54,483 nucleotides of DNA from Pseudorhodoferax aquiterrae (GTDB lineage Bacteria; Pseudomonadota; Gammaproteobacteria; Burkholderiales; Burkholderiaceae_C): positions 1 to 54,483 of the forward strand of contig NZ_BMYK01000035.1 in assembly GCF_014652235.1 (NCBI RefSeq). Direction: 5' to 3'. Under the pieces are notes generated by a model. It saw only the letters and a list, made by a program, of their open reading frames with translations. It had not been told where the DNA came from and did not search any database. Below are positions 1 to 54,483 of the stretch, piece by piece (positions within the stretch are counted from its first letter, which is position 1; every line of letters begins with the position of its first letter). The position numbers were made by a program, and so were the translations under genes.

Positions 1-55
1 CCCGCAGCCACGTGGCCGCCTCGGCGCTGCCTTCACGAAAGATCCGGGCTAGCTT

Positions 56-598
56 ATGCCCGACCTGCCCAAGGCCGCGCTCGAACGCGCGATCTTCGTG
101 GAGTTCGCGCAGCGCTGGCGCGCCGACATCGACCTGGCCTCGGTCACCAGCGGCAACCCGAACGCGCGCGAGCCCGACATTCTTGCGAAGTCGGCCGAAA
201 GCGACGAACCGCTGGCCATCGAACTCGTGCGCCTGACCGAGCAGGACAGCCAGATGCTGGCACGCCAGGCGCCGCGGCTGCCGCCGGCCGACGCCCCGCC
301 GGCCCGGCTGCCCCCCATGGCCAGCGCGGTCGATGCGTTCTCGCGCAAGTTCAAGAAGGCCGAGGCCGGGCTGTACGACGGCGTGGAGGCCAGCCGCCTG
401 GAGCTGCTGGCCTGGTCCGACCACCTCGCCACGCCCTGGCCCCAGGTGCTGGCCAGCGCCGAGGTCTGGCTGAGGCACTACGCCAGTGCCGAGCACTTCG
501 CCGCGGTCTGGCTCTGGCGCCGGCCCGATTTCCCGGGCGACCCTGCGCAATCGGCCTGGGTCTGGTCGCACACCGGCGGCCTGCAACGCTTCGGCTGA
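56..598 (+). CDS. hypothetical protein, 180 aa
   Basis: I do not recognise this protein. It is a complete 180-residue frame with an in-frame stop just upstream of the ATG, so the start is well bounded. It has no signal peptide or membrane segment. Residues about 75-105 are rich in Pro and Ala and look like a linker between two soluble halves; the C-terminal half is rich in Trp. The next gene on the same strand, glutathione reductase, begins 85 bases after its stop, so co-transcription is possible. No functional assignment is offered. Confidence 0.6.
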   Translation: MPDLPKAALERAIFVEFAQRWRADIDLASVTSGNPNAREPDILAKSAESDEPLAIELVRLTEQDSQMLARQAPRLPPADAPPARLPPMASAVDAFSRKFKKAEAGLYDGVEASRLELLAWSDHLATPWPQVLASAEVWLRHYASAEHFAAVWLWRRPDFPGDPAQSAWVWSHTGGLQRFG

Positions 599-683
599 GC
601 GCCATGGGCCCGTGCGGACCACGGGCAAACCGGCCCCGCGCGCGGCCACCGCCGATCTGCGCGATCATGCCGCCGCCACAACA

Positions 684-2063
684 ATGACCAAGACCATGGA
701 CCGATTCGACTACGACCTGCTGGTGCTCGGCGGCGGCAGCGGCGGCGTGCGCGCCGCCCGCATGGCGGCCCAGCGCGGCGCCCGCGTGGCCCTCGTGGAA
801 GCCGCGGCACTCGGCGGCACCTGCGTGAACGTGGGCTGCATCCCCAAGAAGCTTTACAGCTATGCCGCCGGCTATGCCGAGGCCTTCGAGGAGGCCGCGG
901 GCTTCGGCTGGCGCGTGCCCGAGCCGCGCTTCGACTGGGCCACGCTCAAGGCCAACCGCGCCAGGGAGATCGGCCGGCTCAACGGCATCTACCGCGACCT
1001 GCTCAAGGGCGCGGGCGTCGAGGTCGTCGAGGGCTGGGGCCTGCTGGCGGACGCGCACACGCTGCAGGTCGGCCAGCGCCGCATGACCGGTCGCCACATC
1101 CTGGTCGCGACCGGCGGCACGCCCTTCCTGCCCGAGATCGCGGGGCGCGAGCTGGCCCTGAGTTCCGACCAGATGTTCGACCTCGACCCCTTCCCAAAGC
1201 GGCTGGTGGTGGTAGGCGGCGGCTACATCGCCTGCGAGTTCGCGTCCATCTTCCGCGGGCTCGGGGCCGAGGTCACGCAGTTGCAACGCGGCGGGCGCAT
1301 CCTCTCGTCCTTCGACCAGGACATCAGCCGCTTCCTCGCCTCCGAGATGGGCAAGACCGGCATCGACCTGCGCCTGAACGCCCAGGTCGAACGCATCGCG
1401 CACACGCCCAAGGGCCTGCACCTCACGCTGGCCGGCGGCGATCTGCTGGACGCCGATGCCGTGCTGTTCGCCACCGGCCGGCGCCCCAACACCGCCAACA
1501 TCGGCCTGGAGGCCGCGGGCGTGCGGCTGGACGCGCAGGGCGCCGTGGTGGTGGATGCCCACTACCGCAGCAGCGTGCCCTCCATCTTCGCTCTGGGCGA
1601 TGTGTCCACCGAGATGCAGCTCACCCCCGTGGCCACGGCCGAGGCCATGGCCCTGGTGGACCACCTGCTCGGCCCGGCCCCCGGCAAGGCGGCGCGCACG
1701 GTGTCCTACGAGTACATCCCGACGGCCGTCTTCACACACCCGCCGGTCGGCACCGTGGGCTACACCGAGGAAGCGGCGCGCGCCGAATTCGGCCGCGTCA
1801 CGGTATTCCGCACCGAGTTCAAGCCGCTCAAGCACACGCTGTCGGGCCGCGGCGAGCGCACGCTCATGAAACTGGTGGTCGACGCCGCCTCCGACCGCGT
1901 GGTCGGCCTGCACATGGTGGGCCCGGATGCCGGCGAGATCGTGCAGGGCTTTGCCGTGGCGCTGCGCGCAGGCGCCACCAAGGCGGTGTTCGACGGCACC
2001 ATCGGCATCCACCCGACAGCCGCCGAGGAATTCGTGACCCTGCGGGAGCCTGCGCCCGAATAA
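684..2063 (+). CDS. gor: glutathione-disulfide reductase
   Basis: This cytosolic FAD enzyme uses NADPH to reduce glutathione disulfide. The 459-residue length fits the family (about 450). The N-terminal FAD motif GGGSGG is followed by the redox-active disulfide, Cys47 and Cys52 in GGTCVNVGCIPKK. A second Rossmann motif (VVGGGYIACEF) for NADPH lies near residue 175, the second FAD motif ATGRRPN lies mid-protein, and the C-terminal HPTAAEE (His443) supplies the proton-relay histidine of the partner subunit. The open frame extends further upstream, but the family N-terminus fits ATG 684 or ATG 696. Plant/cyanobacterial-type GRs look very similar; trypanothione reductase is unlikely. Confidence 0.93.
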   Translation: MTKTMDRFDYDLLVLGGGSGGVRAARMAAQRGARVALVEAAALGGTCVNVGCIPKKLYSYAAGYAEAFEEAAGFGWRVPEPRFDWATLKANRAREIGRLNGIYRDLLKGAGVEVVEGWGLLADAHTLQVGQRRMTGRHILVATGGTPFLPEIAGRELALSSDQMFDLDPFPKRLVVVGGGYIACEFASIFRGLGAEVTQLQRGGRILSSFDQDISRFLASEMGKTGIDLRLNAQVERIAHTPKGLHLTLAGGDLLDADAVLFATGRRPNTANIGLEAAGVRLDAQGAVVVDAHYRSSVPSIFALGDVSTEMQLTPVATAEAMALVDHLLGPAPGKAARTVSYEYIPTAVFTHPPVGTVGYTEEAARAEFGRVTVFRTEFKPLKHTLSGRGERTLMKLVVDAASDRVVGLHMVGPDAGEIVQGFAVALRAGATKAVFDGTIGIHPTAAEEFVTLREPAPE

Positions 2064-2093
2064 GCTGTCGCCGGGGCGCTGCACAATGGGCGC

Positions 2094-3590
2094 ATGCCCT
2101 ATCTGCCGCCCTTCATCGCCCCGACGCTCTACACCGACCCTGCCGCCGCGCTGGCGCAGGTCCAGCGCATCTACGCGCAGCAGATCGAGCATTTGCGCGA
2201 GGCCATGGCGCGTTTCGTGGCCGGCGAGACGCTGCCGGGCCATGTGCGGGCCTGCTACCCCTTCGTGCGCGTGCACACCGAGACCCTGTCCCGCGCCAAG
2301 GTCGAGGACGAGCTCGACCGCCTGGCCTACGGCTTCGTGGCCGGCGCCGGCCGCTTCGAGACCACGCTGACGCGGCCCGACCTGTACGGCAACTACTACC
2401 TGGAGCAGTTCCGCCTGCTGCTGCAGAACCACCAGGTGCCGCTGGAAGTCGGCATCAGCAACCAGCCCATCCCGGTGCACTTCTCGTTCGCCGAGAACGA
2501 CCATGTGGAAGGCAGCATGAGCGCGGAGCGCCGCGGCCTCATGCGCGACGTGTTCGACCTGCCCGACCTGGCGGCCATGGACGACGGTATCGCCAACGGC
2601 ACCTACAACCCGCGGCCGGGCGAGCCGCAGCCGCTGGCGCTGTTCACCGCGCCGCGCGTGGACTACTCGCTGCACCGGCTGCGCCACTACACGGGCACGG
2701 CGCCCGAGTGGTTCCAGAACTTCGTGCTGTTCACCAACTACCAGTTCTACATCGACGAGTTCGTGCGCATGGGCCACGAGGCCATGGCCGACGAAAACAG
2801 CGAGTACATCGCCTTCGTCGAGCCCGGCAACGTGGTCACGCGGCGCAAGGACCTCGCGCCGCAGGACATCGACGCCTTCGGCGCGCAGCCGCCGCGGCTG
2901 CCGCAGATGCCGGCCTACCACCTGATCCGGCCCGACCACACCGGCATCACCATGGTCAACATCGGCGTGGGCCCGGCCAACGCCAAGAACATCACCGACC
3001 ACATCGCCGTGCTGCGCCCGCACGCCTGGCTCATGCTGGGCCACTGCGCGGGCCTGCGCAACACGCAGCAGCTGGGCGACTACGTGCTGGCCCACGGCTA
3101 CGTGCGCGAGGACCACGTGCTGGACGAGGAACTGCCGCTGTGGGTGCCGATCCCGGCGCTGGCCGAGATCCAGCTCGCGCTGGAGAAGGCCGTGCGCGAC
3201 GTCACGCAGCTCGAGGGCCCGGAACTCAAGGGCGTGCTGCGCACCGGCACCGTGGCCAGCACCGACAACCGCAACTGGGAGCTGCTGCCCGACAACAAGG
3301 CCCAGCTGCGCTTCAGCCAGAGCCGCGCCGTGGCGCTGGACATGGAGAGCGCCACCATCGCGGCCAACGGGTTCCGCTTCCGCGTGCCCTACGGCACCTT
3401 GCTGTGCGTGTCCGACAAGCCGCTGCACGGCGAGATCAAGCTGCCCGGCATGGCCAACCACTTCTACCGCGAGCGCGTGGACCAGCACCTGCGCATCGGC
3501 ATCCGCGCGGCCGAACTGCTGCGTGCCCAGGGCATCGACCAGTTGCACAGCCGCAAGCTGCGCAGCTTCGCGGAAGTCGCGTTCCAGTAA
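2094..3590 (+). CDS. amn: AMP nucleosidase
   Basis: This enzyme hydrolyses AMP to adenine and ribose 5-phosphate and helps set the adenylate pool. The 498-residue protein has the N-terminal AMP-nucleosidase regulatory domain (roughly residues 1-180) followed by a nucleoside-phosphorylase fold. The segment GVGPANAKNITDHIAVLRPH holds the phosphate/ribose-binding region, and AVALDMESATIAANGFRFRVPYGTLLCVSDKPLHGE is spread over residues about 400-440 with the conserved MESA glutamate. The start ATG follows gor by 30 bases, and the GTG of the downstream diguanylate cyclase lies 6 bases after its stop, so the three genes probably form one transcript. Confidence 0.92.
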   Translation: MPYLPPFIAPTLYTDPAAALAQVQRIYAQQIEHLREAMARFVAGETLPGHVRACYPFVRVHTETLSRAKVEDELDRLAYGFVAGAGRFETTLTRPDLYGNYYLEQFRLLLQNHQVPLEVGISNQPIPVHFSFAENDHVEGSMSAERRGLMRDVFDLPDLAAMDDGIANGTYNPRPGEPQPLALFTAPRVDYSLHRLRHYTGTAPEWFQNFVLFTNYQFYIDEFVRMGHEAMADENSEYIAFVEPGNVVTRRKDLAPQDIDAFGAQPPRLPQMPAYHLIRPDHTGITMVNIGVGPANAKNITDHIAVLRPHAWLMLGHCAGLRNTQQLGDYVLAHGYVREDHVLDEELPLWVPIPALAEIQLALEKAVRDVTQLEGPELKGVLRTGTVASTDNRNWELLPDNKAQLRFSQSRAVALDMESATIAANGFRFRVPYGTLLCVSDKPLHGEIKLPGMANHFYRERVDQHLRIGIRAAELLRAQGIDQLHSRKLRSFAEVAFQ

Positions 3591-3596
3591 GCCGCG

Positions 3597-4763
3597 GTGC
3601 AGCTCGACGCGCTGTCCCTGATGACGGTGGCGATGGTCAACCTCGTGACCATCTCGCTGGCCTTGCCGCTCGTCATGGGCAAGAGCCTGACACCGGCCGC
3701 CCGCGCGGCGCAGCGGGCGCTGCTGCTGCTCACGTCCGGCTGGACGGCACTGGTGGTGTCCGAATACCTGGTGTCCTCCTACGTGCTGTCGGTGCTGGCC
3801 ATGGCCGGCCTGTCGGCCAGCCTGGTGCTGCTGCACCGCGCGCTGAGCGGCTGGCTGGGGCCGCGCCGCGGCGGGCGCACACTGCTGCTGCTGGCCGTCG
3901 CCATGCCGCTGGGCTATGCCTTCTCCTTCAGCCACTACCCGCTGCGCGTGGGCTGGTCCAACTTCCTGCTGGCCGCCATGCTGGTTCTGCTGGCGCGCGC
4001 CACGCTGGTCGCGCGCCGCCATGCCGGGCGCCACTGGCGGCTGCTGTTGCTGGCCTGCTTCGCCATCATGGCCGTGCTGACCGCCGCGCGCGGCGTGCTC
4101 GGTGCGTTCTTCACGGCGGCCTACCCCACCTTTCTGTCGCCCAACCCGGTCAACATCGCGGCCGCACTGGCCGTCAACATGGCCGTGGTGCTGGGCACGG
4201 TGGCGCTGCTGGTGGCCTGGCGCGACGAGGCCGACGACCGGCTGCGCACCATGGCCAACACCGACAGCCTCACCGGCCTGCCGAACCGCCGCGGCTTCAT
4301 GGAGCGCGCCGAGGCACTGTTCGCCAACGCCCACCGCTACCGCCAGCCGCTGGCCGTGCTGATGCTGGACCTGGACCACTTCAAGCACATCAACGACAGC
4401 TACGGCCACGACCGCGGCGACGACGCGCTGCGCCTGTTCGCCCAGATGCTGCGCGAGACGCGCCGCACCGGCGACCTGGCCGGCCGGCTCGGCGGCGAGG
4501 AGTTCTGCGTGGTGCTGCCCTCCAGCCAGCGCCACACCGCCAGCGGCTTCGACCAGCGCCTGCGCGCGCGCTTGCAGCAGCGCAGCGAGGAGGAGCTGGG
4601 CTTCACGCTGTCCTACAGCGCCGGCGTGGCCGCCATGACCGACGGCGACGCCACGCTGGCCGGCCTGCTCGCGCGCGCCGACGCCGCGTTGTACGAGGCC
4701 AAGCACGGCGGCCGCGGCATGCTCTTGATGGGCGACAGCGGCTCCGGCCACACCGTGGTCTGA
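3597..4763 (+). CDS. membrane diguanylate cyclase (GGDEF)
   Basis: This protein is predicted to make cyclic di-GMP from two GTP at the inner membrane. The N-terminal half (about residues 5-210) has several hydrophobic spans, consistent with six to seven transmembrane helices and no recognised sensor domain. The GGDEF domain follows. The active-site loop is GGEEF at 299-303, and an RxxD inhibitory site (RTGD, 290-293) sits exactly five residues upstream, so product inhibition is expected. There is no EAL domain. The start is a GTG 6 bases after the amn stop, which suggests translational coupling. The signal it senses cannot be read from the sequence. Confidence 0.9.
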   Translation: MQLDALSLMTVAMVNLVTISLALPLVMGKSLTPAARAAQRALLLLTSGWTALVVSEYLVSSYVLSVLAMAGLSASLVLLHRALSGWLGPRRGGRTLLLLAVAMPLGYAFSFSHYPLRVGWSNFLLAAMLVLLARATLVARRHAGRHWRLLLLACFAIMAVLTAARGVLGAFFTAAYPTFLSPNPVNIAAALAVNMAVVLGTVALLVAWRDEADDRLRTMANTDSLTGLPNRRGFMERAEALFANAHRYRQPLAVLMLDLDHFKHINDSYGHDRGDDALRLFAQMLRETRRTGDLAGRLGGEEFCVVLPSSQRHTASGFDQRLRARLQQRSEEELGFTLSYSAGVAAMTDGDATLAGLLARADAALYEAKHGGRGMLLMGDSGSGHTVV

Positions 4764-4813
4764 CGCCCGGGGCACCGCCCATCCGCCGCCGGGCGCGCTG
4801 TTAGCATCCACCG

Positions 4814-5218
4814 ATGCTCGACCAGCTCTCTCCCTTCCTGATCCACTGGGCCATCACGGCCCTGTCGCTGTGGGTCGCCAGCCACATCTTCCGCGGCGTG
4901 AAGTTCGACAGCACGGGCGCGCTGGTCGTGTCCGCGCTGCTGCTGGGCTTTGCCAACGCCATCGTCAAGCCGCTCTTGATCGTGCTGACGCTGCCGCTCA
5001 CGCTCGTGACCTTCGGCCTGTTCCTGCTGGTCATCAACGCGCTCGTGATCCTGCTCGTGGCGGCGCTGGTCAAGGGCTTCCGGATCTCGGGCTTCTGGAC
5101 GGCCGTGTTCGCGAGCCTGTTCGTCTCGGTGCTCAGCATCGTGATCGGCGCCTTCGTCGGCGGCAGCGACCCGGCCCAGCAGATCCAGATGCCGCAGGGC
5201 AGCGGCAACTGGCTGTAG
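4814..5218 (+). CDS. small four-helix membrane protein, phage-holin-IV/YvlD-like
   Basis: The 134-residue protein is almost entirely hydrophobic, with about four transmembrane segments and the typical N-terminus of the DUF360/'phage holin family IV' group (HWAITALSLWVASHIFRGVKF). Despite the family name these are ordinary chromosomal membrane proteins of unknown role, and nothing phage-like surrounds it. It runs convergent with the alpha/beta hydrolase gene. An 8-bp GC stem (5218-5225 with 5237-5244) lies at the junction but has no T-run, so a terminator there is only possible. Confidence 0.8.
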   Translation: MLDQLSPFLIHWAITALSLWVASHIFRGVKFDSTGALVVSALLLGFANAIVKPLLIVLTLPLTLVTFGLFLLVINALVILLVAALVKGFRISGFWTAVFASLFVSVLSIVIGAFVGGSDPAQQIQMPQGSGNWL

Positions 5219-5230
5219 CGCCGCGGGCTG

Positions 5231-6298
5231 TTAGCGCGCGGCGCCGGGAGGCACGCTGCGCAGCACCTCGGCCAGCCCGTCCTTCCACCACCGGGCCTGC
5301 CCCGTCGTGCCATGCCCACTCGTCTGCGCGCTGGCCGGAACCAGCAGGATGCGGCCGTTCCTGACGCGGCGCATGCCCTGCTCCAGCAGGCCCAGCTCCG
5401 GTGGGTTGCGCTCGTCGTCGGCGGAGTTGATGGCCAGCACCGTCGCCTCGATGCGTTCGAGCTGTCCTGAGGCATCGTAGTCGCGCGACGCGTCCCACTG
5501 GTAGATGTGGTCGTTGGCGTCGCCGACGGCGGACGCGGCCAGTTGCCGGTCCACCAGTGCGTCCGCCTGCGTGCGCGTCGGCGCATCGTTCTGCAGTTTC
5601 TGCGTGCCGCCGCTCGTTGCGAGGCCGAAGTAGGCCAGCGCAAAACCCAGGCCCGGCGGCTGTGCGGTGTAGTTGCCGTTGGCCCAGGCCGGATCGCGCT
5701 GGATCGATTCGACCAGCAGGCGGCGCATCATCCAGTTGCGCCCGGACATGGCCGCCGGCACCGAGGCCATGGGCACGGCGATGTCCATGTAGCCGGGATA
5801 CTTCTGCGCCCACATCCAGGCCTGCATGCCGCCCATGGAATTGCCCAGCACCAAGCGCACATGGCCCAGGCCCAGGTGTTCGCGCACGAGGCGGTACTGG
5901 GCCTGCACCATGTCCTCGTAGTTGTACCTGGGGAAGGCCATGCGCAGGCCATCGGACGGCTTGCTGGACGCGCCGGCACCGATCGCGTCGGGCAGGATGA
6001 TGTAGTACTTGCGCGCATCCAGCGGCTGCCCCGGGCCGAACAGCTCGCCCGCGAAGGCCGGCGTCAGCATGCGCTCGCCCGACCCGGCCGTGCCGTGCAG
6101 CACCACCACCGGTTCGCCTTGGGGATCGCCCACCGTGGTGTAGGCCAGGCGCAGCTGCGGCAGCACCTCACCGGTGTGGAAGCGGAAGTCGTTGAGCACC
6201 CATTCCTTCTTCTGCGGCGCCGGGTAGTCCGCGGCGCCTGCCGCGCCGGCAAAGACCATGGGCAGCGCGAGCGCCGCGCCGAGAAGAGGAATGCGCAT
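5231..6298 (-). CDS. exported alpha/beta hydrolase, MetX-like fold
   Basis: The protein has a clear Sec signal peptide (cleavage near AGAAGAA, residues 18-24) and an alpha/beta hydrolase core. The nucleophile elbow is GNSMGG with Ser154; the acid is an Asp in NSADDE, and the histidine is in GHGTTG near residue 325. The overall pattern (LAYTTVGDPQGEPVVVLHGTAG, then YYIILPDAIG) is that of the homoserine O-acetyltransferase-like hydrolase branch, but an exported enzyme cannot serve methionine synthesis, so esterase or lactonase activity is more plausible. It starts 21 bases after tarD and is probably co-transcribed with it; its substrate is unknown. Confidence 0.82.
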   Translation of the reverse strand: MRIPLLGAALALPMVFAGAAGAADYPAPQKKEWVLNDFRFHTGEVLPQLRLAYTTVGDPQGEPVVVLHGTAGSGERMLTPAFAGELFGPGQPLDARKYYIILPDAIGAGASSKPSDGLRMAFPRYNYEDMVQAQYRLVREHLGLGHVRLVLGNSMGGMQAWMWAQKYPGYMDIAVPMASVPAAMSGRNWMMRRLLVESIQRDPAWANGNYTAQPPGLGFALAYFGLATSGGTQKLQNDAPTRTQADALVDRQLAASAVGDANDHIYQWDASRDYDASGQLERIEATVLAINSADDERNPPELGLLEQGMRRVRNGRILLVPASAQTSGHGTTGQARWWKDGLAEVLRSVPPGAAR

Positions 6299-6319
6299 GG
6301 GTGTCTCCTGGTTGTGGGT

Positions 6320-7483
6320 TCAGGCTGCCAGGGACTTCATCTCCGCGTACAGATCGGACTTGCCCTCGAAGCCGATGCCCGGCAGCTCCGGCATCGTCAT
6401 GTGGCCCGCCTCCACGCGCACGCCGTCCGGGAAGCCACCGTAGGGCTGGAACAGGTCGGGGTAGGACTCGTTGCCGCCCAGGCCCAGGCCGGCCGCGATG
6501 TTGAGCGACATCTGGTGGCCCCCGTGCGGGACGCAGCGGCGCCAGGACCAGCCATGGGCCTTGAGCATTTCCAGCGTGCGCAGGTACTCCACGAGGCCGT
6601 AGCTCAGCGCGCAGTCGAACTGCAGCCAGTCGCGGTCCGCGCGCATGCCGCCGTAGCGGACCAGGTTGCGCGCGTCCTGCATCGAGAACAGGTTCTCGCC
6701 CGTGGCCATGGGGCCTTCGTAGTGCTCGGCCAGGCGCGCCTGCAGCTCGTAGTCCAGCGGGTCGCCGGCCTCTTCGTACCAGAACAGCGGGTACTGGCGC
6801 AGCGCCTTGGCGTAGGCAATGGCCGTCGGAAGATCGAAGCGGCCGTTGGCGTCCACGGCCAGCTGGCAGCCCGGCGGCAGCATCTTGAGCACGGCCTCGA
6901 TGCGCGCGCAGTCCTCGGCCAGCGGCGCGCCGCCGATCTTCATCTTGACCACCGTGTAGCCGCGGTCCAGGTAGCCCTGCATCTCGGCCTTCAGTCCCTC
7001 CAGCCCCTTGCCGGGGTAGTAGTAGCCACCGGCCGCATAGACGAAGACGCGCGGGTCGGCCTGCGTGCCCTGGCGCTCGGCCAGCAGGCGGAACAGTGGC
7101 TTGTTCTCGATCTTGGCGACGGCATCCCAGACCGCCATGTCGATGGTGCCCATGGCCACCGAGCGCTCGCCATGGCCGCCGGGCTTCTCGTTCTTGAACA
7201 TCGTGGCCCAGACCTTGTGCGCGTCCAGGTTGTCGCGCGCATCGTCGCGCAGGCTGTCGGGCGCGGCCTCCAGGATGCGCGGCGCGAAGCGCTCGCGGAT
7301 CAGCCCGCCCTGGCCGTAGCGGCCGTTGGAGTTGAAGCCGTAGCCGACCACGGGCTTGCCGTCGCGGATGACGTCGGTGACGACGGCCACAAGGCTCAGT
7401 GTCATCTTGGAAAAGTCGATGAAGGCGTTGGCGATCGGCGAGGCGATCGGGGCGGTGCGTTCGAGGATGTTGACGATGCGCAT
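6320..7483 (-). CDS. tarD: D(-)-tartrate dehydratase (enolase superfamily)
   Basis: This enzyme is predicted to dehydrate D(-)-tartrate to oxaloacetate. The 387-residue sequence closely follows the Bradyrhizobium TarD protein as I remember it (GYGFNSNGRYGQGG, VFVYAAGGYYYPGKG, CALSYGL). Enolase-superfamily residues are in place: Lys182 in KMK as base, metal ligands Asp211, Glu237 and Glu263, and His320 in PHGGHQ. The frame stays open upstream, but the family N-terminus and an AGGA-type ribosome site support the ATG at 7483. It is divergent from a LysR gene, the usual regulator arrangement, and followed by an exported hydrolase. Confidence 0.9.
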   Translation of the reverse strand: MRIVNILERTAPIASPIANAFIDFSKMTLSLVAVVTDVIRDGKPVVGYGFNSNGRYGQGGLIRERFAPRILEAAPDSLRDDARDNLDAHKVWATMFKNEKPGGHGERSVAMGTIDMAVWDAVAKIENKPLFRLLAERQGTQADPRVFVYAAGGYYYPGKGLEGLKAEMQGYLDRGYTVVKMKIGGAPLAEDCARIEAVLKMLPPGCQLAVDANGRFDLPTAIAYAKALRQYPLFWYEEAGDPLDYELQARLAEHYEGPMATGENLFSMQDARNLVRYGGMRADRDWLQFDCALSYGLVEYLRTLEMLKAHGWSWRRCVPHGGHQMSLNIAAGLGLGGNESYPDLFQPYGGFPDGVRVEAGHMTMPELPGIGFEGKSDLYAEMKSLAA

Positions 7484-7527
7484 GGCGGGTTCCTGTTGAA
7501 GTGGGTCGATGCTAGGCAAGATCCTGC

Positions 7528-7562
7528 AATCTCTGAAGTGGTATGTTTTCTCGCTTGAGATT
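7528..7562. promoter_or_regulatory. candidate LysR operator between tarD and its regulator
   Basis: The tarD/lysR intergenic region holds an imperfect inverted repeat: AATCTC-TG-AAG (7528-7538) against CTTGAGATT (7554-7562). The arms pair fully except for two extra bases in the left arm. The location between divergent genes is typical of LysR-type binding sites. The role is inferred. Confidence 0.45.
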
Positions 7563-7577
7563 CCATTCCGAGATGCC

Positions 7578-8483
7578 ATGCATGCTTACGACCCGACCTC
7601 CCTGCGCCTGTTCGTCGCCGTCTGCGAGGAGCGCAACATCGCGCTGGCCGCGCAGCGCGAGGCCATCGTGCCCTCGGCCGTGAGCAAGCGCATCGCGCAG
7701 ATGGAGGCCCAGGCCGGCACCCCGCTGCTGGCCCGCGGACGCCGCGGCGTGGCCCTGACGCCGGCCGGCGAGACGCTGTGGCGCTACGCGCGCGAGGCAC
7801 TGCAGCTGCTCGAGCGCATGCAGGCCGAGCTCACGGCCTATGCCGAGGGCGTGCAGGGCCAGGTGCGCGTGTTCGCCAGCATGTCGGCACTGGCGCAGTT
7901 CCTGCCCGCGGACGTGGGCCGCTTCGCGCGCGAGTACGCCCAGGTGCGCGTGAGCATGGAAGAGCGCGAAATCTGGGAGGTGGTGCGCGGCGTGGAGGAA
8001 GGCCGGGCCGACATCGGCGTGTGCTGGGACGCGGTCGACCTGGGCCGGCTGCAGCGCTTCGCCTACCGCGAGGACCGTCTGGCCGTGGTGCTGCCCACCG
8101 GCCACGCGCTGGCCGGCCGCAAGCGCCTGCGCTTCGCCGACACGCTGGACCACGAGCATGTGGACATCCTGGGCCGCAGCATCATGAAGACCACGCAGCA
8201 GCGCCAGGCCGCGATCGCCGGCAAGCCGCTGCGCACGCGGCTGCAGGTGGCCACGGTGGACGCGGCCTGCCGCATCGTCGCCGCGCAGCTGGCACTGGCC
8301 ATCGTGCCGCGCGAAGAGGCGCGGCTGTTCGAGCAGCCGCTGGGCCTGGCGGTGGTGCCGCTGGCCGACGACTGGGCCCGCCGGCGCTTCGTGCTGGCGG
8401 TGCGCGATGCCAAGGCGCTCACGCCAGCGGCACGGCTGCTGCTGGACAGCCTGCGCGCCGGCGCCGGCCAGCCGGCTGGCTGA
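7578..8483 (+). CDS. LysR-family transcriptional regulator (probable tarD regulator)
   Basis: The 301-residue protein has an N-terminal winged helix-turn-helix (LRLFVAVCEERNIALAAQREAIVPSAVSKRIAQME is spread over residues 8-42) followed by a periplasmic-binding-type effector domain. The ATG at 7578 gives the family's normal N-terminus; the frame is open for 23 codons upstream but those add nothing family-like. It is transcribed divergently from tarD across 94 bases, so by the usual LysR pattern it probably activates tarD in response to tartrate or a related hydroxy acid. It ends 7 bases from the convergent TetR gene. Confidence 0.88.
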   Translation: MHAYDPTSLRLFVAVCEERNIALAAQREAIVPSAVSKRIAQMEAQAGTPLLARGRRGVALTPAGETLWRYAREALQLLERMQAELTAYAEGVQGQVRVFASMSALAQFLPADVGRFAREYAQVRVSMEEREIWEVVRGVEEGRADIGVCWDAVDLGRLQRFAYREDRLAVVLPTGHALAGRKRLRFADTLDHEHVDILGRSIMKTTQQRQAAIAGKPLRTRLQVATVDAACRIVAAQLALAIVPREEARLFEQPLGLAVVPLADDWARRRFVLAVRDAKALTPAARLLLDSLRAGAGQPAG

Positions 8484-8490
8484 TCGCCGC

Positions 8491-9228
8491 TCAGGCCAGG
8501 CGACGCCGCGCCCTCGCAGCCAGCGGCGCGGCCGGCAACGCGAAGGGGGGCAAGGGCCGCGCCATCACCTCGGCCGCGTCGGCCGGCGCCATGCCCAGGC
8601 CGCACAGCACCATCTGCAGCAGCTCGGACACATAGGCCTGCGGCGCGGCCACCTCGCCCTCAGCGATGCGCGTCATGGCCCGCAAACAGGTGCCGAACAC
8701 CATGTCGATGGCGGCCTCCTCGTCCGCCACCCGGAAGCGCCCTTGCGAGCGGGCCAGCCGCAGGTCGCCCAGCGAATAGGGCTTGATCAGTTCGATGACC
8801 TGCGGGAAGGCCATCGACAGCTGCATCAGCAGAAGCGCCCAGGCCGGACTGGTCTCGCCCAGCCACAGGAAGCGGCGCATGCCGATGCTCATGCGCTGTG
8901 CGCCGTCCTCGATGCCCTGGTAGCTCTGCACCACGCGCTCGTTGAGCGTGGTGGACAAGGCCACGGCCAGCGCCTCGAAGATCTCCTCCCGCGTGCGGAA
9001 GTGGTTGTAGACCGTGCCCGGCGCCATGCCGGCCACGCGCGCGATCTCCTGGATGCTGGTGCCGGCCAGGCCACGCGCCGACAGCACCTGTACCGCCGCC
9101 TGCAGCAGCTGGCGCCGGGTGCGCTCGCGCTTGGGCGGGCGCTCGCCATCCTCAGGAAGGAGGAAATGCGCAAGCGGCTCCGGCAGCGCCGGCATTGACG
9201 ACCATCCAAAAACGGGATCAGAATTCAT
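8491..9228 (-). CDS. TetR-family transcriptional regulator
   Basis: The 245-residue protein has a TetR helix-turn-helix at about residues 35-80 (RRQLLQAAVQVLSARG, then GTSIQEIARVAGMAPGTVYNHF) and a variable ligand-binding C-terminal domain. An internal ATG at 9195 (MPALPE) is an alternative start. It is divergent from the extradiol dioxygenase/cytochrome c pair and is the likely repressor of that pair. The ligand is unknown. Confidence 0.88.
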   Translation of the reverse strand: MNSDPVFGWSSMPALPEPLAHFLLPEDGERPPKRERTRRQLLQAAVQVLSARGLAGTSIQEIARVAGMAPGTVYNHFRTREEIFEALAVALSTTLNERVVQSYQGIEDGAQRMSIGMRRFLWLGETSPAWALLLMQLSMAFPQVIELIKPYSLGDLRLARSQGRFRVADEEAAIDMVFGTCLRAMTRIAEGEVAAPQAYVSELLQMVLCGLGMAPADAAEVMARPLPPFALPAAPLAARARRRLA

Positions 9229-9230
9229 TT

Positions 9231-9254
9231 TTGAATAGCAAGTTCAATTTTGCT
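9231..9254. promoter_or_regulatory. candidate TetR operator in divergent promoter region
   Basis: The short AT-rich intergenic region contains two overlapping inverted repeats: TTGAA-N7-TTCAA (9231-9247) and AGCAA-N8-TTGCT (9237-9254). They sit directly upstream of the TetR start codon and about 30 bases before the dioxygenase start. Spacing and symmetry fit a TetR-type site controlling both directions; the role is inferred. Confidence 0.4.
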
Positions 9255-9284
9255 TTCTTCATCACTTTTTAGGAGGATACCGCA

Positions 9285-10247
9285 ATGGCCATGCCCCTTC
9301 GCCTCGCCTACCTCGTGTTCGAGGTCCGCAAACCCGCGCGCTGGCAGCGCTTCATGCAGGAGATGCTGGGTCTGCCCGCACCCACATTGCATGCCGACGG
9401 CAGCGCCGGCTGGCGCGTGGACGGGGCCTGCCAGCGCCTCGTGACCGTGCCAGGCAGCCGCGACGACCTGTTGGCGCTGGGCCTGGAGTGCGCCGACGCC
9501 GCCCATCTCGACCGCCTGCTCGAACGCCTGCGCGACGCCGGCCACGCCCCCAGTCCGGCCGACCCGGCCCTGTGCCGCCAGCGCGGCGTGCGCGCCCTGT
9601 GGTGGCTGCATGATCCCGCCCAGGGCCGGGTCGAGCTGTGCCTGGGCCTGGAGCAGGCCGCCACGCCGTTCGCCAGCGCGGCCTTCCCCGACGGCTTCGA
9701 GACAGGCGCCCTGGGCCTGGGACACGTGGTGCTGGTCGCGCACGAGCTGTCGGCCATGGAGGCCTTTTACGGCCTGCTGGGCTTCGGCGTGACGGAGCGG
9801 CTGGACACGCGCGTCGGCCCGGTCCACATGCGCGGCACCTTTCTGCACTGCAACCGGCGCCACCACTCGCTCGCCCTGTTCGACGTGCCCGGGTCCCAGC
9901 GCATCCACCATTTCATGCTGCAGGCACGCGCCACACGCGACGTGGGCCGCGCCTTCGAACGCGCCGGGGCGCTGGGGGTGCCACTGGCGCTCGAACTGGG
10001 CCAGCACCCCGATCCGGACGGCACCTTGTCGTTCTACGGCGAGACGCCATCCGGCTTCGCCTTCGAGATCGGCGCGCAGACGCGCGAGATCGACCCCGCC
10101 TGCTGGCGCACCATGCACACCCAGCAGACCAGCGCCTGGGGGCACCGGCCGCGGCTGCGGCTGAAGCTCAAGATGGCCCGCGAACTGCTCAAGGCCCGCC
10201 TGCGCGGGCGCCAGCCGCGCAGCGCCGCACGCGGAGACGCGCTGTGA
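9285..10247 (+). CDS. extradiol-type ring-cleavage dioxygenase (VOC superfamily, BphC-like)
   Basis: This is a two-module vicinal-oxygen-chelate protein of 320 residues, the size of BphC-type catechol 2,3-dioxygenases. All the expected active-site positions are present: iron ligands His147, His209 and Glu261 (FAFEIG), catalytic His194 (RRHHS) and Tyr251 (FYGETPSG). Only the second module carries them, as is normal. The last 35 residues form an unusual Arg/Lys-rich tail. AGGAGGA ends about 7 bases before the ATG. It overlaps the cytochrome c gene by 4 bases. The aromatic substrate is not identifiable, and neighbours for a complete meta-cleavage pathway are absent. Confidence 0.82.
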   Translation: MAMPLRLAYLVFEVRKPARWQRFMQEMLGLPAPTLHADGSAGWRVDGACQRLVTVPGSRDDLLALGLECADAAHLDRLLERLRDAGHAPSPADPALCRQRGVRALWWLHDPAQGRVELCLGLEQAATPFASAAFPDGFETGALGLGHVVLVAHELSAMEAFYGLLGFGVTERLDTRVGPVHMRGTFLHCNRRHHSLALFDVPGSQRIHHFMLQARATRDVGRAFERAGALGVPLALELGQHPDPDGTLSFYGETPSGFAFEIGAQTREIDPACWRTMHTQQTSAWGHRPRLRLKLKMARELLKARLRGRQPRSAARGDAL

Positions 10248-11149
10248 GGCCCTGGCTGCGCCGCAGCCTGTGGGGCGCCCTGGGCCTGGCGCTGCTGGCT
10301 GGCGCGGCCGTGGCGGCCGGCATGCGGCTGGCCGAGCGCAAGATGCAGCGCCAGCTGGTGCTGCAGGTGGCCGATGTGCCCCTGCGCGAGGATGCAGCCA
10401 GCGTGGAACGCGGACGCTATCTGTTCGCCTCGCGCGGCTGTGTCGATTGCCACGGCGCCAACGGCGCCGGCCGTACCTTCATCGACGACCCGAACGGCAT
10501 GCTGGTGCGCGGCCCCAACCTGACACCGGGCGCGCACAGCGCCGTGCGCGGCTACCGCAGCATCGACTGGGTGCGCATCCTGCGCCATGGCGTCAAGCGC
10601 GACGGCCGGCCCGCGCTGGTCATGCCGAGCGAGGACTACAACCGCCTCACCGACGACGATCTGGCCGCGTTGGTGGCCCATGTACGTCAGCTGCCAGCGG
10701 TGGACGGCGAGCCCGGCGCCGTGCGCCTGCCACCGCCCGTCAAGCTGCTCTATGCACTGGGCGTGGTGCAGGATGCCTACGAGAAGATCGACCACCGCCT
10801 GCCGCCGCAGCAGCCGGTGGCCGAGGGCGTGACGCCCGCGCACGGTGCCTATGTGGCCAACATGTGCCTGGGTTGCCACGGCCCCGGTCTGTCGGGTGGC
10901 AGGATACCCGGCGGCCCGCCGGACTGGCCCGCGGCCTCGAACCTGACCTCGGGCGAGGGCAGCGTGATGCCGCGTTATGCCAGTGCCGAGCAGTTCCGCC
11001 GCATGCTGGCCACGGGCAAGCGTCCGGACGGCACGGCTGTGAGCCCGGTGATGCCGTTCGGCTCGCTGCAGGCCATGAGCGCCACCGATGCCGACGCGCT
11101 GTACCTGTACCTCAAGGCCTTGCCGCCGCGGCCGGCGGGCGGGCGCTGA
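10244..11149 (+). CDS. diheme cytochrome c, membrane-anchored
   Basis: The protein has one N-terminal hydrophobic anchor or uncleaved signal (about residues 8-27) and two CxxCH haem-binding motifs, CVDCH near residue 66 and CLGCH near residue 208. Each is followed by a distal Met-containing segment (LVMPSEDY; SPVMPFGS). It should be a periplasmic electron carrier. The GTG start overlaps the TGA of the dioxygenase gene (GTGA), so translational coupling is likely; the much longer open frame upstream is in the dioxygenase's shadow and is not used. An alcohol or aldehyde dehydrogenase partner is usual for such proteins but none is present here. Confidence 0.88.
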   Translation: MRPWLRRSLWGALGLALLAGAAVAAGMRLAERKMQRQLVLQVADVPLREDAASVERGRYLFASRGCVDCHGANGAGRTFIDDPNGMLVRGPNLTPGAHSAVRGYRSIDWVRILRHGVKRDGRPALVMPSEDYNRLTDDDLAALVAHVRQLPAVDGEPGAVRLPPPVKLLYALGVVQDAYEKIDHRLPPQQPVAEGVTPAHGAYVANMCLGCHGPGLSGGRIPGGPPDWPAASNLTSGEGSVMPRYASAEQFRRMLATGKRPDGTAVSPVMPFGSLQAMSATDADALYLYLKALPPRPAGGR

Positions 11150-11164
11150 ACCGTCCGGTGTGGC

Positions 11165-12334
11165 TCAGACCGGATTCGGCGAAGGCGGCTGCGGCTGCAC
11201 CGGCGGCATGGGCTGCGCCGGGCCGGGCGGCAGCGGCCGCTCGGCCAGGCCCTGCGTGACCGACTGCGGCGGCTCGCCACCGCGCAATTCAGCCCGCGTG
11301 AGCGGCAGATGCTCGGGGTACTCGCGCGCGATGAAGGCGATCAGACCTTCGCGCAGGAAGCAGCGCAGGTCCCAGGCCTTGCCCGAATCGGACGCCGTGC
11401 ACAGCAGCCGCAGCTGCATGGTCCGCTCGGTGGTGTCGGTCACCTGCAGCAGGCACAGCCGCTTGTCCCAGTGCGGCGAGGCTTCGCACAGGCGCTGCGC
11501 CTCGGCCCGCAGCGGCTCCAGCGGCAGCCGGTAGTCCACCCACAGGAACACCGTGCCGATGATGTCCGAACTGGTGCGCGTCCAGTTCTGGAACGGGTTC
11601 TCGATGAACCAGCGCAGCGGAATGATGAGCCGGCGCTGGTCCCAGATGGCCAGCACCACGTAGGTCCCGGTGATGGCCTCCACGCGGCCCCACTCGCCCT
11701 GCACGATGAGCACGTCGTCGAGCCGGATCGGCTGTGCCAGCGCCAGCTGCAGCCCGGCGATGAGGTTGCCGAACACCGGCTGCGCCGCCATGCCCACCAC
11801 CAGGCCGACCACGCCCGCGGACGCCAGCAAACTGGCGCCGAACTGGCGGGCGCCCGGAATGCTCATCAGCATCAGCGCCACGCCGGCCAGGCCGACCACC
11901 ACCATCACGGTGCGCGACAGCACCTTGGCCTGCGTGTGGATGCGCCGCGCATGCAGGTTGTCCACCACGTTCAGCGGGTGCTGGTCGACCACGCCCTGGC
12001 CCACGCCGGCCACGGCGCGCAGCCCCACCCAGGTCAGACAGGCCAGCAGCAGCAGGCTGTTGAGCTGGCGGATGGAGCCGATCAGGGGGATGTCGTCGGG
12101 CGCGCCCTGCCACACCACCTGCAAGGCCAGGAACATGAGCCACCAGCGCGCGGCCGGCCGCACGAAACGCACCACGGTGGAGGCCACCGGCATGCCGCGC
12201 GTGACGCGCGCGAGCACCAGCGCGCCGGCGCGGTGGGCGATCCAGGCGAGCACCACGGCGACCGCCGCAGCCGCCAACAAGCCCAGCGCCGACGAATCGG
12301 TCCAGGCCAACAAGGCATTCCATTGCGTCTGCAT
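11165..12334 (-). CDS. mechanosensitive channel, MscS family
   Basis: This 389-residue inner-membrane protein has four or five hydrophobic segments, the last being the pore-lining helix rich in Gly and Ala (SLLASAGVVGLVVGMAAQ, near residue 190). It is followed by the MscS beta domain beginning FGNLIAGLQLALAQPIRLDD and by the alpha/beta cytoplasmic domain. The last 30 residues are Pro-rich. It probably opens under membrane tension to release solutes. The gene is convergent with the cytochrome c gene (15-base gap). The 80 bases upstream (12335-12414) are occupied in part by the purT remnant. Confidence 0.88.
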   Translation of the reverse strand: MQTQWNALLAWTDSSALGLLAAAAVAVVLAWIAHRAGALVLARVTRGMPVASTVVRFVRPAARWWLMFLALQVVWQGAPDDIPLIGSIRQLNSLLLLACLTWVGLRAVAGVGQGVVDQHPLNVVDNLHARRIHTQAKVLSRTVMVVVGLAGVALMLMSIPGARQFGASLLASAGVVGLVVGMAAQPVFGNLIAGLQLALAQPIRLDDVLIVQGEWGRVEAITGTYVVLAIWDQRRLIIPLRWFIENPFQNWTRTSSDIIGTVFLWVDYRLPLEPLRAEAQRLCEASPHWDKRLCLLQVTDTTERTMQLRLLCTASDSGKAWDLRCFLREGLIAFIAREYPEHLPLTRAELRGGEPPQSVTQGLAERPLPPGPAQPMPPVQPQPPSPNPV

Positions 12335-12384
12335 AGCCGCGGCATGCTAGCCGCGGCGGCAAAGGGCTTTCGGAAGCCGAGAAA

Positions 12385-12455
12385 TGGCCGTCCAGGCCGC
12401 GACCCAGGTCGTCGTCACGGCCTTGGCGATGGCGCAGGCCCTCCGCCGCGCGGCG
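12385..12455 (-). repeat. purT gene remnant (direct repeat of 16061-16132)
   Basis: This 71-base stretch matches the internal purT segment at 16061-16132 with about eight mismatches and one 1-base deletion, in the same orientation. Read on the minus strand it encodes AIAKAVT, just as purT does, before the deletion shifts the frame. The remnant supplies the stop codon and roughly the last 13 residues of the neighbouring LysR gene. It marks the left edge of the LysR/Rieske/BMP block, whose right edge abuts the intact purT. Confidence 0.8.
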
Positions 12456-13389
12456 CGCGCCCCGGGCTGCCCACGTACTGGTGCAGTTCCGCGATCTCGT
12501 CGATGCAGCCTGCGATCATGTCGATGAAGCCGCGCAGCTTGCGCGCCATGAAGCGCTGCTTCTGGTAGACCGCATAGACCCGCAGCGGCTCGGTGTGCCA
12601 CCCCGGCAGCACCACGCGCAGGCCACCGGCCTGCACCTCCGGCGCACAGAAGAAGTCCGGCAGCGCGGCGATGCCCAGTCCGTCGAGGCAGAAGGTCTTC
12701 AGCACCCAGTAGTCGTTGGTGTCCGCGGCGACGCGCGGGGTCCAGGTGAAAGACGCGTCGCGCCCATTCAGTTGCAGCCCGGCCCGGCCCGCCAAGCGTT
12801 CGCGCAGCACCACCGCCACATGGTCCGCCAGGTCTGCGGGGCGTTGCGGCGGCGCGTGACCCGCCAGGTAGCGCGGGCTCGCGTACAGGCTGTAGGCCAG
12901 GCGGCCGAGCGGCTTGGCCACGAGGTGGGGCAGGTCTGGCGGCTCCGAGCAGAGGTAGCAATCGACGGTGTCGATGGCCGGCGAGGCCGGCCGGTCCGCA
13001 ATCGCCAGCGTGCAGCGCACGTTCGGGTGCTGGTCGATGTAGCGGCGCACCATGCCGCACAGGAAGGTGGTGCTGAAGTGGGTGTCGGTCAGCACCGTCA
13101 GGCTGCCCGCATCGCCACTGGCCATGTCGCGCACCTGGGCCTGTGCCGAGGCCAGGCCGTCCTGCAGCTGCACCAACAACCGCTCGCCATGGGCATGGAA
13201 GGCGCGGCCGGCCTCGGTGGGCGACAGGCGCCGCGCCGAGCGCACGACCAACTGCACGCCGAGCAGTTCCTCCAGCCGTGCGACCTGCCGGCTCAGCGTG
13301 GCCTTGGGCACGCCGCTGTCGGCCGCGGCCCGGGTCAGGCTGCCGCTGCGCATCAGCAGCACGAAGGCTTCCACCAGTTTGATGTCCAT
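12415..13389 (-). CDS. LysR-family transcriptional regulator
   Basis: The 324-residue protein has a typical LysR N-terminus (MDIKLVEAFVLLMRSGSLTRAA) with helix-turn-helix to about residue 60, then a LysR effector domain (DTHFSTTFLCGMVRRYIDQHP). It is divergent from a Rieske oxygenase gene, which it probably controls. Its C-terminal tail (GGGPAPSPRP) is encoded by sequence derived from purT, so the native C-terminus may have been lost or extended by a rearrangement; the effector domain itself looks complete. Confidence 0.88.
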   Translation of the reverse strand: MDIKLVEAFVLLMRSGSLTRAAADSGVPKATLSRQVARLEELLGVQLVVRSARRLSPTEAGRAFHAHGERLLVQLQDGLASAQAQVRDMASGDAGSLTVLTDTHFSTTFLCGMVRRYIDQHPNVRCTLAIADRPASPAIDTVDCYLCSEPPDLPHLVAKPLGRLAYSLYASPRYLAGHAPPQRPADLADHVAVVLRERLAGRAGLQLNGRDASFTWTPRVAADTNDYWVLKTFCLDGLGIAALPDFFCAPEVQAGGLRVVLPGWHTEPLRVYAVYQKQRFMARKLRGFIDMIAGCIDEIAELHQYVGSPGRAPRGGGPAPSPRP

Positions 13390-13395
13390 GGGGCT

Positions 13396-13421
13396 GTTCC
13401 ATTTTTGGGACGATTGTTCCC
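13396..13421. promoter_or_regulatory. candidate LysR binding site upstream of Rieske oxygenase
   Basis: Three related arms lie just upstream of the LysR start: GTTCC (13396-13400), GGGAC (13407-13411) and GTTCCC (13416-13421). They form two overlapping imperfect dyads about 10 bases apart, as expected for a LysR-type tetramer site in a divergent promoter. The role is inferred. Confidence 0.4.
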
Positions 13422-13468
13422 GGTCCGTGGCCTATGCGTGCAAGCGGCGCGCCAGTACGCTGACCGCC

Positions 13469-14497
13469 ATGAGCACGACACCCGACCACGATCCCCTGCG
13501 CCACGAATGGCTGCCGGTCGCCAATGCCTCTGCCATCTGCGTGCAGCAGCCGCTGGCGTTCACGCTGGCGGGCGAGAAACTGGTGGCCTGGCGCGACACC
13601 GCCGGCCAGGCCCATGTGTGGCGCGACCGCTGCCCGCACCGCGGCGCAGCGCTGTCGCTGGGCCAGGTGGTGGGCGACACGCTGGTCTGCCCGTACCACG
13701 GCTGGGTCTTCGGCGGCGATGGCCGCTGCCAGCGCATGCCGGCCCATCCCGGTTTCGAACCGCCCGCCAAGGCCGCCGCCCGTGCGCTGGCGGTGCGCGA
13801 GCGCTACGGCATCGTGTGGGCCTGCCTGGACGATCCGGCGCGCGAACTGGCGCTGTTCCCCGAATACGACCTGCCGGGTACCCGCTGCATCCATCTCGCG
13901 CCGCTGGAGGTGCGGACCTCGGCGCCGCGCCTGGTGGAGAACTTCCTGGACATGGCCCACTTCGCATTCGTGCATGGCGGCATCCTGGGCGACCTCGCGC
14001 ACACCGAAGTGCGCGGCTACGCGGTCGAGAGTTCGCCGCAGGGCGTCGTCGCGCGCGACTGCTTCGCCTGGCAACCGGCCGGCTTTCCGGGCCAGGAGGG
14101 CGACGAGGTCGAGTACGTCTACGAGGTGCGCCGGCCGATCGTCGCCATGCTGACCAAGCGCACGGCGCCGCGGCCTGGCGCCGTGCCCGAGGTGCTGCAC
14201 CTGCTGCTGGCGCTGGCACCCGTGGACGAGTGCCGCACGCGCGCCTGGCTGGTCAGCGTATTCGATGGCAACACCAGCGCATCGGACCAGGCTCTGCACG
14301 ACTTCAACGCGGATATCTTCCAGCAGGACGTGCCCATCGTCGAGTCGCAGTCGCCGCGCTGGCTGCCGCTGGAGCCCGGCGCCGAACTGCCGCAGGCGGC
14401 CGACCGGATGTCCATCGCCTACCGGCGCTGGCTGGTCCAGGGCGGCTGGTCCTACGGCACATCCCTGGGCCGCGCGGCCCGCCAGGCGGCTGCCTGA
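13469..14497 (+). CDS. Rieske non-haem iron oxygenase, alpha subunit
   Basis: The 342-residue protein carries a Rieske [2Fe-2S] cluster, ligands Cys55, His57, Cys74 and His77 (CPHRG, then CPYHGW), and a mononuclear iron site with Asp161, His164 and His169 in NFLDMAHFAFVHGG. The size and layout fit the vanillate O-demethylase/phenoxybenzoate-type group, which need a separate ferredoxin-reductase partner; none is in this window. The frame is open upstream, but ATG 13469 gives the family-typical N-terminus. It is divergent from a LysR gene and followed 30 bases later by a BMP-family binding protein, suggesting uptake and oxidation of one substrate. Confidence 0.88.
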   Translation: MSTTPDHDPLRHEWLPVANASAICVQQPLAFTLAGEKLVAWRDTAGQAHVWRDRCPHRGAALSLGQVVGDTLVCPYHGWVFGGDGRCQRMPAHPGFEPPAKAAARALAVRERYGIVWACLDDPARELALFPEYDLPGTRCIHLAPLEVRTSAPRLVENFLDMAHFAFVHGGILGDLAHTEVRGYAVESSPQGVVARDCFAWQPAGFPGQEGDEVEYVYEVRRPIVAMLTKRTAPRPGAVPEVLHLLLALAPVDECRTRAWLVSVFDGNTSASDQALHDFNADIFQQDVPIVESQSPRWLPLEPGAELPQAADRMSIAYRRWLVQGGWSYGTSLGRAARQAAA

Positions 14498-14527
14498 TCC
14501 CTTTCCACCGACGACCACGAAGACAGC

Positions 14528-15631
14528 ATGGCACCCGATACCTCTCCTTTCCCCTCGACCCGCCGGCAGCTGCTGCGCCACGGTGGCGCCCTGGCGCTGG
14601 CTGGCGCCGGCCTGCCGGCACGGGCCCAGGCGGCGCCGCTGAAGGTCGGCATCGTCTACGTGTCGACGCTGGGCGCGGTCGGCTGGACCCGGCAGCACGA
14701 CCTGGCGCGGCGTGCCATGGAGCAGGCGTTTCCCGGCCGCCTGCAGGTCAGTGCCGTGGAGGGCATGTCCAACCCGGTCGATGCGGCGCGCGTGTTCCGC
14801 GAACTGGCTGCCAGCGGCCACAAGCTGGTGATCGGCACCAGCTTCTCGCACATGCAGCCCATGCTGCAGGCGGCGGCCGATTTCCCGGACGTCGCCTTCG
14901 AGCATTGCTCGGGCCTGAAGACCCTGGCCAACCTGGGCACCTTCGAGGCCCGCTACTTCGAGGGCACCTACCTGGCCGGTGTGCTGGCCGGCGCCATGAG
15001 CAAGAGCGGCACCATCGGCTTCATCGGCGGCTTTCCGGTGCCCGACATCGTGGGGCCGGCCAACGCCCTGCTGATCGGCGCGCGCAGCGTGAACCCCGCC
15101 ATGCGCTGCCGCACGCTGTGGCTCAATTCCTGGTACGACCCGCCGAAGGAGCAGAGCGCGGCCACCACGCTGCTGAACGCCGGTGCCGATGTGCTGGTCT
15201 CGATGACCGACACCGCCACCACCGTGAAGGTGGGCGAGGAGCGCGGCGCCTGGACCATCGGCTATGCCAGCGACATGCGCTCCGTCGGGCCGACGCGCCA
15301 GCTCACCGCGTTCACGCTGGACTGGGCGCAGGTCTACATCGACGCGGCGCGGCGCGTGCTCGAGGGCCGCTGGAAGCCGTCCGAGCGCTGGCTGGGCCTG
15401 CAGTCCGGCGTGGTGAAGATGGCGCCCTACAACCCCGCGGTGCCGGCCGCCACGCTGGCCCAGGTCGCCGAGCGTGAACGCGCCATCGCGCAGGGCCGCC
15501 TGCACCCATTCGCAGGGCCGTTGCGGGACACGGCCGGCAAAGTGCGGGTCGCCGCCGGCGAGACACTGGCCGAGGCGCAGATCCGCGGCATCGACTGGCT
15601 GGTCGACGGCATGGTGGGCTCGCTGGGCTGA
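14528..15631 (+). CDS. BMP-family ABC substrate-binding protein
   Basis: This 367-residue periplasmic protein belongs to the basic membrane protein (Med/PnrA-like) family: KVGIVYVSTLGAVGWTRQHD at the start of the mature part, then FARxYFEGTYLAGVLAGAMSKSGTIGFIGG-type segments. The signal peptide contains a twin-arginine-like motif (STRRQLL) followed by a hydrophobic stretch and ARA/AQA cleavage sites. Family members bind nucleosides or other small molecules. No permease or ATPase follows; the gene is convergent with purT. Context suggests it captures a substrate for the Rieske oxygenase, which is inference. Confidence 0.85.
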   Translation: MAPDTSPFPSTRRQLLRHGGALALAGAGLPARAQAAPLKVGIVYVSTLGAVGWTRQHDLARRAMEQAFPGRLQVSAVEGMSNPVDAARVFRELAASGHKLVIGTSFSHMQPMLQAAADFPDVAFEHCSGLKTLANLGTFEARYFEGTYLAGVLAGAMSKSGTIGFIGGFPVPDIVGPANALLIGARSVNPAMRCRTLWLNSWYDPPKEQSAATTLLNAGADVLVSMTDTATTVKVGEERGAWTIGYASDMRSVGPTRQLTAFTLDWAQVYIDAARRVLEGRWKPSERWLGLQSGVVKMAPYNPAVPAATLAQVAERERAIAQGRLHPFAGPLRDTAGKVRVAAGETLAEAQIRGIDWLVDGMVGSLG

Positions 15632-15648
15632 CGCGGCCCCCTGGCAGC

Positions 15649-16875
15649 TCAGGCGGTGCGGGGCCGCACCAGCGCGGCGGCGCGCTTGGCGTTCACGCGG
15701 GCCTGCTCGACGTCGGCATCGCGCGCCAGCAGCACGCCCATGCGGCGCTTGACGAAACTTTCGGGCTTGCCGAACAGGCGGATCTCGGTGCCCGGCACCT
15801 GCAGCGCCTCGGCCACGCCGTCGAACACGATGCCCTGGGCATCCACGCCGCCATAGACCACGGCGCTGGCGCCCGGGGTCTTGAGGCTGGTGTCCACGGG
15901 CAGGCCCAGGATGGCACGCGCGTGCAGCTCGAACTCGTTCTGCCACTGGGTGACCATGGTCACCATGCCGGTGTCGTGCGGGCGCGGGCTGACTTCGCTG
16001 AACCAGACCTGTTCGCCCTTGACGAACAGCTCCACGCCGAACAGGCCCAGGCCTGCGGGCTGCCCGTCCAGGCCGCGGCCCAGATCGTCGGTCACGGCCT
16101 TGGCGATGGCGCGGGCCTTCTCCAGCGCGGCGGGGTGCATGGGGTGCGGCTGCCAGCTCTCCACGTAGTCGCCGCTGACCTGCACATGGCCGATGGGGTC
16201 GCAGAACTGCGTCTGCACGCTGCCGTCGGCGGCGCGCGCACGCACGGTCAGCAAGGTGATCTCGTAGTCGAAATCGATGAAGCCCTCGACGATCACGCGG
16301 CCATGGCTCACGCGGCCGCCGGCCATGGCGACCTCCCAGGCCTTGCGCACATCGGCCGGTCCGTCGATCTTGCTCTGGCCCTTGCCCGAGCTGCTCATGA
16401 CGGGCTTGACCACGCAGGGGTAGCCGATGCCGGCGTCGATGGCAGCGTGCAGTTCCTCCAAGGAATCACAGAACTTGTAGGGGCTGGTCGCCAGGCCCAG
16501 CGTCTCGGCGGCCAGGCGGCGGATGCCTTCGCGGTCCATGGTCAGCCGCGCGGCGCGCGCCGTGGGCACCACGCGCACGGTGCCGGCGGCTTCCAGCTCC
16601 GCCAACGCGGGCGTGGCGATGGCCTCGATCTCGGGCACGACCCAGTCGGGCTTTTCCTTCTCGATCAGCGCCTTGAGCGCGGCCGGATCGCTCATCGCGA
16701 TGGTGTGGGCGCGGTGCGCGACCTGCTGGCCGGGCGCGTTGTCGTAGCGGTCCACCGCGATCGCCTCCACGCCCAGCCGCTGCAGCGCGATCAGCACTTC
16801 CTTGCCGAGTTCGCCGGAGCCCAGCAACATGACGCGCGTGGCGTGGGAGGACAGGGGGGTGCCGAAGGTGGTCAT
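15649..16875 (-). CDS. purT: formate-dependent phosphoribosylglycinamide formyltransferase
   Basis: This purine-synthesis enzyme formylates GAR using formate and ATP. The 408-residue ATP-grasp protein begins with the PurK/PurT N-terminal motif [14 protein letters not shown], has the conserved [20 protein letters not shown] loop near residue 150, and the catalytic [13 protein letters not shown] near residue 285. The open frame runs on far upstream, but ATG 16875 is the family start. Its interior (16061-16132) is duplicated as a degenerate copy 3.6 kb away, on the other side of a three-gene cassette. Confidence 0.95.
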
Positions 16876-16913
16876 GGTCTGTGCGCCGAAGGACTGGAGA
16901 AAGCGCGCGATTA

Positions 16914-17879
16914 TCAGTCCAGCTTGGCGCCGGAGGCCTTCACCGCGGCAGCCCAGCGCGGCATCTCGGCCGCCAGGAACTTGCCGAAGTCCGCGCTGCC
17001 CAGGTAGGCCGGGTCGGCGCCCTGCGCCACCATGCGGCTCCTCACCTCGGGGTTGTTCAGCACCTGGCCGAAGGCATCGCTGAGCTTGGCCGTCACGTCG
17101 GCCGGCAGCCCGGCCGGCGCCAGGAAGCCGTAGAAACCCACGACCTCGAAGCCCTTGAAGCCGGACTCGATCACGGTGGGCACCTCGGGCAGCGCCGGGT
17201 TGCGCTCGCGGCTCGTCACGGCCAGCGCGCGCACCTTGCCCTGCTTGGCGTAGGCCGCCGCCTGCGGGATGGATTCGGCCATGAACTGCACCTGCCCGGC
17301 CATGAGGTCGGTGAAGGCCGGCGCGCTGCCGCGGTAGGGGATGTGGACCATGAACAGCCCGGCCGCGTTCTTGAACATCTCGGGCACCAGGTGGCTGATG
17401 CCGCCGTTGCCGGCCGAGCCGTAGTTGACCTGGCCGGGCTTGGCTTTCGCATAGTCGGCGAACTCCTTGAGCGTCTTGACGGGCAGCTGCGGCGTGACCA
17501 GCAGGGCCAGCGGTTGCATGGCCGTGCGCGCGATCGGAGTGAAGTCCTTGAGCGTGGCGTAGGGCAGGCGGCTGTACAGCGCCGGGTTGATGACCATCAC
17601 GCCGGTGTTGGCCAGCATCAGCGTGTAGCCGTCGGCGGGCGCCTTCATGACGTCCTGCGCCCCCACGGTGCCGCCCGCGCCGGACTTGTAGTCGACCACG
17701 ATGGGCTGGCCCAGCACCGCCTGCAGCTTGTCGGCCAAGAGGCGCGCATGCTGGTCCAGCGGGCCGCCGGCCGGAAAGCCGATCACGATGCGGATGGGTT
17801 TTTCGGGGAAGGCGGCCTGGGCCAGCGGGGCCAGGGCCAGCAGCGCGCAGGCGGCCAGATGTCGCAGGGTCTTGGGCAT
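16914..17879 (-). CDS. Bug/TctC-family tripartite tricarboxylate receptor
   Basis: This 321-residue periplasmic binding protein has a signal peptide (cleavage after AQA, residue 22) and the classic Bug pattern: [40 protein letters not shown], and [18 protein letters not shown]. Such proteins are hugely expanded in Burkholderiales and bind carboxylates and other small metabolites, often without adjacent TctAB membrane genes, as here. It is divergent from the 8-oxoguanine-deaminase-like gene over a 181-base region (17880-18060) in which I see no clear operator. Confidence 0.9.
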
Positions 17880-18060
17880 GGGGGGAGTCTCCTCTTCGCG
17901 GATGCGGAGCGGCCATCATAGGACCGCCCTCCTCCGTTCCAACGCACGGCATGGCGGACCGACGCGCGGCCGGACGATCTGTCGCAGCACGGGCCCGCCC
18001 GGCACAACGGTTGCTATCCTGCCGCTTCAACCCGCCGCGGCCGTGCGCTGCTCCAAACCC

Positions 18061-19470
18061 ATGCCCAATGAAGCCCCCCTCCTGATCCTGCGCCATGCCG
18101 ACGTGCTGGTGACCATGGACGATGCGCGCCGCGAGATCGCGGACGGCGCCGTCGTGGTGCAGGGCCCGGCGATTGCCTGGGTCGGCCCCAGCGACGCGCT
18201 GCCGGCGCCCTATGCCCAGGCGCTGGCCGCGGGCCGCGCCGAGGCCATCGACCTGCACGGCCATGTGCTGATGCCGGGGCTGGTCAACACCCACCACCAC
18301 ATGTACCAGAGCCTCACGCGCGCGGTGCCCGAGGCGCAGGACGCCGAGCTGTTCGGCTGGCTCGGCAGCCTGTACCCGCTGTGGGCCCGGCTCACGCCCG
18401 AGATGGTCCACGTGTCGGCCAAGACGGCGATGGCCGAGCTGCTGCTGTCGGGCTGCACCACCACCAGCGACCACCTGTACCTGTATCCCAACGGCAGCCG
18501 GCTCGAGGATGCGATCGAGGCCGCCGCGGCCATGGGCATGCGCTTTCACGCCGCGCGCGGCAGCATGAGCGTGGGCCGCAGTGCCGGCGGGCTGCCGCCC
18601 GACGAGGTGGTCGAGCGCGAGGACGCGATCCTGGCCGACAGCCAGCGCCTGATCGAGCGCTGGCACGACCCGGCGCGCCACGCCATGCTGCGCATCGTGC
18701 TGGCGCCCTGCTCGCCGTTCTCGGTTTCGCGCGACCTCATGCGCGCCTCGGCCGAACTCGCGCGCGCCACCGGCGTCTCGCTGCACACCCACCTGGCCGA
18801 GAACGACAACGACATCGCCTACTCGCGCGAGAAGTTCGGCATGACGCCGGCCGAGTACGCCGAGGACCTCGGCTGGGTCGGCCGCGACGTCTGGCATGCG
18901 CACTGTGTCAAGCTGGACGAAGCCGGCATCCGGCTGTTCGGCCGCACCGGCACCGGCGTGGCGCACTGCCCCTGCAGCAACATGCGGCTGGCCTCGGGCA
19001 TCGCGCCCGTGGGCGCCATGCGCCGCGCCGGCGTGCCGGTGGGCCTGGGCGTGGACGGCAGCGCCAGCAACGACGGCGCCCACCTGCTGGGCGAGGCGCG
19101 CCAGGCGTTGCTGCTGGCGCGCGTGGGCTTCGGCCCGGCCGCGATGACGGCGCGCGAGGCGCTGGAGATCGCCACGCGTGGCGGCGCCCAGGTGCTGGGC
19201 CGCGACGACATCGGCGCGCTGGCGCCCGGCATGTCGGCCGACCTCGTGGCCTTCGACCTGCGCGGCGTGGGCCATGCCGGCGCCGGCCACGATTCGGTGG
19301 CGGCGCTGGTGTTCTGCCAGCCGGCCAACGCCGCGCTGTCGGTCATCAACGGCCGCGTGCGCGTGCAGGGCGGGCACCTGGTGGACTGCGAACTGGCACC
19401 GCTGCTGGCGCGCCACCGCGCGCTCGCGCAGCAGCTGGTCGAGGCGGCGCGGCATCCGCACACCGCCTAG
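18061..19470 (+). CDS. 8-oxoguanine deaminase-like amidohydrolase
   Basis: This 469-residue metal-dependent hydrolase of the TrzN/AtzB/SsnA branch has the HxH metal site in NTHHHMYQ (His78 and His80), further ligands in HTHLAEND and VWHAHCVKL, and the terminal Asp in GVDGSASND. These features are those of bacterial 8-oxoguanine deaminases, which convert 8-oxoguanine to urate; hydroxyatrazine ethylaminohydrolase-type annotations arise from the same family. ATG 18061 fits the family start, although the frame is open upstream. The divergent Bug protein could supply a purine-like substrate, which is inference. Confidence 0.82.
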
Positions 19471-19515
19471 CCGCCCGCGCCGCTATGCTGCGGGGCTTCG
19501 CAGCAGGAGACCCCC

Positions 19516-20304
19516 ATGAGCATCCGTGTCGGCATCGGTGGCTGGACCTTCGAACCCTGGCGCAACAACTTCTTCCCGGCCGGGCTGCCGCACAGCCAGG
19601 AGTTGCACTTCGCGAGCCGCGCCGTGACGGCCATCGAGATCAACGGCACCTACTACAGCACGATGACGCCCAAGAGCTTCGCGCGCTGGCACGACGAGAC
19701 GCCCGAGGACTTCGTGTTCTCGCTCAAGGCCAACCGCTTCGCGACCAACCGGCGCGTGCTGGCCGACGCGGGCGAGTCCATCACGCGCTTCGTCGAGAGC
19801 GGTCTGTCCGAACTCGGCAACAAGCTCGGCCCCATCGTCTGGCAGTTCGCGCCGACCAAGCCCTTCGATGCGCAGGATTTCGAGGCCTTCCTCGCACTGC
19901 TGCCCAAGGCCGTGGACGGCCGCGCGCTGCGCCATGTGCTGGACGTGCGGCATCCCAGCTTCATGGTCCCGGCCTACCTCGCGCTGGCGCGGCGCTACGG
20001 CTGCGCGACCGTGTTCGCGGACTCCGACAAGTACCCCAGCTTTGCCGACGTGACGGGCGACTTCGTCTATGCGCGGCTCATGCGCAGCCAGGCCGAGTGC
20101 CCGACCGGCTACGAAGCCGAGACGCTGGACCGCTGGGCCGACGTGGCGCGCGACTGGGCGCGGGGCGCGACGCCGGCCGGCGCGCCGCTCGTGGAACCGG
20201 CCCAGGACAGCGGCCAGGCCCGCGAGGTCTTCGTGTTCTTCATCAACGGCGCCAAGGAGCGCGCGCCGGCCGCGGCGCAGGCGCTGTTGGCCCGACTGCG
20301 GTGA
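19516..20304 (+). CDS. DUF72 domain protein
   Basis: The 262-residue protein is a DUF72/YecE family member, an apparent TIM-barrel: it opens with VGIGGWTFEPWRNNFFPAGL, followed by the family's EINGTYYS and WHDETPEDFVFSLKANRF. The function of the family is not established. AGGAGA precedes the ATG by 6 bases. It lies 45 bases after the amidohydrolase and may share its transcript. Confidence 0.85.
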   Translation: MSIRVGIGGWTFEPWRNNFFPAGLPHSQELHFASRAVTAIEINGTYYSTMTPKSFARWHDETPEDFVFSLKANRFATNRRVLADAGESITRFVESGLSELGNKLGPIVWQFAPTKPFDAQDFEAFLALLPKAVDGRALRHVLDVRHPSFMVPAYLALARRYGCATVFADSDKYPSFADVTGDFVYARLMRSQAECPTGYEAETLDRWADVARDWARGATPAGAPLVEPAQDSGQAREVFVFFINGAKERAPAAAQALLARLR

Positions 20305-20357
20305 CCCGTCCCAACCGCCTTAAAATACCCACCTCGTAAAACTCTTGGGAGTGCAGC

Positions 20358-20594
20358 GTGGCAGCAGTCCTCATCTCTACCAAGGGGCAGGTGGTCTTGC
20401 CGGTATCGGTGCGCAAGGCATTGGGGCTCAAGCCCGGTATGCGCGTGAACATCGAAGTGGAGGGCAAGGCCGCACGTCTCACGCCAGCGCCGGCAAAGGC
20501 CGCCGCCACGCTGGAGGACGTGCAGGCCATCCTGCGCTACGACGGTCCCCGTGTCCCCATCGACAAGATGCGCGTCACCGGCTACGAAGACTGA
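20358..20594 (+). CDS. AbrB/MazE-type antitoxin
   Basis: This 78-residue protein begins with a GTG and has a SpoVT/AbrB swapped-hairpin DNA-binding fold: LISTKGQVVLPVSVRKALGLKPGMRVNIEVEG runs over residues 5-36. The C-terminal tail should bind and inhibit the PIN toxin encoded 3 bases downstream, and the complex should repress its own promoter. The alternative ATG choices are all internal to the fold, so GTG 20358 is preferred. Confidence 0.87.
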   Translation: MAAVLISTKGQVVLPVSVRKALGLKPGMRVNIEVEGKAARLTPAPAKAAATLEDVQAILRYDGPRVPIDKMRVTGYED

Positions 20595-20597
20595 GCC

Positions 20598-20993
20598 ATG
20601 CGTGCAGTCGACACGAACGTGCTGGTGCGCGCATTCGTCCGGGACGACCCTGCGCAAGCCGCGCGCGCCCAGGCGCTGCTGCGCGCGCAGCAGGTGTTCG
20701 TACCGGTGACGGTGGTGCTCGAGCTGGAATGGGTGCTGCGCTCACGCTATGGCTTCGCCCGGGACGTCATCGCGGCGGCCCTGACGATGATCGCCTCGCT
20801 GGAGAACGCCGTCATCGGCGAACGCGATGCCGTGCTCGCAGCGACGGCCCATCTGGCGCAGGGATGGGACTTCGCCGACGCACTGCACCATGCGCTGTCT
20901 GCGGGATGCGATGGTTTTGCCACCTTCGACAACGCATTGGTGAAGCGTGCCGGCCGCCTGCCGGATGCCTCGCCCGCGGTGGTCCCCGTCTGA
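20598..20993 (+). CDS. PIN-domain toxin (VapC-like)
   Basis: The 131-residue protein is a PIN-domain ribonuclease toxin. Acidic metal-binding residues are visible: Asp5 in AVDTNVLVR, Glu42 in LELEW, Asp91/Asp94 in DFADALH and Asp111 in FATFDNAL. It follows the AbrB-type antitoxin by 3 bases, the standard antitoxin-toxin order. RNA cleavage, probably of tRNA or rRNA, is the family activity; the target is unknown. Confidence 0.88.
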   Translation: MRAVDTNVLVRAFVRDDPAQAARAQALLRAQQVFVPVTVVLELEWVLRSRYGFARDVIAAALTMIASLENAVIGERDAVLAATAHLAQGWDFADALHHALSAGCDGFATFDNALVKRAGRLPDASPAVVPV

Positions 20994-21095
20994 GCGCCGC
21001 ATGAACGACCGAAGCGCCAACCCATTGCTCCGCTGGGCCGACGTCGCGCACGCGCCGGCCGCGGCGCGGGCGCCGATCACGCGGCTCTGAAGCGC

Positions 21096-22115
21096 ATGCC
21101 CGTCGAACGCAAGCGTTCCGCCACGATCCGCGATGTGGCCAAGGCCGCCGCGGTCTCGACCGCCACGGTCTCCAAATTCGTCAACGGCAGCCAGCGCTTC
21201 TCGGCCGACGTGGAGGCGCGCGTCACGCGCGCCGTGCAGGAGCTGGGCTGGTCGCTGAACCCCATGGCGCGCAGCATCACGACGGGCCAGACCGGCAACA
21301 TCGGCATCGTCATCCTGGACATCCGCAACCCGCACTTCACGAGCATGGTCAAGGGCGCGGCGCGCGGCGCGGCCGCCGCCGGCCTGAACCTGATCGTGGC
21401 CGACGCGGCCGAGAGCAAGGCCCCCGAGCTCGCCGTGCTGCGCGCGCTGGCGCGTCGGGTCGACGGGCTAATCGTCAGCGCGCGCCTGCCCGAGCCCGTG
21501 CTGCAGGCGCTGTACGACAGCGGCACGCCCGTGGTGTTCTACGGCGGGCCGCCGCCGCACCCGGCCTACCACAGCGTGTGCTGCGACAACCGGCTGGCCG
21601 GCCGCATGCTGGGCAGGCATCTGCGCGACCGCGGCCACCGGCGCATCGGCTACCTCGGCTTTCCGACGGCGCCCTGGAGCGCCGAGCGCTGGCAAGGCGT
21701 GCAGGACGCCTTTGCGGGCGAGGACGCGCACTTCATCGCGCACGAGGCCACGGCACCGGTCGCGGCCGAGGGCGAGCGCCTGGCCTCGCTGGTACTGCTG
21801 TCGGGCGAGCGGCCCGATGCCGTGGTCGCCTTCAACGACCTGCTGGCCCTGGGCCTGCTCGCCGAAGCCCGGGCGCTGGGCGTGCGCGTGCCCGAGCAGG
21901 TGGCCGTGGCCGGCTTCGACAACATCGACTACGGCCGCCTGGGCAGCCCGGCGCTGACCAGCGTGGACATGGCCAGCGAAGCCGTGGGCGAGACCGCCAT
22001 GCAGCGCCTGGCCGAACTCGTCCAGGGCGCCCCCCGACCGCCGGACCAGCACGCCCACGTGCTGACCTGTCGGCTCGTGGTGCGCGAATCCACGGCGCGC
22101 TCTTCCCCCGGGTAA
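21096..22115 (+). CDS. LacI-family transcriptional regulator
   Basis: The 339-residue protein has a LacI helix-turn-helix at residues 6-30 (TIRDVAKAAAVSTATVSKFVNG), a hinge helix (RSITTGQTGNIGIVI follows), and a periplasmic-binding-type effector domain with a C-terminal sugar-binding pattern. It is followed by a 7-bp hairpin (22120-22142, CAGGGTC with GACCCTG) and then by the operators of a second LacI gene. It may sense a sugar related to the GH3 enzyme 1.2 kb downstream; this is inferred from neighbourhood. The 102 bases upstream show no clear palindrome. Confidence 0.9.
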   Translation: MPVERKRSATIRDVAKAAAVSTATVSKFVNGSQRFSADVEARVTRAVQELGWSLNPMARSITTGQTGNIGIVILDIRNPHFTSMVKGAARGAAAAGLNLIVADAAESKAPELAVLRALARRVDGLIVSARLPEPVLQALYDSGTPVVFYGGPPPHPAYHSVCCDNRLAGRMLGRHLRDRGHRRIGYLGFPTAPWSAERWQGVQDAFAGEDAHFIAHEATAPVAAEGERLASLVLLSGERPDAVVAFNDLLALGLLAEARALGVRVPEQVAVAGFDNIDYGRLGSPALTSVDMASEAVGETAMQRLAELVQGAPRPPDQHAHVLTCRLVVRESTARSSPG

Positions 22116-22168
22116 TTCCCAGGGTCGCTGCGCTTGACCCTGCAAATGTTATCGATCACCATCGGCGC

Positions 22169-22186
22169 AAGTTAACCGGTTAACTT
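22169..22186. promoter_or_regulatory. LacI-type operator O1, perfect 18-bp palindrome
   Basis: The sequence AAGTTAACCGGTTAACTT is a perfect 18-bp palindrome with a central CG, as LacI-family operators have. It lies upstream of the second LacI gene, and a near-copy is centred exactly 90 bp downstream, so DNA looping by a LacI-type repressor is plausible. Autoregulation is inferred. Confidence 0.75.
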
Positions 22187-22203
22187 CTCGTTGCCGGAGA
22201 CCC

Positions 22204-23283
22204 TTGTCTTGTTCCGAGGTTCCATTGACGCCCCACGCCAGCATTCCGCTGAAACAGGAAGTTAACCGGTTAATTTCCGGCATTGCCGAACCGGGACGCC
22301 AGCGCGCGACCACCGTGCTGGACGTGGCGCGCGTGGCGGGCGTCTCGGCCATGACGGTGTCGCGCGCACTGAACCAGCCGCAGCGCGTACCGGCCGCGAC
22401 GCGCCAGCGCGTGCAGGCCGCCGTCGAGGCCACGCACTACGTGCCCAACCTGCTGGCCTGCGGTCTGCGCTCGCGCCGCAGCCGGCTGGTGGCCGCCATC
22501 GTGCCGGCGCTGGACAGCACGGTGTTCGGCGAGACGGTGCAGGCGCTGACGACCACGCTGGGTGGCGCCGGCTACCAGCTGATGCTGGGCCAGAGCGGCT
22601 ATGGCGCGGCCGGCGAAGACGCGCTGTTGCAGGCCATCGTCGGCCGCCGGCCCGATGGCATCGTGCTGGTGGGCGTGGACCACAGCCCCCGGACGCGCGA
22701 GCAGTTGGCCGGCTGCGGCGTGCCCGTGGTCGAAACCTGGGATCTGACGCCCACGCCCATCGACATGCTGGTCGGCTTCTCGCATGCGGACGTGGGCGCA
22801 GCGGTCTGCCGCTTTCTCGCAGCGCGCGGGCGCCACCACCTGGCCGTGGTCAGCGGCGCGGACGCCCGCGCTGCCCGCCGCACCCAGACCTTCGTCGCCA
22901 CGGCCGAGGCACTCGGCCTGCCGGCGCCCGCACAGATCGAGGTCACGGTGCCCAGCACGCTGGGCAGCGGCCGGCAGGCGCTGCGCGGGCTGCTGGCGCA
23001 GCACGCCGCGGTGGACGGCGTGTTCTGCAGCTCCGACATGCTGGCGCTGGGCGTACTGACCGAGGCCGCGCACCAGGGCATTGCCGTGCCGGGCCGCATC
23101 GGTGTGGTCGGCTTTGGCGACCAGCCCTTCGCCGCCGACGCCGAGCCGGCGCTGTCCAGCGTGCGTGTGGACGGTGCGCGCATTGGCCGTGAGGCGGCGC
23201 TGCGCGTGGTCGGGCGGATCGCCGGCACGCCCGCACCGACGCTGGACGTGGGCTTTTCGATCGTTTCCAGGCGCTCGGCTTGA
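22204..23283 (+). CDS. LacI-family transcriptional regulator (probable GH3 regulator)
   Basis: The effector domain and the helix-turn-helix (VLDVARVAGVSAMTVSRAL, residues about 38-56 of the longest frame) are typical of the LacI/GntR group. The start is uncertain: no ATG lies before the DNA-binding domain. The longest frame uses a TTG at 22204 and would place operator O2 inside the coding sequence; GTG 22315 would start immediately at the HTH. The gene is followed 41 bases later by the GH3 lipoprotein and is probably co-transcribed with it. It most likely represses itself and that enzyme through the two palindromes. Confidence 0.85.
   Translation: MSCSEVPLTPHASIPLKQEVNRLISGIAEPGRQRATTVLDVARVAGVSAMTVSRALNQPQRVPAATRQRVQAAVEATHYVPNLLACGLRSRRSRLVAAIVPALDSTVFGETVQALTTTLGGAGYQLMLGQSGYGAAGEDALLQAIVGRRPDGIVLVGVDHSPRTREQLAGCGVPVVETWDLTPTPIDMLVGFSHADVGAAVCRFLAARGRHHLAVVSGADARAARRTQTFVATAEALGLPAPAQIEVTVPSTLGSGRQALRGLLAQHAAVDGVFCSSDMLALGVLTEAAHQGIAVPGRIGVVGFGDQPFAADAEPALSSVRVDGARIGREAALRVVGRIAGTPAPTLDVGFSIVSRRSA
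22257..22278. promoter_or_regulatory. LacI-type operator O2, 22-bp palindrome with one mismatch
   Basis: This site shares the core GTTAACCGGTTAA with O1 and extends to 22 bp of dyad symmetry (GGAA...TTCC ends) with a single mismatched pair. It overlaps the 5' end of the longest reading frame of the second LacI gene, just before the DNA-binding domain. Confidence 0.72.
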
Positions 23284-23324
23284 GACGGGCCCGCTTCCCC
23301 CTTTTCAACAACGAGGAGATACCC

Positions 23325-25901
23325 ATGACACTGCCGTCCCCCCTGCGCAAGAGCGCTGTCGCCATGGCCGTCGGCGTGGTGCTTGCCGCCGGCATCGCCG
23401 CTTGTGGCGGTGACGACGACGCGCCGCCTGAAACCGGCAATGCCTGGATGCGCCCATCCATCGTGGCCCGCCAGGCCGCCGCCGGCACCGACGCAGCCAA
23501 AGAGGCGGTGGCGAACGAGCGTGCCAGGCTGCTGCTGGCCGCGATGACGCTGGACCAGAAGATGCAGCAGCTGACCGGCGCCATGCCCGAAGTGCTGCCC
23601 GAGTTGCCCGAGTGCTACGGTGCCCGCCACGTGAGCGGCATCAAGGAACTGGACATCCCGACCTTCCGCATCACCAACGGCCCGGTCGGCCTGGGCCAGA
23701 ACGACTGCGTGTCCACCAGTGTGTACGACCAGGTCAAGGCCGGCACCAAGTCCTTCACGGCGGCCTACACGCACCCGAGTTCGGCCAAGGCCACCGCATT
23801 GCCTTCGGCATTGGGCGCTGCGGCGTCGTTCGACCCGGCCGTCGCGACGGCTTATGGCGAGGTCATCGGCGACGAGATGAACAACCTGGCGCTGCACGTC
23901 TTCGAAGCGCCCGGTGTGAACATGGCGCGCCTGCCCGTGCTGGGACGCAACTTCGAGTACTTCGGCGAAGACCCTTACCTCACGGGCGTCATGGGCGTGG
24001 CCGAGGTCAAGGCTGTGCAGAGCAAAGGCTTGATCGGCATGCCCAAGCACTACCTGGCCAATGAGCAGGAAACCAACCGCCAGAAGATCCAGACCAACGT
24101 CGATCCGCAGGTGCTCCGCGAGATCTACATGCTGCCCTTCGAGATGACGGTCAGGGACGGCAAGGCCGCGTCCGTCATGTGCGCCTACAACTACGTGAAC
24201 GGCGTGCACTCCTGCGAGAACGACGAGCTGTTGAACAAGGTGCTGCGCGACGACTGGGGCTTCACGGGCTACGTTCAATCCGACTTCTTCTCGATCAAGA
24301 GCACCGCCAGCACCCTGCGCAATGGTTTGGACCACGAGATGCCGATCCCGCAGTTCTGGAGCAAGGCCAACCTCACCAAGGCCCTGGCTGAAGGCAGCAT
24401 CACGGTCGCGATGATCGACAAGGCGCTGGAACGGCGCTACACACAGAGCTTCAAGTGGGGCATCTTCGACCGCCCGCTCAAACAGACGGCAATCGATTTC
24501 GCCGGCCACGGCCAACGCGCGCGCGCCATCGGCACCGACTCGGCCGTGCTGCTGCAGAACAACGGCGCACTGCCGATCGCTGCCGACGTGGCCAAGCTGG
24601 TCGTGGTCGGCAAGGCCACGCAGGTCTACGCGCAGCAGGCCGTGGCGGGCGGCGCCATGGTCGGGCAACCCATGGGCGCCGGCGGCGGCAGCTCGGACGT
24701 GGTGCCCACCTACACGGTGGCGCCTGTCGAGGGCATCAAGGAGGCGTTGAAGGGCCTGGGCAACACGGGCGCCGTGGTGCAGTTGATCCTGGTGGACGAT
24801 GCCAACGCGAGCGCCACCATCGATGGCGTCGCCGTGAGCTTCGCCCAGGCCTTGGCTACCGCAGCGGCCGCAGACGCCGTCGTACTCATGGCCGGCACGA
24901 TCTCTGAAGAAGGAGCCGACCGCGCCACCACGGCGGACGGCAGCTCGCTGTCCTCGCTGGCGATACCGCTGGCACCGGGCGCCAGCGCGGCCGACGGCAG
25001 CAGCCTGGACTGGTATGCGCCGGTTTCGCTGACCTCCCCCGCCACGGCCAGCGGCACCAACGGCGTGAAGAACAGCAACACGGTGGCGATGATCAAGGCC
25101 GTCATGGGCGCCACATCGACCACCGGCAAATCCATGGTGCAAAAAACCGCGCTGGTGCTCAAGGACAACGCGGGCGTGGCCATGGACCCGGCCCTCGTCG
25201 GCACCGGCGGCCCGGCAATCCTGGAGGTGTGGTTCCCGGGCCAGGAGGACGGCAACATCGTCGCCGACCTGCTGTTCGGCAAGAAGAACCCCTCGGGCAA
25301 GCTGCCGGTGACCTTCCCGTACGCCGGCCGCGGCTTCCTGGACCATGTGACGGCGGCGCAGTTCCCCGGCGAGGTCAGCGCAGACGGCAAGACGCAGACC
25401 GTCACCTACTCCGAGCAACTGCACATGGGCTACCGCTGGTACGACGCCAACGTCAGCGGCCAGTGCGCCGTGGTCGCCGGCACCAACCCCTGCGTGGCCT
25501 TCCCGTTCGGCCATGGCCTGTCGTACACGCGCTTTGGCGTCGCCAACGCCAGCGTGACCACCGCCGGCGGCGGCTACCAGGTCAAGGCGCGCGTGAGCAA
25601 CATCGGCGCCACGGCGGGCGCCGAGGTCGTGCAGGTCTACCTGGCGCTGCCGGCCTCGGCCAGCAGCGTCGGTGCACCGCAACCGCCCAAGCGGCTGGTC
25701 GGTTTCCAGAAGGTGCAGCTCGCACCGGCCGCCAGCCAGGAAGTCACGATCACGGTCGACCCGAACGCCAGCAACCATCCCTTGAGCGTGTGGAACCAGG
25801 CCAGCCGCAGCTGGACCGTGCCGGCCGGCCAGTACACGGTCTACGTGGGCCGCTCGTCGGCACCCAAGGATCTGGTGCAGGCGGGCAGCTTCACGCGCTA
25901 G
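23325..25901 (+). CDS. glycoside hydrolase family 3 lipoprotein (beta-glucosidase-like)
   Basis: The 858-residue protein has a lipoprotein signal with the acylated Cys27 (IAAC-GGDDD). GH3 hallmarks follow: [12 protein letters not shown] (from Lys241), the nucleophile Asp320 in GYVQSDFF, and a probable acid/base in SEEGADR near residue 528, then the (alpha/beta)6 sandwich domain and a C-terminal fibronectin-III-like domain with [11 protein letters not shown]. It should hydrolyse beta-glucosides or xylosides at the periplasmic or outer-membrane face. The frame is open a few codons upstream, but ATG 23325 follows an AGGAGA site. Adjacent LacI regulators support sugar-responsive control. No sugar transporter is adjacent except a NodIJ-like exporter. 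Confidence 0.9.
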
Positions 25902-25945
25902 CGCGCAAGAGAAGGCAGGTCGTCCGGCTGTTCCACAATGCCCGC

Positions 25946-26893
25946 ATGACCTCCCCCCTGTTCGAGGCCCAGGCGCTGACCAAGCGCTATGGAGACAACA
26001 CCGTGGTCGACGACCTGTCGTTCGCGATCGCGCCGGGCGAATGCCTGGGCGTGATCGGCCCGAACGGCGCCGGCAAGACCACCACGATCCGCATGTGCCT
26101 GGGCCAGACCGCGCCCGATGCCGGCAGCATCCGCTACCACGGCGCCGGCCGGCCGCTGGCCATGCCGGCCGATGCGCTGGCCATCAAGGCCCAGCTGGGC
26201 GTGGTCGCGCAGTTCGACACGCTGGACCCGGACTTCGACTGCAGGGAGAACCTCATGGTCTACGGCCGCTACTTCGGCATGCGGCGCGACGCCATCGCCG
26301 CGCGCATCCTGAAGCTGCTGGAGTTCGCGGCGCTGACCAGCAAGGCCCACGCCAAGCCCGCCGAACTCTCGGGCGGCATGCGGCGCCGGCTGAGCCTGGC
26401 ACGCGCGCTGGTCAACGACCCGCGCCTGCTGCTGCTCGACGAACCCACGACGGGCCTGGACCCGCAGGCGCGCCATCTGATGTGGGAGCGGCTGCAGCTG
26501 CTGTTGCAGCAGGGCAAGTCCATCCTGCTGACCACCCACTTCATGGACGAGGCCGAGCGCCTGTGCTCGCGCCTGCTCGTGCTCGACCACGGCAGAAAGA
26601 TCGCCGAAGGCCAGCCACGCGCACTGATCGCCGAGCACCTGGAGCCCGACGTGGTGGAGGTCTACGGCAACGGCGCGCTCGCGCTCGCGCAGGCCGAGGA
26701 ACACGCGCCCCTGCGCGCGTTGGCCGCACGCGTGGAGGTCAGCGGCGAGACCGTGTTCTTCTACACGCGCGAGGCCAAGCCACTGCTGGACGCGCTGGGC
26801 GGCCATGGCCAGCTGCGCACGCTGCACCGGCCGGCGAATCTGGAGGATCTGTTCCTCAAGTTGACCGGACGACAAATCAGGGACGACGCGTGA
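25946..26893 (+). CDS. ABC transporter ATP-binding protein, NodI/DrrA-like
   Basis: The 315-residue ATPase has Walker [11 protein letters not shown] (near residue 40), the Q-loop in [12 protein letters not shown], the signature [15 protein letters not shown] and Walker [14 protein letters not shown], then the H-loop TTHFMDEAE. The 'AFDTLDPDF' and 'MVYGRYF' segments are those of NodI-type exporters. It pairs with the permease 106 bases downstream. The frame extends upstream in the GH3 shadow; ATG 25946 is the family start. The NodI label refers to sequence type only; nodulation is not implied. Confidence 0.9.
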
Positions 26894-26999
26894 GCGCGCA
26901 GGCGAGGGGCCCCGCCTGCGGGGATCGACCCAGCGAACGCGTCACGGTCGCCGACCACATGGACATTGCACCAACACAACCGTACGGAGGCGACGCGTG

Positions 27000-27800
27000 A
27001 TGGACAACCCAAGCATCTGGCGCACGCCACAGATCTCCGGCCGCTGGTGGCCCGTGTTCCTGCGCAACCTGCTGGTCTGGCGCAAGCTGGCCATCCCCAG
27101 CCTGGTCGGCAACATCGCCGAGCCGCTGATGTGGCTGGTGGCCTTCGGCTACGGCATGGGCGCGCTGGTCGGCCAGGTCCGCATGGGCGACCAGCAGGTG
27201 CCCTACATCCTGTTCCTGGCCTCGGGCTCGATCTGCATGAGCGCGATGAACGCGGCCTCGTTCGAGGCGCTGTATTCGGCCTTCTCGCGCATGCACGTGC
27301 AAAAGACCTGGGAGGGCATCATGAACGCGCCCGTGAACCTGGACAACCTGGTGCTGGCCGAGCTGCTCTGGGCCGCGTTCAAGTCCATCTTCACGGTCAC
27401 GGCCATTCTGTGCGTGATGCTGGCCCTCGGCATCAGCCACAGCCCCAAACTGCTCGTGGCCCTGCCCGTGCTGCTGGTGGCCGGCATCATGTTCAGCGCC
27501 ATCGCACTGATCTTCAACGCGCTGGCCAAGGGCTACGACTTCTTCACCTACTACTTCACGCTGGTGCTCACGCCCATGATGTTCCTGTCGGGCGTGTTCT
27601 TTCCACGCGACCAGTTGCCCGCTGCGGTGCGCATCGTCTCCGACTGGCTGCCGCTGACCAATGCCGTGGAGCTCGTGCGGCCGCTGTTCATGGACCGCTG
27701 GCCCGAACACGCGCTGCGCCATGGCCTGGTGGTCCTGGCCTATGCCGTCGGCGCGTTCTGGGTCGCGCTGGCCCTCACACGCAAGCGCTTCAAGGCCTGA
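27000..27800 (+). CDS. ABC-2 type permease, NodJ-like
   Basis: This 266-residue inner-membrane protein has six predicted transmembrane helices and NodJ-like segments: VWRKLAIPSLVGNIAEPLMWLVAFGYG near residue 30, MSAMNAASFEALYSAFSRM, and MFLSGVFFPRDQLP near the C-terminus. CGGAGG lies 9 bases before ATG 27000; a GTG one codon earlier is equally reachable. Together with the ATPase it forms a half-size exporter whose substrate is unknown. The 160 bases that follow (27801-27960) contain no gene I can support. Confidence 0.88.
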   Translation: MDNPSIWRTPQISGRWWPVFLRNLLVWRKLAIPSLVGNIAEPLMWLVAFGYGMGALVGQVRMGDQQVPYILFLASGSICMSAMNAASFEALYSAFSRMHVQKTWEGIMNAPVNLDNLVLAELLWAAFKSIFTVTAILCVMLALGISHSPKLLVALPVLLVAGIMFSAIALIFNALAKGYDFFTYYFTLVLTPMMFLSGVFFPRDQLPAAVRIVSDWLPLTNAVELVRPLFMDRWPEHALRHGLVVLAYAVGAFWVALALTRKRFKA

Positions 27801-27960
27801 AGGCTGGACCGCTTCCCGGCGGCCGCATAACTCCTTGAGCGCAGCGCATTGCTGGTGCGCGGCTGCCGCAGCGCACGCTGCCGCGCCATCTGCGGTGGGC
27901 ATCCGCAACATGCACGAAGAATGCGACGGCCACCACCCCGGCGCCCGATAGCATGCAGGC

Positions 27961-29784
27961 ATGCAAGAACGAATACACCGCAAGGCCGCCTGTCATCTGT
28001 TGTCGGGGTTTGTGCTGCTGACTGCCGCAGCCCATGCCGTTGCCATGTCGGCCCAGGAGGTCTATGCGCGCGCCGCGGCGTCGGTGGCCGCATTGGAGAT
28101 CGTCGATGCGGACGGGCAGCGCGTCGGCGAACGCAGTGCGACCTGGATCGGCGAGAACCGTCTCGTCACGGCCTGCGAAGGGCTGCAGGTCGGCATGGCG
28201 CTGCGGCTGCGTGCCGGCCCGGACTCCGTGCCGGCACAGCTCGGCACGCGCGACCGGCGGCGCAACCTGTGCGAGCTGCAGACCACCCTCGCAGGGCATG
28301 CGCTGGTACAGGAAACCGCCAGTCCGCAGGTCGGGCAACGCGTGTTCGCCGTCTCCAATGCACTGGGCCTGGGCATCGGCATCTCCGAAGGCGTGGTGGC
28401 GGGGCTGCGGCGCGAAGGCGGCGAGCCACTGATCCAGTTCACCGCACCCATCTCTCCGGGATCGGAAGGGGGCGCGCTGCTGGACGACCGAGGGCGGCTG
28501 ATCGCGATCCTGGACTACCGCCGGCGCGACGGCCAGAACGTCAACTTCGGCGCGCCGGTGGCCTGGCTCGCCGACATGGCCGCCCGCGCCGCAGCCGACG
28601 CCGCGCGGCTGGCGGAACTGGACCGCGGCCATGCGCTCGCCCGGCAGGAACAGTGGCCCGCCCTGGCAGCACTCGCGTCGCAGTGGCTGGCCACGCAACC
28701 CGGCCAGCCCGATGCGCTGCGCTTCGCCGCCGAAGCCGCGCGGGCGCTGAACCAGTCCACGGCCGAACTGCAAGCCTGGCGCGCCTTGCGCGAGGCGCTG
28801 CCGCAGGACGTGGAAGCCGGCCTGGATCTGGGCCAGGCCTTGCTGCAGCAGAGCCTGCTCGCCGAGGCCACCACGCTGGCGCGCCAGCTCGTCGCCGAAC
28901 ACGCTGGCGAGGCCCGCACCCACTGGCTGCTCGCACGCACCTTGCACGCCGGCCGCGACCTCGACGGGGCCGAGGCGGCCTACCGCCGCGCGCTGGCCGA
29001 GAACCCCTGGCTGGTGTCCGCCTACAGCGGCCTGGCCGCGCTGGCCCAGGCCCGGGACGACCACGCCGCAGCGGTTGCGATCTTCTCGCGCCTGTCGGGC
29101 CTGTATCCGGGCGAGATCTGGCCCCGCCAGCAACTCATCGGGGCACTGCTGCGTGCGCAGGATGTCGCGCGGGCGCATGCCGAACTGCAGAACCTGCCGC
29201 CCGCCTACGCCGACAGTGCCGAAGGCTGGTACCTGCGCGGTGTGGTGGCGGCGCAGCTGGACAGGCCGCAGGCTGCAGTGCAGGCGCTGCACAACAGCGT
29301 GGAGCGCGCCGCGCCGCAAGACAAGGCCTGGGCGTTGGCCGAACTGGGCAGGGCATTGGCCGGCCAGGAGCGCTACCCCGAAGCCATCGCCACGTTGCGC
29401 GACGCCGTGCAGCGCGCACCAGACAGCTTGCGCTGGCGGCTGATGCTGGGCGACGCGTTGCGCCTGGGCGGCCGCGCCGAGGAAGCGCTGGGCATCGCCC
29501 AGCAGCTGGTGGCGGAGCAGCCCGGCGCGGCCGCGCAATGGATGTTGCTGGGCCAGACGCTGATCCGGCTCGACCGCCATGCCCAGGCCCTGCCCGCCCT
29601 CGAGCGTGCGCTGCAGCTCGAACCGCGCAACGCGACGCTCTGGGCCTCCCTGGTGTTGGTCCGCCAGAACCTGGGGCAGCGTGCGGCCGCTGCGCAAGCC
29701 GTGCGCGGCTTGCGCGAACTCGACCCTGCCCGGGCCGACCTGGCCTACCGCAACCATGTGCTGCCTTTCGAGGAGCTCCGGTGA
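27961..29784 (+). CDS. trypsin-like pseudoprotease fused to TPR repeats
   Basis: The 607-residue protein has a signal peptide, an HtrA/trypsin-like domain (residues about 33-200) and a long tetratricopeptide-repeat region to the C-terminus. Aligned with the next gene, all three catalytic positions are replaced: Glu73 for His (TACEGL against TNCHVV), Asn102 for Asp (RNLCEL against IDLCLL) and Glu169 for Ser (PGSEGG against PGSSGG). The fold-defining residues around them are kept, so this is a conserved-looking pseudoprotease rather than a broken gene. It shares a base with the next start codon and is surely co-transcribed. It is probably periplasmic; the role may be to scaffold or regulate the partner. 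Confidence 0.85.
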   Translation: MQERIHRKAACHLLSGFVLLTAAAHAVAMSAQEVYARAAASVAALEIVDADGQRVGERSATWIGENRLVTACEGLQVGMALRLRAGPDSVPAQLGTRDRRRNLCELQTTLAGHALVQETASPQVGQRVFAVSNALGLGIGISEGVVAGLRREGGEPLIQFTAPISPGSEGGALLDDRGRLIAILDYRRRDGQNVNFGAPVAWLADMAARAAADAARLAELDRGHALARQEQWPALAALASQWLATQPGQPDALRFAAEAARALNQSTAELQAWRALREALPQDVEAGLDLGQALLQQSLLAEATTLARQLVAEHAGEARTHWLLARTLHAGRDLDGAEAAYRRALAENPWLVSAYSGLAALAQARDDHAAAVAIFSRLSGLYPGEIWPRQQLIGALLRAQDVARAHAELQNLPPAYADSAEGWYLRGVVAAQLDRPQAAVQALHNSVERAAPQDKAWALAELGRALAGQERYPEAIATLRDAVQRAPDSLRWRLMLGDALRLGGRAEEALGIAQQLVAEQPGAAAQWMLLGQTLIRLDRHAQALPALERALQLEPRNATLWASLVLVRQNLGQRAAAAQAVRGLRELDPARADLAYRNHVLPFEELR

Positions 29785-32096
29785 TGCGCCGGCTGCACGC
29801 CCGCTGGCAGCTGGCCGGCGCATTGCTGTTCGCCCTGGCTGCCGCGCACGCGAACGACGCGGCAGGCGACGCGCAGCAGGTGTTCGCCCGCGTCGGTCCG
29901 TCGGTCGTGACGGTGCTGGCGCTCAACGCAGCCGGCCAGGTCGATGGACAGGGCAGCGGCGTGGTGGTGGCTCCGGGGCTGGTCGCCACGAACTGCCATG
30001 TGGTGCGCGGCGCGGCCTCGCTGCGGTTGAGCGGTGCCGGCGGCGAGCGCGCCGCGCAATGGACGCGTCAGCTGGCCGGAATCGATCTGTGCCTGCTGGC
30101 CGCGCCAGGCCTGGCCGCAACGCCCGTGGCCTTGCGGCCCAGCGATGCCTTGTCGATCGGTGAGCCCGTCTACGCGGTCGGCAACCCCCTGGGCTTCGGA
30201 CTGGCCGTCAGCAGCGGCCTGCTCTCCAGCATCCAGGCCGGGCAGCCCCATGGGCGGCTGGCGGTCACCGCGCCGGTCTCGCCAGGTTCCAGCGGCGGCG
30301 GACTGTTCGACGGCCAGGGCCGGCTGCTGGGCCTGACCACCGCCATCCTGGGGACCGGGCAGAGCCTGAACCTGGTGCTTCCGGCGCAAGCACTGGCCGC
30401 GCTGCTCGCCGACGGCGAACCCCGGCCGCCCGCCGAGCCGCCCCCGCCGGCCGAGCGGCGCTGGAAGGCCGAAGCCTCCGACATGTACAACCGCAGCGCG
30501 TGGGAAGAGCTGCACCAGCTCGCGCAGTTGTGGGTCCAGGCCCAGCCGACCTCGGCCACGGCCCTGGTCTACCTGGCCCGGGCCAAGAACGGGCAGGCCC
30601 GGTATGCCGAAGCCCAGGCCACGGCGCGACGCGCCCTCGCACTGGACGCCGACTTCGACCACGCCTGGACCGTGCTGGCCGAGGCCTTGATCGGCGAGCG
30701 CCGCAACGCGGAAGCGGAGGAGGCGCTGCGCGAATCGGCGCTGCGCGATGCCAGCAATGCCAACCCGCACCTCCAGCGCGCGAACATGCTCGCCAACGCC
30801 GGCCAGGCCGACGCCGCGCGTTCCGAGATGCGCACGGCCGTGCGCAAATGGCCGGGCAACCTCGCCCTGTGGTGGCGCCTCGGGCAGCTGGAGGAACAGC
30901 TCGGCAGCGCAGACGAGGCCCGGCGCGCCTACGCTGCCGTCGAACGCTTGGGCGCAGCCGACGCCAAGACCCTGGTAGCGACCATGGGGCGACGCGCCCA
31001 CCTCGGCCAGGTGGAGGCACTGGCGGCAACGGGCTGGGTGGAGGTGCGCGCCGAGCGCCCCGTGCAAGCCGAAGCCGCCTTCCGCAAAGGCCTGGCACTG
31101 GACGAGCGCCATGTCGGGCTGTGGAACGGCCTGGGCACGGCGATGCGCCAACTGCGGCGGCTTGCCGAGGCCGAAGATGCGTACACGCGCGCACTGGCGC
31201 TGGCCCCCAACGACGATGGCGTCCTCACCAACCGCGCGGCTGTGCATGCGGACGCGGGCCGGACCGACAAGGCCCTGGCCGACGTGCAGGCCGCCCTGCG
31301 CATCCGGCCCGCGAACGCGCAGGCGCAGCGCCTGCTGGCGGGACAGACCTTCAACACGCGCGACTTCCGCGCCGCGGCAGCGGCCTACGCGCGGCTGGCA
31401 GAGATCGCCACGCCCAACGCGGACGACCTGGTCACCTGGGCAGAAAGCCTGCTCAAGCTGAACGACGTGCCGGCCGCGCAGGCCCTGCTGCGCCGCGCCG
31501 AGACGATGAGCCCGCCCAGCCCGCGCCTGGACGACGCCGTGGGCAAGCTGCTGGCCGCCCAGAACAAGCTGGCCGAAGCGCTGCCCTACTTCGAGCGCGC
31601 ACTCGCGGCCCATCCCACGCAGGCGCAGGCCTGGAGCACCAAGGGATACGCCCTGTTCCGCCTGGACCGCTTGCCCGAGGCCATCCAGGCCCTGGAAACC
31701 GCCGTGCGCCTGGACCCGCAGTTGGCCAATGGCTGGATCAACCTGGGCCAGGCCCAGATGCGCGCGCGCAACCTGGGCCGCGCGATCGAGGCGCTGGAGA
31801 AGGCCGTGGTGCTGGCGCCCGAAGCCATGGACGGGCGCTTCTACCTGGCCCAGAGCTACCTGCAGGCGCGCATGCCGGCCAAGGCGCGCGAGCACGCGCA
31901 AGCCGTGGTCGCGCGCCAACCGGCGCTGCCGCCGGTGCTCGCGCTGATCGCGATCAGCTACCTCGCGGAGAACAACATCGCCGAGGCCGGCAACTGGCAC
32001 CGCAGGCTGCATGCGGCGGCGCCCGAGATCGCCGGCAAGGTCCGCCAGCAGGCCATCGGTGCCGGCCTCGCGGCCGCGCAGCAATGGCCTGAGTGA
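29784..32096 (+). CDS. trypsin-like serine protease fused to TPR repeats
   Basis: The 770-residue protein has a signal peptide (residues 1-24), a trypsin-like domain and about twelve TPR-type helical repeats (residues about 235-770). The triad is intact: His72 in ATNCHVV, Asp101 in GIDLCLL and Ser170 in PGSSGGGLF. No PDZ domain separates protease and repeats; a Pro-rich linker (EPRPPAEPPPP) does. ATG 29784 overlaps the preceding TGA by one base. It is likely a periplasmic protease whose substrate recognition uses the TPR array. The pairing with an inactive paralogue is unusual. Confidence 0.87.
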   Translation: MRRLHARWQLAGALLFALAAAHANDAAGDAQQVFARVGPSVVTVLALNAAGQVDGQGSGVVVAPGLVATNCHVVRGAASLRLSGAGGERAAQWTRQLAGIDLCLLAAPGLAATPVALRPSDALSIGEPVYAVGNPLGFGLAVSSGLLSSIQAGQPHGRLAVTAPVSPGSSGGGLFDGQGRLLGLTTAILGTGQSLNLVLPAQALAALLADGEPRPPAEPPPPAERRWKAEASDMYNRSAWEELHQLAQLWVQAQPTSATALVYLARAKNGQARYAEAQATARRALALDADFDHAWTVLAEALIGERRNAEAEEALRESALRDASNANPHLQRANMLANAGQADAARSEMRTAVRKWPGNLALWWRLGQLEEQLGSADEARRAYAAVERLGAADAKTLVATMGRRAHLGQVEALAATGWVEVRAERPVQAEAAFRKGLALDERHVGLWNGLGTAMRQLRRLAEAEDAYTRALALAPNDDGVLTNRAAVHADAGRTDKALADVQAALRIRPANAQAQRLLAGQTFNTRDFRAAAAAYARLAEIATPNADDLVTWAESLLKLNDVPAAQALLRRAETMSPPSPRLDDAVGKLLAAQNKLAEALPYFERALAAHPTQAQAWSTKGYALFRLDRLPEAIQALETAVRLDPQLANGWINLGQAQMRARNLGRAIEALEKAVVLAPEAMDGRFYLAQSYLQARMPAKAREHAQAVVARQPALPPVLALIAISYLAENNIAEAGNWHRRLHAAAPEIAGKVRQQAIGAGLAAAQQWPE

Positions 32097-32103
32097 GCCC
32101 GCT

Positions 32104-32310
32104 TCAGCCGGCCACCGGCTGCGGCGTGTAGCCGGCCGCGGCGATGGCCTGCTGCACGGCCGCCGCGTCGGCCTGCACCGGCTGCACCTGCACGCGGTGG
32201 CGCGCAAGGTCGACCTCCACGCGGGCCTGCGGGTCGGCCGCCTGCACGGCCTTGGTGATGCTGGCCACGCAGTGGCCGCAGCTCATGTCTTGGACGTCGA
32301 ATGTCAGCAT
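32104..32310 (-). CDS. copZ: CopZ-like copper chaperone
   Basis: This 68-residue cytosolic protein is a single heavy-metal-associated domain with the Cu(I) site Cys11 and Cys14 in MSCGHC. It would pass Cu(I) to the N-terminal domains of CopA, encoded divergently. AAGGAG lies 5 bases before the ATG, and a CueR-type promoter lies further upstream. The gene ends 7 bases from the convergent protease gene. Confidence 0.92.
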   Translation of the reverse strand: MLTFDVQDMSCGHCVASITKAVQAADPQARVEVDLARHRVQVQPVQADAAAVQQAIAAAGYTPQPVAG

Positions 32311-32337
32311 GGGTACTCCTTGAAAACGCTGGATGCC

Positions 32338-32368
32338 AGTGTCATCCTTGCCATGATGGAAAGGTCAA
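32338..32368 (-). promoter_or_regulatory. CueR-type promoter of copZ, 19-bp spacer
   Basis: On the minus strand a -35 TTGACC (32368-32363) and a -10 GACACT (32343-32338) are separated by exactly 19 bp. The spacer contains a near-perfect dyad, CCTTTCCATCATGGCAAGG. The overlong spacer with a central dyad is the hallmark of MerR/CueR-activated promoters. The predicted transcript start leaves about 20 bases of leader before the copZ ATG. Confidence 0.78.
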
Positions 32369-32420
32369 CGCCGCCACAGAAATGCCCATTTTCCCGAAAG
32401 GGGATCGGCACCGCCACCGC

Positions 32421-32451
32421 TTGACCTTCCCATGATGGCAAGCCAGACAAT
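32421..32451 (+). promoter_or_regulatory. CueR-type promoter of copA-cueR, 19-bp spacer
   Basis: A -35 TTGACC (32421-32426) and -10 GACAAT (32446-32451) are 19 bp apart, with the dyad CCTTCCCATGATGGCAAG in between, nearly identical to the copZ box. The -10 ends only 6 bases before the copA ATG, so the expected transcript start falls on or next to the start codon. Confidence 0.78.
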
Positions 32452-32457
32452 GCCGCC

Positions 32458-34866
32458 ATGTCCTCACCCTCCCCCAGCGATTCCACATTGCGCCTGCAGA
32501 TCGAAGGCATGAGCTGCGCGTCCTGCGTGGGCCGCGTCGAGAAGGTCCTGCGCGCCGTGCCCGGCGTGGCCCGCGCAGACGTCAACCTGGCGACCGAGCA
32601 GGCCACGGTGCGGGCCGGCACGGACGTGCAGCCGCTCGAGGCGCTCGTCGGGGCGGTGCGCCAGGCCGGCTACGGCGTGGCCACCACCGAACACCGGCTG
32701 CAGATCGAGGGCATGACCTGCGCCTCGTGCGTGGGCCGCGTCGAGAAGGCCCTGCGCCGCGTGCCCGGCGTGCTGCAGGCCTCGGTCAACCTGGCCAGCG
32801 AGCAGGCCACGGTGCAGGCTTTGTCGACCGTGGAGCCGCAGGCCTTGCTCGCCGCCACGGCCGCAGCCGGCTACCCGGCCCATGTGCTGAGCGACGCGGG
32901 CGCCGCAGCCGCGGCGCCGGCCGGCGCGCCCTGGTGGCCCGTGGCCGTGGCGGCCGCGCTCACGCTGCCCATGGTCGCGCCCATGCTGGGCCAGCCCTTC
33001 GGCTGGCACTGGATGCCACCGGGCTGGGTGCAGCTGCTGCTGGCCACGCCCGTGCAGTTCTGGCTGGGCGCGCGCTTCTACCGCGCCGGCTGGGCCGCGC
33101 TGCGCGCGCGCAGCGGCAACATGGACCTGCTGGTCGCGCTCGGCACCTCGGCGGCCTACGGGCTGTCCTTGTACCTGCTCTGGCAGTCGGCCGGCCATGC
33201 CGGGCACGGCGGAGAGCCGCACCTGTACTTCGAGGCCTCGGCCGCCGTCATCACGCTGGTGCTGCTGGGCAAGTGGCTGGAGCAGCGCGCCAAGCGCCAG
33301 ACGCTGGACGCGATCCGCGCGCTCCACGCGCTGCGGCCCACCAGGGCGCGCGTGCGCCGCGGCGGCGTGGAGCAGGAGATCGCGGTCGAGCAGCTCGTGG
33401 TCGGCGACCTCGTGCTCGTGCGCCCGGGCGACCGCATCGCCGTGGACGGCGAGATCGTGCAGGGCCAGACCCATGTGGACGAATCGCTGCTGACCGGCGA
33501 AAGCCTGCCCGTGGCCAAGGGCCCGGGCGAACGCGTGACGGGCGGCGCCATCAACGCCGAAGGGGCGATCGAGGTGCGCACGCTGGCCGTGGGCGCCGAG
33601 ACCCAGCTGTCACGCATCATCCGCATGGTGGAGTCGGCCCAGGCCGCCAAGGCGCCGATCCAGCGCCTGGTGGACCGCGTGAGCGCCGTGTTCGTGCCCG
33701 TGGTGCTGCTGATCGCGCTGGCCACGCTGGCCGGTTGGGTCGTCTACAGCGGCGACTGGGAGCAGGCCCTGGTGAACGCCGTGGCCGTGCTCGTGATCGC
33801 CTGTCCCTGCGCGCTGGGCCTGGCCACGCCCACGGCCATCATGGCCGGCACGGGCGTGGCCGCGCGCCACGGCATCCTGATCAAGGACGCGCAGGCGCTG
33901 GAGACCGCGCATGCCGTCACGCTGGTGGCCTTCGACAAGACCGGCACGCTGACCGAGGGCAAGCCTTCCGTCGTCGCCGTGCGGCCCGCCGCCAGTGAGG
34001 ACGCCGATGCGGTGCTGCGGCAGGCCGCGGCGCTGCAGGCCAGCAGCAGCCACCCGCTCGCGCTGGCCGTGCGCGAGCGCGCCCAGGGCCTGGCCGTGCC
34101 CGCCGTGCAGGACGCGCAAGCGCTGCCGGGCCGTGGCGTGCAGGGCACGGTGGAGGGCCGGGTGCTGGCCCTCGGCAGCACCCGGCTGCTGCGCGAACGC
34201 GGCCTGGATGCCGGCGCGCTGGCGAACGAGGCGCAGCAGCTGGAGCAGTCCGGCCGCACCGTCTCCTGGCTGCTGGCCAGCGACCGCGTGCTGGGCCTGC
34301 TGGCCTTCGGCGACAGCGTCAAGCCCTCGGCGGCGGCCGCCATCGCCCGGCTCAACGCGCTCGGCATCCAGACCCTGATGCTGACCGGCGACAACCGCGG
34401 CGCGGCCCAGGCCGTGGGCCAGGCGCTGGGCATCACGCGCGTGCAGGCCGAGATGCTGCCCGAACACAAGGCCCAGGTGGTGCAGCGCGAGCGCGATGCC
34501 GGCCAGGTCGTGGCCTTCGTCGGCGACGGGCTCAACGACGGGCCCGCGCTGGCCGCGGCCTCCTGCGGTTTCGCGATGGCCGGCGGCGCCGACGTGGCGA
34601 CGGAGACGGCCGACATCACGCTCATGCGCGGCGACCTGCGGCTGGTGGCCGACGCGCTGGACCTGTCGCGCCGCACCAGCGCCAAGATCCGCCAGAACCT
34701 GTGGTGGGCCTTCGGTTACAACGCGCTGGGCATCCCGCTGGCCGCGCTGGGCCTGCTGAACCCCGTGATCGCGGGCGGCGCGATGGCGCTGTCCAGCGTC
34801 AGCGTGGTCGGCAACGCATTGCTGTTGCGCCGCTGGCGCAGCGTCGAGGAAAGGACTGCCCCATGA
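32458..34866 (+). CDS. copA: Cu(I)-exporting P1B-type ATPase
   Basis: This 802-residue inner-membrane pump exports Cu(I). It has two N-terminal metal-binding domains (MSCASC, Cys20/Cys23; MTCASC, Cys88/Cys91), transmembrane segments, an actuator motif LTGESLP, the CPC transport site in [10 protein letters not shown], the phosphorylation motif [10 protein letters not shown], and [10 protein letters not shown]. The ATG at 32458 lies where transcription should begin, so the mRNA may be leaderless; TTG 32488 is an alternative. It overlaps cueR by 4 bases (ATGA). Confidence 0.96.
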
Positions 34867-35282
34867 TGAACATCGGCGAAGCCGCCAAGGCCACGGGCGT
34901 ATCGGCCAAGATGATCCGCCACTACGAGAGCGTGGGCCTGTTCCCCGAGGCCACGCGCAGCGAGGCCGGCTACCGGCTCTACGGCGACAAGGAGATCGGC
35001 ACGCTGCGCTTCATCCGCCAGTCGCGCGACCTGGGCTTCTCGATCGAGCAGATCCGCGAACTGCTGGGCCTGTGGTGGGACCGCAAGCGCCCGAGCCGCC
35101 AGGTCAAGGCCCTGGCCCAGGCACACCTGGCCGAGCTCGACGCCAAGCTGGCCGAGCTGCAGGCCATGAAGTCCACGCTGCAGCACCTCGTGCACTGCTG
35201 CCATGGCGACGACCGGCCGGACTGCCCCATCATCGATTCGCTGGCAGGACAGAAGGCCGGCGTTTCATCCGCCGCGCAATAG
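34863..35282 (+). CDS. cueR: CueR-like copper-responsive MerR regulator
   Basis: The 139-residue regulator has the MerR winged helix ([21 protein letters not shown]), a dimerisation helix, and a metal loop with two cysteines eight residues apart in [10 protein letters not shown], which matches the Cu(I)-binding loop of CueR. It would activate copA and copZ by realigning their 19-bp-spaced promoters. The ATG overlaps the copA stop codon, so the regulator is part of its own target operon. An extra Cys precedes the first loop cysteine. The 3' end overlaps the convergent GMC gene by 18 bases. Confidence 0.92.
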
Positions 35283-36284
35283 CCGCTGCACCAGCTGCGC
35301 GCCGAGCGCGGCCACGGCCTGGCCATCGGTCGGCAGCTGCGCGAGCACCGAGGCGTCGGCCACGTGCAGGCCCACGATGCCCCGCACGGCCAGTTGCGCG
35401 TCGACCACGGCCAGCGGGTCCACGCCCTGGCGACAGCCGCCGGCCACGCCTGGGCCGGGCTCGGCCTCTTCGCGCAGCAGGCGCTCGAGCGCCAGATCGG
35501 ACGGGCGTCCATCCCATGGGCGCGCCGCGCGCCGGCCCTGCGCAGACAGGGCGTCCAGCGCCTGGCGGGCCTGCTGCATCAGCGCTTCCAGATCCTCGCG
35601 CTCGCTGAGCAGGTCCGGGTCCAGCCGCGGCGGCTGGTCCGGGTCCTTGTCCTCCAGGCGCAGCCGGCCGCGGCTGGCGGGCTGCGCGAGCACCAGTTCG
35701 ATGGCGTCGGCCGGCCGGCGCGAGGCCAGCGCCGCGAGCGCCCCGCGCCGCAGTGGCAGCGGCACCTGCACGGGCACCAGCAGGCCCCGGCCGACGCCGG
35801 GCAGGTCGTGCCGCGTGGCCACGTTGGCGGCCACCAGTTCGGCATGCGGCCCGATGCCCGAGCGCAGCAGCAGCGGCGGCGACTGCAGCGAACCGGCACA
35901 CAGCACGACAGCGCGGCCGGCCGGCAGCTGCTGCACGAGGCCGGCCTGATGGAATTCCACGCCCGTGGCGTGCCGGCCCTGCAGCAGCACGCGCACGGCC
36001 AGCGCGTCGGTGAAGACCGTGAGGTTGGCGGGCGTGGGGGGCGGGGCGGCACGCTCGCCCCAGGCGGCCGCGCCGCCCAGGCCCTTGCCGGCCGTCAGCG
36101 CGACGGCCCGCCCGTTGAGCCCGGGCTGCGCCACGGTGCTCCAGCGCCAGGCGGGGCGCGGCCGGCGCCGTGACCACGCCGGGCCGGCCTCGACGAGCGC
36201 GACCTGCACGGCCGCGTCCGCGGCCAGTTGCAAGGCCAGGCCGTAACCCGTGGCACCACCCCCCACGACCAGAAAATCGAACAT
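35265..36284 (-). CDS. short, degenerate GMC-family oxidoreductase
   Basis: The 339-residue protein has the FAD dinucleotide motif VGGGATG (residues 7-13), the GMC mid-signature (AGSLQSPPLLLRSGIG) and the C-terminal VVDAQLAVRGIVGLHVADASVL. Normal GMC enzymes have about 530 residues. Here roughly 130-150 residues are missing between GKGLGG and NLTVFTDA, and the usual catalytic His before the GTCRMG motif is absent (GVAGGCRQG instead). No stop or frameshift is visible, so it is either a decaying gene by in-frame deletion or a minimal FAD-binding protein. It is unlikely to be a working alcohol or choline dehydrogenase. Confidence 0.75.
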   Translation of the reverse strand: MFDFLVVGGGATGYGLALQLAADAAVQVALVEAGPAWSRRRPRPAWRWSTVAQPGLNGRAVALTAGKGLGGAAAWGERAAPPPTPANLTVFTDALAVRVLLQGRHATGVEFHQAGLVQQLPAGRAVVLCAGSLQSPPLLLRSGIGPHAELVAANVATRHDLPGVGRGLLVPVQVPLPLRRGALAALASRRPADAIELVLAQPASRGRLRLEDKDPDQPPRLDPDLLSEREDLEALMQQARQALDALSAQGRRAARPWDGRPSDLALERLLREEAEPGPGVAGGCRQGVDPLAVVDAQLAVRGIVGLHVADASVLAQLPTDGQAVAALGAQLVQRLLRGG

Positions 36285-36375
36285 TTATGATGCTGCGCGC
36301 AGCAGGTCCGGCCTGCCTTCGACGCGGCCACGATACCGCAGCCCCGCCCCTCTTTCCCCTTCCCAGGAGTTTTCA

Positions 36376-37230
36376 ATGAGCACCCCCATCCGCACCGTCG
36401 GCATCATCGGCGCCGGCACCATGGGCAACGGCATCGCCCAGGCCTGCGCGACCAGCGGCATCGACGTCGTCATGGTCGACATCTCCGACGCCGCCGTGCA
36501 AAAGGGTCTGGCCACCGTGGCCGGCAGCCTGGACCGGCTCATCAAGAAGGACAAGGCCACCGAGGCCGACAAGAGCGCCGCGCTGGCCCGCATCAAGACC
36601 AGCACCGACTACGCCGACCTGGCTGCCGCGCAGCTCGTGATCGAGGCCGCCACCGAGAACTACGAGCTCAAGCTCAAGATCCTGAAGCAGGCCGAAGCCG
36701 TGTTGCCGCCCGAGACGCTGATCGCATCGAACACCTCGTCGATCAGCATCACCAAGATGGCGGCCGCCACCAGCCGGCCCGAGAAGTTCATCGGCATGCA
36801 CTTCTTCAACCCCGTGCCCATGATGGCGCTGGTGGAGATCATCCGCGGCCTGCAGACCAGCGACGAGACCCATGCCGCCGTGCACGCGCTGGCGCTGGCG
36901 CTGGGCAAGTCGCCCATCACCGTGAAGAACGCGCCGGGCTTCGTTGTCAACCGCATCCTGGTGCCCATGATCAACGAGGCCTTCTTCGTGCTGGCCGAGG
37001 GCCTGGCCACGGCCGAGGACATCGACGCCGGCATGAAGCTGGGCTGCAACCAGCCCATCGGCCCGCTGGCGCTGGCCGACATGATCGGCCTGGACGTGTG
37101 TTTGGCCGTCATGAACGTCTACCTGGAAGAGTACGGCGACAGCAAGTACCGCCCCTGCCCGCTGCTCAAGGAAATGGTGGCCGCCGGCCGCCTGGGCCGC
37201 AAGACGGGTCGCGGCGTTTACACGTATTGA
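36376..37230 (+). CDS. 3-hydroxybutyryl-CoA dehydrogenase
   Basis: This 284-residue cytosolic NAD enzyme oxidises 3-hydroxyacyl-CoA or works in reverse. It has the N-terminal NAD motif GIIGAGTMGNGIAQA, the catalytic His in GMHFFNPVPMMALVEI, the ETSSIS-like SNTSSISIT segment and the C-terminal dimer domain (NRILVPMINEAFFVLAEG). The size matches the Hbd/PaaH/FadB2 single-domain group. AGGAG precedes ATG 36376; upstream in-frame sequence is not family-like. A crotonase gene follows 41 bases later. Confidence 0.93.
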   Translation: MSTPIRTVGIIGAGTMGNGIAQACATSGIDVVMVDISDAAVQKGLATVAGSLDRLIKKDKATEADKSAALARIKTSTDYADLAAAQLVIEAATENYELKLKILKQAEAVLPPETLIASNTSSISITKMAAATSRPEKFIGMHFFNPVPMMALVEIIRGLQTSDETHAAVHALALALGKSPITVKNAPGFVVNRILVPMINEAFFVLAEGLATAEDIDAGMKLGCNQPIGPLALADMIGLDVCLAVMNVYLEEYGDSKYRPCPLLKEMVAAGRLGRKTGRGVYTY

Positions 37231-37271
37231 GGCCCTGGCGGCCCAGAATGGGGGACCCTAGGAGGACCCCC

Positions 37272-38081
37272 ATGACGGAGACAAGCACCCCGGCCGAAGG
37301 CCGCATCGTGACCGAGCAGCGCGGCCACATCCTGCTGATCGGCATCGACCGCCCGGCCAAGCGCAACGGCTTCACGCCGGCCATGCAGCACCAGCTGGCA
37401 CTGGCCTACACGCGGCTGGACGACGACCCGGCGCTGCGCGTGGGCGTGCTGCACGCGCTGGGCGACCACTTCACGGCCGGACTGGACCTGCCCAGCTTCG
37501 CGCCGCTGATGCAGCGCGGCGAGAAGGCCATTCCCGACGGCCTGGTGGACCCGACCGATCTGGGCATGCCGCAGTACCGCCGCCGCACCAAGCCCATGGT
37601 GGTGGCGGTGCAGGGCATCACCTACACGCTGGGCATCGAGCTCATGCTGGCGGCCGACATCGTGGTCGCGGCGAACGACTGCCGCTTCTCGCAGCTGGAG
37701 GTGCAGCGCGGCATCATGGCCACGGGCGGCGCCACGCTGCGCATGGCCGAACGCGCCGGCAGCGGCAATGCGCTGCTGCACCTGCTGACGGCCGACGTGT
37801 TCGATGCGGCCGAAGCGCTGCGGCTGAACTTCGTGCAGAAGGTGGTGCCGGCAGGCCAGCAGCTCGAGGAAGCGCTGCGCGTCGCCGAGGCCATCGCGGC
37901 GCAGGCGCCGCTCGCGGTGGTGGCCACGCGGCTGTCGGTGCGCAAGACCGTGGAAGAGGGCGTGGCGGCGGCCGTGGGCGAGTTCATCGAAGTCCAGAAA
38001 CGCCTGGCCAACAGCGCCGATGCGGCCGAGGGCGTGCGCGCCTTCGTGGAGCGGCGCCAGGCGCGGTTCAGCGGGAAATAA
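37272..38081 (+). CDS. enoyl-CoA hydratase/isomerase (crotonase) family protein
   Basis: The 269-residue crotonase-fold protein has the oxyanion-hole region (VAVQGITYTLGIELMLAADIVVAA) and one of the two hydratase glutamates (FSQLEVQRG). The second, usually in the GKSLAMEM-type helix, is replaced by Leu in GSGNALLHLL, so it is probably not a plain enoyl-CoA hydratase; isomerase, hydrolase or other crotonase chemistry is possible. AGGAGGA lies 5 bases before ATG 37272. It follows the dehydrogenase gene in an apparent two-gene operon. Confidence 0.87.
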   Translation: MTETSTPAEGRIVTEQRGHILLIGIDRPAKRNGFTPAMQHQLALAYTRLDDDPALRVGVLHALGDHFTAGLDLPSFAPLMQRGEKAIPDGLVDPTDLGMPQYRRRTKPMVVAVQGITYTLGIELMLAADIVVAANDCRFSQLEVQRGIMATGGATLRMAERAGSGNALLHLLTADVFDAAEALRLNFVQKVVPAGQQLEEALRVAEAIAAQAPLAVVATRLSVRKTVEEGVAAAVGEFIEVQKRLANSADAAEGVRAFVERRQARFSGK

Positions 38082-38090
38082 TCCTCCGGA

Positions 38091-38137
38091 ACAAACTCTG
38101 GTTGACAAACTCTCAGAATAACTAGAATTCGTCAACC
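38091..38137. promoter_or_regulatory. candidate promoter/operator of the XRE-ImmA gene
   Basis: The 66-base gap upstream of the XRE-ImmA gene is AT-rich compared with its surroundings. It holds a direct repeat ACAAACTCT (38091-38099 and 38105-38113, period 14), a -35-like TTGACA (38102-38107), a -10-like TAGAAT (38123-38128) at a short 15-bp spacing, and an inverted repeat GGTTGAC/GTCAACC (38100-38106 and 38131-38137) enclosing both. This layout suggests autoregulation by the HTH protein. The role is inferred. Confidence 0.5.
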
Positions 38138-38147
38138 GGAGGCCACC

Positions 38148-39191
38148 ATGATCCATGACCGCATGCGACGCGCCCGCGTCTTGCGGGGGCTCAGTCTGGA
38201 AGCGCTCGCTCAGCGGCTGGGCGACATCAGCAAGCAGGCGCTGAACAAGTTCGAGAAAGGCGAATCCGTTCCCAACTCGACCCGCGTGCTGCAACTCGCC
38301 CAGGCGCTGGGCGTCAAACCCGAGTACTTCTTCCGCTCCGACACGGTGGCGTTGGCGCCGCTCGAGTTCCGCAAGCTAGCCAAGATGCCGAAGTACCGGC
38401 AGGAGCAGGTCGAGGAGCAGATGCGCGATCACTTGGAGCGCTACATCGCATTGGAACGCTGCTTCGATGCCGCCGACCTGCAGGCGCGGCCCGCCCCTGC
38501 ACAGTCCATCCCTGTGGCCAGCGTCGCAGAAGCCGAGACTGCCGCGCAGCAGTTGCGTGAGCAATGGGCCATTGGCGGTGATGCCATCGCCAATCTGACC
38601 CAGTTGCTCGAAGAGCACGGCATCAAGGTGGCATTGCTCGACGGCCCCACCGATTTCGACGGCGCCTGTGCAGCCACGCAGGACGGCCAGCATGTGCTGA
38701 TCGCCTTGAACGCAACGCGGCCCGGCGAACGCATGCGCTTCACGGCGGCACACGAACTCGGACATTGGATCATGGCGCTACCGCAAGACATGCCCGAGAG
38801 GACCCGGGAATCGTGCTGCCACCGCTTTGCCGGCGCCTTCCTCTATCCAGAGGAACAGGTTCTGCGCGACTTCGGCACCCACCGCCGCTCGCGCGTTCAT
38901 CCGGTCGAGCTGCTCAACGCCAAGCGGCGCTACGGCATCTCGATGCAACTCGCGCTGCGCCGGCTCAAGGACCTCGATCTGGTTGGCGAGCAGACCTACA
39001 CGGCGAGTTGCATCCAGTTCGGCCGCGAAGGCTGGCGCACGTCAGAGCCCGAGCCTCTGCTCGCCGAGCAGCCGCGCCGCTTTGAGTCCTTGGTGTTTTG
39101 GGGGTTGGCTGAGGATCTGTTCAGTCCATCGCGGGCGGCGGAGTTCCTGCAACGGCGCATCGACCAGCTGGAACCGTCATTGCACGCATAG
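38148..39191 (+). CDS. XRE-family HTH fused to ImmA/IrrE metallopeptidase
   Basis: The 347-residue protein has an N-terminal XRE helix-turn-helix (residues 5-60, GLSLEALAQRLGDISKQALNKFEKG) and a C-terminal COG2856 zinc peptidase with HELGH at 202-206 (His202, Glu203, His206) in FTAAHELGHWIM. Proteins of this architecture act as proteolytic regulators or antitoxins, cleaving or binding repressors and toxins. It is followed 12 bases later by a PIN-domain gene, so a toxin-antitoxin or abortive-infection type pair is likely. CGGAGG precedes the ATG by 7 bases. Confidence 0.9.
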   Translation: MIHDRMRRARVLRGLSLEALAQRLGDISKQALNKFEKGESVPNSTRVLQLAQALGVKPEYFFRSDTVALAPLEFRKLAKMPKYRQEQVEEQMRDHLERYIALERCFDAADLQARPAPAQSIPVASVAEAETAAQQLREQWAIGGDAIANLTQLLEEHGIKVALLDGPTDFDGACAATQDGQHVLIALNATRPGERMRFTAAHELGHWIMALPQDMPERTRESCCHRFAGAFLYPEEQVLRDFGTHRRSRVHPVELLNAKRRYGISMQLALRRLKDLDLVGEQTYTASCIQFGREGWRTSEPEPLLAEQPRRFESLVFWGLAEDLFSPSRAAEFLQRRIDQLEPSLHA

Positions 39192-39203
39192 GGCACAGCA
39201 GGC

Positions 39204-39692
39204 ATGGGCCGCGTCTACGTCAGCGACACCAACATCTGGATCGACTTTCGCCACGCGGGTTTGCTGGAGCAGCTGTTCCAGTTGCCGTTTCGCTTGTGCA
39301 GCACCGACTTCGTGCTGCAGGAACTGCACGACATCGAGCACGAGGTGCTGATTGGCCATGGCTTGCTGGTGGAAACGATGGATGGTCCAGCCGTGCAGCG
39401 CCTGTTCGGTTTGATGGCACAACACAACAACAGCTCGCTGGCGGACGTGTCCTGCTATTTGCTGGCACAGGACACAGGTAGACCCTTGTTGACCGGTGAT
39501 GGGCGCCTGCGCAAGCAGGCCATGCGGGATGGCCTGCAGGTGTTTGGCACCCTGTGGCTCCTGGATCAGCTTGTCGCCCACGCCGTCGTCAGCCCTGCGC
39601 GGGCCAGCGAGGGATTGCAGGCCATGCTGGCCCACGGAGCGCGGCTGCCGAGCGCAGACTGTCAGCAGCGGATCCGTACGTGGGATGACTGA
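39204..39692 (+). CDS. PIN-like nuclease, partner of XRE-ImmA
   Basis: The 162-residue protein begins VYVSDTNIWIDF and shows the four acidic PIN residues: Asp8, Glu40 (VLQEL), Asp81 (SLADVSCY) and Asp99 (LLTGDGRL). It should be an RNase, possibly the toxic component of the pair with the upstream HTH-peptidase. The C-terminal extension after residue 130 has no recognised motif. The gene pair is compact and flanked by metabolic genes, as mobile defence or TA modules often are, but I see no integrase or repeats. Confidence 0.83.
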   Translation: MGRVYVSDTNIWIDFRHAGLLEQLFQLPFRLCSTDFVLQELHDIEHEVLIGHGLLVETMDGPAVQRLFGLMAQHNNSSLADVSCYLLAQDTGRPLLTGDGRLRKQAMRDGLQVFGTLWLLDQLVAHAVVSPARASEGLQAMLAHGARLPSADCQQRIRTWDD

Positions 39693-39733
39693 ACCGCTGC
39701 ACGGCGAACTGGGCGAGCGGCAGCCCGTCGCGT

Positions 39734-40288
39734 TCAAGGCGGCAGCCGCCCCACAACCACAAGCCCGCCCCCGGGCGCAGCCCGCACCACGATGCCTTCG
39801 CCCGAGGCCGGGAAGATCCCGGTCAGCGCCGTGATGTTGACCTGGTGCGTGACCACCACCAGCACACCCGGGCCGCGCCAGGCCGCCAGCACGGCGCGTG
39901 CGGCCGCGGTCTGGCGCTCGGACTGGGCCGCATCCTCGTTGAAGAAGGAGTTGAAAGCTGGCGCCTCCTGCACGCGGCCTGGGAAGGCGAGTTCGGCCGT
40001 GTCGCGCGTGCGGCACCACTGGCTGCTCAGCACCTGGCCCACGGCGATGCCACGGGCGCGAAAACGGGCACCGAGTTCCTGCGCCTGGGCGCGGCCGCGC
40101 GCGCTGAGGTTGCGTTGCGTGCCGCAGTCGCCGAGCCGGAACTGCGACGGGTCGCCGGTGCCCGGCGCGTCCGCATGGCGAAACAGCACGATGCCGTCCG
40201 GAGCCAGTGCAGGCCAGGCTTGCGCCAGCGCCGGCAGGCCCGTGATGGCCAGCGCGGCGCCGATGGCGGTGAGATGTCGTCGGTGCAT
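39734..40288 (-). CDS. exported histidine phosphatase family protein
   Basis: The 184-residue protein has a signal peptide (cleavage near ALAQA, residue 24) and a histidine-phosphatase core: the phospho-acceptor His38 in VLFRHADAPG, a second Arg/Cys region SSQWCRTRDTAELAF, and the second catalytic His in VVVTHQVN. It is most like short SixA/Ais-type periplasmic members. ATG 40303 (MGRAAMHRR) is an alternative start. Its substrate is unknown. The 122-base region upstream (40289-40410) separates it divergently from the PEP-mutase-family gene. Confidence 0.85.
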   Translation of the reverse strand: MHRRHLTAIGAALAITGLPALAQAWPALAPDGIVLFRHADAPGTGDPSQFRLGDCGTQRNLSARGRAQAQELGARFRARGIAVGQVLSSQWCRTRDTAELAFPGRVQEAPAFNSFFNEDAAQSERQTAAARAVLAAWRGPGVLVVVTHQVNITALTGIFPASGEGIVVRAAPGGGLVVVGRLPP

Positions 40289-40410
40289 GGCAGCCCTTCC
40301 CATCAAACGACCCAGGCCGGGCCGCGTTCTGCGACCATAGCCGCGCCACGCCAGCCGGCCCGCAAATCCCTGCGCCGCGCCGGCCCACACAGGCCCCAGG
40401 AGACCGTTCC

Positions 40411-41235
40411 ATGCCCCGCAGCACCGCCGAGAAACGCGCCGCCTTCCACGCCCTGCACCGCCAGGGTTGTTTCGTGATTCCCAACCCCTGGGACCGCGGC
40501 AGTGCGCGCTACCTCGAAAGCCTGGGCTTCCAGGCCCTGGCCACCACGAGTTCGGGCCACGCCTGGTCGCAGGCCCGAGCCGACGGCGCCATGCCGCGCG
40601 ACGCCGTGCTCGCCCACCTGCGCGAGATCGTGGCGGCCACCGAGCTGCCCGTGAACGCCGACTTCGAGGACGGCTACGGCGACACACCGCAGCAAGTGGC
40701 CGAGAGCGTGCGCCTGGCCGTGGCCACCGGCGTGGCCGGCCTGTCGATCGAGGACGGGACGGGCGACGCGGCCGACCCGCAGTACCCGCTGGACGTGGCC
40801 GTCGCGCGCCTCGCCGCCGCACGCGCGGCCATCGATGCGGCAGGCGGCGACTCGCTGCTGGTCGGCCGGGCCGAGAACTTCATCGTCGGACGGCCCGACC
40901 TGGACGACACGCTGGCCCGGCTGCGCGCCTATGCCGCGGCCGGCGCCGACTGCCTGTACGCGCCGGGCATCCGCACGCGCGAGCAGATCGCCGCGGTCGT
41001 CGCCGCGGTGGCGCCCAAGCCGGTCAACCTGCTCGTGGGCGGCGCCTCGGATCTCACCATGGCCGAGATCGCCGCGCTGGGCGTGCGCCGCGTCAGCGTG
41101 GGCGGCGGGCTGGCGCGCGCGGCCTGGGGCGGCTTCACGCGCGCCGCCAAGGATCTGGCGCAGCATGGCCGCTTCGACGGCTTCGCGGGCGCTGCCACGG
41201 GCGCCGAGCTGAACGGGCTGTTCGCTCCCGGCTAG
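40411..41235 (+). CDS. isocitrate lyase/PEP mutase family protein
   Basis: This 274-residue TIM-barrel protein has the family's catalytic surface: NPWDRGSARYLESLGF, ATTSSGHAW, the metal-binding NADFEDGYG, and GLSIEDGTGD. The KKCGH catalytic motif of isocitrate lyase is absent, so it belongs to the uncharacterised 'PEP mutase-like' branch that includes oxaloacetate decarboxylases and other C-C or P-C lyases. AGGAGA precedes the ATG. The next gene follows after 78 bases. Confidence 0.87.
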   Translation: MPRSTAEKRAAFHALHRQGCFVIPNPWDRGSARYLESLGFQALATTSSGHAWSQARADGAMPRDAVLAHLREIVAATELPVNADFEDGYGDTPQQVAESVRLAVATGVAGLSIEDGTGDAADPQYPLDVAVARLAAARAAIDAAGGDSLLVGRAENFIVGRPDLDDTLARLRAYAAAGADCLYAPGIRTREQIAAVVAAVAPKPVNLLVGGASDLTMAEIAALGVRRVSVGGGLARAAWGGFTRAAKDLAQHGRFDGFAGAATGAELNGLFAPG

Positions 41236-41313
41236 GAGCGGGGCCGGATTTGTGCCGCCCACGCTCCTGGGCCCCGTTACGATGCGCCGCTCGATCCCCA
41301 AGGAATCCGTACG

Positions 41314-42090
41314 ATGCGCAAGACCCTGACCCTCGCCGCCGCGGCCGTGCTGGCCGCCTCCACCCTTCTCAGTGCCGCCCAGGCCGGCCCGCGGCTGGAC
41401 AAGATCATGGAGAGCAAGACCCTGCGCGTGGGCACGCCGGGCGACTACCGCCCCTTCGCGATCAAGACCGACAGCGGCTACAGCGGCCACGACATCGACC
41501 TCATCGAGGCCATGGCCAGGGAGCTCGGTGCCAAGGTCGAGTACGTGCCGACCAGCTGGCCCAATCTGATGAAGGACATCCAGGCCGACAAGTTCGACGT
41601 GGCCGTGGGCGGCATCACGCGCAACGTGGCGCGGCTGCGCCAGGTCGAGATGCTGCCGGGCTATGCGCCCTTCGGCAAGGTGGCGCTGGTGCGCGCGGCC
41701 GACAAGGACAGGTTCCGCACGCGCGAGAGCCTGAACCAGCCCGGCGTGCGCGTGATCAAGAACCCGGGCGGCACCAACGAGGCCTATGTGCTGCAGAACC
41801 TCACGGCGGCCCAGGTCAGCACGCACGACAAGAACGCCGAGATTCCGGGCCTGATCGCCGAAGGCAAGGGCGACGTGATGATCACCGAGACCTACGAAGC
41901 GCTGCACTACGCGCGCACCGATCCGCGCCTGCACGCGGCCTTCATCGACGCGCCGCTGACGCCCGTGAACACGCTGGGCTTCATGGCACCGACGGACGAT
42001 GCCGACTACCTGCGCGTGCTGCGCTTTGCCTGGGAGCTCGTGGACAGCCGCGGCGGCGTGCGCGAAGCCGCGGCCAAGTGGCTCCGATGA
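41314..42090 (+). CDS. periplasmic PheC-like/amino-acid-binding protein
   Basis: The 258-residue protein has a signal peptide (to about AQA, residue 24) and a type-II periplasmic-binding fold: LRVGTPGDYRPFAIKT, GHDIDLIEAMARELGAK, VEYVPTSWPNLMKDIQADKFDVAVGGIT and NPGGTNEAY. These segments resemble periplasmic cyclohexadienyl dehydratase (PheC), which uses a binding-protein fold to decarboxylate prephenate or dehydrate arogenate, as well as polar amino-acid ABC receptors. No permease gene is adjacent, which favours the enzymatic reading, but I cannot decide. It overlaps the flavin reductase start by 4 bases (ATGA). Confidence 0.82.
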   Translation: MRKTLTLAAAAVLAASTLLSAAQAGPRLDKIMESKTLRVGTPGDYRPFAIKTDSGYSGHDIDLIEAMARELGAKVEYVPTSWPNLMKDIQADKFDVAVGGITRNVARLRQVEMLPGYAPFGKVALVRAADKDRFRTRESLNQPGVRVIKNPGGTNEAYVLQNLTAAQVSTHDKNAEIPGLIAEGKGDVMITETYEALHYARTDPRLHAAFIDAPLTPVNTLGFMAPTDDADYLRVLRFAWELVDSRGGVREAAAKWLR

Positions 42091-42656
42091 AGCCGGTCGC
42101 GCTGCACCACGCCAGCCGCCTGATCAACCACGGGCCCACGGTCCTCGTGACCAGCGCGCACGCCGGGCGCCGCAACGTGATGGCCGCGGCCTGGTCCATG
42201 CCCGTGGAACTCACGCCGCCGCGCATCGCGGTGGTGATCGACAAGAGCACCTTCACGCGCGAGCTGGTCATGGCCAGCGGCGCGTTCGCGCTGTGCATCC
42301 CGGGCGCAGCGCTGGCCGACCTGGTCTACGCCGTGGGCAGCACGAGCGGGCGCGCGGGCGACAAGTTCGCGCGCCATGGCATCGCGGCCGGCAGCGGCCC
42401 GGTGCTGGGCATGCCGGTGCTGGAGCAGGGCTGCGTCGGCTGGCTCGAATGCCGGCTGATCCCCGAGCGCCACACCGAAGAAGCCTACGACACCTGCTTC
42501 GGCGAGGTGGTGGCCGCCGCAGCCGATCCGCGCGTGTTCGCCGACGGGCATTGGTCGTTCCGCGGCGACAACGCCGACCTGCAGACCCTGCACCACCTGG
42601 GTGCCGGGCTGTTCGCGCGCGCCGCGGGCACGGTGCAGGCGCGGGCGCCGCTCTGA
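42087..42656 (+). CDS. flavin reductase-like (flavoredoxin) family protein
   Basis: The 189-residue protein matches the FMN-binding split-barrel flavin reductase family: ASRLINHGPTVLVTSAHAGRRNVMAAAWSMPVELTPPRIAVVID, KSTFTRELVMASGAFALCIPG and AGDKFARHGI. It should bind FMN and pass electrons from NAD(P)H to flavin or another acceptor. It is translationally coupled to the upstream PheC-like gene through ATGA and ends 5 bases from the convergent response regulator gene. Confidence 0.87.
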   Translation: MKPVALHHASRLINHGPTVLVTSAHAGRRNVMAAAWSMPVELTPPRIAVVIDKSTFTRELVMASGAFALCIPGAALADLVYAVGSTSGRAGDKFARHGIAAGSGPVLGMPVLEQGCVGWLECRLIPERHTEEAYDTCFGEVVAAAADPRVFADGHWSFRGDNADLQTLHHLGAGLFARAAGTVQARAPL

Positions 42657-42661
42657 GGCGC

Positions 42662-43639
42662 TCAGCCGGCCCGCTCGATGCGCTCGATGGCCGCGGCCAT
42701 CCAGTCGCGCCGCAGGCTCTCGGGCGCCGGCAAGGCGCCCTGCACCACCAACCAGCGGCCTTCGCCCTGCGGCTGCAGCGTGGCGCTGCCCTCGGTCCAC
42801 AGCAGCCAGGCCAGCCAGGCGGTGCCGGCCGCGGTGACGGGCGCCGCTGTCGGCGCCTCCAGCGGCCAGACCAGCGCGGCACGGTCGCGCACGATGAGCT
42901 TGCCTTCGTGGATCTCCGAGGCACCGGCCAGCGCCTCGTCCAGCACCGCCAGCGGCGGACGCGCGCTGCCCTGGTCGGCGAACCAGCGGCCCCAGGCCGC
43001 CAGCTCGGTGCCGATGGCGATGCTGCGCGCGGTTTCGGCCTGCATCAGGTCGGCGTGGTCGGTGCTGTGCCAGTCGATCGCGGGCGGCCGGCAGCCCAGC
43101 ACCCTGGCCGACTGCAGGAACGCCTCGACGCGCGGCGCATGGTCGGGCCGCACGAAGCCGGCGCAGGCCACCACCAGCTGGGTCACGCGCTCGGCCAGCA
43201 GTTGCTGTTGCTGCACCATGAGCTTTTCGCGCAGCAGCATGTCGCGCTCGCTGCGCAGCGCGGCCAGCTCCAGCGCGTTCTTGAGGTCGGCGCGCAGGCT
43301 CTCCAGGTCCCAGGGCTTGGTGATGTAGCGGTAGATGTGGCCGGAGTTGATGGCCTCGATGGCCTCGCCCAGTTCCGAGTAGGCGGTGGTCAGCATGCGC
43401 ACGATGTTGGGATGGTTGTCGTGCGCGTAGCGCAGCAGCTCGTTGCCGTAGGCGCCGGGCATGCGCTGGTCGGACACCAGCACGGCGATTTCGTCCGCAT
43501 GCTCGGCCAGCATGGCCTTGCCGGCCTCGACCGAGGAGGCCGTGAGGACCGGGGCCAGCGGGGACACGAGGCGCTCGAAGTACTTCAGCGCCATGGTCTC
43601 GTCGTCCACGTACAGGATTTTCTGGGGTTGCTTGCTCAT
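42662..43639 (-). CDS. phcQ: PhcQ-like response regulator
   Basis: The 325-residue protein has an N-terminal receiver domain with the phospho-acceptor Asp57 (VLVSDQRMPG), acidic pair Asp12/Asp13 and the conserved Lys in YITKPWD. After a coiled-coil-like linker (residues about 120-150, rich in Gln and Leu) comes a C-terminal region of about 170 residues with no DNA-binding motif that I recognise. As the last gene of the phcBSRQ-like operon it fits PhcQ, which in Ralstonia relays the quorum signal towards PhcA. Its ATG overlaps the preceding stop by 4 bases. Confidence 0.83.
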   Translation of the reverse strand: MSKQPQKILYVDDETMALKYFERLVSPLAPVLTASSVEAGKAMLAEHADEIAVLVSDQRMPGAYGNELLRYAHDNHPNIVRMLTTAYSELGEAIEAINSGHIYRYITKPWDLESLRADLKNALELAALRSERDMLLREKLMVQQQQLLAERVTQLVVACAGFVRPDHAPRVEAFLQSARVLGCRPPAIDWHSTDHADLMQAETARSIAIGTELAAWGRWFADQGSARPPLAVLDEALAGASEIHEGKLIVRDRAALVWPLEAPTAAPVTAAGTAWLAWLLWTEGSATLQPQGEGRWLVVQGALPAPESLRRDWMAAAIERIERAG

Positions 43640-44802
43640 GTTCTGGCGTCCTCGGTGCTCGGGAAGGTCAGGGTGACGGTGCAGCCCTGTCCGGGTTCGG
43701 AGTGGATGGCGATGCCGCCGCCAACGGCCTGCACGACGCGTCGGCAGAACACCAGGCCCATGCCGTTGCCACCGCTGGCGGCGCGCGTGGTGAGCGGCTC
43801 CAGCGTCAGCCGCGCGAGGATGTCCGGCGCGATGCCGCAGCCGTTGTCGATGAAGCGGATCCAGGCATTGCGCGGCAGTTCCGCCGGCGCAGCCTGGCCG
43901 AACTCGATGCGCAGCCGCGGTCGGGCCACGCCGCGCATGGCGAGCAGCGCGTTCTTGGTCAAGGTGCACAGCACCAGGTACAGCAGGTCGCGCCGGCCGG
44001 GCAGGCGGAAGTCCCGCTGCGGGTCCAGCGCCACCCAATCGCGCTCCTCGCCCTCGAAGGGGTACTCGGTCAACAGCGCGCGGACCAGTGCGCCGGCGTA
44101 CAGCGGCGGCTCCACGGCGCCCGGCAGGGCGTCGCGTGCAGACTGCACGAAGCTGGCCACCAGCGACTGGCAGTACAGCGTGCGCCGTTCAGCCGAGTCG
44201 ATGGCGGCGATCACCTCGCCCGCACGGTGCTCGTCGAAGACCGCGCGGCCTTCGCCCGAGGCCTGGGCCTGGTAGCGGTCGCGCAGCGCCGCCATGTAGC
44301 CGCGCACCGTGCCCAGCGGGGTGTTGAGCTCGTGCGCCAGGAAGCCCAGCGTCTCGCGCATGGCCATGACGCGGCTCTCGTGCAGCGCGCGCTCGCGCGC
44401 GCGGTGGCCGTGCCAGGCCAGCGCCTCGCGCAGTGCCTGGCGCGTGGCGGCTTCCTCCAGCGGCTTCTGCAGGATGCGGAACACCCGCCCTTCGTTGACG
44501 GCGGAGATCGCGAGATCCGTGTCGGCGTAGGCGGTGCACAGCAAGGGCACCAGGTGCCGGTGCTGGCGCTGCAGCTCCTGCAACAGCTCCAGGCCGGTGC
44601 GCTGCGGCATGCGGTAGTCGGTGACGACCACGGCGACGCGGTGGCCGCTGCGGCCCAGCAGTTGCAGTGCCTCGTCGACGCTGGCCACGGTCTCGATGCG
44701 GAACTCGTTCTCGTAGGTGCGGTGGAACCACTTGCGCGCGAGCGCCTCGTCATCGACCACGAGGACGGTGTCTGCATCCGGTTCCATGGGCGCGGCGTGC
44801 AT
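43636..44802 (-). CDS. phcR: PhcR-like receiver-histidine kinase hybrid
   Basis: The 388-residue cytosolic protein has an unusual order: receiver first (phospho-acceptor Asp62 in VVTDYRMP, Lys in LQKPLEE), then a histidine kinase with H-box FLAHELNTPLGTVRGYM and an ATPase domain (N-box TLTKNALLAM, DNGCGIAPD, GNGMGLVFCRRVV). This is the architecture described for Ralstonia PhcR. ATG 44802 or 44787 could start it; 44802 leaves 11 bases after the upstream kinase gene. It would accept phosphate from the PhcS-like kinase and pass the signal on. Confidence 0.86.
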   Translation of the reverse strand: MHAAPMEPDADTVLVVDDEALARKWFHRTYENEFRIETVASVDEALQLLGRSGHRVAVVVTDYRMPQRTGLELLQELQRQHRHLVPLLCTAYADTDLAISAVNEGRVFRILQKPLEEAATRQALREALAWHGHRARERALHESRVMAMRETLGFLAHELNTPLGTVRGYMAALRDRYQAQASGEGRAVFDEHRAGEVIAAIDSAERRTLYCQSLVASFVQSARDALPGAVEPPLYAGALVRALLTEYPFEGEERDWVALDPQRDFRLPGRRDLLYLVLCTLTKNALLAMRGVARPRLRIEFGQAAPAELPRNAWIRFIDNGCGIAPDILARLTLEPLTTRAASGGNGMGLVFCRRVVQAVGGGIAIHSEPGQGCTVTLTFPSTEDART

Positions 44803-44813
44803 GGCGGGCGGTC

Positions 44814-46238
44814 TCAAGCCGGGAGGGCGCCGGCCGGCGCGCCCAGGGGCGTGGGTGGCGGTGTGGCCGCGGGAGCCGCGCCCGGTTCGGCCACGGCATC
44901 GGCCGTGGCCAGCGCCAGGTCGAAGCTGAACTCGGTCCAGGCGCCCTCTTCGCTGGCCACGGTCAGCTGCCCCCCGTGGCGCTGCACGATGGCATAGCAG
45001 ACCGCCAGGCCCAGGCCCAGGCCCTGGCCCACCTCGCGCGTGGTGAAGAAGGGCTCGAACACCCGCTCGAGGTTTTCCGGCGCGATGCCGGTCCCGTTGT
45101 CGCGCACGTGCACGTGCAAGCGTGCGCCCTGGCGCTCGGCCCGCACGCCGATCTGCGGCGCCAGGCCCGGCCGGCGCTGCGCCGCCTTGTGCAGGGCCAG
45201 CGCCGCATTGCCGAGCAGGTTCACGAGCACGCCGATGACGGCCGGCTCGTCGCCCCGCACATGGGTGTCCAGCGGCAGCTGGGTGTCGACGGCCACGCCC
45301 TTGAGTTCGAAGCCGGTGAGCCGCAGCGCCGAGCGCAGCGCTTTCTCGAACAGGAAGATGCGCTCGCTGTCGCCGCCCGGCTTCTGGTAGGCGAAGGTCT
45401 TGAGGTCGGTCACGATGTTCTGCACGCGCAGCATGCCGTCCTTGGCATCGGTCAGGCTTTCCTTGAGGTCGGCGCTGGCGGCCACGGCCGGGTCCATCAG
45501 CGCCATGTTGAGCGCCATCATGCTGTAGTTGACGGGGTTGTTGACCTCGTGCAGCAGCCCGGCCGACAGCGTGCCCAGGGCCGCCATCTTCTCCTGCTGC
45601 ATCATCATGCCCTTGATCTGGGCCAGGGCCTGGTTGGTGCTCAGCAGGGAGGCGTTCTTCTCCGAGACCTCGTGCTGCAGCGCGAACAGACGCATGCGCG
45701 CGTGCTCGTTGTAGAAAGTGCAGCCGGCCGAGATCGCGACCGAGAACAGCAGGAACAGCGTGTTGCCGATCAGCGCCGGCGGCGCCACGAGCGTGCCGGC
45801 GTGGGCCAGGCCGGCCAGGATGTAGGCCGCGCAGGTGAACACACCCAGGCCGACGGATTGCAGAAAGCCGATCGGCATGATGATGCCGGCGGCGTACAGC
45901 GCCAGGCTGAGGCCGAACACGTAGGGCGATTCCGCACCCTGCGTGGTGTAGATCATCCAGGCGATCATGACCTGCGGCAGCACCAGCCAGGCCAGCGTGA
46001 GTTCGCGCACGTACCGGGTCGCATGAGGGCGGTACAGCAAGACCAGCAGCACCAGCAGGGCCACCGTGCACAAGCCCCGCACCACGCCCAGCTGCCAGGC
46101 CTGGGCCGGGTAGAAGGTCAGGTCCAGCGCGACGCCGCCGGCCACCAGTGCCGTGGCGACGGCACAACCGGTGCGGCTGTAGGCCAGGCGGAACTCCGCC
46201 AGCTCGGCCTCGTAGTCGCGGTGCAAGTCCTGCGCCAT
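44814..46238 (-). CDS. phcS: PhcS-like membrane histidine kinase
   Basis: The 474-residue kinase has six hydrophobic segments (residues about 23-172), a coiled linker, an H-box with His230 (GLLHEVNNPVNYS) and an ATPase domain with N-box VLVNLLGNAALAL, DNGTGIAPEN, FEPFFTTR and GLGLGLAVCYAIV. My recollection is that Ralstonia PhcS autophosphorylates at His230, the same position. It should sense the 3-hydroxy fatty-acid methyl ester made by the upstream methyltransferase. The last 35 residues are Pro/Ala-rich. The gene lies 6 bases after the methyltransferase gene. Confidence 0.87.
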   Translation of the reverse strand: MAQDLHRDYEAELAEFRLAYSRTGCAVATALVAGGVALDLTFYPAQAWQLGVVRGLCTVALLVLLVLLYRPHATRYVRELTLAWLVLPQVMIAWMIYTTQGAESPYVFGLSLALYAAGIIMPIGFLQSVGLGVFTCAAYILAGLAHAGTLVAPPALIGNTLFLLFSVAISAGCTFYNEHARMRLFALQHEVSEKNASLLSTNQALAQIKGMMMQQEKMAALGTLSAGLLHEVNNPVNYSMMALNMALMDPAVAASADLKESLTDAKDGMLRVQNIVTDLKTFAYQKPGGDSERIFLFEKALRSALRLTGFELKGVAVDTQLPLDTHVRGDEPAVIGVLVNLLGNAALALHKAAQRRPGLAPQIGVRAERQGARLHVHVRDNGTGIAPENLERVFEPFFTTREVGQGLGLGLAVCYAIVQRHGGQLTVASEEGAWTEFSFDLALATADAVAEPGAAPAATPPPTPLGAPAGALPA

Positions 46239-46244
46239 GGCCGT

Positions 46245-47636
46245 TCAGGCCAGGGCCAGTTGCATGAACACGTTGACCCCGGTGGCGTCGGTCCAGATGC
46301 GTTCGACCTGGGCCGCCTCGGGCGCCAACGCGCGCATGCCGGCCTCGTCGCGGTAGATCAGATGCCATTCCAGCAGGTGTTCCATGACGCCCCTTTCCGG
46401 ATTGCTGCTGTGCACGTTGGTGACCAGCATGCTGCCACCGCTGCGCGTACGGCTGCAAAAGTACTGCAGCAGGCGATGGCAGACCTTGTCGGACAGGTAG
46501 TCGAACAGGCCGGCGCAGTAGACGAAATCAAAGGACTCCTGCGGCGCACCGCGGTCGCTGGAGGCGCGCTTGAGCAGGTTGTGCACCGATTCATGCACGA
46601 GCGTGATCGACACCTGCACACCGCGGCGGCGGCAGGCCTCTTCGATCCGGTCGCGCGTGTAGGCCAGGGTTTCCTCGCTGAAATCCATCAGCGTGAAGGC
46701 CAGGCGGCCCGGGTCGGGGTGGCTGGCGATGAGCCGCTGGATCTCCACGGCAGGGCCGCAGCCAACGTTGAGCACACGCACCGGCCCGTCGCTGCCTGGG
46801 GCCCGCGACAGGGGTGCCAGCGTGTCGACCAGGATGTCGATGCGGTTGCGGTGCGCCCGCGCGACGGCAGCATTCAGGAACAGCGCGTTGATGATCTGGA
46901 AATAGGTGCTGGCGCCGTCGCGCGGGTCCTGCAGCATCTGGTTGACCATCTGGTAGTCGCCCGCATAGCCCAGCGGCTTGGCGAAGGTGCGGTAGACGAA
47001 GGGCGCGCGCAGGATCAGCGGGTGGATCGCCGTCTGCGCGAAAGTGCGGTGGGACGGCTGCAGCGGCTCGGGCACCTCGCGCGACACGTCTTCGAGCCGG
47101 TCGAAGTAATTGCGCGCGCGCTGCATCAGCGGCTCGGCGATCTCGAAGAACACGTCCTTGCGCAGCCGGCCCTCGGCGTCCTTGGGCAGTGTGGCCGACA
47201 TGTCGGCCTGGTCGACCCAGCGCGAGACATCGGACAGGTAGGCCCGCAGTTCGCTGACCGCGACCTGGTAGGACTCCCCGATGTGGAAGCGCTGGTTCCA
47301 CTCGTCGACGAAGGCGCGCGCCTGCTGCGAGAACGAGGCCGGGTCATGGCCCAGCACGGCCAGTTCGTCCCACTCGTCGATCAGCGTGACCGAGACCACC
47401 GCCATCAGCCCGGTGTTGAGCAGGCTCACGACCACGGCCTTGCCGCGGTAGACCGGCCGCTCGCCCGCGCGCACGGTCAGCTCGCTGAGCACCTCGCTGA
47501 CCTGGACGATGGAATAGGGGTTGTAGACCTCCATCACCAGCGAACGCCGCTGGTGGTTGGTCAGCACCCCACGGACGACCTCGCCCTGGCTGTTGCGGAA
47601 GGTGATGACGGCATCGATGGCACGGGGAGACAGCAC
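46245..47636 (-). CDS. phcB: PhcB-like 3-hydroxy fatty acid methyl ester synthase
   Basis: The 463-residue protein has an N-terminal beta-rich domain (residues about 1-95, PilZ-like at low confidence: NHQRRSLVMEVYNP), a helical middle, and a C-terminal SAM-dependent methyltransferase with motif I VRVLNVGCGPAVEIQRL near residue 270 and FDFVYCAGLFDYLSD near residue 370. In Ralstonia, PhcB methylates a 3-hydroxy acid to the volatile signal 3-OH PAME or 3-OH MAME. The start is a GTG; no better start is seen upstream. It heads a four-gene operon with the kinase and two regulators, the exact order phcB-phcS-phcR-phcQ. The 70 bases upstream (47637-47706) separate it from a same-strand SEC-C gene. 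Confidence 0.84.
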   Translation of the reverse strand: MLSPRAIDAVITFRNSQGEVVRGVLTNHQRRSLVMEVYNPYSIVQVSEVLSELTVRAGERPVYRGKAVVVSLLNTGLMAVVSVTLIDEWDELAVLGHDPASFSQQARAFVDEWNQRFHIGESYQVAVSELRAYLSDVSRWVDQADMSATLPKDAEGRLRKDVFFEIAEPLMQRARNYFDRLEDVSREVPEPLQPSHRTFAQTAIHPLILRAPFVYRTFAKPLGYAGDYQMVNQMLQDPRDGASTYFQIINALFLNAAVARAHRNRIDILVDTLAPLSRAPGSDGPVRVLNVGCGPAVEIQRLIASHPDPGRLAFTLMDFSEETLAYTRDRIEEACRRRGVQVSITLVHESVHNLLKRASSDRGAPQESFDFVYCAGLFDYLSDKVCHRLLQYFCSRTRSGGSMLVTNVHSSNPERGVMEHLLEWHLIYRDEAGMRALAPEAAQVERIWTDATGVNVFMQLALA

Positions 47637-47706
47637 GGTGCAGACCTCGGCAGGCGGACGGACGATACAGCGGGCGCTTCAGCGCGCCGGCCACTGGCGG
47701 AAGCGC

Positions 47707-48564
47707 TCAGTTGGCAGCGCCATGGCACTTCTTGAACTTCTTGCCGCTGCCGCAGGGGCAGGGATCGTTGCGGCCCGGCTGCGGCTGGTCGTGGCGCACC
47801 GGGGCCACGCGGGGGCCCAGCGCCAGGCCGGCGGCGCGCAGATCGTAGACGGCCCAGACGGCTTCGCCGAAGGATTCCAGCCGCTCGGCCGACATGCTGG
47901 GCGGGCCTTCCGCGCCCTCGTCGTCCACATAGGCCGACACTTCGGCCGGGCCTTCGTCGTCCTCGCACAGCGCGGCCACGGTGCCCAGGGCCTCGTCCAT
48001 GGTGCGGGCGATGTCTTTCTCGCGGCTGGGAGCCAGCCATTCGTCGGGCCAGCTTTCCACCACCAGCATGAAGCCCAGCGCCCAGAGCTGGGCGAAGGAC
48101 GGCAGCTCGGCCACGGCCTCGGCCAGCGCGGCCTCGTCGGCGTCCGGCAGGCCCAGGGCCTCGGCACGCGCCTTGGGCTCCAGCTGGGCCATGGCACTGC
48201 GCACGTCCAGCACCTGCGGACAGTAGGCCCGTTCGTCGTCCAGGCGCTCGACCTCGGCGTCCAGCGCGCTGGCGATCTCCTGCCAGCGGCGCGCCCACAG
48301 GGTCTCGAACTGCTGGCGCATGGCCGCGTCCGGGAACAGTTCTTCCAGCGGCTTGTCCGATTCGAACAGCACCGGCCAGTAGGCAGCGGGCGCCACCGGG
48401 CTGCGGCAGCACACGAGCGCGGCCAGGAAGCCTTCGCACAACTCCCACTGCGGAGCCTCGACGCCCTGCTCGCGCAGGGTGTCGAGCCAGGCGTCGAGCC
48501 GGTCGAAGTCCTCGGGCTGCAGAGCAGGGGCGGGGGTGGAGAGGTGGGGTGCAGGTGAAGACAT
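47707..48564 (-). CDS. UPF0149/YecA-family protein with SEC-C zinc motif
   Basis: The 285-residue protein has a YecA-type helical domain ([15 protein letters not shown] and [17 protein letters not shown]) and a C-terminal SEC-C metal-binding motif, [18 protein letters not shown]. The motif binds zinc and, in SecA and YecA proteins, contacts ribosomes. An acidic low-complexity stretch ([20 protein letters not shown]) lies between. ATG 48564 is preferred; the frame extends upstream without family-like residues. It precedes phcB on the same strand but need not be in its operon. Confidence 0.88.
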
Positions 48565-48652
48565 GTTGGTACGGGCCGCGCCGCTCCAGCGACGAGCGCC
48601 CGGCAAAAGCGAAATGGAATCGCCGGGTCCCCACGGGACGCAACGCGATCCA

Positions 48653-48671
48653 GCATGCACGTTGCGCATGC
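48653..48671. repeat. 19-bp inverted repeat GCATGC-N7-GCATGC
   Basis: The repeat GCATGC ACGTTGC GCATGC sits directly after the PIN gene stop and upstream of the SEC-C gene. A stem of 6 bp with a 7-base loop could end the PIN/rRNA-methyltransferase transcript or act as an operator; no T-run follows. I see no other feature in the 107-base gap 48565-48671. Confidence 0.35.
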
Positions 48672-49169
48672 TTACATCTGTTGGAAGTGTGCCAGCTTCG
48701 ACCCAGCCTCAACACCTTGCGGGGCCGTGTCTGCATGACGCTTGGTAAGCAACTGTTGCAGAACGTCCACGCCCAGGGGCGCGAGCCTGGCGCGCGTGGC
48801 GAGCACCGCACGGTCCTTGCTCAGCAGCAGGGCGCGGTGCGCGACAGCAAGGTCGATGAAGGGCTGGTCATCGGGGTCGCTGCACCGCACGGCGCAGGCG
48901 GGCACGGCCTCGGTCATCCGGCTCAGGGCATCGAAGGCCGCGAGCGCCGCTTCCGCCGAGCGGCCGTGGGCCTGGCGCCAGGCCAGCAGGTGGGCGTAAT
49001 CGAGCACGCGCGCGAACTCTTCACGCATGGTTGGCAGCACCAGCCAGTGCAGACGGCCCTGTGCCAGCGCCTGCCGCAGCGCGGCGGTGCGGGGGTCGTC
49101 GAACACCAGCAGGTCCAGCGCGACGTTGGTGTCCAGCACCACGGCGCGGCCGGGCTCAGCTGGCGCCAT
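48672..49169 (-). CDS. PIN-domain protein, COG1569-type putative toxin
   Basis: The 165-residue protein matches the 'putative toxin, PIN family' group: [14 protein letters not shown] (Asp13), MREEFARVL (Glu50/51), [15 protein letters not shown] and [10 protein letters not shown] carry the acidic metal ligands. It overlaps the rRNA methyltransferase gene by 14 bases and has no visible antitoxin next to it, so it is either an orphan toxin tolerated in a housekeeping operon or has a domesticated RNase function. Confidence 0.85.
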
Positions 49170-50406
49170 GGCCGTCGTCGATGGTGGGCGGGACCGGGGT
49201 GGCCGCCGGCGTGCCGCGCGCCGAGCCGGCCACCAGCTCGAAGCGGAACAGCCGGCATTCGATCGGGCCGTTCCACATGGGCACGCGGCGCGATTCCTTC
49301 AGGCGCATGCGGCTGGGCAGCTTGGCGTCCGGCGTCAGCACCCAGGCGGTCCAGCCCGCGTAGTGGCGCTTCCAGTGGCTGGCCAGCTGCGGGAAGAAGT
49401 CGCCACCGTCGTCGGTCTGCGCGCTCTCGCGGCCAGGCGCCGGTCCGCGGCCGCCACCTGCCACGCCGGCCACGGCGATGCGTTCTCCGTAGGGCGGATT
49501 GAGCAGCATGGTGCCGGCCTCGGCCGGCGGCATGCGCTGCAGCGCGTCGCCGCCGCGCAGCTGCACGGCCGCGGCGACGCCGGCGCGCTGGGCGTTGCGC
49601 TGCGCGAAATCGACCATGCGGTGGGCCACGTCGCTGCCGAACACGGTGGCCGTGGGCGCGTGCTGGGCGGCCTGGGCCTCCTCGCGCAGCGAGGCCCAGA
49701 CATGGGCCTGGAAGGGCGCCAGCCGCTCGAAACCGAAGCGCCGGTGCAGGCCCGGCGCGATGCCGCAGGCGATCTGCGCGGCCTCGATGGCGATGGTTCC
49801 GCTGCCGCAGCACGGGTCGTACAAGGGGGTCTGGGCGTCCCAGCCGCTGGCCGCGAGCATGGCGGCGGCCAGCGTTTCCTTGAGCGGCGCGTCGCCCTTG
49901 TCCTCGCGCCAGCCGCGCTTGAACAGCGGCTCGCCCGAGCTGTCGATGTACAGCTGCAGCCGGTCGGCGGTCAGGTGGGCGTAGATGCGCACCTGGGGGA
50001 AGCGCGTGTCCACGTCGGGCCGGCTGCCGGTCTTGTCGCGGAAGCGGTCGGCGATGGCGTCCTTGATGCGCAGCGCTGCGAAGTTCAGGCTCTTGAGCGG
50101 GCTGTGCTGGGCCGTGAGCTCGATCTTGAAGCTCTGGCGCGGCGTGAACCACGCCTCCCAGGCGACGTTGGCGGCAATCGCATAGAGGTCCTGCTCCTGG
50201 CGGTAGTCGCCATGGGCCAGTTCGATCAGCACGCGCTGGCACAGCCGGCTGTGCAGGTTCAGCCGCATGGCATCGCGCCAGGAGGCGCTGAGGCGCACGC
50301 CGGCGCGGCGGGCCTGGACCGGGGCGCCGGCGATGCGCGCGGCCTCGTCGGCCAGCATGGCTTCGACACCCGCCGCACAGGGCAGGAACAAGCGCAGGTT
50401 TTGCAT
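49156..50406 (-). CDS. THUMP-domain 23S rRNA (guanine-N2) methyltransferase, RlmL N-half-like
   Basis: The 416-residue protein has an N-terminal ferredoxin-like/THUMP region (residues about 1-160) and a class I SAM methyltransferase with DPCCGSGTIAIEAAQIA near residue 195 and the catalytic NPPYGERI near residue 300. That is the layout of the COG0116 family and of the N-terminal half of E. coli RlmL, which methylates G2445. A Gly-rich insertion (GVAGGGRGPAPGRE) follows the NPPY motif. It starts 3 bases after rpoN ends and likely belongs to the lptA-lptB-rpoN transcript. Confidence 0.88.
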   Translation of the reverse strand: MQNLRLFLPCAAGVEAMLADEAARIAGAPVQARRAGVRLSASWRDAMRLNLHSRLCQRVLIELAHGDYRQEQDLYAIAANVAWEAWFTPRQSFKIELTAQHSPLKSLNFAALRIKDAIADRFRDKTGSRPDVDTRFPQVRIYAHLTADRLQLYIDSSGEPLFKRGWREDKGDAPLKETLAAAMLAASGWDAQTPLYDPCCGSGTIAIEAAQIACGIAPGLHRRFGFERLAPFQAHVWASLREEAQAAQHAPTATVFGSDVAHRMVDFAQRNAQRAGVAAAVQLRGGDALQRMPPAEAGTMLLNPPYGERIAVAGVAGGGRGPAPGRESAQTDDGGDFFPQLASHWKRHYAGWTAWVLTPDAKLPSRMRLKESRRVPMWNGPIECRLFRFELVAGSARGTPAATPVPPTIDDGHGAS

Positions 50407-50409
50407 GGC

Positions 50410-51993
50410 TTACAGCGCTTTGCGCAGGTTTGTTGGCGCGATGCGCAGGGCTTCGCGGTACTTGGCGACGGTGCGGCGTGCGCACTCGATGCCCTGCTCC
50501 TTGAGCATGTCGGACAGCTGGCTGTCCGACAGCGGCTTCTTCGGGTCCTCGGCCGTGACGAACTGCTTGATCAGCGCGCGCACGGCCGTGCTGGACGCGT
50601 TGCCGCCGGTCTCGGTGCCCAGCGAGGAGCCGAAGAAGTACTTGAGCTCAAAGGTGCCGAAGGGCGTGGCCATGTACTTGGCCGTGGTCACGCGGCTGAT
50701 GGTGGATTCGTGCAGGCCGAGTTCGTCGGCGATCTCGCGCAGCACCAGCGGGCGCATGGCCAGTGCACCGTGCGTGAAGAAGTTCTTCTGCCGCTCGACG
50801 ATGGCGTTGGACACGCGCAGGATGGTGTCGAAGCGCTGCTGGATGTTCTTGATGAACCAGCGCGCCTCCTGCAGCCGCTGCTGCAGCGCCGCGGTGTCGG
50901 AGGCCTCGCGGCCGCCGCCGCGGTGCTGCTTGAGCGCATTGGCGTAGATGTCGTGCACGCGCAGGCGCGGCATCACGTCGGCATTGAGCTGGGCGCGGAA
51001 GCGCACGTTGGCGCCGCGCCCGCTCTTGACGACGATGACGTCGGGCACGATGACGTTGCGCTCCACGTCGACGAACTTGCGGCCCGGCTTGGGTTCGAGC
51101 CGCGTGATCAGCGCCAGCGCGGCCTTGATGCCTGCCTCGTTGTCGCCGCACAAGTTGGCCAGGCGGCGCAGGTCGCGCCGCGCCAGCAGGTCCATGGACT
51201 GGCGGCACATGCGCAGCGCGGTGCGCCGCAGCGGGGGCGGCACCTCGTCCTCGGGCAGGGCACGGATCTGCAGCGCCAGGCATTCGCCCAGGTTGCGTGC
51301 GCCCACGCCGGGCGGCTCCAGGTTCTGCAGCAGGCGCAGGGCCACGGTGAAGCGGTGCACGAGTTCCTCGAGCGCCTCGGGATCGTCGCCGGCGAAACCG
51401 GCGGCCAGCTCCTCCAGGCTGTCTTCGAGGTAGCCGTCCTCGTTGAGCGACTCGATCAGGAAGCGCAGCGCCGCCGTGTCCTCCTCCGACAGGCGCAGCG
51501 CCAGCGCCTGGCGGTGCAGGAAGCTGGCCAGCGACTCCTGGCTGCGCGCCAGTTCGGTGGCATCGGCCTCGCCGTCCTCGCCCTGGGTGGCGCCGTTGCG
51601 CGGCAGGGCGTCGCCGCCCCACTCGCCGTCGTCGGGCGCGATGTCGTGGGTGCCGTCGCCCTCCCAATCGTGCTCGTCGGCCTGGCCGGTCAGCGGCGAC
51701 TCGGATTCGATGCGGCTCTCGGCCGGCGCCTCGGTGGCGTAGTCCAGGCCGCTGGACAGCACGGCCTCGGTGTCGCGGTCTTCCTCGCGCACCGGCGTGT
51801 CGGCCTGGGCCAGCCCGAAATCCTCGCCCGGCGCCTCGTCCATGGACTGTTCCAGGAACGGGTTCTCGTCGAGCATCTGCTCGACCTCCTGCGACAGCTC
51901 CAGCGTGGACAGCTGCAGCAGCCGGATCGACTGCTGCAGCTGGGGGGTCAGTGCCAGGTGCTGGGAGACGCGGAGGGAGAGACCTTGCTTCAT
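50410..51993 (-). CDS. rpoN: RNA polymerase sigma-54 factor
   Basis: The 527-residue sigma factor directs RNA polymerase to -24/-12 promoters and needs enhancer-binding ATPases. The Gln/Leu-rich region I (MKQGLSLRVSQHLALTPQLQQ) opens the protein, an acidic region II spans about residues 55-165, and the C-terminal RpoN box ARRTVAKYRE is near residue 505. The gene follows lptB by 17 bases, the standard proteobacterial order. Confidence 0.96.
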   Translation of the reverse strand: MKQGLSLRVSQHLALTPQLQQSIRLLQLSTLELSQEVEQMLDENPFLEQSMDEAPGEDFGLAQADTPVREEDRDTEAVLSSGLDYATEAPAESRIESESPLTGQADEHDWEGDGTHDIAPDDGEWGGDALPRNGATQGEDGEADATELARSQESLASFLHRQALALRLSEEDTAALRFLIESLNEDGYLEDSLEELAAGFAGDDPEALEELVHRFTVALRLLQNLEPPGVGARNLGECLALQIRALPEDEVPPPLRRTALRMCRQSMDLLARRDLRRLANLCGDNEAGIKAALALITRLEPKPGRKFVDVERNVIVPDVIVVKSGRGANVRFRAQLNADVMPRLRVHDIYANALKQHRGGGREASDTAALQQRLQEARWFIKNIQQRFDTILRVSNAIVERQKNFFTHGALAMRPLVLREIADELGLHESTISRVTTAKYMATPFGTFELKYFFGSSLGTETGGNASSTAVRALIKQFVTAEDPKKPLSDSQLSDMLKEQGIECARRTVAKYREALRIAPTNLRKAL

Positions 51994-52010
51994 CGAAACC
52001 GTCGGCTCCC

Positions 52011-52787
52011 CTACATCCGGAAGTGCTCGCCGAGGTAGACCCGGCGCACTTCGGCGTTGTCGACGATCTCGGCGGGCGTGCCCTTGGCCAGCACCCGGCC
52101 CTCGCTGATGATGTAGGCGTGGTCGCAGATGCCCAGGGTCTCGCGCACGTTGTGGTCGGTGATCAGCACGCCGATGCCGCGGCCCTTCAGGAAGCTTACG
52201 ATGCGCTGGATCTCGATCACGGCGATCGGGTCGATGCCGGCGAAGGGCTCGTCCAGCAGGATGAAGCGCGGCTGCGTGGCCAGCGCGCGCGCGATCTCCA
52301 CGCGCCGGCGCTCGCCGCCGGACAAGGCCAGCGCCGAAGAATCGCGCAGATGGTCCACGCGCAGGTCCTGCAACAGGCCGGTCAGGCGTTCCTCGATCTC
52401 CTTGCGGGCAAGCGCCTTGCCCTCGGGCGTGTGCTGCAGTTCCAGCACGGCGCGCACGTTTTCCTCGACCGTCAGCTTGCGGAAGATCGAGGCCTCCTGC
52501 GGCAGGTAGGACAGGCCCAGGCTGGCGCGCCGGTGGATCGGCATGTGCTCGACCGAGGCGCCGTCGATGGCGATGTGGCCACCGTCGGCCCGCACCAGGC
52601 CCACGATCATGTAGAACGAGGTGGTCTTGCCGGCGCCGTTGGGGCCCAGCAGGCCCACCACCTCGCCCTTGTTGACGGTCAGCGAGACGTCGTGCACCAC
52701 CTTGCGGCTGCCATACGACTTCTGCAGCTGGCGCGCGACCAGCCGGCTGCCGCCCGCTTCGCCGAAGGCGCTGTCGGTGGCCGCCAC
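52011..52787 (-). CDS. lptB: LPS export ABC transporter ATP-binding protein LptB
   Basis: The cytoplasmic ATPase powers LptB2FG, which extracts lipopolysaccharide from the inner membrane. Of its 258 residues, Walker A is [13 protein letters not shown], the signature is [15 protein letters not shown] and Walker B is [20 protein letters not shown] and YLGEHFRM are characteristic LptB segments. The GTG at 52787 lies one base after the lptA stop; this leaves an N-terminal extension of about 16 residues relative to E. coli LptB. The longer open frame lies within lptA and is not used. Confidence 0.94.
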
Positions 52788-52788
52788 C

Positions 52789-53409
52789 TCAGTTCTTCTC
52801 CGTGCCGAGCCGGGTGCTGGGCCTGAGCGGTGCGCTCGGCTGGGCCGGCGCCTTGGGCGCGCTCGCCGACGGGGCGGGCGACAGCATGGCGCGCACGCGC
52901 GCGTCGGGATTGGTGCTGCCGGGCTTGGCCGCATCCACGGTGAAGACCTCGGTCACGTTGTTGTAGACGATCACATTGCCCGTCACCTCGTCGTTCATGG
53001 TGCTGCCGACGAAGCGGCGCATCACGGCGCGGCGCGTGAAGATGACCTTGTCGGCCTTGCCGTCGTAGTCGATCACCTCGCCCTGGCCCTCGACGTATTC
53101 GTCCACACCCTCGCGCTTCTCGCGGTAGTAGGCCAGTTCGCCCGGCGCGGCCGTGATGGTGGCGAACTGGTAGCCCTGGGCATCCTTGCGCACTTCCACG
53201 CGCGCGCCACGCGCCAGGATCGTCCCCTTGGTCACGACCACGCGGCCCGTGAACACGTTGACCTGCTTGAGGTCGTCGTAGCGCATGGCATCGGCCTCGA
53301 TGTTCATGGGCTTGTCGCGGTCGGCACGTTCGGCCAGCGCCGGTCCGAGAGACAGGGCAAGGGCCAGGCCGACGAGGAAGGAAGCGGTGGTGGGTTTCAT
53401 GAAAGGCAC
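52789..53409 (-). CDS. lptA: LPS transport periplasmic protein LptA
   Basis: The periplasmic bridge protein carries lipopolysaccharide from LptC to LptD. Of 206 residues the first 26 form a signal peptide (ALA cleavage), and the OstA/LptA beta-jellyroll follows ([32 protein letters not shown]). The C-terminal 45 residues are a low-complexity Pro/Ala/Ser tail. MKPTT at 53400 is an alternative start three codons downstream. lptB starts immediately after its stop. An lptC gene is not present upstream, where dsbA lies instead. Confidence 0.93.
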
Positions 53410-53448
53410 GAATCTTGCTCGGCCATTGTAGCGGGCGTGAGCGAATGC

Positions 53449-53479
53449 AAAAACGACATGGCCCGCATCCGCGGGCCAT
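53449..53479 (-). terminator. rho-independent terminator of dsbA
   Basis: A perfect 9-bp stem, ATGGCCCGC with GCGGGCCAT (53458-53466 and 53471-53479), has a 4-base loop. On the minus strand it is followed within 4 bases by a run of five T (53453-53449). It lies 25 bases past the dsbA stop and separates that gene from lptA. Confidence 0.82.
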
Positions 53480-53503
53480 TGTGCAGTGCAATATCGCTGC
53501 AGT

Positions 53504-54151
53504 CTACGACTTGGTCTTGCTGCGCTGCTCGGCGATCAGCTGGTCGGTGACGGTCAGGGCGCGGTTCATGTTCTGCGCCAGCGTGCCGTCGGTGTAGTAG
53601 CGGCCGTTGATGCCGATGGCGGGCACGCCGGCCAGCTTGTAGGCGTCCTGCAGCTGGGTGGCCTTGCGCACCTTGGTCGCGACGTTGAACGAGTTGTAGG
53701 TCTCGGTGAACTTGGCCTTGTCCAGGCCCTGGCTGGCGGCCCAGGCGATCACGGTGTCGTCGGTGTTCAGGCGCTGCTTGTCCACGTGGATGGCGTAGAA
53801 GGCCTTGCGGTGCAGTTCCTCGACCTTGCCCAGCGCTTCCAGCGTGTAGTAGAGCTTTTGCAGCGGCACGAAGTCGTTGCGGAAGGCCACGGGCGCGCGG
53901 CGGAAGGCCACATCCTTGGGCAGTTGCTTGACCCAGGACTCCAGCGCCGGCTCGAAGGCGTTGCAGTGCGGGCAGGCGTACCAGAAGAACTCCACCACCT
54001 CGATCTTGCCGGGGGGCGCTTCGGTACCGGCCGGCTTTTCCAGCACCAGGTAGTCGGTGCCGGCCTTGGCTTGCGCCCAGACGGCGGGCGCCTGGGTCAG
54101 GCCCAGTGCGGACACGGCCAGGCCGGCTTTCGAGAACTCACGACGTTTCAT
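53504..54151 (-). CDS. dsbA: thiol:disulfide interchange protein DsbA
   Basis: The periplasmic oxidase introduces disulfides into exported proteins. The 215-residue protein has a signal peptide with a twin-arginine-like start (MKRREFSKAG), a thioredoxin fold with the CPHC active site (Cys60 and Cys63) in FFWYACPHCNAF, and the cis-Pro loop LAGVPAIGING. It follows the SPOR-domain gene by 49 bases, which include a 15-bp palindrome GCCGGTCTGACCGGC (54169-54183), and is ended by its own terminator. Confidence 0.93.
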   Translation of the reverse strand: MKRREFSKAGLAVSALGLTQAPAVWAQAKAGTDYLVLEKPAGTEAPPGKIEVVEFFWYACPHCNAFEPALESWVKQLPKDVAFRRAPVAFRNDFVPLQKLYYTLEALGKVEELHRKAFYAIHVDKQRLNTDDTVIAWAASQGLDKAKFTETYNSFNVATKVRKATQLQDAYKLAGVPAIGINGRYYTDGTLAQNMNRALTVTDQLIAEQRSKTKS

Positions 54152-54200
54152 TGGTTTGAACTCCTAGGGCCGGTCTGACCGGCATCGGTCGCAAAAAGTT

Positions 54201-54483
54201 TCAACGCTGCACGCGCACCAGGGCCGAATCGGCACCCGTGCTGTCCAGCCGCGCCTTGGTGCGCTCGGCATCCTCGCGCGAACGGTACGGTCCCAGGCGC
54301 ACGCGGTAGACGGTGCGGCCGGCCTGCTCGCGCTCGGTCACGCGGGCCTCCAGGCCCATCATGGCCAGCCGCGCGCGCTGGGCCTCGGCATCGTCGGCGG
54401 TGCGGAAGGCGCCGGCCTGCACGAAGTAGTCGAACGGGTCGGCCGCGGCCGCCGGCGCTGCCGCGGGCGCCGGCGCGCCGCCG
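54201..54483 (-). CDS. SPOR-domain protein, 3' part only
   Basis: The frame runs off the right edge of the window, so only the C-terminal 93 residues or so are present. They comprise an Ala/Pro-rich linker (GGAPAPAAAPAAAADP) and a SPOR domain (FDYFVQAGAFRTADDAEAQRARL, then YRVRLGPYRSREDAERTKARL), which binds denuded septal peptidoglycan. In related genomes this protein is a single-pass inner-membrane FtsN-like protein encoded next to argS and dsbA. The start, membrane anchor and neighbour upstream cannot be seen here. Confidence 0.88.
   Translation of the reverse strand, partial: GGAPAPAAAPAAAADPFDYFVQAGAFRTADDAEAQRARLAMMGLEARVTEREQAGRTVYRVRLGPYRSREDAERTKARLDSTGADSALVRVQR

Follow-up and report, generated by a model that had tools for sequence, protein, structure and literature searches.

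The window, that is, the whole 54,483-nucleotide stretch of DNA analysed, contains four tightly packed minus-strand genes that an earlier note had read as a phcBSRQ-like operon, and the coordinates given there proved exact (Table 1). The gap between phcB and phcS is 6 bases (46239–46244) and that between phcS and phcR is 11 bases (44803–44813), with phcR and phcQ overlapping by 4 bases (43636–43639). The architectures described in the note (a SAM methyltransferase, a six-span kinase with H230, a receiver-kinase hybrid, and a second receiver) were also borne out by Pfam, hydrophobicity, and alignment. Pfam placed the methyltransferase domain of PhcB at residues 288–401 and recognized HisKA and HATPase domains in PhcS, a receiver followed by HisKA and HATPase domains in PhcR, and a receiver alone in PhcQ, with the HisKA matches of both kinases lying under Pfam's own cut-off. 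The NH2-terminal part of PhcS showed six hydrophobic peaks, the first at residues 24–42 and the last at residues 155–173; a seventh peak falls within the ATPase domain. As judged from domain architecture, neither PhcQ nor PhcR contains a DNA-binding domain.

Table 1 Positions of the phc genes, of the sequences upstream of them, and of a candidate output gene located elsewhere in the genome.
Feature	Position	Strand	Description
phcQ	42662..43639	minus	325 aa; receiver (D57) and COOH-terminal region of ~200 aa
phcR	43636..44802	minus	388 aa; receiver (D62), then histidine kinase (H157, HATPase)
phcS	44814..46238	minus	474 aa; membrane sensor histidine kinase; six hydrophobic peaks; H-box His230
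phcB	46245..47636	minus	GTG start; 463 aa; SAM-dependent methyltransferase, predicted signal synthase
Interval 5' of phcB	47637..47706	minus	70 bases
Upstream same-strand ORF string	47707..52934	minus	SEC-C-like, PIN-like, methyltransferase-like, rpoN-like, and lptB-like; names by sequence reading
Orphan LqsR/PhcX-family response regulator	G000:C4:459207-460190		candidate output, outside the window

The COOH-terminal ~200 amino acids of PhcQ gave no Pfam match in the window protein, and a reading of this region as a decayed kinase was not supported. Comparison by hhalign with the kinase regions of PhcR and PhcS yielded probabilities of 0.2 and 0.4%, respectively, compared with 99.6% for PhcR against PhcS, and in a Foldseek test receiver domains led, with the receiver-kinase LvrB ranking 37 and 44 at an rmsd of about 21. 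The NH2-terminal ~90 residues of PhcB, which form strands in the predicted model, also had no Pfam match; in a test for a PilZ-like fold, PilZ was absent from the 25 families displayed of the 27 that Pfam gave for the 32 members and from the top 50 Foldseek rows.

On the evidence of sequence, the four genes are a true member of the PhcBSRQ family, given their order, domain architecture, similar lengths, the presence of H230, and the 59–62% identity of PhcB, over almost its full length, to that of Cupriavidus. The order and architecture assigned in the note thus stand. PhcBSRQ-PhcA of the Ralstonia solanacearum species complex (PMC8578825, PMC11960443, PMC13320629) is, as far as the excerpts of these reports show, alike in gene order, domains, lengths (464–468 amino acids for PhcB, 368–374 for PhcR, and 336–337 for PhcQ; PMC8578825), H230 of PhcS, which was tested experimentally in strain OE1-1 (PMC11960443), and receivers without DNA-binding domains; Cupriavidus Phc (PMC2864759, PMC2842291) has the same gene order. 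The catalytic and phospho-acceptor residues of the module are intact: the aligned rows showed no exception to H230 of PhcS (75 of 75), to H157, D62, and D319 of PhcR (64 of 64), to D57 and K108 of PhcQ (71 of 71), or to C293, G294, and D318 of PhcB (80 of 80). Each count includes the window; PhcR rows with a receiver only, PhcS rows of short length, and loci interrupted by the end of a contig were kept out of these alignments.

Relatives with PhcB identities of 54–98% are spread across Burkholderiales, mostly in the same gene order, a recurrence that excludes a chance arrangement. PhcB relatives were encoded by 203 genome stretches. Among the best 80 of the 203, which were retained for comparison of loci, phcS followed phcB in all 75 loci that were long enough, including one (L049) with a shortened frame. 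In the same best 80, phcR followed phcS in 72 loci (full-length PhcR in 63, receiver only in 9), phcQ followed phcS without phcR in 3, and the remaining 5 stopped too early for phcR to be read. The host, described in the note as Comamonadaceae-like, belongs to Comamonadaceae, close to Pseudorhodoferax; its genome yielded a single PhcB match at an E value of 1e-60, and PhcB was present in all six searched genomes of its genus. One record placed PhcB on a plasmid.

In Ralstonia and Cupriavidus, Phc acts through the LysR regulator PhcA, and, in the portions of the literature available to us, Phc signalling has been studied as a PhcA switch (PMC8578825, PMC6989110, PMC2864759, PMC2842291, PMC11960443, PMC13320629). 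With regard to phcA having been located beside fur (PMC2864759), we adopted as query the Cupriavidus gene found in that position. PhcA lies outside the window, as the note had stated, but no orthologue was found elsewhere in the genome either: with all 101 candidates scored, the best LysR match reached 32% identity and 115 bits, compared with 484–745 bits for whole PhcA genes, and was at or under the background represented by Cupriavidus's own second LysR (128–131 bits). No LysR gene adjoins fur in the host genome, in contrast to the two Cupriavidus genomes read, and in three Cupriavidus genomes measured phcA is 22–27 kb from phcB. None of 10 host LysR proteins placed in a tree fell within the PhcA clade, with one (L091) pairing with a non-PhcA Cupriavidus LysR at about 50%. 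The complete PhcA-linked circuit implied by the note is contradicted by the PhcA search. The note had also counted lack of any PhcA homologue against the operon; such a lack, if homologue is taken to mean orthologue, is what we found, and the identity of the operon is unharmed by it.

This situation is not confined to the host. In surveys in which the top 5–7 candidates per genome were scored for PhcA, 67 of 299 genomes of the family of Cupriavidus and Paraburkholderia contained PhcB and 57 contained PhcA; all 57 were also positive for PhcB, leaving 10 with PhcB alone. Among 399 Burkholderiales genomes, PhcB was present in 10 and PhcA in 2. In the genomes tested, PhcA was seen in Cupriavidus, one Ralstonia-like genus, and one further genus, and the sensing module without PhcA in Comamonadaceae, Paraburkholderia, Oxalobacteraceae, and others. 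Two transfers of the module to Paraburkholderia from Cupriavidus-like donors seem to have taken place, neither including PhcA. In the literature searched, we found no paper on Phc in Comamonadaceae as such; a survey of phc and lqs genes across Proteobacteria names Hydrogenophaga, and its Fig. 7b may already show that some genera lack PhcA (PMC10653808).

An LqsR/PhcX-family gene was present in 13 of 13 PhcB-positive and 0 of 8 PhcB-negative Comamonadaceae genomes tested, an association drawn from few genera and confounded by shared ancestry. The host protein matched chain 6sy9 (listed as "Response regulator"), which we take to be Legionella LqsR, with 62 bits over residues 2–210, compared with 22.7 bits for the next best chain; the match to LqsR-type regulators extends beyond the receiver. 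Its identity to PhcX was 33% over 178 amino acids. In contrast to PhcX of Ralstonia, the gene falls in a Comamonadaceae clade of its own on a long branch, is on a different contig from phc, and has a divergent LuxR-type gene kept beside it. In a Ralstonia-like genome (G477) phcX is upstream of phcB, whereas the upstream neighbours in the window differ. Neither lqsA nor lqsS was found beside lqsR in the host stretch (L136) or in L147, L148, L149, and L151; both are beside it in L150 and L152–L155, and in Hydrogenophaga-type genomes the same gene adjoins lqsA and a kinase gene, that is, has its own partners there. The presence, in a genome with Phc, of an LqsR-family gene whose locus lacks lqsA resembles the arrangement in Ralstonia, according to the available part of the description of the Lqs system (PMC10653808). 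An LqsR-family gene is directly 3' of phcQ in one genome (G422), and in five Comamonadaceae one shares a contig with phcB at a distance of 33–46 kb.

With PhcA absent, the output must be another one, and we consider it very probable that the locus encodes an intact Phc sensing module with a non-PhcA output. By analogy with Ralstonia, PhcB would methylate a 3-hydroxy fatty acid to yield a diffusible ester; PhcS would sense the ester, autophosphorylate on H230, and hand the phosphate on to the PhcQ and PhcR receivers; and PhcQ and PhcR, or PhcS directly, would then act on an output other than PhcA. The most likely such output would be the orphan LqsR/PhcX-family regulator together with its divergent LuxR-type neighbour, a replacement for PhcA that we propose tentatively from sequence comparison. 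Equally tentative is the wider proposal that, except in Ralstonia and Cupriavidus, PhcBSRQ has as its conserved output partner a regulator of this family, here orphaned by loss of lqsA and lqsS and paired with the LuxR-type regulator, with PhcA being a later, lineage-specific addition. The second most likely output, and a rather doubtful one, would be an unrelated LysR regulator on which PhcQ acts by the same bind-and-stabilize mechanism, given that Ralstonia PhcQ binds and stabilizes PhcA (excerpt of PMC13320629). The host genome offers 148 LysR HTH matches (150 of 270 candidates scored), and the PhcQ receiver and adjoining stretch are strongly conserved across rows from both Cupriavidus and PhcA-less loci, but none of the 10 tested LysR proteins stands out and several cluster with other LysR families.

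The operon might instead no longer serve quorum sensing, with PhcB methylating another acid and PhcSRQ sensing an internal lipid or other cue. Such a role would accord with the report, seen in part, that purification of 3-OH PAME from C. metallidurans did not succeed despite its Phc system (PMC2864759), but it is unlikely in view of the invariant residues and the constant position of the sensor gene after the synthase gene. That PhcA is present and was missed through divergence or a gap in an assembly of 94 contigs is very improbable: completeness is 100%, PhcA was at least 65% identical wherever found, and no orthologue was found in 14 non-Cupriavidus genomes, of which four belong to the window's genus and one is Paraburkholderia xenovorans LB400 (G003), or in G065 (3 contigs) and G339. 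A diverged regulator beyond the reach of sequence comparison may occupy the role of PhcA. A classical complete Phc circuit, to which operon order and architecture would point, is hardly credible given the failure to find a PhcA orthologue in the genome.

Compared with known Phc systems, the new point is probably PhcBSRQ sensing without PhcA, the signal acting through something else. Retention of the module through a genus lacking PhcA and its seeming double transfer into Paraburkholderia without PhcA suggest that sensing and output are separable, and bacteria other than wilt pathogens are now available for learning what PhcS, PhcR, and PhcQ do alone. If the link to LqsR is true, two quorum-sensing systems would have been joined on more than one occasion, and the link would bear on how PhcX became tied to Phc in Ralstonia.

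With regard to the flanks, ORFs in up to 10 kb per side of the 80 loci were clustered. A conserved neighbour as output was rejected, given that, among the 45 largest clusters, none beyond B, S, R, and Q (and antisense frames over them) joined Comamonadaceae to Cupriavidus or Paraburkholderia loci; the others were strings restricted to particular lineages, for example the rpoN region. We found no sigma-70-like promoter on either strand of 42300–48900 and no Rfam element at gathering score in 39000–52000; terminator-like sites in 42300–48900 numbered 3, compared with 1.8 expected. The upstream ORF string is partly common to phcB loci of Pseudorhodoferax, Rhodoferax, and Polaromonas-type genomes and is context rather than part of the Phc system.

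The four minus-strand genes described in the earlier note as a phcBSRQ operon were all found where it had placed them (see the table), and domain matches agreed with the architecture it had read: a methyltransferase for PhcB, HisKA and HATPase domains for PhcS, receiver, HisKA and HATPase domains for PhcR, and a receiver for PhcQ, the HisKA matches in PhcS and PhcR falling under the Pfam cut-off. PhcS shows the six spans as N-terminal hydrophobic peaks and carries its H-box histidine at residue 230, the same residue number as the histidine tested in PhcS of R. pseudosolanacearum OE1-1 (PMC11960443). No NCBIfam model naming PhcB, PhcS, PhcR or PhcQ was found, and the matches listed (the best 25 of 76 for PhcS and the best 25 of 85 for PhcR) were all under curated cut-offs. 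Structure models built from 32-row alignments (mean pLDDT of 81 for PhcB and 90.5 for PhcQ) retrieved methyltransferases and mainly receiver domains, respectively, in Foldseek searches, which yielded no new functional clue.

Coordinates of the phc genes and related features
Feature	Location	Strand	Remark
phcB	window 46245-47636	-	
phcS	window 44814-46238	-	
phcR	window 43636-44802	-	
phcQ	window 42662-43639	-	
LqsR-family candidate, own genome	G000:C4:459207-460190		328 aa; matched by the PhcX query
LuxR-type gene, own genome	L136 (stretch on G000:C4) 7195-7932	+	divergent from the LqsR-family gene
LqsR-family gene, G422	L116 5821-6867		within about 20 bases after phcQ
PhcB relative, Paraburkholderia graminis plasmid	NZ_CP024936.1:432595-433983		58%

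In both C. metallidurans and R. solanacearum, the gene for PhcA is a neighbour of fur (PMC2864759). Two Cupriavidus genomes were found to have it in this position, and the copy of C. gilardii served as the query. The operon of the proposed signalling system is present, but the genome search for PhcA that the earlier note had asked for found no orthologue among all 101 candidates scored, the top LysR match having 32% identity and 115 bits, and no LysR gene adjoins the fur gene of this genome. In the Cupriavidus comparison, PhcA scored 633-745 bits versus 128-131 bits for the second-best LysR of the same genomes. The PhcA rows stood alone on a long branch of a LysR tree, apart from the 10 LysR proteins of this genome that were tested; a single Paraburkholderia row joined them with a support of only 35%. 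Among 16 genomes searched, the 14 outside Cupriavidus, four of them from the genus of the window, gave at most 128 bits with the PhcA query, six having no match at an E value of 1e-30. The Phc sensing operon is real and conserved, with its genes, orthology and conserved residues all observed, and it departs from known Phc systems in that the output regulator that defines them was not detected in this genome.

In the family to which Cupriavidus and Paraburkholderia both belong (f32, 299 genomes), PhcB was present in 67 genomes (genus codes g101, 40; g177, 16; g126, 9; g162, 1; g178, 1) and PhcA in 57 (g101, 40; g177, 16; g162, 1), all of which also had PhcB. Nine g126 genomes and one g178 genome had PhcB without PhcA. 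Code g101 includes Cupriavidus and g126 Paraburkholderia; g177 is taken to be Ralstonia-like because phcX sits just upstream of phcB. Among 399 sampled Burkholderiales, PhcB was found in just 10 genomes and PhcA in two, both with PhcB; all PhcA counts in the two sets refer to the best 5-7 candidates scored per genome. PhcB was found in all six genomes of the window's genus, and is thus stable inside the genus and patchy over the order. Shortened or fragmentary copies in some g101 and g177 genomes (PhcB in G669 and G699; PhcA in G521, G529, G531 and G546) were counted as present; phcS is likewise incomplete at locus L049.

A scan of species genomes found PhcB relatives encoded in 203 stretches, the best 80 of which were compared. 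The nearest, at 80-98%, came from Pseudorhodoferax and from a record labelled Variovorax boronicumulans (L001), whose PhcB is 98% identical to that of the window; G415, apparently the same genome, was placed in the window's genus by genome search, and the Variovorax label may be wrong. PhcR was full length in 63 of the 80 loci. In nine, all Paraburkholderia or Burkholderia records (L040, L053, L064, L067, L072, L074, L076, L078, L079), it was reduced to a 136-aa receiver that lacked the kinase part and was followed by phcQ; in three (L059, L077, L080) no phcR frame was recovered and phcQ directly followed phcS; and in five (L006, L014, L017, L045, L052) the phcR position lay beyond the stretch end. 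L117, from genome G456, likewise had phcS then phcQ with no phcR frame recovered. A whole phcQ frame was present in 70 of the 80 loci, the other 10 stopping inside or ahead of it. Judged from these gene counts, the core that stays constant consists of PhcB, PhcS and PhcQ, whereas the kinase of PhcR is dispensable, in agreement with a published account that gives PhcQ the main role and PhcR a partial one (PMC8578825).

In a quick tree built from the concatenated PhcB, PhcS and PhcQ sequences (45 rows, support by SH-aLRT alone), the window fell into a clade with 100% support whose 19 rows are mostly Comamonadaceae; among the part of these rows tested, none is known to have PhcA. Paraburkholderia rows and G456 nested among Cupriavidus rows at two places (L037, L063, L075, L117 and L118; L040, L064 and L076), each group having 100% support and the nesting branches 86-100%. 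This double nesting suggests that Paraburkholderia obtained the module by two transfers without PhcA, and the P. graminis plasmid listed in the table, predicted to be conjugative, is a possible vehicle. Presence of PhcA takes four changes on this tree, which was read without a fixed root and gives no direction, gain or loss, for PhcA.

Studies of Ralstonia describe signal synthesis, phosphorylation of H230, and binding and stabilization of PhcA by PhcQ (PMC8578825, PMC11960443, PMC13320629). In the present bacterium, a methyl-ester signal would act through an output other than PhcA. Our first choice, put forward tentatively, is an orphan LqsR/LuxR pair. PhcX of a Ralstonia-like genome, used as the query, had matches at an E value of ≤1e-10 in all 24 PhcB-positive genome handles tested (23 distinct, G009 being G310), those in Comamonadaceae being weak (best per genome, 66-87 bits). 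The candidate of this genome had as its top solved-structure match 6sy9 (62 bits; runner-up, 22.7 bits), a structure listed as "Response regulator" that we take to be Legionella LqsR. Among Comamonadaceae, the candidate was found in 13 of 13 genomes with PhcB versus none of eight without it, a split with a chance of 1 in 203,490 were the genomes independent, which they are not; by genus code the split was 4 versus 6, with a chance of 1 in 210 (four genomes without a code left out). Between the Comamonadaceae LqsR clade and PhcX lies a branch with a length of 2.3 changes per column; the protein belongs to the same family and is at most a putative PhcX orthologue.

The tracking of PhcB by LqsR may instead reflect lineages simply keeping both systems, since LqsR has its own upstream partners wherever lqsA and the kinase gene survive; coexistence of both systems has already been reported (PMC10653808). 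An alpha-hydroxyketone autoinducer synthase gene and a histidine kinase gene flank lqsR on either side in Hydrogenophaga-type loci (L152-L155) and in G339 (L150), with synthases scoring 506-555 bits against NF005526 (cut-off, 428) in the three scanned (L150, L152, L155). Both genes are missing at the lqsR locus in the own-genome stretch and in L147, L148, L149 and L151. The divergent LuxR-type gene, with a GerE domain as scanned in L147, is retained in this genome, L147 and L148. Another LysR protein as the output is our second choice and somewhat less likely.

The distance from phcB to the LqsR-family gene on the same contig was about 0.7 kb in the Ralstonia-like G477, 15 kb in Cupriavidus G001, and 33-46 kb in G005, G010, G011, G016 and G065; the two lay on separate contigs in this genome, its five congeners, G310 and G339. 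The LqsR-family gene of G422, whose locus forms a long branch in the joined tree, is likely the fifth gene of the phc operon. A second LqsR/PhcX-family copy lies elsewhere in the G422 genome.
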